Source of the DNA: Chlamydiia bacterium | Lineage (GTDB): Bacteria; Chlamydiota; Chlamydiia; Chlamydiales; JAAKFR01 | DNA length: 38,714 nucleotides | Direction of reading: 5' to 3' | Assembly (NCBI GenBank): GCA_020440555.1 | Contig: JAGRNW010000004.1 | Span: 1 to 38,714 of the forward strand | In this document: one piece after another, positions 1-38,714 of the stretch | How positions within the stretch are numbered: position 1 is the stretch's first letter | Layout of the letters: each line of letters starts with the position of its first letter | The notes under the pieces: generated by a model | What the model was told of the DNA's origin: nothing | What the model saw: only the letters and a program-made list of their open reading frames with translations | The model's database searches: none | Made by a program: the position numbers and the translations under genes

Positions 1-20
1 AAAATGAGATCCTGTTTCAT
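1..20 (-). CDS. Start of a gene running off the left edge (first six codons only)
   Basis: On the minus strand an ATG at 20-18 is preceded by an AAAAGGAG-like ribosome binding site (revcomp of 28-36) at normal spacing. The reading begins M-K-Q-D-L-I and leaves the window. It would be the next gene downstream of the 282-aa protein, about 94 bp after its stop. Too little is visible to identify it, and a chance start is possible. Confidence 0.3.
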
Positions 21-114
21 GAGCGTACTCCTTTTTTGAAGATTTATTTTTAGTTTAAATTTTCGAGGATACGCTCAATTTATTTTTCCTGGACACAACT
101 TTCGGTTATACCTC

Positions 115-963
115 CTAATCAAGAGACCTAAAGCTGTCGAGCTCGGTAGAAAATACAAGATTCTCTCTTGTCACTAAGCGATAGCAACCGACAGCATGGC
201 ATAGCCAAGCAAATCCTAAAGCTTCTGCTGCTGAGCGCTGGGAATTAGGTCGACCTTCAAGAACTGTCGCAGAGAGATGCATTAGGATTTCTGAAGCTGC
301 CAGAATATCAATAGGATATACCGTATCTTCGATTCTGCGTAAAATAGAGCGACATTCGACTGTCTCGATTTTTTTCCCCTTACGTTGCAGTGAGTGGTTT
401 TTTCGAAGTTCCATGCCTTTGCAGCTTGCTTTGCTGGGAAAGAGAATTTCCATAAGTCCCTTCTGGTCTAATTCGGTATCTTCTCTTAAAAACTGTAAAA
501 AGCAGCGGAGAGACTCCACCCAAACATCCCTATGCTCATTCTCTTCGGATATAAAAGAGGCAAGCTGCTGCAAATAATCAGCAAGGGAGATCCCATCAGC
601 AGGAGGAGGGATCTGTTCGCATTGCCTATAAAATACCTCTTTTTCTTCTTGTCGCCATTGTTGATACACAGGTAAAGCAGGTTGAGAATAATATTTAGGG
701 ATCGGGTTTGGCTTTGGTCTATGCATAAAAGATCGAAATTCCCAGGCATCAGCATAGAGCCAGATATAGGCGTCTTCCTTTTCCCAATAAGAATCGGGAG
801 CGGGTGTAAATTCTGATGCGTCAAACACTGGCGACTTATCTTTGACCGTGAAAGAAAGTGCAGTCTGGGGAGCAGATATACTCTTACGGATTGCTTTGAC
901 CTTTTCAATTTCTGCGAGAAAAGCGCGGAGAACTTCTTTGGCTGGTTCTAAATTGTACTTCAA
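115..963 (-). CDS. Unknown 282-aa protein, coupled to the DUF1016 nuclease
   Basis: I do not recognise this protein. It looks soluble: no signal peptide or membrane segment, an N-terminal helical stretch rich in K and E, a W/Y-rich middle (around residues 60-110), and a C-terminal region with two cysteines (around residues 253-259). It starts with TTG at 963, which overlaps the TGA of the upstream DUF1016 gene in a 4-base TTGA junction, so it is probably translationally coupled to it. A partner or modifier of the nuclease, or a defence or addiction component, would fit the context. That is inference from position only. Confidence 0.6.
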   Translation of the reverse strand: MKYNLEPAKEVLRAFLAEIEKVKAIRKSISAPQTALSFTVKDKSPVFDASEFTPAPDSYWEKEDAYIWLYADAWEFRSFMHRPKPNPIPKYYSQPALPVYQQWRQEEKEVFYRQCEQIPPPADGISLADYLQQLASFISEENEHRDVWVESLRCFLQFLREDTELDQKGLMEILFPSKASCKGMELRKNHSLQRKGKKIETVECRSILRRIEDTVYPIDILAASEILMHLSATVLEGRPNSQRSAAEALGFAWLCHAVGCYRLVTRENLVFSTELDSFRSLD

Positions 964-2033
964 ATCTCTTCCTCTTTTTCAGAATCAGCTTGTAATCTCT
1001 TACGCGCTTGTTCAACAGCTTTGTGCAATTCATCCTTTAATACTTCCTTGGGAGGCAATACGGTGAGATATTCGGCGACATGTATGCCAGCTTGCCCCAG
1101 TTCTAACAGCTCAATCTGCTCTTGATTTTTTCCGGTACAAAGAAGCAGTCCCATTGGGGCTAACTCCGAAGGACGGCGTTCGTATTTATCCAACCAACGA
1201 AGGTAGAGTTCCAATTGACCTTTATGTTCAGGTTTGAAATCCCCAAGTTTGAGTTCGATAACGACAAGACGGTTAAGATCTCTATGAAAAAAAAGAAGAT
1301 CGATGTAGAAGTCGACATTATCAACGGTGATCCGCTTTTGTCTCGCCAGGAAGCAGAAGCCTGTACCAATTTCCAAGAGAAACTGCTCAAGTTCTCGCAT
1401 GATGGCATCTTCGATATCTCTTTCGAAATAGCGATCGTTAAGTTTCAAAAAATCGAGAAAATAGGGATCGCGAAAGACAAGGTCAGGGGAGAGGCGATCC
1501 TCTTCCCGCAAAGAATTTACTTCGGCTCGGATCAAGGAGTCCGGTTTTTTCGAAAGGGCAGTTCTCTCAAAGAGCATGGAGTCGATCTTTTTTCGGAGTG
1601 TTTTTACATTCCATCGTTCCAACCTGCACATTTCAGCATAAAAATCTCTCTTGATAGCATCTTTAATAGGTATAAGGGCAATAAAATGGGTCCAGCTCAA
1701 ATGTCGTATCAGCGATACGACAATCTCAGGATCGGAGAAAATCTCTGCAAATTGGATCATCCGACGCAAGTTTTTCTCATTGAAGGATTTTCCGTATTCT
1801 GTTGTTAGCTGTTGGGATACAGAGACCACAATAGCTTTTCCATAGGCGGCCCGATCCTCATTCAAAATTTCTTTGTAAATTCGATTGCCTATTTGCCAGT
1901 AGAGCATTGTCAACTTGGCATTAACCGTTGTTGCAATAGATTCTCGGGTTTGGTCGATCATTTGCCGTAGTTCACTCATCAAGCGATCAACTTGAAGAGA
2001 TGCTAAATCGGACTGGCGGGTATCAAGAGTCAT
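960..2033 (-). CDS. DUF1016 / YhcG-family PDDEXK nuclease
   Basis: This 357-aa protein matches the DUF1016 (YhcG) family. The N-terminal helical DUF1016_N domain (around residues 10-175) contains YWQIGNRI (45-52) and LSWTHF (112-117), typical of the family. The C-terminal PDDEXK nuclease domain shows D245 in DFYIDLLFF, E260-L-K262, and a QxxxY-like helix (Q273 to Y277). All catalytic positions look intact. Family members are predicted DNA nucleases often found on mobile elements and near defence genes. The ATG at 2033 overlaps the integrase stop by 4 bases, so integrase and nuclease are probably co-translated. The length is normal for the family. The cellular target is unknown. Confidence 0.88.
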   Translation of the reverse strand: MTLDTRQSDLASLQVDRLMSELRQMIDQTRESIATTVNAKLTMLYWQIGNRIYKEILNEDRAAYGKAIVVSVSQQLTTEYGKSFNEKNLRRMIQFAEIFSDPEIVVSLIRHLSWTHFIALIPIKDAIKRDFYAEMCRLERWNVKTLRKKIDSMLFERTALSKKPDSLIRAEVNSLREEDRLSPDLVFRDPYFLDFLKLNDRYFERDIEDAIMRELEQFLLEIGTGFCFLARQKRITVDNVDFYIDLLFFHRDLNRLVVIELKLGDFKPEHKGQLELYLRWLDKYERRPSELAPMGLLLCTGKNQEQIELLELGQAGIHVAEYLTVLPPKEVLKDELHKAVEQARKRLQADSEKEEEI

Positions 2034-3103
2034 GAAGATTCTCCTTTCAGAATCTGGTCTGAGATTTGGTTGCTGAATTGTTTGGTAACTTCCACATCCA
2101 TATGGGTGTAGTGGAGGAGCATATTGAGGGTGCGATGTCCTGTAGCTGTTTGGAGTTGGAGGTTAGAGGCTCCTTTGGCGGCGGCATAGGTGCAAAAAGT
2201 ATGCCGCATGTCGTGTGCGCGGCAGTTAGAGATATTCGCCCTTTTAAGAGCCTGTTGCCAGGCCTTTTTGATGTCGACCTTCCCAAAGGCGGTTTTGCTT
2301 GCAAAGACAAGGGGTTTGAGGGGGTCGCGTTTTTCGCGGAGCTGCCTAAGCTCCTCGATAACGGGTTCGCAGAGAGCGATGCTGCGAGGACGCCCATTTT
2401 TACTTTCTTTGATGTAGGCAATCTTATTATCGAAGTCGACATGTCTCCATTCGAGATTGAGAATTTCTCCTTGGCGAGCTCCTGTAGTTAGGGAAATGAG
2501 GATAATGCAATAGAGATAAGGAGATTTGCTCTGGCGAGCTGAAACAAGCAGCCGAGAGATCTCTTCCTCTGCCAGAACCCGATCGCGTCCAGAGTTTTCT
2601 TTGAGCTTTTTTAAGTTGAGACAAGGATTTTCGTTAATCCATCGGAGTTGCCTAGCAGCATAGGTTAAAGTAGCAGAGAGGCTTGCCATATAGCGATTGA
2701 CAGTAGCCATACTGCGCGGCTTTCCCCGCATAGATGGGGATTCGATAAGCTGCAATCGCTCTTTGCCGATCTTATCAGTGGAGAGGTGGACAAGGCTATA
2801 GCCGCCGAGTTGCTTTTTCCAGTAATTCAGATGGCGGAGGGTGTCTTTTGCCGAGCGATGATGCTCCAAGGCTCCATCGCGAATGAATCGCTCTACCAAT
2901 TCATTATAAGTATATTGCTGCTTATGCTGGTCGAATTTGAACTTGCCGGCTTTAATTTGCCGTTCAATCCTGACTCCCCAATCCTCGGCTTCTTGCTTGC
3001 GCTCGAACGTTTCGCAGACAACAGGGTAGCCCTTGATGCGAACAACCGCCCGCCATGTGAAATTTTTTCCGCCTTTGAGTTTTCTTTTGTAAATTGATGC
3101 CAT
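2030..3103 (-). CDS. Tyrosine-recombinase integrase of element 1
   Basis: This 357-aa site-specific tyrosine recombinase would integrate and excise element 1 at the tRNA 3' end. Residues 1-60 form an arm-binding-like N-terminus, 64-165 the SAM-like core-binding domain, and 175-350 the catalytic domain. The catalytic set is complete: R210 (TTGARQGE), K235, H297 and R300 (HDMRH), H323 (TGHRT), and Y332. These positions are the same as in the element 2 integrase at 24590-25654, so the two are relatives targeting one site. The start lies 155 bp from the tRNA fragment. The gene heads an operon with the DUF1016 nuclease and the 282-aa protein. Confidence 0.93.
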   Translation of the reverse strand: MASIYKRKLKGGKNFTWRAVVRIKGYPVVCETFERKQEAEDWGVRIERQIKAGKFKFDQHKQQYTYNELVERFIRDGALEHHRSAKDTLRHLNYWKKQLGGYSLVHLSTDKIGKERLQLIESPSMRGKPRSMATVNRYMASLSATLTYAARQLRWINENPCLNLKKLKENSGRDRVLAEEEISRLLVSARQSKSPYLYCIILISLTTGARQGEILNLEWRHVDFDNKIAYIKESKNGRPRSIALCEPVIEELRQLREKRDPLKPLVFASKTAFGKVDIKKAWQQALKRANISNCRAHDMRHTFCTYAAAKGASNLQLQTATGHRTLNMLLHYTHMDVEVTKQFSNQISDQILKGESS

Positions 3104-3258
3104 AGATCCAACCTTATATCATAGATTTGATTTTAAGTTGGATAGTGCCGGTTAAAACAGTTTTTCACTGCACCGTTTGTGCACCGTTGGTGGGAAATGG
3201 ACGCTTTCAAGAAGCGTCGTGATTTCGTAAAACACTCTCACACATATGTGTAAAAGAG
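3104..3258. other. Integrase-att spacer of element 1 with an 11-bp tandem repeat
   Basis: No gene is seen here. GCACCGTT occurs at 3170-3177 and again at 3181-3188, an exact 11-bp-period direct repeat. This is the kind of paired site expected for the arm-binding domain of the adjacent integrase. A short inverted repeat (CACATATGTG, 3241-3250) lies close to the att core. The integrase promoter must also be in this spacer, but I see no clear -35/-10 pair. Confidence 0.45.
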
Positions 3259-3304
3259 TGGGGCAAGCAGGACTTGAACCTGCGACCTACGGGTTATGAG
3301 TCCG
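3259..3304. repeat. attL of element 2: 3' half of a tRNA(CAU) gene, 46-bp direct repeat
   Basis: These 46 bases match 25907-25952 with a single mismatch (C at 3273 against T at 25921). They correspond to the 3' half of the intact tRNA gene at 25908-25980, from the anticodon to the acceptor end. After 3304 the match ends, so this is not a functional tRNA. It marks the junction between element 1 and element 2. Confidence 0.9.
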
Positions 3305-3320
3305 TTGTAATTCATAAATG

Positions 3321-3339
3321 ACAACAAGCTATAACAAGT
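3321..3339 (+). repeat. Putative recombination-protein site 1, ACAACAA-N4-TAACAAGT
   Basis: This is one of three 19-bp matches to ACAAMAA-N4-TAACAAGT found only near the element 2 ends. It lies 16 bp inside the att core. The others are at 3384-3402 (opposite strand) and 25768-25786 (opposite strand). It is likely a binding site for the integrase or an excisionase. Confidence 0.55.
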
Positions 3340-3383
3340 AGTCACTCTGAAAATAAGCGGTTTGTGTATTTCTTCTTATTTGG

Positions 3384-3402
3384 ACTTGTTATGACTTTTT
3401 GT
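3384..3402 (-). repeat. Putative recombination-protein site 2
   Basis: The reverse complement reads ACAAAAAGTCATAACAAGT, matching site 1 at 14 of 19 positions, including all of TAACAAGT. It faces site 1 with their starts 63 bp apart. Confidence 0.5.
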
Positions 3403-3420
3403 CATTTTTTAATTTTAACT

Positions 3421-3440
3421 CCCCCACTATTCCCCCAAAG
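3421..3440 (+). repeat. Left-arm pair of CCCCCA repeats (11-bp period)
   Basis: CCCCCA occurs at 3421-3426 and 3432-3437, exactly one 11-bp period apart. The same pair in the same orientation occurs inside the right end at 25815-25833. This suggests arm-type integrase sites in both arms of the attachment region. Confidence 0.5.
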
Positions 3441-3467
3441 AGATAGAGATAGCTGTTTGTAATATTT

Positions 3468-3584
3468 CGGACGGGTCGGACGCCCTCTTTCTTCTTTATT
3501 TTTGTTAGCGATGAAAATATTTTCGAAAAATTTTTTATTCGCGTAAATAGGAAGGAGATGACATATGGTCGTCCGAAACGTCCG
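3468..3584. other. Putative replication or control locus A: facing CGGACG-N3-CGGACG repeats
   Basis: A forward copy lies at 3468-3482 (spacer GGT) and a reverse copy at 3570-3584 (reverse-complement spacer TTT). Their centres are about 102 bp apart, separated by very AT-rich DNA. The region 3305-3641 holds no gene. The same facing pair with a similar intervening sequence occurs at 19776-19894. I infer a bipartite cis-acting replication site (ori/crr-like) recognised by the element's primase-helicase or by another element DNA-binding protein. It also covers the promoter region of the P-type ATPase, so an operator role is possible. Confidence 0.55.
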
Positions 3585-3641
3585 ATATGTATCGAAGAGA
3601 CCCTGTTTTTGAAATAGAAACAAACATATTTTTTAATTGGC

Positions 3642-5855
3642 ATGTTGCAAGCAGAAAAAGTTCAACCTCATTTAGATAAATCTAAGGTCTATGCGTGTCC
3701 AATGCATCCCGAAATGCAAAATGATGCTCCTGGTACATGCGAAAAATGTGGGATGGCATTGGAAAAGGCTCCAGCAGCAGAGTCTTCAATCTATACTTGT
3801 CCCATGCATCCTGAAATCCAGAGAAATGCGCCTGGACAATGCCCCATCTGTGGTATGGATTTAGAACCGCAGCAGCCCACCGAAGAAAAAAATCCAGAGT
3901 ATCTCGATATGCTGAGACGTTTTTGGATTGGATTCATTTTTGCGGTTCCAGTGCTGCTACTTGCCATGGTAGGACCGTATTTAAAAGTTTTGATAAACCC
4001 AACACTTTCTCGGTGGTTGCAATTCGTTTTGAGCATTCCCGTAGTTTTTTGGGCAGGATGGCCCTTTTTTAAAAGAGCTTGGTTATCAGTAAAAAATCTC
4101 AACCTAAATATGTTCTCTCTGATTGCTCTCGGGATTGCAACAGCCTTTTTCTACAGTACTTTTGCTTTAATATTTCCTGGAGCATTCCCGCGAGAATTCC
4201 TACATGAGGGGACAGTTGGCATCTATTTCGAAGTAGCAGCGATTATCACCGTGTTAGTTCTGTTGGGACAAGTTCTAGAGATTAAAGCGCGATCGAAAAC
4301 CAATTTGGCTATCAAGCTGTTGTTAGGTCGAGCTGCTAAAACCGCTTGGCTAGTGAAAAATGGGGAAGAAAAAGAAATTCCAATAGACCAAGTGCAGGTA
4401 GGAGATATATTGAAGGTGCGCCCAGGAGAAAAAGTGCCTGTAGATGGTAAAATTAAGGAGGGACGTAGCTCGCTGGATGAATCGATGATGACAGGAGAAC
4501 CTATCCCCGTTGAGAAAGGAGAAAATGATCCAGTAACTGGGGGAACAATCAATCAAACTGGCAGTTTTCTAATGATAGCTGAAAAAATTGGTAGCGAGAC
4601 GTTACTCGCGCGAATTATTGAGATGGTTGCTGAAGCCCAGAGAAGTCGTGCACCTATCCAAGGTTTGGTGGACAAGGTTTCGAGTTATTTCGTCCCGGCG
4701 GTAGTCGGTATCGCAATTCTATCTTTTTTTGTATGGTTTTTTTGGGGTCCTGCACCCTCTATTTCCTATGCAATCGTAAACGCCGTGTCCGTTCTCATTA
4801 TAGCATGCCCCTGTGCTCTCGGGCTGGCAACGCCCATGTCTATTATGGTTGGCATGGGAAAAGGAGCAGAGGCAGGTGTTCTCATAAAAAATGCAGAAGC
4901 ATTGGAAAAACTGGAAAACGTACGCACGATTGCTGTTGATAAAACAGGCACTTTGACAGAAGGAAAGCCCAAACTCAATCAAATCGTCTCTACGGGTCAA
5001 TGGAAAGAGGAAGAACTTCTTCGCTTTGCTGCCGCTGTGGAACAAAATAGTGAACATCCTCTTGCAAAAGCGATTGTTCAAGGTGCAAAAGAAAAAAATC
5101 TTACCCTACCAAATGTAAGAGAATTTCACTCAGTTACTGGAAAAGGAGTAAGAGGAATTGTTGAAGATCATGAGATTTTTATCGGGAAGGCATTAGATGA
5201 AAAAGTTTTATCTGATAAAGCAGAAGAGTTTCGCAACCAAGGCCAAACAGTTATCTTTATCACGATTGAACGGAAAGTTGCGGGTTTGATGACGATTAGT
5301 GATCCTGTTAAAGCCTCTACGCCTTCTGCAATTCAGGAGCTTCATCATGGTGGATTGAAAATCATTATGCTCTCTGGGGATAACCCCAGAACTGCTCGCA
5401 CGGTTGCTGAAACACTGAATATCGATGAATTTCATGGAGAGGTAGCTCCCGATCAAAAACAGAACTTTGTAAAAGAGTTGAAAGGGAAAAATGGGCTTGT
5501 TGCCATGGCAGGTGATGGCATTAATGACGCTCCTGCTCTTGCGGCTGCTGATGTAGGAATTGCCATGGGTTCAGGAACAGATGTTGCTATGGAGAGTGCT
5601 GAAGTTACATTGGTCAAAGGAGATTTAAAAGGAATCGCTCGGGTCATCAATTTGAGCCGCCGTACTATGAGAAACATTCGTCAAAATCTTTTTTTTGCGT
5701 TCATCTATAATGCTGCTGGTGTGCCGATTGCAGCAGGCATTCTTTTCCCATTCACCGGACTACTTTTAAACCCCATTATTGCTGCTTTAGCAATGAGTCT
5801 TAGCTCGGTTTCCGTCGTTCTCAATGCATTGAGATTAAGAAAATTAAAACTTTGA
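3642..5855 (+). CDS. Copper-exporting P1B-type ATPase with two N-terminal heavy-metal-binding motifs
   Basis: This 737-aa inner-membrane ATPase should export Cu(I) (or Ag) from the cytoplasm. The N-terminus carries two tandem [16 protein letters not shown]-type heavy-metal-binding modules (around residues 17-80) instead of classical HMA domains. Membrane helices follow, then the actuator motif TGEP (about 287-290), the metal-site CPC at 389-391, the phosphorylation motif DKTGTLTE at D433, the nucleotide-domain SEHP motif, and GDGINDAPA. The length is normal for the family. It opens the + strand metal cluster. No good ribosome binding site precedes 3642, and a TTGAAA-N17-TTTAAT promoter-like pair (3609-3637) lies so close that the start may be leaderless or further in. 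CopA/SilP-like specificity is inferred from CPC and the neighbours. Confidence 0.93.
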
Positions 5856-5956
5856 AAAGCTTCCTATCCACATTATTCTTTGATAAGAATCCAAATTTTT
5901 CTATTCTGCTTCCTCAGAAAGATATTTGGAATGAGAAATAAAGGGGAGAAAAGAAG

Positions 5957-6772
5957 ATGTCAACAAGTGAATTACGTCGTCGTCATGAGAGTGAGGGTTA
6001 TGAACATTTAGCATCAACTTCAAGCAGAACTGAAGGAAGCAGTTCTTCTCAGCGGGATGCTAGTTATTGGAGCCGATTTTCACAATGGATTCAGGATAGC
6101 TGTTACCAAATTATGGCATACACTGTTTGGGATAACATTGTCAGTGGATTTAAGCCTGGCCGAGTGAGAGCCTTTGAATTACTAGACATCCAGTCTCGGG
6201 ACACGGTCTTGCTTGTTGGTGAAGGAAGTGGCCTAGATTTCGAATGTTTACCAGAACAGACAAATAGAGCAGCATTAAAAGCGTTCGATTTTTCTCCACA
6301 AATGGTGCGACAATGCAAAATTAAAGCACAACAACTTGATATTCCAGAAGATAATTGTTTTGTCGGAGATGCTCAAAATTTGCCTTTCACAGATGAAAGG
6401 TTTGATAAAATCTATTTCCCTTTATCGATTGCTTCAATTCCAAATCCATCACTTGCTCTGGAAGAAGCGGAACGGGTCCTTTCTCAAGGTGGAAAGATAG
6501 TCGTGTTTGACAAACTGGTCGATGACGCTGTCTCGATAACGTGGAGAAGGAAAATTCTCAACATTTTTACCCGATGCATTTTTGCTGATATTAACAGAAA
6601 TCTCAGCATCATTCTTCATAATGTTTCAGATTTAAAAATTATCCATTATGAATCATTAGAAGGTAAATTAAGCGGAATATTAACGAAGCCATTAGGTGGA
6701 TTTTACAGAATAGCAGTTATTGTGCGGGATAGGGATTTTCCTGACCAACCGGCTATTCAGGCTCATCTTTGA
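5957..6772 (+). CDS. Class I SAM-dependent methyltransferase (UbiE-like)
   Basis: This 271-aa protein has a Rossmann-type methyltransferase fold. Motif I is VLLVGEGSGLDFECL (around residues 84-98), followed by an acidic residue after the second strand (FDFSPQMV), then GDAQNLPF and a post-motif EEAERVLSQGGKIVVF, as in methyltransferase family 11. The first 35 residues are Ser-rich and probably disordered. Its substrate is unknown. A good AAGGGGAG ribosome binding site precedes the ATG. It lies 101 bp after the ATPase and on the same strand, and such methyltransferases accompany metal ATPases on some islands. A direct role in metal handling is not shown. Confidence 0.82.
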   Translation: MSTSELRRRHESEGYEHLASTSSRTEGSSSSQRDASYWSRFSQWIQDSCYQIMAYTVWDNIVSGFKPGRVRAFELLDIQSRDTVLLVGEGSGLDFECLPEQTNRAALKAFDFSPQMVRQCKIKAQQLDIPEDNCFVGDAQNLPFTDERFDKIYFPLSIASIPNPSLALEEAERVLSQGGKIVVFDKLVDDAVSITWRRKILNIFTRCIFADINRNLSIILHNVSDLKIIHYESLEGKLSGILTKPLGGFYRIAVIVRDRDFPDQPAIQAHL

Positions 6773-6797
6773 TAAAGAAGTACACAAGGAGGCTAAC

Positions 6798-7169
6798 ATG
6801 CCCAATTCAAAACAAAATCCACTAGATCCAGCTCTCGATTCTATGAAGGATTTTTTTAAGGCATCAAAAAAGTCTGCTTCAGCAATCTTAAAAATGCGAC
6901 AGGATATAATCTTCTCCGAGGGAATCCTATCCTCTAAAATCAAAGCAGCCATGGCGCTTGTTTGGTCAATCAGTGCAAAATGTGACCCCTGTCTAAAATA
7001 CTACGCAGTAAAAGCCAAAGAGATGGGGCTTACAGAAGAAGAGTTGGGAGAACTTTTGGCTGTTGGCTCAACAATGGGAGGATGTGTAGGAGAGATGTGG
7101 TGCTTAAAGGCGTATCATGCTTTTAAACATGCAGATGAGTTGACTGAAGCTTGTTGCGAAGTTCATTGA
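6798..7169 (+). CDS. Carboxymuconolactone decarboxylase / AhpD-like protein
   Basis: This 123-aa protein belongs to the CMD/AhpD-like superfamily. The centre carries the redox CDPC motif (C71, C74) within a helix like that of AhpD, followed by a second helical half ending in WCLKAYHAF. The C-terminus is Cys-rich (ACCEVH). I chose the ATG at 6798 because a strong AAGGAGG ribosome binding site sits 6 bases upstream; a longer in-frame start at 6720 lies inside the methyltransferase gene. Family members are often disulfide reductases or peroxidase partners, so a thiol-stress role under copper load is plausible but inferred. Confidence 0.8.
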   Translation: MPNSKQNPLDPALDSMKDFFKASKKSASAILKMRQDIIFSEGILSSKIKAAMALVWSISAKCDPCLKYYAVKAKEMGLTEEELGELLAVGSTMGGCVGEMWCLKAYHAFKHADELTEACCEVH

Positions 7170-7182
7170 ATAGGAGATTTTA

Positions 7183-7716
7183 TTGAAAATAAGTTTCTTG
7201 TGGCATTCATTTATTTCATCTTCTCTGCATCTCCACGCCCATGAAAAAGGTGCGCATTTATCGGCAGATGGAAGATGGGATTATGAAAAATGGATCAAAT
7301 GGATTGGAAACTTTCATCCCATAGCTTTGCATTTTCCCATAGCTTTAATCATTATGACGGTTATCGCCGAGCTGTTAGGCATGAAAAGCCGTTCTCCGAT
7401 TTTTGCACAGGCAGCTCGATTCATGATTATCGCAGCAGCCATCACTGCGCTACCCACAGTACTTCTTGGACTAGCATACGGATATGAAGTGAGCTATAAT
7501 GAAACTCTCTCCCTAGTCTTTTGGTGGCACCGCTTTCTCGGGTTATCTACAGCTGGATTGGCGATTGTCACAGTCTGCTTCAAAGAACTTCAGTTACGAA
7601 AAAAAATCGGTGTAACGGCCTATGCAATTTCTCTGTCGTTGCTTGCCATTCTTGTAACTGCTACGGGCTACTTAGGTGGAGAGATGACTTTTGGACTTTT
7701 TCACCTTCTGCCTTAA
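7183..7716 (+). CDS. DUF2231-type integral membrane protein
   Basis: This 177-aa protein has a TTG start at 7183 with TAGGAG upstream, 13 bases after the AhpD-like gene. The sequence shows an N-terminal hydrophobic segment, then FHPIALHFPIAL (around residues 45-56), the His-containing signature of DUF2231, and four hydrophobic helices ending in TATGYLGGEMTFG. DUF2231 proteins are predicted multi-pass inner-membrane proteins, and the histidines could bind heme or metal. They are found in several metal-resistance clusters. The exact function is unknown. Confidence 0.8.
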   Translation: MKISFLWHSFISSSLHLHAHEKGAHLSADGRWDYEKWIKWIGNFHPIALHFPIALIIMTVIAELLGMKSRSPIFAQAARFMIIAAAITALPTVLLGLAYGYEVSYNETLSLVFWWHRFLGLSTAGLAIVTVCFKELQLRKKIGVTAYAISLSLLAILVTATGYLGGEMTFGLFHLLP

Positions 7717-7767
7717 GCTGGCCTTTTTTAAAAATATTTGATACACACATGATGAAATACTTCATGA

Positions 7768-9474
7768 ATGGTAGTCTGGAAAATGGTAATAGATAGCGAT
7801 ACGATCGCCTACTTTTCAATGGAAATTGCTCTTGAAGAGGGACTTCCTACCTATAGCGGAGGGTTAGGCGTTTTAGCCGGCGATATGCTTCGCTCTGCTG
7901 CTGATCTGCGGTTGCCCTTTGTGGCAGTTACCCTTCTTTATCGTAAAGGATACTTCTATCAAAAGCTAAACCCTCAGGGCACGCAAAGCGAAATGCCCGT
8001 GGAATGGATTGTCTCGGATTTTTTACACGAACTCCCTCAGAGAATCGAAGTGAGTGTTGAGGGGAGAAAGATTCAAGTAAGAGCTTGGCAATACCTTATG
8101 AAAAGTGAAGAAGGGTATAGTATCCCTGTCTATTTATTGGATACCGATTTGCCTGAAAACAGCGCATGGGACAGAACGTTGACTCATTTTCTTTATGGAG
8201 GGGATCATTATTATCGATTTTGCCAGGAGATTGTATTGGGGATTGGAGGCGTCAGAATGTTGCGCTCTCTGGGTTACAATCAAATTAGAAGATTCCACAT
8301 GAATGAGGGGCATGCTAGTCTTTTAACACTTGAACTGCTAGATGAGGCAGCAAGGCAGGCAAAAAAGGAAATGTTCACTCATGAAGAGGTTGAAATTGTT
8401 AAAAATCAGTGTGTTTTCACGACTCATACCCCCGTAGCAGCAGGTCACGATAAATTCCCTCTAGACATGGTTGCAAAAGTGCTACGACGTGAAGAGATTT
8501 TCAATATGAAAGAGGTATTTTGTTGTGAGGGGGTTTTAAATACGACCTATTTGGCTCTCAATCTCAGTCATTATGTAAACGGGGTCGCAAAGCGGCATAA
8601 AGAAATTTCCCATCTCATGTTTGCTAAATATACCATTGATTCCATCACAAATGGTGTTCATGCAGCGACATGGGTATCTTCATCGTTTCAAGAGTTATAC
8701 GATAAACATATTCCTGGGTGGAGGGAAGACAACTTCAGTTTACGATCTGCGCTGAGTATCCCGAGTCCCGAAATTTGGAATGCGCATTTTACTCAGAAAA
8801 AGATGCTGATTGAATATGTGAATCGAGAAGCAAATGAGGGGCTAGACTTCAATGTCCTAACTATTGGTTTTGCAAGACGCTCGGCTACCTATAAACGAGG
8901 TGATCTTCTCTTCCGCGATATAGCGAAACTTAAGGAATTAGTCGATAAAGCTGGACCTATTCAAATCATCTACGCAGGTAAAGCGCATCCTCAAGATCAA
9001 CCAGGCAAAGAGGTGATCAAACGTATTTTTAAAGCAAAGGAATTATTGAGACAGTCAATTAAGGTGGTATATCTTGAAAACTATGACTTTGAGATGGCTC
9101 AAAAACTGGTTTCAGGAGTAGATATTTGGCTCAATACGCCCCAAACCCCTATGGAAGCTTCAGGTACAAGCGGGATGAAAGCTGCATTGAATGGAATCCC
9201 CATGCTTAGCATACTCGACGGCTGGTGGGTCGAAGGTTGCATCGAGAACATTACAGGATGGGCATTTGGTGAAAGCCCGCAAAATGAAACTGCGGCTACA
9301 GATGCATCAGATGCAAGGGCACTTTATGATAAGCTGGAACATGTTGTCATTCCCACTTTCTATGACCGAAGTCGATTTATAAATGTCATGCGACATTGCA
9401 TTTCTTTGAATGGCTCTTTTTTTAATACACAGCGCATGTTGCAACAGTACGTCGCAAAGGCATATTTCCTTTGA
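7768..9474 (+). CDS. Alpha-glucan phosphorylase (short TIGR02094-type)
   Basis: This 568-aa glycosyltransferase-family-35-type enzyme would release glucose-1-phosphate from alpha-glucans using pyridoxal phosphate. The N-terminus reads [20 protein letters not shown], as in the short alpha-glucan phosphorylases. [10 protein letters not shown] (substrate site) and [11 protein letters not shown] are present in the middle. The C-terminus contains [14 protein letters not shown], with the PLP lysine. It is shorter than classical GlgP (about 800 aa) but close to complete for the short branch. The start could be 7768 or the ATG at 7783; neither has a clear ribosome binding site. Its place between metal-resistance genes is odd, and the link between glycogen use and copper stress is unexplained. 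Confidence 0.9.
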
Positions 9475-9526
9475 AAGAAAGCTCCTTGTGTATTATTTAA
9501 AATTTTTGTTATAGGAACGAGTAAAG

Positions 9527-9868
9527 ATGGGAGAAAAGTTTATGAAAATGCCTGAATGTTTTGATAATTGTTTGCAGTGCATCACTGCTTGTGAGAGATG
9601 TGCGTTTGAATGTTGCGCAAAGATGCCCGATCATGCGGAATGCCTAAAGGCTTGCTTAACCTGCGCTGATGCATGTAGTGCTTGCATTCGAGTCTGTTCA
9701 AGAGGGAGTAAAATAGGGGGAGAGTTTTTAACTCTATGTGTTTCTGCATGCGAAGCGTGTGCTAAAGAGTGTGAAAAACACGAAGATGCTTTATGCCAAG
9801 AGTGCGCTGATGTTTGCCGACAATGTGCAGAAAAATGCAAAGAATGCTGCAAGGCATGTTGCGCTTGA
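9527..9868 (+). CDS. Four-helix-bundle copper-storage-like protein (Csp family, DUF326)
   Basis: This 113-aa protein has 26 cysteines, mostly in CxxC and CxxxC spacing along amphipathic helices (for example CLQCITACERC and CRQCAEKC). That is the pattern of Csp copper-storage proteins, which line the core of a four-helix bundle with thiolates and hold many Cu(I) ions. No signal peptide is visible, so it would act in the cytosol like Csp3. The start is either ATG 9527 or ATG 9542, and the latter has GGGAGA just upstream. It sits directly before the CusCBA genes, fitting a role as a copper sponge feeding or buffering efflux. Confidence 0.88.
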   Translation: MGEKFMKMPECFDNCLQCITACERCAFECCAKMPDHAECLKACLTCADACSACIRVCSRGSKIGGEFLTLCVSACEACAKECEKHEDALCQECADVCRQCAEKCKECCKACCA

Positions 9869-9921
9869 ACACACGAGACGAACAATTGCCATGAATTTGA
9901 GCGGACGGAGAATGGAAAATC

Positions 9922-11268
9922 GTGAGCATCAACCTAAAAATCTTTTTTGCGGCGATATTCTCTATGGTCATTGCCTTTTCTTCAACCCATGGTAATTGTA
10001 TTGATGATCCTTATGACTATTGCTTGGAATATCCTCCAGAACATGCCACTTTGAGTGATTATGTAATCATTGCTGCTTCAAATAACCAAGAACTCGTCGC
10101 AGCTTTTGACCAATGGAAAGCTGCTTTAGAAGTGATCCTTGAAGTCGATGTCCTTCCTGATCCTCGTTTTACATTTCGCTATTTCATCGTTCCGGTAGAA
10201 ACTCGCTCAGGTCCCATGAAGACCTCGTATGCACTCACACAAACATTTCCCTGGATGGGGAAATTACGTTTAAAAGGAGAAAAAGCCGAACAAGAAGCTT
10301 TGGTTTTAAAAACCCGATTTGATCAATTACTTTTGGAAACTGTTTTAAATGTTAAAAAATCCTATTATGAATATGCATATCTTTGTAGATCTATTGGCGT
10401 TACAAAAGAAATCTTGGATATTTTGCGTTACGTTGATGAAGTTGCGAGGAGCGGCTATTCTGCAAGTGATGTTGCTTTTGCCGATGTCATCCGTTCCCAG
10501 GTGGAGCTTGGCAAGGTTGAGGATCGACTACGTAGCCTGGAAGACTTAAAAAAGCCCCTAGCTGCCAAATTGAATGCGGCCATGAACTTGCCTGTCACAT
10601 ATCCTCTACCAATGCCCTGCACTATCCCCGTTATCGAAATTCCTTGCCCTGATGAGAGTCTTGCTTTGTCGCTCAAAGAAAATAATCCTCGCCTTGTCGC
10701 CTTTGACTTTATGGCAAAGAGTGAAGAAGTGGCTATTCGATTGGCAAAAAAGGAATTTTACCCTGACTTCACCTTTGGAGTCGAAACGATTCGCATTGGC
10801 GAAGCTCGTTCTCCTGGAGTTTTTAATAGTGGAAAGGCGCCTTGGAGTGCATCTGTTTCTATTAACGTCCCATTATGGCAAGAGAATCGACGTGCGGCGG
10901 TGAGAAAAGCTAAAAAACGCTTAGATTCAGCTGTAGAGGGTCGACGTGGAAAGGAAGAAAATTTATCCGCTGACCTTGAGCTTGCTCTTTACAAATACCG
11001 AGATGCTCAAAGAAAAATTGACCTCTATGGACAAGCTCTAGTCCCCAAGGCTAAAGAATCTTTAGCTGTTATTTTGGAGGCTTTTACAACTGAGAGAAAG
11101 AACTTTATCGATTTAATCGATGCCGAGCGCACTCTTTTGGAACTTGAGTTGGCTTATGAGCGTTCTCTTGCGGATCAAGCGATCCAAGTTTCTGAAGTAG
11201 AATTTTTAACCGCACAAGAATGGCAGGTAAATGCATGTCTCCCGAACCCCATATGTCAAAGAAGATGA
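9922..11268 (+). CDS. TolC/CusC-family outer-membrane efflux protein
   Basis: This 448-aa outer-membrane channel component of a heavy-metal RND pump starts at GTG 9922, with GGAG about 11 bases upstream. The first 25 residues form a signal peptide (a hydrophobic core followed by THGNC). Two OEP repeats follow: long helical segments around residues 45-210 and 230-430, with FPWMGKLRLKGEKAEQEA characteristic of the CusC/CzcC branch. It overlaps the adaptor gene by 49 bases, so the pump is co-expressed. Together with the next two genes it would form a periplasm-spanning exporter. Confidence 0.88.
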   Translation: MSINLKIFFAAIFSMVIAFSSTHGNCIDDPYDYCLEYPPEHATLSDYVIIAASNNQELVAAFDQWKAALEVILEVDVLPDPRFTFRYFIVPVETRSGPMKTSYALTQTFPWMGKLRLKGEKAEQEALVLKTRFDQLLLETVLNVKKSYYEYAYLCRSIGVTKEILDILRYVDEVARSGYSASDVAFADVIRSQVELGKVEDRLRSLEDLKKPLAAKLNAAMNLPVTYPLPMPCTIPVIEIPCPDESLALSLKENNPRLVAFDFMAKSEEVAIRLAKKEFYPDFTFGVETIRIGEARSPGVFNSGKAPWSASVSINVPLWQENRRAAVRKAKKRLDSAVEGRRGKEENLSADLELALYKYRDAQRKIDLYGQALVPKAKESLAVILEAFTTERKNFIDLIDAERTLLELELAYERSLADQAIQVSEVEFLTAQEWQVNACLPNPICQRR

Positions 11269-12503
11269 AGAAAGGAAAGTGTTGGATTATTAGTGGCGTT
11301 TGTATTCTTGCTGCTTTTGCCGGCGGTTACTTACTTTGCGCAACTAGCAATGGAGATGGGATTCAAGAGGAAAAAAAGCCTCAAATGTCGCAAATGGAAC
11401 ATGGGGTGATGAAAGCCCCTGAAATTGGTGCAATCCCAGAAATCACTCTTTCGAAAAAAGCGCAAATCCTCGCACAAATCGAAGTCTCAGAGGTTATGAG
11501 AAAACCTGTCACGATTACAACTCCTTTCTACGGAACAATCGATTATGATGAAACGCGTCTTGCTAGAATCGCGGCATGGGTTGCGGGAAGGATCGACGCT
11601 CTTTATGTCGATTATTTGGGTAGCCAGGTAGACGAAGGGCAAGCGATGGCTCTTATTTATAGCCCCGAATTGATTACAGCCCAATCCGAACTCATCGAGT
11701 CTAAGAGAATTTTGAAGGACATTAATGAAAGTACGCTCGCCTTTATAAAAAGAAGCTCTCAACTTGGTGAGTCCGCATCCTATCAAAAATTACGCCTTTT
11801 GGGGATCACTGATAAGCAGATCAGCGAGATTCTAGATCGCGGGATTCCATCAGATCATTTAACGCTCCACGCCCCATTGGGTGGAACAGTCATTGATTTG
11901 AAAATTCGAGAAGGTGTTTATGTCAAAACTGGAGAATCTCTCTATGCGATAGCCGATCTAACTGCTCTTTGGCTGATCTGTGAGGCTTATGAATCGGATC
12001 TTCAGTGGATTAAATTAGGCAAAGAAGTAGCTTTTCAAGTAGAAGCTTTTCCTGGTCAAGACTTTAAAGGTACTGTTTCCTATATCGATCCTATGGTCAA
12101 CGAAAAAACGCGAACAGTCAGAGTGCGGATTGATGTGTCGAATAAACAAAATCTGCTCAAACCAGGTATGTTTGTTCAAGCACTTCAACAGACTTATGTC
12201 TCAGAATATCAAAATCAAATGCCTATAGTTATTCCTGCCTCTGCTCCTTTGATCACGGGAAAAAGAGCCGTCGTATACATCGAAAAACTCGATAAGCCAG
12301 GGACTTATGAAGGACGTGTGATTACATTAGGACCCAAAGCAGGCGATTTCTATATCGTAGAAGAGGGACTCAATGAAGGAGAAAGAGTTGTGACGAATGG
12401 GAACTTTAAAATCGACAGCGCGATGCAAATTCAAGCGAAGCCGAGCATGATGAATCCGGCGACTAAACCTAATGTTATTTTTGAAAATCTGCCGGGAGAA
12501 TAA
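11220..12503 (+). CDS. CusB-type periplasmic adaptor of the RND efflux pump
   Basis: This 427-aa membrane-fusion protein has an N-terminal membrane anchor (around residues 19-40), the CusB-like strand YGTIDYDETRLARIAAWV, a barrel-sandwich/lipoyl half (SQVDEGQAMALIYSPEL), a helical hairpin (SELIESKRIL), the second lipoyl half, and a beta-barrel (AFPGQDFKGTVSYIDPMV). The C-terminal domain includes GLNEGERVVTNGNFKIDS. A Met-rich stretch before the core (around residues 55-66, MSQMEHGVMK) may bind Cu(I). Starts at 11220, 11235 or 11253 are all possible; none has a clear ribosome binding site. It lies 3 bases before the CusA gene. Confidence 0.9.
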   Translation: MAGKCMSPEPHMSKKMKKGKCWIISGVCILAAFAGGYLLCATSNGDGIQEEKKPQMSQMEHGVMKAPEIGAIPEITLSKKAQILAQIEVSEVMRKPVTITTPFYGTIDYDETRLARIAAWVAGRIDALYVDYLGSQVDEGQAMALIYSPELITAQSELIESKRILKDINESTLAFIKRSSQLGESASYQKLRLLGITDKQISEILDRGIPSDHLTLHAPLGGTVIDLKIREGVYVKTGESLYAIADLTALWLICEAYESDLQWIKLGKEVAFQVEAFPGQDFKGTVSYIDPMVNEKTRTVRVRIDVSNKQNLLKPGMFVQALQQTYVSEYQNQMPIVIPASAPLITGKRAVVYIEKLDKPGTYEGRVITLGPKAGDFYIVEEGLNEGERVVTNGNFKIDSAMQIQAKPSMMNPATKPNVIFENLPGE

Positions 12504-12506
12504 GTT

Positions 12507-15500
12507 TTGCTCAATCGCTTGATCCGCTCTTGTCTAGAACAAAAACTCGTCGTTTTTCTCGTCACCATTTTAATTGTGATTTGGGGAATTGCGGTTGCTC
12601 CCTTCGATTGGAAGACAGGAAATTTGCCAAGGGATCCTATTGGGGTCGATGCAATTCCCGACATCAGCGACAATTTGCAGATTGTCTTTACTGAGTGGAC
12701 GGGCAGATCACCTCAGGATGTTGAGGATCAGATCACTTATCCTCTCACAACGGCACTTTTAGGGATACCTGGAGTGAGAACAATCCGTAGCTATTCCTTT
12801 TTTGGTTTTTCGACAATCAATATCGTATTTGAAGATAAGATCGATTTTTATTGGTGCCGCTCACGGATCCTCGAGAAAATCAATAGCCTTCCTAGCGGAA
12901 CACTTCCCGAAGAAGTGCAGCCCGTTTTAGGCCCCGATGCAACCGCTCTTGGTCAGATTTTCTGGTACACGATTGAAGGGCGAGATCCCAAGGGAAATCC
13001 CACAGGTGGATGGGATTTAGATGAGCTGAGAACCGTTCAAGATTGGTATGTGCGCTATGCACTTTTAAGTTCGGGGGGTGTAAGTGACGTCGCTTCAATC
13101 GGAGGCTATGTCAAAACCTACTTCATCGATGTAGACCCCGATGCTTTGCGCTATTACAAAATTAGCATCGAAGATGTTTTCCGTGCCGTGAAAATGTCGA
13201 ACTTAGACGTAGGAGCTCGCACAATTGAAATCAACCAAGTGGAATATTTTATTCGCGGCATTGGTTTTATTAAATCCCTAGAGGATGTGGAGAATGCTGT
13301 CATCAAGGCCACAGACAATCTTCCTGTTCGGGTTAAGGATGTTGGAGTTGTCAGCTTTGGTCCCTTTATTCGAAGAGGAGCCTTAAATAAAGAAGGAGCA
13401 GAAGTAGTTGGGGGGATTGTCATCGCAAGATATGGTGAAAACAGCCTTCAGGTTATCAAGAACGTAAAGAAAAAAATCCAAGAAATTTCTGCGGGACTTC
13501 CCTCTAAAGAGCTATCTGATGGAACAAAGAGCCAAATGACAATTGTTCCTTATTACGATCGCACAGGTTTGATCTATGAGACATTGGGAACATTAGACAC
13601 AGCACTCACAGAGGAGATTTTGGTCACCATTATCGTTGTGCTTGTCGGAATCATGCATCTGCGTAGCTCTTTGCTGATCTCCTTTATGCTCCCTATATCG
13701 GTTCTTATCACTTTCATTATCATGAAGTTTTTTAATGTTGAGGCAAATATTGTCTCTTTATCGGGGATTGCGATTGCGATTGGTGCGATTGTCTCAATGG
13801 GAATTTTCATCTGCGAAAATATTTTAAGCTTTATGCAAACTTCCAAAGAGACCAACCGATTGACGTTTGTTTACAAAGCCACAACCGAGGTGGGAAGCGC
13901 TGTGTTAACTGCGGCTGCTACAACAATTGTGAGCTTTCTCCCTGTCTTCACGATGATTGGCCCCGAAGGGAGACTCTTTAAGCCACTTGCTTTCACAAAA
14001 ACCTTTGTCCTTGTGGCATCCATTTTTACAGCACTCTTCATTCTCCCACCTTTGGCTCAAGTACTTTTTACGAGAAGAGAAGAGTATTCTCGCTGGCCAA
14101 AAGTATTGAGAATAGTGATGAGCTCTCTACTTTTTCTTGGTGGGATTTTGGTTGCGATTTGGATTAAATGGTGGATTGGCGTCTTATTCTGTGTGTTAGG
14201 CATATACGCCTTCTTTTCCCCCCAAATACCAGAGAATTGGAGAAAAACTGTCAGCATTGTTGCCAATATTTTTATCATCGTCTTAGTCGGTTTTGTTCTC
14301 ACCAACTATTGGCTACCTCTTGGCCCTGAAAAAGGATTTTTCAGAAATTTGATTTTCGTTGCCTTCCTTTTGGGCGGCTTTCTCCTCGTATTCAAGGTCA
14401 TCCAATGGATCTATCCTACCATATTGAAATGGAGCTTAGCAAATAAAGGGTTAAGTTTGCTCCTTCCTCTTACCCTTACTTGTTTTGGGGTAATCGCTTG
14501 GATTGGCATTCCTAAAGTGACAGAATCATTTCCTTCAGCGATACGCAAATCATTTGTCGTGAAAAAACTTTCTTCCGTTTTCCCTGGTTTTGGGAAAGAA
14601 TTTATGCCTCCTCTTGATGAAGGCTCTTACCTGTATATGCCGATTACAATGCCTCATGCAGGGACTGGAGAGGTGGAAGGGATTATCAAAGAGCAAAATA
14701 TGGCCTTTACCATGATCCCTGAAGTGAGTGAAGTCGTTGGAAAATGGGGTAGAGCGGATACACCAATCGATCCTGCTCCTATTTCCATGTTTGAAACAGT
14801 TATCAATTATTATCCCAAGTATTTTGAAGATGCGAATGGCCGACGCGTGCGGTTTAAATTCGACCCCAAAGGCACCGATTATTTTCGCAATCTTGAAGGA
14901 GAGCCTATTTTAGCTCCCGATGGAAAGCCGTATTATGTTTCGGGAAAATTTGAGAGAAATAAAGAGGGTGATTTAATCCCCGATAAAAATGGGATTCCTT
15001 TTCGCTTGTGGCGCCCCCCTCTAAATCCAACACTGAACAAAGGTAGAGAAGCCTGGAAGGGAGTTAATAGTTCCGAGGATATTTGGAATGCAATCACGGA
15101 AGCAGGACAACTTACAGGAGTAACGACATCACCCAAACTTCAACCCATTGCAGCGCGTATTGTGATGTTGCAGTCAGGCATGCGTGCTCCGATGGGGATT
15201 AAAGTCAGAGGACCTGACCTTGAAACGATTGAAGCCTTTGGCTTGAAATTGGAGAAATACTTAAAGGAAATTCCCTCTGTCTATGCGCCCGCCGTGATTG
15301 CCGATCGGATTGTAGGGAAGCCATATCTTGAGATTGAAATCGATCGAGAAGAGGTGGCGCGTTATGGGCTAATGGTCAATGAAGTCCAAAACTCCATACA
15401 AATAGCGATAGGGGGGATGAAAACGACAACGACAGTTGAAGGAAGAGAACGCTTTCCCGTTCAGGTACGTTATTTTAGAGAACTTCGGGATAATATTGAG

Positions 15501-16379
15501 GAGATGAATCGGGTCCTTTTCACCACACGCTCGGGTGAACAGATTCCTCTTACACAACTTGCTAAAATTCGCTATGTAAGAGGCCCTCAAGTGATTAAAA
15601 GCGAAGATACTTTTCTTGTGGGGTATGTCTTATTTGATAAATTGCCCCAATATGCGGAAGTGGATGTCATTGAAGAGGCTCAAAGGTATTTGAAGAAGAA
15701 AATCGATGATGGAGAACTTAAAGTCCCTCAAGGGGTCTCTTATACATTCTCAGGCACTTATGAAAATCAAATTCGAGCGCAAAAAAAATTGGCCGTGATT
15801 CTTCCGCTTGCCCTTTTTATCATTTTGTTGATTCTCTATTTTCAATTTAAATCATTTGTCACCTCTCTTATTGTTTTCAGTGGAATTGTTATCGCCTGGG
15901 CTGGAGGCTTTTCCTTAATGTGGTTTTATGGAGAGAGTTGGTTCCTTAACTTCAGTATCTTCGGAACTTCAATGAGAGATTTATTCCAAATCCACCCAGT
16001 TAATTTAAGTGTTGCTGTGTGGGTCGGTTTTCTCGTTCTTTTTGGAGTGGCAACAGATAATGGAGTCATCATGGCTACTTGCATTGATCAAACCCAAAAA
16101 GAAAAGAACCCCGATTCGATTGAGGCAATTCGGGAATCGGTGATGGTCGGCGCTATACGCAGAATCCGCCCCGTTATTATGACCTCGGCAACGACCATTC
16201 TAGCATTGCTCCCCGTACTCTCTTCAACAGGGAGAGGTGCTGATGTGATGGTTCCTATGGCAATTCCTTCTTTTGGTGGTATGTTTATCGCTATCCTAAG
16301 CGTGATTGTTGTGCCGGTGCTTTTTTGTTGGGTGCTCGAGATTGGTTTTGCACTCAAAAACAGAACTAAGAATCTATAG
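12507..16379 (+). CDS. CusA/CzcA-family heavy-metal RND transporter, enlarged form
   Basis: This 1290-aa inner-membrane RND transporter would drive proton-coupled export of Cu(I)/Ag(I). It starts with TTG at 12507, 3 bases after the adaptor stop. Hallmarks are DAIPDISDNLQIVFTEW near residue 50, the large periplasmic loops, and the C-terminal MTSATTILALLPVL segment with TGRGADVM. It is about 240 residues longer than E. coli CusA (1047 aa). Extra sequence lies at about residues 515-640, a hydrophobic block with several added membrane helices, and at about 760-850, a polar insertion in the second periplasmic loop (EPILAPDGKPYY region). Similar enlarged CusA proteins exist in other phyla, so this looks like a subfamily trait rather than a fusion error. 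Confidence 0.92.
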   Translation: MLNRLIRSCLEQKLVVFLVTILIVIWGIAVAPFDWKTGNLPRDPIGVDAIPDISDNLQIVFTEWTGRSPQDVEDQITYPLTTALLGIPGVRTIRSYSFFGFSTINIVFEDKIDFYWCRSRILEKINSLPSGTLPEEVQPVLGPDATALGQIFWYTIEGRDPKGNPTGGWDLDELRTVQDWYVRYALLSSGGVSDVASIGGYVKTYFIDVDPDALRYYKISIEDVFRAVKMSNLDVGARTIEINQVEYFIRGIGFIKSLEDVENAVIKATDNLPVRVKDVGVVSFGPFIRRGALNKEGAEVVGGIVIARYGENSLQVIKNVKKKIQEISAGLPSKELSDGTKSQMTIVPYYDRTGLIYETLGTLDTALTEEILVTIIVVLVGIMHLRSSLLISFMLPISVLITFIIMKFFNVEANIVSLSGIAIAIGAIVSMGIFICENILSFMQTSKETNRLTFVYKATTEVGSAVLTAAATTIVSFLPVFTMIGPEGRLFKPLAFTKTFVLVASIFTALFILPPLAQVLFTRREEYSRWPKVLRIVMSSLLFLGGILVAIWIKWWIGVLFCVLGIYAFFSPQIPENWRKTVSIVANIFIIVLVGFVLTNYWLPLGPEKGFFRNLIFVAFLLGGFLLVFKVIQWIYPTILKWSLANKGLSLLLPLTLTCFGVIAWIGIPKVTESFPSAIRKSFVVKKLSSVFPGFGKEFMPPLDEGSYLYMPITMPHAGTGEVEGIIKEQNMAFTMIPEVSEVVGKWGRADTPIDPAPISMFETVINYYPKYFEDANGRRVRFKFDPKGTDYFRNLEGEPILAPDGKPYYVSGKFERNKEGDLIPDKNGIPFRLWRPPLNPTLNKGREAWKGVNSSEDIWNAITEAGQLTGVTTSPKLQPIAARIVMLQSGMRAPMGIKVRGPDLETIEAFGLKLEKYLKEIPSVYAPAVIADRIVGKPYLEIEIDREEVARYGLMVNEVQNSIQIAIGGMKTTTTVEGRERFPVQVRYFRELRDNIEEMNRVLFTTRSGEQIPLTQLAKIRYVRGPQVIKSEDTFLVGYVLFDKLPQYAEVDVIEEAQRYLKKKIDDGELKVPQGVSYTFSGTYENQIRAQKKLAVILPLALFIILLILYFQFKSFVTSLIVFSGIVIAWAGGFSLMWFYGESWFLNFSIFGTSMRDLFQIHPVNLSVAVWVGFLVLFGVATDNGVIMATCIDQTQKEKNPDSIEAIRESVMVGAIRRIRPVIMTSATTILALLPVLSSTGRGADVMVPMAIPSFGGMFIAILSVIVVPVLFCWVLEIGFALKNRTKNL

Positions 16380-16449
16380 GTCTCGCAATATATTCAGATA
16401 AAGCAAGTTATGTTTCATTAAAGCATTTCATCTTGTTTGAAGAGTTTTT

Positions 16450-16495
16450 CATCTAAATGCCGCATCTAAATTCTCTTTACAACATATGATATAAT
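16450..16495 (+). promoter_or_regulatory. Promoter of the replication/regulatory block with tandem CATCTAAAT repeats
   Basis: An extended -10 box, TGATATAAT, ends at 16495, 52 bases before the AlpA-like gene. Two exact direct repeats of CATCTAAAT (16450-16458 and 16463-16471, 13 bp apart) cover the -35 region, where no good -35 hexamer exists. This suggests a promoter controlled by a DNA-binding protein, possibly one of the small regulators just downstream. Confidence 0.5.
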
Positions 16496-16547
16496 TCGTT
16501 ATAGATGGAATCACTTACCGTAACTCATTTTTCGTGGAGAAAATGAT

Positions 16548-16793
16548 ATGGAATCAGAAATTTGCAACATCACATTTCTCAGACCCGAGGATTTAGTACA
16601 AATGGGACTTTACGAAGATACGGGACATGTCTTTCGCACAATTAAAATGCGCGGAAATGTCCCGCCTCATTTGCGACTCAGCAAAAAGAATATCCGCTTT
16701 CCTTATGACGGATTTCAAAAATGGTTGCGTCAACAAACTTCGGGTGATGTTGAGGAAGCTAACGACTATGGAGGTGAAGATGACCGAGGATAG
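16548..16793 (+). CDS. AlpA/excisionase-like small DNA-binding protein
   Basis: This 81-aa protein resembles the winged-helix AlpA/HTH_17 group: FLRPEDLVQMGLY starts a helix-turn-helix, the middle has PPHLRLSKKNIRFPYD, like the GPPYxKLGRxVRY wing of such proteins, and a final helix GFQKWLRQQ. Such proteins act as excisionases or as activators of integrase genes on P4-like islands. It is the first gene after the extended -10 promoter and overlaps the next small gene by 14 bases. Confidence 0.65.
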   Translation: MESEICNITFLRPEDLVQMGLYEDTGHVFRTIKMRGNVPPHLRLSKKNIRFPYDGFQKWLRQQTSGDVEEANDYGGEDDRG

Positions 16794-17007
16794 TCGTCCT
16801 AACACGCGGTATATCCCCATTACAAAATGGCCGGAGTACCACCCCTATCCCACCGTGAGTGGGCTGAGGTATCTCAGGTTTCATCAAAAGGAGCTCGGAT
16901 ACTCTACTGCTTTTGTTCGCTTAAACAAAAGAATATTAGTTGATGAGGCTGAATTTTTTAGAATTCTTCGCTCTCAGCAAATTGATACAAATAAAAAACC
17001 ATCATAG
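16780..17007 (+). CDS. Second small DNA-binding protein (75 aa)
   Basis: The ATG at 16780 is preceded by GGAGGTGAAG, so I prefer it to the longer in-frame start at 16627, which lies in the previous gene. The sequence ITKWPEYHPYPTVSGLRYL followed by RLNKRILVDEAEFFRIL matches the helix-turn-helix plus wing of small phage and island proteins that bind DNA before the primase gene. It overlaps the 81-aa gene and is 11 bases from the primase gene, so the three are co-transcribed. Role: regulator or excisionase (inferred). Confidence 0.68.
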   Translation: MTEDSRPNTRYIPITKWPEYHPYPTVSGLRYLRFHQKELGYSTAFVRLNKRILVDEAEFFRILRSQQIDTNKKPS

Positions 17008-17018
17008 AGGGCAAATCT

Positions 17019-19748
17019 ATGATGGCTAAACATTTATTCCTTAAAGGGGGAACAAACATTATGCATAACTTAAACATATATGAAAGTGGATTAAACTGTA
17101 AACATTCGATTCTCGAGGAACTACATAACCACATGGCAGCCAATGGGCTTGCTTGTGATAAGGAGATAATTTTTGATGAAAAAATTCATCGTTATTCTTC
17201 CGATACCAAGAAAAATCAGCCTGATGAGTGGTATGTTGGCTTTGAGTGGGTGTCATCGAGAAATAATCTTTGCTTGGTAGTTGTCTACGGGAGTTGGAGT
17301 GCTGGTGCCAAGTTTGCTTTTTACTCTTGGGATAGCCGCAATCAATACCTCGATGAAAAAGAAAGACACGAACTCCATCTTGCTCTCAAAGAACGGCGAG
17401 AACAGGCAGAGCGCGCACTTTTGGAAAAAAGAGAGGAGGTGGCTCTTAAAGCCAGGCAAATATGGGAAGAAAGCGCGATAAGTGCTCCCAGTGACCAACA
17501 TCTCGCTTACGCTCAGCTTAAAAAAATCTCTCCCGCAGGAGCCCGTTTTGGGGATAATCCGCAAGAATTTCCTGCATTAATCCTCCCCCTCATCAACAGT
17601 GAGGGGGAAATCCGTTCTTTGCAGTTCATATCTGTTGGAGCTGAAGAGCGGGTTTATAAAACTTTTCTTTCTGATGGAGAAAAGAAGGGCAATTTTATGG
17701 TGTTGGGAGAATTGCAAGATGGTTCGCGCATCCTCATTGTTGAAGGGTATGCGACAGGATGCTCATGTTTTGAGGCTTTAGGTTGCTCGACTGTCATTGC
17801 CTTTGATTGTGGCAATTTGATGCCTGTGGCAGCTGCGCTGCGCGAGAAATACCCACATTCCGAGATTGTGATTTGTGCTGATGATGATTTTGCGACCGAA
17901 AAGAATCCAGGGCGCAGTGCTGCGATTAGGGCGGCAATTGAGCATAAGTGTAAAGTGGCTGTCCCCATTTTCCCCGATGGGGTCCAAAGGGAAGCTGGAT
18001 GGACTGACTTTAATGACCTGCATTCCGTTTCAGAAACAGCTGAAGTTAAAAAGCAGATTGAAGCCGCTAAGACACCCTTGGAGCTTCTTTTGAAGGAAAT
18101 TGAAGATTCTCCCTTTGATAAAGATAAGCATAAGGAAATCTATTTTTTGGCTTATCACGCTCAGCATCAAGATAATTTATCTGAAAAAGACTTTATTTTG
18201 AATGAGTTAGAGAAAACATTGAAGCCAATGGGAGTAAAGAGAAACACCATCAACAAAGCGTATAAGCAATTCTGTCAAGAATATGTAGATCATGTTCATA
18301 GCATCGTGAATACGAGCCAATTCCCTGAGGATGAGAAAAAAATAATCGATGCTCTGATGGAAATGTACGATACCCCAATCCCCTTAAACCATAAGGGAGA
18401 ACCGCAAGGGATCAATCAAATGTTCTTTGCCAGCAAGTTTGCGCATGAACGATTGATTCTCCATGAGCCGTATGAGAAGGCATTTTATGAATATCAACCC
18501 GATACAGGCTTGTGGGTTCATAAGACTCAAGAGAGGGTTAAAATTGATATGGGAAATAGCTTTTTGCGACTCATTAAGTTTTTCGGCTACAGAGAATTAT
18601 TAATCTCTCGCACTGATCGTACACTCAATCAATTGTTGGGTATCCTAAAAGGGAGTATCGAGCAGGAAGGGGTTTTTCAACGCAAGCGTGGAATTATCCA
18701 TGTGGGTAACGGAGTGCTGCGGTTACACGAAAACCCCGACCAACTGCATGAGTTTAGCCCTGATTATTACTCCAGAAATCGGTCAGAAATTATCTTAGAC
18801 CCTGACGCAGAATGTCCGCGATTCCTTGATGAACTGATTGGTGCAGCGATGTCCGATGAAGATGCAGCACTTTTGCAGAAATACTGTGGTCAATGCTTAT
18901 TGGGTTATAACCCTTCTCAAACCTTTCTATTGCTCCCAGGTACTCCAGGAGGGGGAAAATCGACGTTAGCCAGTATCATCGAAAGAGTGATTGGTCTACA
19001 CAATGTAGCTCAGCTTAAAGTGAATCATCTCTCAGAGAGGTTCGAGGTTGCTTCATTTGTTGGTAAAACGCTTTTGACGGGAAAAGATGTGCCAGGGGAT
19101 TTTTTGAACAATCGCAAAGGCGCGAGTGTACTTAAAGCATTGGTAGGAGGCGATAGATTGTCCGCCGAGCAAAAAAATCTTAAGAGACGTTTCGAAATTG
19201 TTGGAGAATTCAATGTAATTATCACTAGCAATGCACGCCTACATGTAAGCTTGGATGCGGATGCAGGGGCATGGAAAAGGCGCATGTTGATGATTGAATT
19301 CGAACAGCTCCCTCCGAAAAAACCCATTCCTAATTTCGCGGACTATCTTGTCACTAATGAAGGAGCAGGGATTCTTAACTGGATGATTGATGGTGCCATT
19401 GATCTTCTCGAGGAGCTCAAGGTTCACGGACGGATCCAGTTATCAAAAAATCAGGAACGCCGCATCGATGATCTTTTATCGGAATCCGATTCCATTCGCG
19501 CTTTTGTGCAAAGCTGCGTTGAGAAAAGGAAAGGCGACTCTGTCACTGTGCCTGAGCTTGTGGAAGCCTATCACATTTTTTGCGAAGGTAGGGGTTGGCA
19601 GGCAGTATCTGTAACCGCTTTTGAGAATAAGATAAGAAATATCATGCTTGAGATGTTTCAGATCAATAGGCGCAATGATATTAAGCGAGAAGGGAGCCAA
19701 AAAGGGTTTATGCATGTCGCAATATTACGAGATCGACTAGGGGATTAA
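17019..19748 (+). CDS. P4-type primase-helicase (TOPRIM plus D5-family helicase)
   Basis: This 909-aa replication protein combines a TOPRIM primase domain (VEGYATGC near residue 240, ICADDD near 285) with a C-terminal superfamily 3 D5-like helicase. Its Walker A motif GTPGGGKST lies near residue 645, and the following segment includes LLTGKDVPGDF and NVIITSNARL. The N-terminal 170 residues contain the DUF3987/P4-alpha-like zinc-less region and a charged helix. Starts at ATG 17019 and ATG 17061 (with AAAGGGGGAAC upstream) are both possible. It probably initiates replication of the excised element. The repeat cluster starting 28 bp after its stop is a candidate recognition site. Confidence 0.88.
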   Translation: MMAKHLFLKGGTNIMHNLNIYESGLNCKHSILEELHNHMAANGLACDKEIIFDEKIHRYSSDTKKNQPDEWYVGFEWVSSRNNLCLVVVYGSWSAGAKFAFYSWDSRNQYLDEKERHELHLALKERREQAERALLEKREEVALKARQIWEESAISAPSDQHLAYAQLKKISPAGARFGDNPQEFPALILPLINSEGEIRSLQFISVGAEERVYKTFLSDGEKKGNFMVLGELQDGSRILIVEGYATGCSCFEALGCSTVIAFDCGNLMPVAAALREKYPHSEIVICADDDFATEKNPGRSAAIRAAIEHKCKVAVPIFPDGVQREAGWTDFNDLHSVSETAEVKKQIEAAKTPLELLLKEIEDSPFDKDKHKEIYFLAYHAQHQDNLSEKDFILNELEKTLKPMGVKRNTINKAYKQFCQEYVDHVHSIVNTSQFPEDEKKIIDALMEMYDTPIPLNHKGEPQGINQMFFASKFAHERLILHEPYEKAFYEYQPDTGLWVHKTQERVKIDMGNSFLRLIKFFGYRELLISRTDRTLNQLLGILKGSIEQEGVFQRKRGIIHVGNGVLRLHENPDQLHEFSPDYYSRNRSEIILDPDAECPRFLDELIGAAMSDEDAALLQKYCGQCLLGYNPSQTFLLLPGTPGGGKSTLASIIERVIGLHNVAQLKVNHLSERFEVASFVGKTLLTGKDVPGDFLNNRKGASVLKALVGGDRLSAEQKNLKRRFEIVGEFNVIITSNARLHVSLDADAGAWKRRMLMIEFEQLPPKKPIPNFADYLVTNEGAGILNWMIDGAIDLLEELKVHGRIQLSKNQERRIDDLLSESDSIRAFVQSCVEKRKGDSVTVPELVEAYHIFCEGRGWQAVSVTAFENKIRNIMLEMFQINRRNDIKREGSQKGFMHVAILRDRLGD

Positions 19749-19761
19749 GGAGGAGGAAAAA

Positions 19762-20220
19762 ATGCCTATTACACTCGGACGGTTCGGACGGCCAAAATCC
19801 ACTCTTGTATATTCTGAAAGCGAGAAAAATTCTCAAGAAAAAATGTTATCATTGAATCAGCAGGAGGGGAGCATATACCCGTCCGAGACGTCCGTGGATT
19901 CTGATCAAATTACACTTGTGCTCGATTGGCTTTTGATTTGTTTGACGGAAGGGCATATCGAACCTTCTCAGCCGCAGGTTGGGAGGCTTTGCGGATGGCC
20001 TCAACGGCCATTTTTTTGCGAATCCCTCTACATAGATTTTGAATGTTGGTGCATCAAAAAAGATCTACTCCCTCGAGAGAGGACAAGTGGTAAGATATTC
20101 TACTCCATAGTAGATCGAATTTTTACTCGTTGCGGATCAAAATACAACTTTCCTCCCCTAGAGGAATGTCGGGTAAAATTCAAATCTTTAACTTCGAATT
20201 TGAAAAAGAAGGGAGAGTAA
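19762..20220 (+). CDS. Unknown 152-aa element protein whose 5' codons contain the repeat cluster
   Basis: I do not recognise this protein. The ATG follows a strong AAGGAGGAGG site 13 bases after the primase stop, so translation is likely. Residues 1-50 are low-complexity, Ser/Gln-rich and encode two copies of the CGGACG-N3-CGGACG DNA motif, so they may be shaped by DNA function rather than protein function. Residues 52-140 look folded: LVLDWLLICLTEGHIEPSQPQ, then WPQRPFFCESLYIDFECW and a basic C-terminus. It may be a replication accessory or copy-control protein; that is context inference. Confidence 0.6.
   Translation: MPITLGRFGRPKSTLVYSESEKNSQEKMLSLNQQEGSIYPSETSVDSDQITLVLDWLLICLTEGHIEPSQPQVGRLCGWPQRPFFCESLYIDFECWCIKKDLLPRERTSGKIFYSIVDRIFTRCGSKYNFPPLEECRVKFKSLTSNLKKKGE
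19776..19894. other. Putative replication or control locus B: facing CGGACG-N3-CGGACG repeats
   Basis: A forward copy lies at 19776-19790 (spacer GTT) and a reverse copy at 19880-19894 (reverse-complement spacer TCT), with centres about 104 bp apart. The orientation, spacing and internal landmarks (AGCGA followed by an A-rich stretch, then GGAG-N2-GA-N-CATAT just before the reverse copy) match locus A at 3468-3584. It overlaps the start of the 152-aa gene immediately after the primase gene. Confidence 0.55.
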
Positions 20221-20221
20221 A

Positions 20222-20932
20222 ATGACTGAAATACAAAAAGAAAAACAGCCTAAGAAGTTACCTGTTCTCGAATCAACTCCAATGAAATTTTGGCATAGTG
20301 AGAAAGAGCATGATGTCGTCCTCAAGCTAAAAGAGGGTGAAATCAAAGCAGACGCTTTTTTTGAAAAGTTGAAGGAGATCACAGGGGTCAAAGATACAGA
20401 ACTTGCATCGAATATCATCGATACGGGTTCCAATACAATTAGGCCGGTTGTAAAGGAAGATGATGCATTAAATATCATCGCGCAGACCCTACATGATTTT
20501 GGTCCTAGGAATGCAATAGAGGCTCGTCTCGCCCTTCAGGCTAATGCCCTATTTACCCATGGTATGACCAATCTAAGACGTTCTGCTACGGCCGATATGC
20601 TTTGCCATAGCGAGCATTACGTCAATAAAGCAATCAAGCTTCTGCGGCTCCATAATGAAACGATAGAGGCTCTTAATCGTTTTAGGCGAGGAGGAGAGCA
20701 GAAGATCGTCGTTCAACATAGTGTACTTGCCGATAAAGCGGTGGTTAATTTCCCAGGGGGAGGGGAAAAGAAAAATGAAGGAGAGACCCCATGTTCGAGA
20801 AATTATGCGGCGCAAAAGCCAGGACAAACGGCCATAGACCATGCCGGCAGCCCGCCATGGCCAATGGAAAATGCAGATTGCACGGAGGCAAAAGTTCAGG
20901 TCCCAAAACAGAAAAAGGGAAGAAAAGAGTGA
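20222..20932 (+). CDS. Conserved island/phage hypothetical protein (236 aa)
   Basis: The central part (around residues 95-165) contains IEARLALQANALFTHGMTNL and LRLHNETIEALNRFR. These segments recall hypothetical proteins on prophages and islands of intracellular bacteria that sit before small HGG-motif proteins. Residues 1-80 are charged and helical. The last 47 residues, from the point where a second gene begins in another frame, look low-complexity. A GAAGGGAGAG site precedes the ATG, and it is 1 base from the previous stop. Function unknown; I see no catalytic motif. Confidence 0.65.
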   Translation: MTEIQKEKQPKKLPVLESTPMKFWHSEKEHDVVLKLKEGEIKADAFFEKLKEITGVKDTELASNIIDTGSNTIRPVVKEDDALNIIAQTLHDFGPRNAIEARLALQANALFTHGMTNLRRSATADMLCHSEHYVNKAIKLLRLHNETIEALNRFRRGGEQKIVVQHSVLADKAVVNFPGGGEKKNEGETPCSRNYAAQKPGQTAIDHAGSPPWPMENADCTEAKVQVPKQKKGRKE

Positions 20933-21039
20933 AAGAAGTAAATACGAAGCACGGCTTCTATTCGATTGAATCAGAAAATCAGAAGAAATTAGTAAGAAAT
21001 CTTATTTATAGTTCCAAAGAAAATTTACCCATAGAATAA
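20791..21039 (+). CDS. Small HGGKS-motif protein overlapping the previous gene
   Basis: This 82-aa basic protein has the pattern CGAKARTNGHRPCRQPAM, then CRLHGGKSSGPKTEKGKKR, then KHGFYS. That is a widespread small phage/island family with two Cys-x-n-Cys/His pairs suggesting a zinc-binding fold. ATG 20791 has GAAGGAGAG upstream. It overlaps the 236-aa gene by 142 bases in a different frame. The conserved motif lies inside the overlap, so this frame is probably the functional one there. Function unknown, perhaps nucleic-acid binding. Confidence 0.68.
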   Translation: MFEKLCGAKARTNGHRPCRQPAMANGKCRLHGGKSSGPKTEKGKKRVKEVNTKHGFYSIESENQKKLVRNLIYSSKENLPIE

Positions 21040-21044
21040 ATCGC

Positions 21045-21902
21045 TTACAATGCTTTTATACTCCAGACAGTTGAAGATTTTTTCCGATATGGCTCAAGGT
21101 CTATTTCCTGTAGAAGAGGGATGGATTTGTAATCGACAGCACCTTTTCGCGTCGAGAGGGTCACTCGGATACCACCACCTTCACAGCTTTTGCTATTGGC
21201 CAATGCGATAAGTTCTTCGCGCAAATATTTTTCCTCTGATTCTAGGCTTTTGAGATTCTCTTGCACATATCGCCATTTTTCGGCTTTTTCCCTCCAGATA
21301 TTATCTTCCCTCTGTTCATAGTCGCGGTCGGTTAAGGGAGGGGGTGTATTTGACTGCATACTTTGGAAAAATGCCCCCTCTTTTTCAAGCATTTGGTCGA
21401 TGTAGGCTTCATCTTTTTTTACCTCAATGAGAACGCCTTGACTACCATCAAAACTATAATAGAATCCAAGATCAAGGTCAGTAGCAGCAAGTTGATGTTG
21501 GAGTTGAGGATAATATTTCTCAGGGACCTTTCCCTCATGAGCCAGAACTTGATCCACCTTCCCAGGGCACTTTATTTCAACCAAGATCGCTTGATCAATA
21601 TCGATCCCATCCAGGCTCGCAATCATCCACTCATGGACTGTGCTTTGGACAACACGAGGGAATATAACGACTCCCGTGGCCTTTTCAAAAGCGAGTCGAG
21701 CTTTTTCTTCGAGTTCATGTCCTCGTTGCATATGAGGCTTTGCTGCTGGTTTTGGAGCTTCTCCTCTTTTTTCCAGCCATAATTGAAAAGGGGTTTTCCA
21801 AGGAGAGACTCCCATGATGATGGGGGCATCGCTACTGCCAATTTTTTCTAAACGGAATTTTTCCCATTCGGCTGTGTTTTGATCTAGGTTAAGAAAGCGC
21901 AT
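21045..21902 (-). CDS. YqaJ-type (lambda-exonuclease-like) recombination nuclease
   Basis: This 285-aa protein is a phage-type exonuclease of the YqaJ/RecB-like PDDEXK group. Visible motifs are IGSSDAPIIMG (residues 21-31), GHELEEKARLAFE (61-73), D98, and the catalytic LVEIKCPG (E109, K111) followed by Q134 in YPQLQHQLAA. Such enzymes resect a DNA 5' end to give a 3' single strand. It overlaps the RecT-like gene by 14 bases, and the two would form a two-component recombination system. The C-terminal 80 residues are a coiled-coil-prone charged region and a short tail. Confidence 0.87.
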   Translation of the reverse strand: MRFLNLDQNTAEWEKFRLEKIGSSDAPIIMGVSPWKTPFQLWLEKRGEAPKPAAKPHMQRGHELEEKARLAFEKATGVVIFPRVVQSTVHEWMIASLDGIDIDQAILVEIKCPGKVDQVLAHEGKVPEKYYPQLQHQLAATDLDLGFYYSFDGSQGVLIEVKKDEAYIDQMLEKEGAFFQSMQSNTPPPLTDRDYEQREDNIWREKAEKWRYVQENLKSLESEEKYLREELIALANSKSCEGGGIRVTLSTRKGAVDYKSIPLLQEIDLEPYRKKSSTVWSIKAL

Positions 21903-22554
21903 GTTGTTCTCCTTTTGCAGTTACAATTTTTGAAATACGACCCCATTGGCTTTGTGGAATTTCTTCAATATTTGATACCCCAAAAAATTGAAGGAGCCGT
22001 TTTTTAAGCTGAGGATCGCTTTTTAAGCTCTGTTCAACCTCCTGGTGTCCTCCTCTCATGTTATAAGAAGGATTCTCAATTTCTCCTTCGACATAGCATC
22101 CTTTAATGACATCGGGGAAAAGCATGCGACCTAAGTTAGAAAGCGCACGTGCAAAGAGCATGTTCCGAGGATATTTGGTCCAACCAGTGCCTTCTAGATA
22201 AATTCCAGCCCGCTTTGCATCGTTGATGGAGAAAGTCTCGGTCCATGCGTCACCTGTATCCGCTCGCTTTCCGTGCAAGATGCATTCAGTATCATTTGAT
22301 TTCTCGTCTTTAGAGATGGAATGGCCTGCTTGTCTTATAAGCTGATTCATCAAAAATGCTGACATTTCGACCTTACCTTGAACGTAGTACATGCCGCCGT
22401 TTAGGGCGTCTAATGGATTGACATTAGTGGCTTTTGCTTTTTGTATAATGGCGAAGATCCCTTCAGCACCTAAGCGCTGGTAATGCTTGGTTTTGAGAAG
22501 CGAATCGACGAGCATTCGAACTTCTTGAAGATCATTGATAATCTCTTGTGTCAT
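21889..22554 (-). CDS. RecT-like single-strand annealing protein
   Basis: This 221-aa protein resembles RecT/Bet-type annealing proteins. GIFAIIQKAKATNVNPLDALNG, then MYYVQGKVEMSAFLMNQLIR, and later GWTKYPRNMLFARALSNLGR and ARxxFPDVIxGCYxxGE-like text are typical of the phage RecT family. It would anneal the single strands made by the YqaJ exonuclease next to it, helping recombination or replication restart. ATG 22554 has an AGGAGA site. It is the first gene of a two-gene operon divergent from the XRE gene. Confidence 0.82.
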   Translation of the reverse strand: MTQEIINDLQEVRMLVDSLLKTKHYQRLGAEGIFAIIQKAKATNVNPLDALNGGMYYVQGKVEMSAFLMNQLIRQAGHSISKDEKSNDTECILHGKRADTGDAWTETFSINDAKRAGIYLEGTGWTKYPRNMLFARALSNLGRMLFPDVIKGCYVEGEIENPSYNMRGGHQEVEQSLKSDPQLKKRLLQFFGVSNIEEIPQSQWGRISKIVTAKGEQHALS

Positions 22555-22643
22555 ACACTCTCCTTTTAAGTTGATTTAGTGTTGAAAATGTAGCATTTCC
22601 TCTATTTCTTATCCAGAAAAAGTGTCAAACTGTATGAAAAAGC

Positions 22644-22671
22644 TTGTATTTCAATTAAAAAATAGTACAAT
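22644..22671 (+). promoter_or_regulatory. Promoter for the XRE regulator
   Basis: TTGTAT at 22644-22649 and TACAAT at 22666-22671 are separated by 16 bases and lie 24 bases before the ATG. On the other strand a TTGACA (revcomp of 22623-22628) could be the -35 box of the divergent recT/yqaJ operon, though its -10 box is poor. The XRE product may control both directions. Confidence 0.5.
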
Positions 22672-22695
22672 AGACACATAAAATAGAGGTTATTC

Positions 22696-22902
22696 ATGGA
22701 TTTAGACGAATATCTCTTCCGCAGAAGAGTTTCTCAGACCGAATTTGCCAAGGCGCTAGGCATTTCTAGGAATCACCTGGGGGAGATCCTTAGAGGAAGG
22801 CGGAACCCCAGTATAAAGCTTGCCAAGAAGATTGAAGAATTGACCAATGGTGAAGTCTCTAAGGAGGAGGCCTTATTCCCCAAAGGGCGAGAAAATCTGT
22901 AA
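22696..22902 (+). CDS. XRE-family helix-turn-helix regulator (68 aa)
   Basis: This short Cro/CI-type protein is essentially a single HTH domain: MDLDEYLFRRRVSQTEFAKAL, then the recognition helix region GISRNHLGEILRGRRNPSIK. Size and layout match small phage repressors. It is divergent from the RecT/YqaJ operon and upstream of the toxin-antitoxin pair, so it is likely to repress one or both. No N- or C-terminal effector domain is present. Confidence 0.82.
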   Translation: MDLDEYLFRRRVSQTEFAKALGISRNHLGEILRGRRNPSIKLAKKIEELTNGEVSKEEALFPKGRENL

Positions 22903-22919
22903 AAAACACGATTTATGTA

Positions 22920-22946
22920 TATAATTTATACCAATATTGATATAAT
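22920..22946 (+). promoter_or_regulatory. Promoter region of the toxin-antitoxin pair
   Basis: Two TATAAT boxes occur at 22920-22925 and 22941-22946. The second is part of an extended TGATATAAT, the same form as the promoter at 16490-16495. It lies 11 bases before the toxin ATG at 22958. The spacing implies a very short leader from the second box or a normal one from the first. Confidence 0.4.
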
Positions 22947-22957
22947 AAGGGAAATGA

Positions 22958-23338
22958 ATGAGTAAGGTAAAGAAGCCTGTATTATGGGTCGGCTCATCGA
23001 AAAGCGACTTGATGGAGATGCCTGCTGAGGTTGTGACGGATTTTGGATACGGTCTCTATCAAGCACAGACCGGCGCTTATCCCGACATAGCCAAGACTCT
23101 CAGCGGTTTTGGTGGTGCCAGCGTTATGGAGTTAAAACTGGACCACAGAGCAGGGACCTTTCGAACTGTTTACACAGTCAAGTTTGCTGATGCGATTGTT
23201 GTACTGCACGCCTTTCAAAAGAAGAGCAAGAGCGGTATTGCGACACCAAAAAAAGAAATGGAACTCGTTCGCTCTCGGTTAAAATTAGCCGAGCAACTTT
23301 ATAAAGAATGGAAGCATAAAAAGGGTAAAAACTCATGA
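22958..23338 (+). CDS. HigB/RelE-like type II toxin (Gp49-type)
   Basis: This 126-aa protein fits the phage-derived Gp49/HigB-like toxin family. It shows LDHRAGTFRTVYTVKF followed by IVVLHAFQKKSKSGIATP and a C-terminal LKLAEQLYKEWK helix, the conserved strand-and-helix part of ribosome-dependent mRNA interferases. The K and R residues in AFQKKS and RTVY are the usual catalytic neighbourhood. The toxin comes first and overlaps the antitoxin by 4 bases, the HigBA order. It probably stabilises the element. Confidence 0.88.
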   Translation: MSKVKKPVLWVGSSKSDLMEMPAEVVTDFGYGLYQAQTGAYPDIAKTLSGFGGASVMELKLDHRAGTFRTVYTVKFADAIVVLHAFQKKSKSGIATPKKEMELVRSRLKLAEQLYKEWKHKKGKNS

Positions 23339-23673
23339 CTAAAAAAAAGAAAGACTTTGAGATCACTACAGACAATATTTTTGCTGATCTTGGTTTGGAA
23401 CAGTCAGATGAGTTGATGGCTAGGGCAAAACTACTGCTTGAAGTTGGGACTCTGATTAAGGCGAGCGGCCTTTCCCAAAGAGAAGTAGCTCAAAAGCTAG
23501 GCATTTCCCAGCCGAAAGTCTCTATGCTGATTTCTGGTCGCCTCTCTGCTTTTAGTACGGATACATTGCTGCATTATTTATCCATTCTTGGGTGCGACGT
23601 TCAGATCCATGTACGCAAGCCAAGGTCCCGAGTAGGTATTTTTCGTCACAAGGGGTGTATTGCTGTTCGCTAA
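23335..23673 (+). CDS. HigA-like XRE antitoxin
   Basis: This 112-aa protein carries an XRE-type HTH (SGLSQREVAQKLGISQPKVS, around residues 43-62) within the HTH_37 antitoxin layout, with LISGRLSAFSTDTLLHYLSI after it. An acidic N-terminal segment could bind the toxin. It overlaps the toxin gene (ATGA) and likely represses the operon. Its stop abuts the convergent stop of the next gene without spacing. Confidence 0.88.
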   Translation: MTKKKKDFEITTDNIFADLGLEQSDELMARAKLLLEVGTLIKASGLSQREVAQKLGISQPKVSMLISGRLSAFSTDTLLHYLSILGCDVQIHVRKPRSRVGIFRHKGCIAVR

Positions 23674-24576
23674 TCACTGAATCGATTCTCCCGCATAAAG
23701 CCATGATTGACCTGCAACACTTCTTGCTATATCCGATTCTAATAACATTTTTGGTGTGATGCGTTGATTGTCAGGTAAATTCCTAGAAGCGCGATTAAAA
23801 CAATTATTTAAATGGGTTCTTTCGATTTGCGCTCCATGCATGTTGACGAAGACTAGGTCTTCCTTTTTCTTCTTAGAGAGATAATCTTTTAGTTCTTGCA
23901 TCACATGTCTTGGATATTTCACTGAAAATTCTTCAAATTTAACCATATTTTCTTTGAGATGTACTTGACCTACTTTCAAACGCAATACCTTATCCATGGT
24001 AGGGGCCCCAAAATAGAGAAGTTTAGCAATTAGGGCTTCGCGGTCAGGAAGAAATTGTATGAATTTGATAAATGTATTGTAATAAACAACTTTTTTAATA
24101 GTTCTTTGAAAATCTGGATCTTCCCCCTGTACGATTAATCTTAGTGTTTGATTGCAAATATGTTGAGATAACGTGATATAAGCTGCGACTATACTCTCCT
24201 TTTTATCAATACTCAGATCAGGAAGACACCGGATTTCTTCGATAATTTTTTGATGCTCATCTACGGTTAGATCATTAAGGGTACGTAATTCTCCGTTTTC
24301 GTTTGTGGTTTTAAGTAACTTAAGATCAATGAGCAGAAGGATGTTAGATTCATATTCTGCAATACGTTGAGGGGTTAAATCCAGGCTCTGAAGCCAATTT
24401 TGAATTTCAGCCACTATAGGAATTTGCGCAAGGGTTTCACGAAAAGTTCGAATAGCTGCTCCGAGCTCTTGGTTCGCGTTTCTTAGTTGGACTCCATATT
24501 GCTGGGGAGATAGCATAGGAGGTAGGTTTTCTAATTTCTCCAAGCATTGATCCCAGAAGGTTATTGTTTTTTCCAT
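23674..24576 (-). CDS. Degenerate tyrosine-recombinase-like protein, chlamydial pGP7/pGP8-like
   Basis: This 300-aa protein lies 13 bases downstream of the integrase with a good AAGGAGA ribosome binding site. The C-terminal half follows the tyrosine-recombinase pattern, but every catalytic position seems replaced. The box I equivalent reads FGAPTMDKVLRLKVGQV (no Arg at the GLR position). The HxLRH box reads TPKMLLES (His to Lys, Arg to Leu, His to Glu). No clear H/W then Tyr motif follows. From memory the layout (KLLYFGAPTMDKVL, then YPRHVMQELKDYL, then LVFVNMHG, then RITPKML) resembles pGP8 of chlamydial plasmids. It may be a non-catalytic partner controlling recombination; an alternative is a decaying gene, but the intact frame argues against that. 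Confidence 0.65.
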   Translation of the reverse strand: MEKTITFWDQCLEKLENLPPMLSPQQYGVQLRNANQELGAAIRTFRETLAQIPIVAEIQNWLQSLDLTPQRIAEYESNILLLIDLKLLKTTNENGELRTLNDLTVDEHQKIIEEIRCLPDLSIDKKESIVAAYITLSQHICNQTLRLIVQGEDPDFQRTIKKVVYYNTFIKFIQFLPDREALIAKLLYFGAPTMDKVLRLKVGQVHLKENMVKFEEFSVKYPRHVMQELKDYLSKKKKEDLVFVNMHGAQIERTHLNNCFNRASRNLPDNQRITPKMLLESDIARSVAGQSWLYAGESIQ

Positions 24577-24589
24577 AAAGTCTCCTTAT

Positions 24590-25654
24590 TTAATAGCCGA
24601 AAATCTTTCGATTCATATCGGCTACTGCATTTTTTTTGTGATCTTCCGACAAATGAGAATATCTCTTTGCCATTTGCAAATCTTTATGACCTAACACATC
24701 GGCGACTTCAACAAGAGAGGCGCCATTCATGACCATGTATGAGGCGCAGGAATGCCGTAGATCGTGAAATGTAAAATCAGCGACGTTAGCCTTTTTTAAA
24801 GCTGTTTCCCAAGGAGATCTTAGATCCATTGGAACATTAGATTTTTTTTTACTAGGGAACGCTAAATCTGTGTCGATTGTTCGTTTAGCAGCAAGCTCAC
24901 GTAGCAGTTTGGAAGCAAGACCCATGAGAGGAACGACGCGTATTTCCCCATTTTTCGTCTCATAGAGTGTGATTCTATCTTTTTCGAAATCAATATCCTT
25001 CCAACGAAGATTCATGATTTCACCTTGTCGCATTCCAGTGGAGATTGCGAGTACTACAACGGTGTAAAGAAAGGGGTTCTTGCTTGCCTGACACTGCTCA
25101 AGTAGTCGGGTTCTCTCATCAAGATCCAAAAAGCGAACTCTTCCTCTGGGTTGCCTTGGTTTGGTTACTTTGCGTAGTGGATTATCTTCGAGCCAACCCC
25201 ATTCCTTAACGGCGACCGTGAATGCATGCGATAAAGCTGATAAGTAGCGCACAACAGTAGAAGGGGATCTCACTGATCCTCTTGGAGTTTTTCCTTGCAG
25301 GAGTTGGTCTCGATGCTCGCCAATTAATGCAGGGGTAATATCGGAAAGTAAGCAGTAGCCGATCTTCTCTTTCCACCAGAGCAACTGCATATTGATGTTG
25401 TAAGCGTTTTTAGGCTTCTTAGGGAGCTCTTCGCTAAGGTATTTATCAATCATCATCCCTATGGTCTTTTTCTTGGCTTCAGCGGCTTTAAAATAGCGCC
25501 CTTCCTTCATGGCAGCTTCAGTTCTTTGCGCCCATCGCTTTGCATCTGTTTTTCTATCAAAGGTAGCAGTTTGCTGCGGAAAGCCTAATAAGCGGATTTG
25601 GGCACGATATTTTGTTTTTCCATCTGCGGAGGTTCTTTTTTCAATGTATGCCAT
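24590..25654 (-). CDS. Tyrosine-recombinase integrase of element 2
   Basis: This 354-aa integrase has residues 1-60 as an N-terminal arm-binding-like domain, 64-165 core-binding, and 175-345 catalytic. The catalytic residues are R209 (STGMRQGE), K234, H297 and R300 (HDLRH), H323 (LGHKD) and Y332, all intact. It reads away from the tRNA gene and starts 253 bases from the att core. It is followed by the pGP8-like protein in one transcript. It should recombine the 46-bp cores at 3259-3304 and 25907-25952. Confidence 0.94.
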   Translation of the reverse strand: MAYIEKRTSADGKTKYRAQIRLLGFPQQTATFDRKTDAKRWAQRTEAAMKEGRYFKAAEAKKKTIGMMIDKYLSEELPKKPKNAYNINMQLLWWKEKIGYCLLSDITPALIGEHRDQLLQGKTPRGSVRSPSTVVRYLSALSHAFTVAVKEWGWLEDNPLRKVTKPRQPRGRVRFLDLDERTRLLEQCQASKNPFLYTVVVLAISTGMRQGEIMNLRWKDIDFEKDRITLYETKNGEIRVVPLMGLASKLLRELAAKRTIDTDLAFPSKKKSNVPMDLRSPWETALKKANVADFTFHDLRHSCASYMVMNGASLVEVADVLGHKDLQMAKRYSHLSEDHKKNAVADMNRKIFGY

Positions 25655-25689
25655 TGTTCGTAATCTTCGTGAATAGCTTCGATCAACAG

Positions 25690-25704
25690 GTTACACTATG
25701 TAAC
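25690..25704. promoter_or_regulatory. Inverted repeat GTTACA-N3-TGTAAC upstream of the integrase
   Basis: This perfect 6-bp inverted repeat with a 3-base spacer lies 36 bases before the integrase start. Its position fits an operator controlling integrase expression, or an excisionase site. The binding protein is unknown. Confidence 0.4.
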
Positions 25705-25767
25705 TGTTTCTGGCAACAATTGAGAGCAACACGGAAGAGATTCATAGCTTGGGGGAACCAGGTTCTA

Positions 25768-25786
25768 ACTTGTTAGGATTTGTTGT
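25768..25786 (-). repeat. Putative recombination-protein site 3
   Basis: The reverse complement reads ACAACAAATCCTAACAAGT, matching site 1 (3321-3339) at 15 of 19 positions. Left and right arms of the element therefore share this site, as expected for an attP region split by integration. Confidence 0.55.
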
Positions 25787-25814
25787 GGTTTGAGAGGATG
25801 TGTGATTTGCAATT

Positions 25815-25833
25815 CCCCCAACAGTCCCCCAAG
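25815..25833 (+). repeat. Right-arm pair of CCCCCA repeats (11-bp period)
   Basis: CCCCCA occurs at 25815-25820 and 25826-25831, in the same orientation and period as the pair at 3421-3440. It lies about 75 bp from the att core and is likely an arm-type integrase site. Confidence 0.5.
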
Positions 25834-25906
25834 TGTTTTACAAGGGTAGACTATTTTTTAGAGAATTATGTCTCTAATCTATTTGGGATTAGGGAGATAA
25901 AGGAAA

Positions 25907-25952
25907 TGGGGCAAGCAGGATTTGAACCTGCGACCTACGGGTTATGAGTCCG
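25907..25952. repeat. attR of element 2: 46-bp core inside the intact tRNA gene
   Basis: This is the direct-repeat partner of 3259-3304 with one mismatch at 25921. The core spans the tRNA from its 3' end to the anticodon arm. Integration therefore keeps the tRNA functional at this end. Confidence 0.9.
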
Positions 25953-25980
25953 CTGCTCTAACCGACTGAGCTATTGCCCC
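25908..25980 (-). tRNA. tRNA with CAU anticodon (elongator Met or Ile2), integration target
   Basis: The reverse complement folds as a 73-nt cloverleaf: 7-bp acceptor stem GGGGCAA/TTGCCCC, a D-arm AGCTCAGTCGGTTAGAGC, the anticodon loop CTCATAA, and a T-arm with GGTTCAAATCC. No CCA is encoded. The anticodon stem ends in an A-C mismatch next to the loop. CAU can mean elongator Met or, after lysidine modification, Ile (AUA); sequence alone does not let me decide. It is not the initiator type, since it lacks the GGG/CCC anticodon-stem pairs. Confidence 0.93.
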
Positions 25981-26006
25981 AAGAAACAAGCATCTTATCT
26001 TACAAC

Positions 26007-26642
26007 CTATACATTAGTCAATCTTCTCACACCATGAACATCCATTGTTAAAAAAAACTCCTTCCCCGTAACGTAATTCCTAACAAGTTCCCTATCATGG
26101 CATACAACCAATTGGGTGATTGGTAGTCGTTTTAAAAATTCAAAAACCATCTTTGCATTATCAACGTCCAAAGCAGCTGTCGGTTCGTCCAAAAGAAGAA
26201 TGTGAACCTCCTGTTGAAGAGTCATAAGAAGTGCTAAAATTTGCCTTTGCCCACCTGAGAGTTGATAAGCTGGAGTTGAAAGAGAGATATGAAAAGGAAG
26301 AAAAGCTTTGGGGAGATCAATATCCTTTTTAAAATTTTTAATAGGATTAGGAAAGCGGCCCATTTTAGCAAATCTTAAATTTTCTAAAAAAGTGAACTGA
26401 TCAACAATCATCTCGTCGAATCGTTGGTTGACAAGGACAACTCCTTTGTTTTCTATCTCACCAATTAAAGTAGAATTTAGAGGGTGTTTGTTGGATAAAA
26501 CATTGAGTAGAACTGTTTTTCCTACGCCATTTTTCCCAAAAAGGGCATGGATTTTTCCTTTTTCAAGTGAAAAATTGAGATTTTCAAAAAAAGGAGGGCT
26601 TGTTCTAGTATGTTTATATAGAAGGTTTTTCACTTGTAACAT
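26007..26642 (-). CDS. ABC transporter ATP-binding protein (TrpZ-like)
   Basis: This 211-aa ATPase has Walker A GKNGVGKT (36-43), the signature QLSGGQRQ (127-134), Walker B HILLLDEP (147-154), and the switch histidine in VVCHDRE. It is the last gene of a five-gene minus-strand operon and lies 2 bases after the permease. With the permease and the substrate-binding lipoprotein it forms the COG1101/COG4120/COG2984 type importer, some of which carry tryptophan or other small nutrients. It abuts the tRNA and integrated element on the other side. Confidence 0.88.
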   Translation of the reverse strand: MLQVKNLLYKHTRTSPPFFENLNFSLEKGKIHALFGKNGVGKTVLLNVLSNKHPLNSTLIGEIENKGVVLVNQRFDEMIVDQFTFLENLRFAKMGRFPNPIKNFKKDIDLPKAFLPFHISLSTPAYQLSGGQRQILALLMTLQQEVHILLLDEPTAALDVDNAKMVFEFLKRLPITQLVVCHDRELVRNYVTGKEFFLTMDVHGVRRLTNV

Positions 26643-26644
26643 CT

Positions 26645-27460
26645 TTAAACTCCTAAATGATCAATTAATCGATTTTGTTTTTTATATCCAACTAAAATGG
26701 CAAAAAGAATAAACAAAGACTGAAAAGTATTAAAATATTTAAGATCAAATCCTAGACGTAAAATAGTTTGTTGGATAGTAAAGTAACCCAAAGCTCCCAA
26801 CAAGGGGATGAAAATAATAGGTTTTTTTGTTGGAATGATGAGCTTTCCCAATAGCAAAGCCGTAAGGCAAAGAAGAATCACTCCAACGTTCATTGTCACA
26901 TCAACAAAATCATTAGAAAGGACAAACAGAAAACCAGAGAGACCAGCGCATCCGTGCCCAATCATGATCCCTACGCTTGCCACATAGGTTCCTGAAATAT
27001 TCTGGTGAAAAAAGAATCTTGGATTATTCCCATAAATAGAAAGAGAATAACCAAGTTGAGATCGCAAGAAAAATCCAATGACTATCAATATCAGAAGGGC
27101 CACGGAAATAAAAAGAACAAGTTCTGGGACATTCAGATGAGGATGAAAGCTTTTGATGGAGGTTCCCATGAGATATTGACTTGTTCCATGGAACACCCCG
27201 TTGACGATAATAGCAGAAAGAAGAAAAGGAAGCTTAAGCCATTGATTAAGCAAATTCACGCTAGCACCCACTATCATTCCTCCAAAAATTGCCCCTAAGA
27301 AAAAAAAGAAGAGATGATGAAAAAGGAGAGCCATAACAGCTCCAAAAAGGTAAGCGCTTTCGATGCTAAAATCTGGCAGTTTGAGTAAAGAAATGGTAAT
27401 GTAAGCTCCAATGATCAAGGGAAGATAAATCAACATTTGTTCAAAAATAGTAAACATCAT
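26645..27460 (-). CDS. ABC transporter permease (TrpY-like)
   Basis: This 271-aa polytopic membrane protein has about eight hydrophobic segments, with LKLPDFSIESAYLFGAVMA near the start. That segment matches the branched-chain-type permease family used with ABC_sub_bind proteins. SGFLFVLSNDFVDVTMNVGV near residues 175-195 fits the same family. It overlaps the substrate-binding gene by 4 bases and precedes the ATPase. The substrate cannot be told from sequence. Confidence 0.85.
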   Translation of the reverse strand: MMFTIFEQMLIYLPLIIGAYITISLLKLPDFSIESAYLFGAVMALLFHHLFFFFLGAIFGGMIVGASVNLLNQWLKLPFLLSAIIVNGVFHGTSQYLMGTSIKSFHPHLNVPELVLFISVALLILIVIGFFLRSQLGYSLSIYGNNPRFFFHQNISGTYVASVGIMIGHGCAGLSGFLFVLSNDFVDVTMNVGVILLCLTALLLGKLIIPTKKPIIFIPLLGALGYFTIQQTILRLGFDLKYFNTFQSLFILFAILVGYKKQNRLIDHLGV

Positions 27461-28389
27461 GGATGCCTCCCTAGGCTTAGCCCTTGTTTTTGTGCAGCCT
27501 CTTTATTAATGCGAAGAGCAAAGTGGGAGATAGGTGTGACGGGAATTTCGCTGGGTGTTTTGCCTTCCTCCAGGATCAAAAGAGCTTTTTTCGCCCCTTC
27601 AATGCCAAAATCAATCTCGTAAACACCATAACCCAAAGCAGCACCCTTATCAGGGGAGTCTAGATCACTGGCCAAGAGTGGAATTTTATGGCGATTAGCC
27701 AGTTTCACAAGCACATCAAGGCCTGAAACAACAGTGTTATCTTTGAGCACCATCATCCCATCAACCTTAGAAAGAAAGGGAGATAACTTTATCTGCAATT
27801 CGTTAGCGTGAAAAACTTGAACAATTTCCAATCTCAATCCTTTTTGCGTGCAGATCTCTTCAATCTCTTTCCGATTTTTTTCAAGACCGGGTTCTCTTGG
27901 ATTATAAACTAATAGCAAAGAACTTAGATCTTTCTTGTATTTTTGGAGGATTGAAAGTTCTTCTTCAAAATCTAAAAGTTCTTTTACTCCAGTCATCATA
28001 TTCCCTGAGCTTGTTTCAGTTTCCACAATTCCCATACCCACAGGATCATTGATGCACGTAAAAACAATAGGAGTATCTAGATTTTCTTTTGTAAATATTT
28101 CTTTGACCATTGTTGAAACCAAAGTTCCAATAGTGAATATAAGATCATACTCTTTGCTGATGATCTCCTTGATTTCCGAACGCAAAAGGATTTGACTTCC
28201 TTGCGCATTGTAAGTTTTAAATTGATAAGATCCTTTCTCTTTCATTGTTTCGATAAATCCTTTTTCAATTTGTTCAAGACTGGGATGAGAGGTAGGGGTA
28301 AGAATCGCAATCCGTTTTTCTTTTCCTTGCTTTTGGCAGCCATTTGTGAAAAAAACAAAAGCCAATAGACTTAAAATCAATTGTTTCAT
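27457..28389 (-). CDS. ABC substrate-binding lipoprotein (ABC_sub_bind / TrpX-like)
   Basis: This 310-aa protein starts with a lipoprotein signal peptide (LLAFVFFTNGCQ, lipid-attachment Cys at 18). It continues as a two-lobe binding protein of the ABC_sub_bind family: RIAILTPTSHPSLEQIEKGF, FTIGTLVSTMV, VFTCINDPVGMGIV, LLVYNPREPG, and LLASDLDSPDKGAALGYGV. In some bacteria this family (TrpX) binds aromatic amino acids, so an amino-acid-type ligand would suit the racemase-like gene just upstream. It is coupled to neighbours by 4-base overlaps on both sides. Confidence 0.88.
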   Translation of the reverse strand: MKQLILSLLAFVFFTNGCQKQGKEKRIAILTPTSHPSLEQIEKGFIETMKEKGSYQFKTYNAQGSQILLRSEIKEIISKEYDLIFTIGTLVSTMVKEIFTKENLDTPIVFTCINDPVGMGIVETETSSGNMMTGVKELLDFEEELSILQKYKKDLSSLLLVYNPREPGLEKNRKEIEEICTQKGLRLEIVQVFHANELQIKLSPFLSKVDGMMVLKDNTVVSGLDVLVKLANRHKIPLLASDLDSPDKGAALGYGVYEIDFGIEGAKKALLILEEGKTPSEIPVTPISHFALRINKEAAQKQGLSLGRHP

Positions 28390-29054
28390 GGTGTGCCTCT
28401 TAAAGTTTGGTAAATGGTTTTAGCTGAAAGTTTGATGGAGTCATAAAGAGGTACCTTGGAATTAATAGGAAAATGATGGTGCAAGACGGGGAGATCGGAA
28501 CATCCCAGAACTACTCCATCTGTCTCTTCTTGATCGGATATGATTTTTTCAATAAATCCAGAGTCCTTGCTCGAAAATGTTCCATCTAGGATCCGATTAA
28601 TCACATGGTCGAGAATTTTTTGTTTATCTGCTGACGGATAAGACACTTCAATTTGAGGATGTTCATAAAGTGCTGATTCGCGAGTGCTTTGAGTTCCCAA
28701 AATCTGCAAGCGGTGATGTTTTTTTTCAAGGGCCTTTTGAAGAATCAAGGAAGGAATAGAAATAAAAGGCAGGGTGTCTGTATCTATTAGATAACGGTGC
28801 ATAGTATTGCATGCCAATATTCCAATCTCTGCGCCTTGTTCCATGAGCTGTTCGATGCAGTGATTGAGTTCCTGTTGAAGGAGACCTCCGTTGGCTTGAG
28901 CTTCAGCAAGAGTAAGGCCACGAGTGAAGGGATAGTTAATTAAAAAAATTTCCGGACACGGATCTCCATATTTTAAACTTTCTCGAATAATTGTTTCGTA
29001 AAGAAGAGCGCTGGCCAAAGGGCCAGCACCTCCAATAATTCCCAATTTTTTCAT
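28386..29054 (-). CDS. Aspartate/glutamate racemase-family protein
   Basis: This 222-aa protein matches the Asp/Glu racemase family: KLGIIGGAGPLASALLYE at the start, one catalytic cysteine in LACNTMH (C82), and the second in VLGCSDLP (C185). Both cysteines are present, so it is probably active. The reaction would be PLP-independent racemisation of an acidic amino acid or a related substrate. It is in an operon with an ABC importer, which suggests it acts on an imported amino acid or supplies D-amino acids for peptidoglycan-like precursors. The latter is inference. Confidence 0.87.
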   Translation of the reverse strand: MKKLGIIGGAGPLASALLYETIIRESLKYGDPCPEIFLINYPFTRGLTLAEAQANGGLLQQELNHCIEQLMEQGAEIGILACNTMHRYLIDTDTLPFISIPSLILQKALEKKHHRLQILGTQSTRESALYEHPQIEVSYPSADKQKILDHVINRILDGTFSSKDSGFIEKIISDQEETDGVVLGCSDLPVLHHHFPINSKVPLYDSIKLSAKTIYQTLRGTP

Positions 29055-30280
29055 AATAACCCCCTTTCTTCAAGTTGTTGTCTTGGAGAGCGGTTTAATT
29101 GCATCTCATTGTTCAGAGCTTGCTCTATAGTATCAGAATAAACTGTAACCATTTCAAATCCTGTGAGTTCATGCGTTTCTTTAAATCGTGTCGTTAGGAG
29201 GGGTGTAAAGCTGGGATCGTTAAAATAATGAAGGAAAGAAGATTGATGATGGATCATGAAATCTTTTCCTTGTGGATAAAGGATGGCTTGGGTTGAAAGA
29301 ATCACATTTTTTAATTCGTTTTTAAAAGATTCTAGAGATAAAGAATTTCCTTTAAGGCAAAAAGAACAGTTTTCCTCCAGTTTATGAAGATTTTTTTCTC
29401 CACCTAGATGTCTAAAGCTTCTAGGACATTTTTTTCCCAAAGCCAGAGCGTCTTGATAAGAGAGAGAACCATCAGTCACAAGTCCTTCAAACACGATTAT
29501 AGGCTCTTTTTTGTTAATAGAACCCTCATCAACCTCCTCCTTAGGGACCATTCCGTTTTTAGGATCGAAACTCACATAACACATTTCTTCTGTTCCATGT
29601 TTTGTGATCACTTTCACTCTGAGCATAGTTGCAATAGCGTGTTTGTAGATAAGATCAACGATGTAAACTACACCTGCAAATTTCGGAAAAGTGTAGTGAA
29701 TGCCACACTTTCGTTTTAATTTGAGTTTGAGATCATGTGAAGAAATCAGATAGAGTTCACGGTAAAGAGGTAAATCACACTTGCTCTTAAGGTCTTTTCG
29801 AAGATAATCTCTAGACACTTGTATCAATGCGTCCCGAGATGCTCGCGTTCTACATTCTTCTGAATCTTTAGCAAATTGATAAAACTTTTTTGCTGACCTA
29901 GGGAGTTCAATTGAAAACTCTTTTCGTACCTTTTTAATCACATCACAAATGGACGATTTTTTTCTTGGATCAAAGTGAAAGCTCAAAAAGAAAGAAAGAA
30001 AAAGAAAACGATTTGTTTGTGTATAAGCCTGTTTTTTCTCTTCGCTCATCTGACGGTATTTTCGTTGAATCAAAGCCATTCTTGTCGAATAAACATGGCA
30101 TTGATTATTTGCTGCATTTGGAGCTAAAAGAAAAAAAGCCTCCTTCTCTGACAAAAGATAGGTGATTACTTTCATCATCACTTTGAGACTGGCATTCGCA
30201 AAGTCTGAAGAAAATTTTTTTTCAAAGATATCTGTGGCTGGTTTCTCAAAAAGAAACAAACTTGGTGTAAGTGGATTCAT
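29051..30280 (-). CDS. Unknown 409-aa protein heading the racemase-ABC transporter operon
   Basis: I do not recognise this protein. No signal peptide is evident. It is basic with many Lys and scattered Cys, has a CxxC pair in ENCSFCLKG (around residue 309), and has a mixed alpha/beta middle segment (FAGVVYIVDLIYKHAIATML). It overlaps the racemase gene by 4 bases and so is co-translated with the amino-acid uptake genes. Possible roles are a chlamydia-specific regulator, enzyme or secreted effector. Nothing in the sequence decides between them. Confidence 0.6.
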   Translation of the reverse strand: MNPLTPSLFLFEKPATDIFEKKFSSDFANASLKVMMKVITYLLSEKEAFFLLAPNAANNQCHVYSTRMALIQRKYRQMSEEKKQAYTQTNRFLFLSFFLSFHFDPRKKSSICDVIKKVRKEFSIELPRSAKKFYQFAKDSEECRTRASRDALIQVSRDYLRKDLKSKCDLPLYRELYLISSHDLKLKLKRKCGIHYTFPKFAGVVYIVDLIYKHAIATMLRVKVITKHGTEEMCYVSFDPKNGMVPKEEVDEGSINKKEPIIVFEGLVTDGSLSYQDALALGKKCPRSFRHLGGEKNLHKLEENCSFCLKGNSLSLESFKNELKNVILSTQAILYPQGKDFMIHHQSSFLHYFNDPSFTPLLTTRFKETHELTGFEMVTVYSDTIEQALNNEMQLNRSPRQQLEERGLL

Positions 30281-30328
30281 ATTGTTTTACCTCATTTAAG
30301 TTTTTTATATTTATTTAATTATGGACTG

Positions 30329-30357
30329 AAAAAAAGAAATTAGCGCCGAGGGCGCCA
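30329..30357 (-). terminator. Rho-independent terminator overlapping the stop of the serine hydrolase gene
   Basis: On the minus strand GCGCC-CTC-GGCGC forms a 5-bp GC stem (7 with flanking pairs) that covers the last Arg codons and the TAA. A T-rich run follows (A-run at 30329-30335 on the + strand). A few bases separate the stem and T-run, so efficiency is uncertain. Confidence 0.5.
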
Positions 30358-31407
30358 ACCTTTTAATGAGGAAAAAAGCTCTTTTTGCAGAGCTCTCACA
30401 TTTGTTCTTTCTAAATTTGAAAGAAGAATAATTATAATTTCACGAGAAGGATAATGGACAAAGCCTGCAGAAAATCCTTCAATACTTCCAAAGTGGCCGA
30501 TCACATCAAGATCCGCCTCTTCAAGTCCTCGGTTATGAGGTCCAATGCGGAATCCATAGCCGTAGGTAATCTCCCCATCTTCGCTTGTAGCATGGGGTTT
30601 GATTAAAGCTTCAAGAGATTTCGAGCTTAAAATTTTATTAGAAAATAATGCTTGATAAAATGTGTTGAGATCTTTAGTAGACGCTGCCAGAGCCCCAGAT
30701 GCATGTGGAAAGGACATCTCTACAAATTCGGCATTTAAAAATTCATTGCTCTCGTTTTTGAAGTAACCGGAGGCACGATTCGGGATAATTGATCGATTGT
30801 GATCATAATGGGTGCTAAGCAAGTCAAGAGGAGTAAAAATTTGTTTTTTCAGAACTTCTTCGTAAGTTTGTCCTGTCACATTCTCGATGATGGCTCCCAG
30901 TAGAATATAATTAGAGTTGGTGTATATACACTGACTTCCAGGAAGGAATCGTAAGGGAAGATGTTGGAAGTAATGCATGACAAGAATTGGAGTAGAAGGA
31001 TCACGTTGGATCTGTTTAAGATTTTCGAAATCAGTAATTTCTGCTATTCCGGAGGTGTGGGTGAGAAGATGGTGAATAGTGATGGTATTTCCCTGAGGAT
31101 ATCCAGGGAGATATTGCTCAATCGGATCCTTTACATTAAGCAGACCTTGTTCTTGTAATTGTAAAATAGCTACTGCTGTAAATTGTTTAGTCAAAGATCC
31201 GATCCTGAATATTGTTTCTGGCGTATTGGGGATATTGTGCTCCAAATTAGCAAACCCATACCCTCGATGAAAGAGGATGTTTCCTCTCTTGGCTATCAAC
31301 ACACTTCCTTGAAAGGCGTGGCTTCTGACAATTTGATCTAATTTTTGCTCAATGGAACTTGAAAAAAAGGGAAGTCCCATACAGAGCGTTAAAAACACTC
31401 TAAACAT
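30340..31407 (-). CDS. Secreted serine hydrolase of the beta-lactamase (class C/PBP4*) family
   Basis: This 355-aa protein has a hydrophobic N-terminus ending near residue 17 (probable export signal). Beta-lactamase-fold motifs follow: the nucleophile SLTK (S71, K74), the YTN motif at 162-164, and the third motif HFGS within GHFGSIEGFSAGF. All are intact. Family members include D-amino acid peptidases, esterases and PBP-like enzymes, so substrate is open. The C-terminus WRPRR overlaps the terminator. It is a single gene with its own terminator, between the transporter operon and the outer-membrane protein gene. Confidence 0.87.
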   Translation of the reverse strand: MFRVFLTLCMGLPFFSSSIEQKLDQIVRSHAFQGSVLIAKRGNILFHRGYGFANLEHNIPNTPETIFRIGSLTKQFTAVAILQLQEQGLLNVKDPIEQYLPGYPQGNTITIHHLLTHTSGIAEITDFENLKQIQRDPSTPILVMHYFQHLPLRFLPGSQCIYTNSNYILLGAIIENVTGQTYEEVLKKQIFTPLDLLSTHYDHNRSIIPNRASGYFKNESNEFLNAEFVEMSFPHASGALAASTKDLNTFYQALFSNKILSSKSLEALIKPHATSEDGEITYGYGFRIGPHNRGLEEADLDVIGHFGSIEGFSAGFVHYPSREIIIILLSNLERTNVRALQKELFSSLKGWRPRR

Positions 31408-31460
31408 TTTTTTTGGGTTGGTTAATGCAATTTAAGATAAAAAAGGAGTGGCAACTAGCG

Positions 31461-31520
31461 TCAAGGACGCCAATTTCCGGTGAGAGCTAAAATAGAGTTC
31501 TTATGATTTCTAAAAGACAT
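31461..31520 (-). pseudogene. Possible remnant of a second serine-hydrolase gene 3' end
   Basis: On the minus strand this stretch reads about 19 residues ending NWRP, then TGA, CGC, TAG. The intact neighbour ends GWRPRR then TAA, also at a GC hairpin. The similarity is short and could be chance, but the matching hairpin (GCGTC-AAG-GACGC, 31458-31470) and position upstream of the intact copy suggest a decayed tandem duplicate. Confidence 0.22.
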
Positions 31521-31581
31521 GAGCTCATTTTAAACTTTTCAAAGAAAATCGTCAAGAGATAGGATTTCAACAAAAAAGTTT

Positions 31582-31612
31582 TTGCGAGTTTTGTCTTCCC
31601 TTGGCATATAAA
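31582..31612 (+). promoter_or_regulatory. Candidate promoter for the DUF1207 outer-membrane protein gene
   Basis: TTGCGA (31582-31587) and TATAAA (31607-31612) are separated by 19 bases and lie about 32 bases before the likely ATG at 31645. The spacing is long, as is tolerated in chlamydial promoters. Confidence 0.3.
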
Positions 31613-31644
31613 GGGGAGTGTCTATCTATTTAATGTAAGTGTTG

Positions 31645-32883
31645 ATGCGCTATTTCTTATTATGTCTTGTGCTTCTTTCGTATTCTATTGTTGGTCAGGG
31701 AGTTCCATGTATCCCAGAGTATTATTGCAATGACAGTTATCCTCCCTCCTGTATTGACAATATTTCTCAGACCCATGCGGTTTATAGCTCCGATGAATTT
31801 TTGTCAGGGTATTTACAGGCTTTAGTCGATACTCATTATTATGAATTTCAAGTAAGAGTCCTTGTGCGCGATCATAAAGCCTATATTTTTAATCTTCCTT
31901 ATAACGAATTAATAGAGGAGAGTATTCTCAGCTTTATTTTAGATGTGCCATGCATTGATTGTGTAGAGGCCATCGATTGTTCTCCCGAAGAGTTTCTGTG
32001 CAGCTTGCAACAGTCATGGAATGAGCCTCAAGAGGGGGCGTGTGAATATTGTTCCATGGAAGCTGTTTGTGAAGTGCCGCTCCCTTGTTGTCATGTTGAG
32101 GGGATCTGGTTTCCTCAATCGACTGTTCTATTCGCTCCGTTGATAGCCGATCCAAGACAGGTAACTAATTCAGGTTCGATTCGATTTAATGATGATGCTA
32201 TCGGAAAGCACGTGGGAGCTTGCACCTTTGGAGGGGAATTTCCCTTCTTTCGATGGAAGCATGCTTTTTACTCAACTGGGGATCTTCAGATTGGATTAGA
32301 AGCAGGAATCTTTTCTGTTTTCGATCTCGATAACCCTGATGCCTGTATGGTCAACACCGACTATTTTGTAGGACCCTCTCTTACTTATGCCATTTGTCGA
32401 TGGTCTTATCGGTTGAGAGTATGGCATTTGTCCTCTCATTTAGGAGATGAATTTTTGCTTGAAAATCCTGAATATAAGCGGTGCAATCGAAGCGAGGAGG
32501 CCATCGACTTTTTTGCTTCTTATCAGAAAGGGACTTTCCTTCGACTTTATGGAGGAGTAGGGTACATTTTCGATTCAGATAAGGATTTTTACGTTCAACC
32601 ATTTTATGTTGAATTTGGAAGCGAAATCAGAGTATTTGGATGTCGGAGTTGCTTTAATAAACTTTATGTTCAACCTTTTTTTGCCATGAATTTCCTTGTG
32701 TGGGAGGAACATGATTATGATCTCGATGCTACTTATCTTCTAGGAGTTGAGTACAGCTCCATTCAGGGGATTGGAAGAAAGTTTAGAATTTTTTTTGAGT
32801 ATCATGACGGGTATTCTGTTGAAGGGCAATTTGTTCGTGATCGAGTCAATTATCTAGCCATCAGGGTCATGTATGGTTTTTAA
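31645..32883 (+). CDS. DUF1207-type cysteine-rich outer-membrane protein
   Basis: I prefer ATG 31645 because it gives a clean signal peptide (MRYFLLCLVLLSYSIVGQG); an in-frame GTG at 31639 is possible. The mature protein has a Cys-rich N-terminal third (more than 12 Cys). A DUF1207 region follows with FPQSTVLFAPLIADPRQV, VFDLDNP, NTDYFVGPSLTYAI, and WHLSSHLGDEFLLENPEY. These match a family of predicted outer-membrane beta-barrel proteins. Alternating strands and a terminal Phe support insertion in the outer membrane. The many cysteines fit disulfide-linked chlamydial envelopes. Confidence 0.8.
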   Translation: MRYFLLCLVLLSYSIVGQGVPCIPEYYCNDSYPPSCIDNISQTHAVYSSDEFLSGYLQALVDTHYYEFQVRVLVRDHKAYIFNLPYNELIEESILSFILDVPCIDCVEAIDCSPEEFLCSLQQSWNEPQEGACEYCSMEAVCEVPLPCCHVEGIWFPQSTVLFAPLIADPRQVTNSGSIRFNDDAIGKHVGACTFGGEFPFFRWKHAFYSTGDLQIGLEAGIFSVFDLDNPDACMVNTDYFVGPSLTYAICRWSYRLRVWHLSSHLGDEFLLENPEYKRCNRSEEAIDFFASYQKGTFLRLYGGVGYIFDSDKDFYVQPFYVEFGSEIRVFGCRSCFNKLYVQPFFAMNFLVWEEHDYDLDATYLLGVEYSSIQGIGRKFRIFFEYHDGYSVEGQFVRDRVNYLAIRVMYGF

Positions 32884-32884
32884 T

Positions 32885-35014
32885 TCAAGTTGTTTCGGTA
32901 TATTTCATGACAACAAATCCATCTTCGTAGATGGGACCGCCTTTTCCAAGAGAAAGCTTTCCACTAAAAAAATCTCGGTAGACTCTTAAGCCTTCTTTGG
33001 CATTTTTGACGCAGAAAAATGAGTTACTCACCCACTCAGATCCTCGAATTGTCCCATGGATCCGATTAGATTGAAATCTTGAAGTGATTTTTTCTCTCCA
33101 ATAGTTAGGTTCTCCAAAAAGAAGAATGGGACCGAAAGGGCGAGATCCAACTTTGTGGCGCACCTCTTCTAGGGCAAATTCAAAATCAGTTCCAATGCCT
33201 CCCATCACAAAGATGGGAAAATCAAGGTAAAATTCAGCTTGTCTTTCAATGAGATGATCAAGACGATAGGTCATTTTAGCTTCGACATAAGGGTTGAGCT
33301 TCTGTTCATTGACTACAGAATCTCCCCTTGGGTTGAAATCGACGATATTGGCACAGGAGAGTATTTGAAGTTCCTTTGCCATTCGATTGCCCACTTCCAT
33401 TGCTCCCGGTCCACCTCCTGTAACAAATGCCAAGGGAGTATTTATTTGTAAAAGGGGGTGGTTCATTTCCGAACGCATCTCAAGGACTCCACCTAAAAGA
33501 GATCTAAGTTCTTCTTCGAAATTTCCTTCTATAAGATTGGATCCGTAGATCCCAAAAAAGGTCGCCCTCAAAAAAGTTTCTACTCGTTTTAAAGGAACAA
33601 ACATCCCAGAAGCTTTCTCTGGCCTTTGAACATACTGCAGCACCTGATGAGATGTTTGATCGGCCCAATAAATTGGGATTCCAAAGACCACCAAATCAAG
33701 GAGCATCGAGCGATCCTCTTGAGAAAAATAGAGGCCATTGGATTGGGAGGGAATTTGAAAGTAGATACCCTTCATGCAATTTTGAACGTGGTAAGAAAGA
33801 AGCATGCGTTTGAGTATAGGAGAAGGAAAATAACGAGTGAAGAGAACTCCCTGAGAGGTGATCAACCCTTCTTCAATCGCCTTCAAGAAAGGATATGAGG
33901 GTTGTTGCTCGATATACCTTTCAGCCATTAGAGATTGCCTTGTTCCATGGGAAATTCCAGGAAAAGGTTGTCTTTTTGGATCTCGCACAATCCAATCGGT
34001 ATTTTTTAATTCAAGCATTTGTGTCCCTTTGACAATGAATACAGCTGCTCGATGATTTTGAGGAGAAGGGGCCGTTTCAAAAGCTTCAAAAATAGCTTTT
34101 GGGTCTTCAAGATTAAGTTGTAATTGATCACGATCTTCAAAAAAAACATGTTCTCTATGAGGCTCGAGGGTATAAAACTCGAGAGGGATATCAAAGAGTT
34201 CGGTAGAGGCATTCCCGTAGAGTTCATAAATATCACCAGAGGCCTGAGTATCGGGTTGCAAAACATTTGATGAAGTATGATGAAACCCTGGGGGAAGGAG
34301 GGAGTCGACCACTTTGGCGAACACCGTTCGAATATGTAAAGGGAGAGAAGAAACGAGCAAGATTCCATCATTGGTTACAATTCTAGAGGCTCCTTCTTGC
34401 CAGACCTGGTGAAGGTTGAGAAGATCTCGTAGCCCTTTCTTCAATTTAAGAGCTTTGCCTAGGGTGGGAAGAAATCCATGGATTGATTTTTCATAGGCGA
34501 GGCATCCTTCACGCAAAGCTAAAAAAGCCACCATATGTCCTTCCACTCTTTCGAGGACCAATTGACCGCCCCCTTGTTCTCCTCCAAGCGATAGCAGAGG
34601 GCGTCCTTTTCGATCAGACCTTCCAAACATACGTGCTAGATAATCAGGGTTGCGGACTATTCGTCGTTCGTCGGCGGCAAAGATTTTTCCAATATAAGCT
34701 CCAACCTCCAGAAAGGGGAGCATCTCCTTTGCTAAAGGTCCTAGAGCCTGAATTGTGGCTCGAATGTGAGCTGAAGAACTTCTTCTATCGAACACAATTT
34801 CGTCGGTTGAGGTATTGAGTCCTAGTTGGCCGAGAACACTTCTAAAATTAAAAAATAACAATTCTGAAGGGAGGTCATACCCCACAAAAGCAGGGGAGAT
34901 CCCTTGAATTTTAACAACAACACTCGCTGCTTTTTGATCTTCATAAGCGATCGATTCGATCACTCCATCGGGAGTGACAAGATCATAATGTTTGGGGAAG
35001 AGATAACTTGTCAT
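32885..35014 (-). CDS. Large protein with a C-terminal LOG-like (Rossmann, lysine-decarboxylase-like) domain
   Basis: This 709-aa protein has a C-terminal domain (around residues 515-700) like the LOG/TIGR00730 nucleotide-binding family: FVTGGGPGAMEVGNRMA, then VMGGIGTDFEFALEEVR in place of the usual PGGxGTxxE, then PFGPILLFGEPNYW. The first 510 residues are not recognised. They contain several beta-rich segments and no membrane helices or signal peptide. LOG enzymes are nucleoside-5'-monophosphate phosphoribohydrolases. The changed PGG (MGG) leaves activity uncertain. It is a single gene, convergent with the DUF1207 gene with 1 base between stops. Confidence 0.7.
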   Translation of the reverse strand: MTSYLFPKHYDLVTPDGVIESIAYEDQKAASVVVKIQGISPAFVGYDLPSELLFFNFRSVLGQLGLNTSTDEIVFDRRSSSAHIRATIQALGPLAKEMLPFLEVGAYIGKIFAADERRIVRNPDYLARMFGRSDRKGRPLLSLGGEQGGGQLVLERVEGHMVAFLALREGCLAYEKSIHGFLPTLGKALKLKKGLRDLLNLHQVWQEGASRIVTNDGILLVSSLPLHIRTVFAKVVDSLLPPGFHHTSSNVLQPDTQASGDIYELYGNASTELFDIPLEFYTLEPHREHVFFEDRDQLQLNLEDPKAIFEAFETAPSPQNHRAAVFIVKGTQMLELKNTDWIVRDPKRQPFPGISHGTRQSLMAERYIEQQPSYPFLKAIEEGLITSQGVLFTRYFPSPILKRMLLSYHVQNCMKGIYFQIPSQSNGLYFSQEDRSMLLDLVVFGIPIYWADQTSHQVLQYVQRPEKASGMFVPLKRVETFLRATFFGIYGSNLIEGNFEEELRSLLGGVLEMRSEMNHPLLQINTPLAFVTGGGPGAMEVGNRMAKELQILSCANIVDFNPRGDSVVNEQKLNPYVEAKMTYRLDHLIERQAEFYLDFPIFVMGGIGTDFEFALEEVRHKVGSRPFGPILLFGEPNYWREKITSRFQSNRIHGTIRGSEWVSNSFFCVKNAKEGLRVYRDFFSGKLSLGKGGPIYEDGFVVMKYTETT

Positions 35015-35136
35015 AAGACACTCATACTCGATTTAGATTTTCTTGTGTAGGTGTTCGTGATAGGATAGAATGGGAGCTTGCTTAACGCAGTATCTTGTCT
35101 TCATTTTTCTTCTTTTAGGCAGATTTTTTGCGTAAG

Positions 35137-36051
35137 ATGAGTAGAAAATTTATGAAAAAGATAGCACGCAGTTTAGGCATCCATGATGGACCCTTTCATG
35201 CAGATGAGGTAACGGCTTCTGCCTTGCTCCTTCTTTATAATCTTGTTGATCGGGATAAAATTATACGCACAAGGGACCCTGCTATCCTAGTTAAGTGTGA
35301 ATTTGTTTGTGATGTTGGAGGGGTTTATGATCCAGCCAACAAACTTTTCGATCATCATCAGGTCGAATATACAGGATTTTTAAGTAGTGCTGGAATGGTA
35401 TTGATGTATCTTAAAAATGCACAGATCATCGAAGCTGAGGAGTGGCAATTTTTTCAGAATGCTCTTGTGTTTGGAGTGGATGAGCACGATAATGGAAGAG
35501 CTCCACAGGTTGTGGGTTACTGCTCATTTTCTCACGTGATCGCTAATTTTGTTCCTATTTCTTATACCGCTGATGAAAAAGAACTTCTTGAGGCCTTTTT
35601 GCAAGCACTCGATTTTGCTCATGGACATATCTTTCGTTTAAGAAAAAGATACTTTTATAACAAAGAGTGTCGGAACATTGTTAGAGAGAAAATGATCAGG
35701 TATAAGACCTGTCTTCTCTTTGATAAGGCTATTCCATGGATGGAGAGCTTTTTTGCTTTGCGCGGAAAAAATCATCCGGCTCTCTTTGTGGTGATGCCAG
35801 CTGCTTCTCACTGGAAACTTCGCGGGATTCCTCCCTCTTATGATCAGCGGATGCAGGTTCGCATCTCACTTCCTCGAGAGTGGGCAGGACTCCTCGATGA
35901 TCAACTCAAAAAAGTTTCAGGAATTGACGGAGCCATTTTCTGTCACAAGGGGAGATTTACCTCCGTATGGAAGACACGGACTGATGCTTTAAAGGCCCTC
36001 GATTATGTTTTAAAATCCAATGGATTAGAAAATCATGACAACTTTATTTGA
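35137..36051 (+). CDS. MYG1-family (DHH-like) metal-dependent hydrolase
   Basis: This protein of about 300 aa has the MYG1 start IHDGPFHADEVTASALLLL, an acidic FVCDVGGVYDP motif, and FDHHQVEYTGFLSSAGMV, the DHH motif. VDEHDNGRAPQ follows. The MYG1 group are metal-dependent phosphoesterases or exonucleases. Possible starts are TTG 35128, ATG 35137 and ATG 35152; I list 35137, but 35152 is also good. It overlaps the HIT gene by 17 bases, so the pair and the following HEAT protein form an operon. Confidence 0.85.
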   Translation: MSRKFMKKIARSLGIHDGPFHADEVTASALLLLYNLVDRDKIIRTRDPAILVKCEFVCDVGGVYDPANKLFDHHQVEYTGFLSSAGMVLMYLKNAQIIEAEEWQFFQNALVFGVDEHDNGRAPQVVGYCSFSHVIANFVPISYTADEKELLEAFLQALDFAHGHIFRLRKRYFYNKECRNIVREKMIRYKTCLLFDKAIPWMESFFALRGKNHPALFVVMPAASHWKLRGIPPSYDQRMQVRISLPREWAGLLDDQLKKVSGIDGAIFCHKGRFTSVWKTRTDALKALDYVLKSNGLENHDNFI

Positions 36052-36376
36052 AAAAATTATCAATGGCGATCTTCCCTGCGAGAAGGTGTTTGAAAACGAC
36101 CGCATCATTGCTTTTAAAGATATTTTCCCCAAAGCGCCGGTTCATATTTTAATTGTGACTAAAAAGGTCATTCCTAATCTTCAATCGATGAAAGAAGAGG
36201 ATCTTCCCTTAATAGGAGAGATTGTGAAGGTCGCCCAACAGCTCGCGCAAGAGTTTGGTTTGGAAGAGGAGGGATATCGTCTTCTTACAAACAATGGAAA
36301 CCACGCTGGACAGGTGATTCATCACCTTCACTTTCATCTTTTAGGGGGAGGGCCATTAGGGAGGATGGTAGGTTGA
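36035..36376 (+). CDS. HIT-family nucleotide-binding hydrolase (Hint-like)
   Basis: This 113-aa protein has the HIT layout: TLFEKIINGDLPCEKVFEND at the start, FPKAPVHILIVTKK, NNGNHAGQVIHHLHFHLLGG with the HxHxH triad (H97, H99, H101). Hint-like HIT proteins cleave aminoacyl- or phosphoramidate-nucleotides. Length is normal. The start overlaps the MYG1 stop, and its TGA overlaps the TTG of the next gene. Confidence 0.93.
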   Translation: MTTLFEKIINGDLPCEKVFENDRIIAFKDIFPKAPVHILIVTKKVIPNLQSMKEEDLPLIGEIVKVAQQLAQEFGLEEEGYRLLTNNGNHAGQVIHHLHFHLLGGGPLGRMVG

Positions 36377-38121
36377 AAATGGCGACTGATGTTATATGGA
36401 TTTTCACCCTCTTGATTTTATCTCATGCAACATTTCTTTACTCTTTTTCTCCCGAATCTCACTATTCACGAAGAATCAATGCTCATTTGTTGATCGGCGA
36501 CCCCGAATCAGCTTTAAAGGATGTTAGATTAGGACTTAGCCATTATCCTGATGCTTATCCGCTCCACTTTCTTTATGTCAAAATTCTTGCCGCAATAAAA
36601 GATGAAAGAGAGATGATGAAGGCTTGGAGCACTATCGCTGAAAAATTTCCAAACAAGGCCTATCACCAAGAACTTCTTGAAGAGATCGCCTGGGCAATAG
36701 TGAATAAAGGAGCAAAAACATCGGCACTTGCTGTAAAAGCTATCTCTCTTTTAGCAGCTTCGATCACTCAAGATGCAAGAGGGCTTCCTATTCTAATAGA
36801 AGCGATGACAGATAGCAATACAGCTATTCGGGCGATGGGTGTTGATCTTGCCTCTCATTTTGGTGATCAGATGCTCAAAGAAAAGATCATCAAATTATTT
36901 CATACAGAAAATAATTTTGAGGTGAGATTAAATCTGGCAAAAAGCATTGGGACTTGCTATCTAGAGGAACTTATTCCTGTTGCTATAAAAAGATTAGCCG
37001 ATCGAGGGACCTCTCCGGAGGAGATTCAATCCCTTATTCAGAGTATTGCTTCAATCAATGAATGTATTGATCACAACACACTTGTGGATCTTTCTCATTC
37101 TAATCGAGCAACACTTCGTCTTTTAGCATCGGAATGTATTGGACAGCTCAATCTGATCGAGGAGGCAGATCTTTTGCTTCCCCTTCTTAAAGATTCTAAT
37201 TACTCAGTTCGTGTCTCTGCGATTAAAGGAATAGGATCTTTTAAAAAAGAGAAGATTGGAGGAAAAAAAGTTGTTAACTTAATCCTCGATGCTGCAAAGG
37301 GAGGAGATCACTTTGTGGGGATTGCTGCAGGTTTTTCTCTTCTCCTTCTTGGTTCACAAGAGGGGAGAGTTTTTCTTACACGCTGTCTTAAAAGTGATAT
37401 TGCTTTGGTTCGTAGTGTGGCAGCCGGCGCAATCTCCGCTTCTGGTCCTTATGGAATTGATATTGCTCGAGAGATGATCGACCATCATACAGATCCCTTT
37501 GTGAGGGCAAATCTTGCCCTTGGGCTTATTGGACAACGGGTTGAAGTAGAGAAGGGATGTCAAGCAATAGAGGCTCTTTTTAAAATCTCTAAAGAAAACT
37601 GGATGTGGAAACGGGTGGCTAGTTTTGAATCATTGCAAAAAAGTGATTTAAGGCATAATAGCCTGGTTCCCAACTTTCCTGAAATTGCTTCTTATGCAGT
37701 GCATTTGGATCTGCTCAATGTGCTCGCTATTTGTGACTACGAAGGGGCACTCACAACCATAAAAGACTATTTATTTCAAAAAAAATGGGAAATCACCTCA
37801 ATCGCCGCAGAAATGCTTTTGGGTGAAGGAGACGAAAATGCCGTATTGATCATAAGAAAATTACTCGACGATACAAATCCAAGAGTGCGTCTCGATGCAG
37901 CTCTTACGCTTGCTGTCTGGGGGCATGATTATACTGTTCTTCCCGTTTTAATCGAGCTTTATGAAAAAGGAGACAAATTAACACGTATTAAAATTTTAGA
38001 AGCTGTTGGAAGATTAGGAGATTCTTCGACCCTCCCTTTTTTAATGAGTGAATTGCAAAACTCTTCTCAAACTTTACGTGTCATTGCTGCAGCTTGTATC
38101 TTAATGTCTGTGAGTCATTGA
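36373..38121 (+). CDS. HEAT-repeat protein with N-terminal signal
   Basis: This 582-aa protein begins at TTG 36373 (overlapping the HIT stop) or ATG 36379, with a hydrophobic N-terminus (IWIFTLLILSHATFLYSF) that is a signal peptide or anchor. The rest is made of repeated helical pairs typical of HEAT/PBS-lyase repeats, for example LPLLKDSNYSVRVSAIKGIG and LLDDTNPRVRLDAALTLAVW. It has no catalytic motif and is likely a periplasmic or membrane-anchored scaffold for protein interactions. It is the last gene of the MYG1-HIT-HEAT operon, followed by a strong terminator. Confidence 0.85.
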   Translation: MKMATDVIWIFTLLILSHATFLYSFSPESHYSRRINAHLLIGDPESALKDVRLGLSHYPDAYPLHFLYVKILAAIKDEREMMKAWSTIAEKFPNKAYHQELLEEIAWAIVNKGAKTSALAVKAISLLAASITQDARGLPILIEAMTDSNTAIRAMGVDLASHFGDQMLKEKIIKLFHTENNFEVRLNLAKSIGTCYLEELIPVAIKRLADRGTSPEEIQSLIQSIASINECIDHNTLVDLSHSNRATLRLLASECIGQLNLIEEADLLLPLLKDSNYSVRVSAIKGIGSFKKEKIGGKKVVNLILDAAKGGDHFVGIAAGFSLLLLGSQEGRVFLTRCLKSDIALVRSVAAGAISASGPYGIDIAREMIDHHTDPFVRANLALGLIGQRVEVEKGCQAIEALFKISKENWMWKRVASFESLQKSDLRHNSLVPNFPEIASYAVHLDLLNVLAICDYEGALTTIKDYLFQKKWEITSIAAEMLLGEGDENAVLIIRKLLDDTNPRVRLDAALTLAVWGHDYTVLPVLIELYEKGDKLTRIKILEAVGRLGDSSTLPFLMSELQNSSQTLRVIAAACILMSVSH

Positions 38122-38130
38122 CGTTGCTTT

Positions 38131-38182
38131 TTACGTCTATTCCACTTCTTGAACTTGAAGTGGAATAGACGTAATTTTTTTT
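38131..38182 (+). terminator. Strong rho-independent terminator after the HEAT-repeat gene
   Basis: A perfect inverted repeat of 18 bp (38131-38148 with 38157-38174) encloses an 8-base loop and is followed by a run of T. The stem is long for a terminator. The flanking A/T runs on both sides would let it act in both directions. Confidence 0.88.
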
Positions 38183-38247
38183 GGAATGACAAAAAATAGT
38201 TTTTCCCATTAGGATCAAAAAGTTTTCTTAACCTTAGGAGATGATAG

Positions 38248-38714
38248 ATGAGGAAATTATTTATTCTTTTATGTTTGCTCATGGGGATGGCTCAGTTTAA
38301 TCTTTTCGCAGAAAATTGTGATCATTATTGCTGGGATTGTATCGATTGGTGTGAAGGATGGAATGTCCATGCCGATTGGATCTACTGGACTCCAAGAAAG
38401 TGTGCTCTCGATTATTCGATTGATGTTGATTCGAGCGATGAGCCGAAAGGAAAGCTTCATGGTGTAGACCCCTCTTATACAAGTGGGTTTAGAGTTGGTG
38501 TTTTAAAATGCTTATGTGACTGGGATTTGGGTGTGCATTATACTTATCTTCGCACTTGCGATAAAGATTCTGTGGAAAATGCAGCTGGAGATATGGCCGG
38601 CACCTTGATTGGAGGTGATGCTAAAACTGTGGCTGTCGGAGACCTTCGTTTTGCGGAAGGAAAATACAAAGTTGACCTCGATGTTGTAGATATTGAATTT
38701 GGACGAGGTTGGCA
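38248..38714 (+). CDS. Legionella/Simkania-type major outer-membrane protein, start only
   Basis: The reading frame opens at ATG 38248 after TAGGAG and runs off the window with no stop (155 codons). A signal peptide of about 20 residues (MRKLFILLCLLMGMAQFNLFA) is followed by a Cys-rich start (CDHYCWDCIDWCEGW) and WIYWTPRKCALDYSI, as in the Legionella OMP-like family, expanded in environmental chlamydiae. GFRVGVLKCLCDWDLGVHYTYL fits beta-strands of a barrel. It would be a porin or structural envelope protein. Confidence 0.75.
   Translation, partial: MRKLFILLCLLMGMAQFNLFAENCDHYCWDCIDWCEGWNVHADWIYWTPRKCALDYSIDVDSSDEPKGKLHGVDPSYTSGFRVGVLKCLCDWDLGVHYTYLRTCDKDSVENAAGDMAGTLIGGDAKTVAVGDLRFAEGKYKVDLDVVDIEFGRGW

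Follow-up and report, generated by a model that had tools for sequence, protein, structure and literature searches.

Within the window, the whole 38,714-nt stretch of DNA that was analysed, a gene on the reverse strand (23674-24576 (-), ATG start) encodes a 300-residue, apparently non-catalytic protein with a predicted tyrosine-recombinase fold, hereafter called the partner. It lies directly behind the gene of an intact tyrosine integrase of 354 residues (24590-25654 (-); R209, K234, H297, R300, H323 and Y332), from which it is separated by a 13-nt spacer carrying the Shine-Dalgarno motif AAGGAG (24577-24589 (-)). From the end of the integrase to the start of the partner the coding strand reads ...GGC TAT TAA ATAAGGAGACTTT ATG, with 5 nt between AAGGAG and the ATG; the 13-base spacing and the strong ribosome binding site pointed out in the initial annotation of this DNA can both be read directly at this junction. 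Directly beyond the partner gene there is no second recombinase; the place is taken by a convergent HigA-like antitoxin gene, which abuts the end of the partner gene and is part of a HigBA-like toxin-antitoxin pair (22958-23673).

The integration target, a tRNA-Met gene with anticodon CAT (25906-25981 (-)), is located 252 bp upstream of the integrase start. The 3' part of this tRNA gene constitutes the right att repeat (25907-25952), 45 of whose 46 bases are identical in the left repeat (3259-3304; matches expected by chance, 0), and the two repeats enclose an island of about 22.6 kb (3305-25906). In addition to a metal-resistance cargo, consisting of a heavy-metal P-type ATPase with metal-binding domains, an outer-membrane efflux protein, a CusB-like fusion protein and an AcrB/CusA-type pump (3642-16379), the island carries a phage-satellite-like replication and recombination set made up of a D5/DUF5906 primase, a YqaJ exonuclease and a RecT-like protein (17019-22554). 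DUF5906 genes recur in other islands that bear the integrase-partner pair (L105, L106 and L060). The left att copy is directly adjoined on its left by another integrase of this family (2030-3103 (-)), which is followed by a YhcG-type nuclease gene and not by a dead recombinase (positions 960-3304 in all); two islands are accordingly arranged in tandem at one tRNA-Met gene, the second without a partner.

Single-sequence profiles relate the partner to tyrosine recombinases weakly (Pfam Phage_integrase, E = 2e-4, under the curated cut-off; XerA model, 4.5e-5), and a profile search of the PDB adds weak XerC-like matches; the same search returned a multicystatin match over 40 residues, which was taken as spurious, and comparison with PHROGs gave no useful family. 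Kinship is clear by predicted structure: an AlphaFold model of the partner, calculated from seven homologues (pLDDT 86.9, pTM 0.77), has as its best PDB fold matches in Foldseek XerA, IntI4, XerH, Tn1549 Int and Cre (probability 1.00, E from 1e-5), and contains the core-binding and catalytic domain fold of PF00589 tyrosine recombinases. Global TM-scores to these recombinases are low (about 0.36), probably because the two domains sit differently, as expected without DNA. The tyrosine-recombinase layout originally proposed for the 300-residue protein thus agrees with both the profiles and the structure matches, and the possibility that its fold would turn out to be unrelated to these enzymes is countered by the prediction.

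An alignment of 65 sequences (27 partner homologues, 19 integrases and 19 pGP7/8 proteins) indicates that the catalytic set R-K-HxxR-H/W-Y is wholly missing from the window partner. The box-I Arg is replaced by Thr or Pro (FGAPTMDKVL), the β-hairpin Lys is deleted, the HxxR position reads KMLL, with Lys and Leu in place of His and Arg, and the final His and Tyr are absent; the nucleophilic Tyr is lost because the protein stops where the HxxR helix starts, a truncation that removes the final third of the catalytic domain. Besides the loss of the Arg, His-Arg and His positions that had already been noticed, the alignment therefore adds that of the Tyr and the Lys, and no catalytic residues were found at shifted positions in the window copy, an outcome that had been named as a possible refutation. 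Across the family, HxxR, His and Tyr are missing from 27 of 27 homologues, which share the same end point, and the hairpin Lys is cleanly kept in none of them (0/27; two members have a K in that column); loss of the box-I Arg is not uniform, since an Arg displaced by one column is retained in several distant members from the family's other half. As far as its residues allow one to judge, the partner is catalytically dead, as first suggested.

When a twelve-member profile was searched against 234 Chlamydiota genomes, 64 had matches. By score these are of two kinds, the pseudo-recombinases reaching at least 212 bits and the pGP7/8-like proteins no more than 129. Members also occur in four IMG/VR contigs, and together the Chlamydiota genomes and viral contigs supplied 27 full-length partner homologues. 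These form one clade in the tree (100/99), and share a branch with pGP7/8 (100/100), to which they are 25-30% identical, well apart from 20 integrases. The partner family hence appears to be a sister lineage of plasmid pGP7/8, the third lineage of that family, and the 100/100 branch upholds the link between a chromosomal island and the chlamydial plasmid lineage that had been drawn for this locus. Two long-branched truncated copies group near the dead clade, with unsure placement; one is on a plasmid-sized contig (G019 C2) and the other on a 12-kb contig (G071 C25), each of which also carries an intact pGP7/8. Moreover, an intact pGP7/8-like integrase is found alone at the tRNA-Leu(TAA) gene used by many of the pairs (L115:5594-6748) and, like a close intact relative (L044:7484-8674), it branches close to the root of the dead clade (86/90); it may represent the ancestral type.

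The state of the two plasmid proteins was compared in seven two-copy plasmids (L016, L017, L018, L021, L022, L024 and L029), where pGP8 was assigned by the rule that CDS2/pGP8 is the sole inverted gene of the chlamydial plasmid (PMC7259575). In all seven, pGP8 (CDS2) retains HxxR, GH and Tyr, and its box-I Arg is kept in at least six, one plasmid not being cleanly readable at this position; pGP7 (CDS1), by contrast, shows a box-I RK swap and a change of GH to CL in 7/7, with HxxR and Tyr kept. Plasmid pGP8 is thus predicted to be catalytically intact and pGP7 to be its degenerate copy. The resemblance to pGP8 claimed in the initial annotation did not survive this comparison, as the window partner matches neither pattern and falls into the separate clade of dead partners. 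In the portion of Koestlbacher et al. (PMC7846284) drawn on here, pGP7/8 are treated as a single integrase family, specific to chlamydiae and derived from viruses, and their catalytic state and pairing are not discussed. The rule of one intact and one degenerate copy on these plasmids points to pGP7 as a possible non-catalytic partner of pGP8.

The arrangement seen in the window recurs in 19 of the 27 members, in which the gene immediately 5' of the partner encodes an integrase belonging to the window integrase's family. The two genes overlap in 13 of these 19 pairs, by 4 to 35 nt when the longest-ORF starts are used, so that some overlaps may be overcalled, and in four more they lie within 27 nt of each other; overlap and spacing suggest that integrase and partner belong to one operon and are translationally coupled. 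A complete active site is kept in 18 of the 19 paired integrases, the remaining copy (G176) being frameshifted before the Tyr; the proposed coupling to an apparently active integrase is therefore a conserved feature, and the active site of the window integrase is itself complete. The neighbouring tRNA gene is tRNA-Leu(TAA) in 14 pairs, with one to three genes between pair and tRNA in some cases, tRNA-Met in three and tRNA-Tyr in one, the last pair being at a contig end; given three different tRNA targets, the partner follows the integrase and not one site.

Over the 19 pairs, the more alike two integrases are, the more alike are their partners (pairwise identities, Mantel r = 0.84, 0/20,000 permutations), as expected for co-inheritance, a pattern that linkage alone can give. 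For the partner pN/pS is 0.30-0.53, for the integrase 0.16-0.34, with silent sites saturated (pS about 0.65-0.82), and amino-acid sites of the partner evolve about 1.3 to 2 times faster than those of its integrase; these values indicate that the partner family is under purifying selection. Because the same two-gene pair is found in many chlamydial relatives, the partner is probably a helper or a brake rather than junk.

Another feature setting the partner family apart is its charge, which averages +2.0 per protein, compared with +17.7 for pGP7/8 and +23.6 for the integrases; the core-binding domain has a mean of -1.0 as opposed to +6.1 in pGP7/8, and the catalytic domain one of +4.3 as opposed to +10.1 (the window partner has a pI of 6.6, a figure for the whole protein). 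In addition, R116, E127, V130, D153, Y188 and H224 are invariant or nearly so in the partner family, unlike in pGP7/8. Together, the loss of charge and the new invariants suggest that strong DNA binding was lost and that a conserved, probably protein-binding surface was gained, and the lost positive charge favours an accessory subunit bound to protein over a repressor bound to DNA.

Eight of the 27 members have no adjoining integrase, from which it follows that an integrase in cis is not always needed. Two such lone copies lie inside virion operons of tailed-phage contigs (L051:7920-9420, and L061/L062, at L062:7812-8594), the first of which encodes portal, major head and virion proteins. No integrase domain was matched in L051 or L061/L062, contigs that may be incomplete, and a phage-integrase scan of the phage contigs was positive for one of them alone, the one in which the pair is also found. 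The phage host is probably a chlamydia, considering that 62 of 68 genomes from the order have the PtsN-like gene which adjoins the partner in L051, and that five chlamydial genomes encode relatives of the L051 capsid. Other lone dead recombinases are found about 2.4 kb downstream of a cas1 gene (L038:3342-7663) and adjoining a DarT-macro-domain fusion gene (L034:2273-4753).

We consider the partner to be a conserved pseudo-recombinase made in step with the integrase and, with somewhat better than even confidence, its accessory subunit. The protein would join the integrase or its att complex, translational coupling would keep its synthesis in step with that of the adjacent enzyme, and integration and excision at tRNA genes would either require it or take their rate or direction from it; both the contact with the integrase and the effect on recombination are here deduced rather than observed. 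Recombinase protomers normally donate their C-terminal tail to a neighbour. With the active-site helices, the Tyr and this tail missing, the partner should be able neither to cut DNA nor to close the normal recombinase ring, and its only possible part would consequently be a structural or restraining one. Since the nearest functional precedents are GinC and Tfp, the reading as an accessory subunit is preferred; the regulatory subunit envisaged at the outset remains plausible. The immunity factor that had been offered beside it has a structural precedent in MrpR, but both the loss of positive charge and the coupling to the integrase argue in the other direction.

The main rival, which we regard as unlikely, is that the partner is a DNA-binding repressor of the element, acting in lysogeny or immunity as a recombinase fold turned transcription factor in the manner of MrpR and SroF. 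The fold search indeed returns MrpR (8a0a, E 2e-3), YopR (8bj6) and SroF (9rd5, 6e-4) beside the recombinases, MrpR, which lacks the catalytic Arg and His, is the master repressor of SPbeta (PMC10516654), and the lone copies in phages would suit such a role. However, MrpR is described as holding DNA in a positively charged groove, whereas the chlamydial partners have lost most of their positive charge, chiefly in the core-binding domain; it also keeps the C-terminal helices, Lys and Tyr that the chlamydial family has lost, and the partner gene is coupled to the integrase and not placed in a regulatory region.

The partner might alternatively be a dominant-negative subunit that holds back recombination in mixed complexes and keeps the island integrated, with the lone copies of the phages acting against resident islands. 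Its retention of the core-binding and part of the catalytic domain without the C-terminal donor helix would give it the look of a ring cap, stoichiometric co-translation with the integrase would suit it, and the phage copies have no detected integrase; but recombination depends on GinC, the precedent closest in function, which does not inhibit it, and we give this brake little credence. Still more doubtful is a site-recognition factor that descends from an ancestral pGP7/8-type integrase with tRNA-Leu as its target, the newer integrase doing the cutting: the intact pGP7/8-like integrase that sits alone at the same tRNA-Leu(TAA) in L115, its relative in L044 and their position near the clade base would fit, yet pairs are also found at tRNA-Met, tRNA-Tyr and tRNA-Ser, and the charge for DNA binding has been lost. 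A functionless, decaying remnant of a duplicated integrase, although in line with the loss of all catalytic residues and with the faster amino-acid change, is very improbable and already contradicted, being ruled out by frames that are open in nearly all members, the end point common to 27 sequences, a pN/pS far below 1 and residues that are fixed across the dead family yet differ in pGP7/8.

The accessory subunit that we favour may not be the only kind of protein made from this position. The integrase family has matches in 103 of the 234 genomes, mostly without a pseudo-recombinase partner, and many of its loci have another gene next, as at 2030-3103 of the window. In three genomes (L122, L123 and L124) the integrase is followed by an untruncated, seemingly catalytically dead pGP7/8-like protein; these three form a clade of their own (100/100), and two of them are at tRNA-Ser. 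In at least seven loci (L126, L129, L132, L137, L138, L140 and L141) an unrelated conserved protein of about 200 residues, which matches no Pfam family, abuts or overlaps the integrase. With several partner types behind the integrase, this position gives the impression of a slot in which a partner gene is placed. A broader proposal, which we advance only as speculation with low odds in its favour, is that the slot gene of chlamydial tRNA islands is an exchangeable non-catalytic control subunit, be it the truncated pseudo-recombinase, the full-length degenerate one or the protein of about 200 residues, and that tailed phages of chlamydiae adopted the pseudo-recombinase by itself, within the virion operon, as a means of controlling the integrases that resident satellite-like islands encode.

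In summary, the partner is a real and conserved companion of the integrase, previously undescribed within the literature searched, whose function we infer from its sequence; an incomplete search of that literature found no published description of a chlamydial integrase paired with a dead partner. Degenerate recombinases as required integrase partners are known from a few proteobacterial islands. The Chlamydiota pair is an apparently independent and widespread case, and, its partner being built from the pGP7/8 family, it provides a handle both on integrase partners and on plasmid pGP7/8.

Among known systems, pGP7/pGP8 and their chromosomal relatives (PMC7846284) are closest by descent, sharing with the partner a recombinase clade, the phylum and the level of identity given above, and their plasmids likewise carry one apparently intact and one degenerate copy. 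The partner differs from them in ending before HxxR, in its lost charge, in its separate clade and in its coupling, on islands of the chromosome, to an unrelated integrase; by its residues pGP8 is intact, and even pGP7 keeps HxxR and Tyr. GinC of the GInts, a degenerate recombinase essential for excision and integration (PMC5385486), and Tfp of the strand-biased circularizing elements (SEs), which lacks RHRY and is coupled, likely translationally, to intA/intB (PMC10214605), are also degenerate proteins of recombinase fold in an operon with active integrases, a likeness to the chlamydial partner that is one of description. In those systems the operon comprises two active recombinases and, as its fourth product, a small protein (GinD/Srap), whereas the chlamydial pair has one integrase and no GinD/Srap neighbour and is found at tRNA genes of Chlamydiota. 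MrpR (YopR) of SPbeta and SroF of phi3T share the recombinase fold and a place on bacterial mobile elements, with loss of catalysis shown for MrpR, but are DNA-binding repressors, MrpR having a positive groove and a full C-terminal domain. Finally, RIT elements (recombinase in trio) resemble the chlamydial loci in their adjoining recombinase genes, but line up three recombinases in a row, where the chlamydial pair joins one apparently active integrase to one apparently dead partner.
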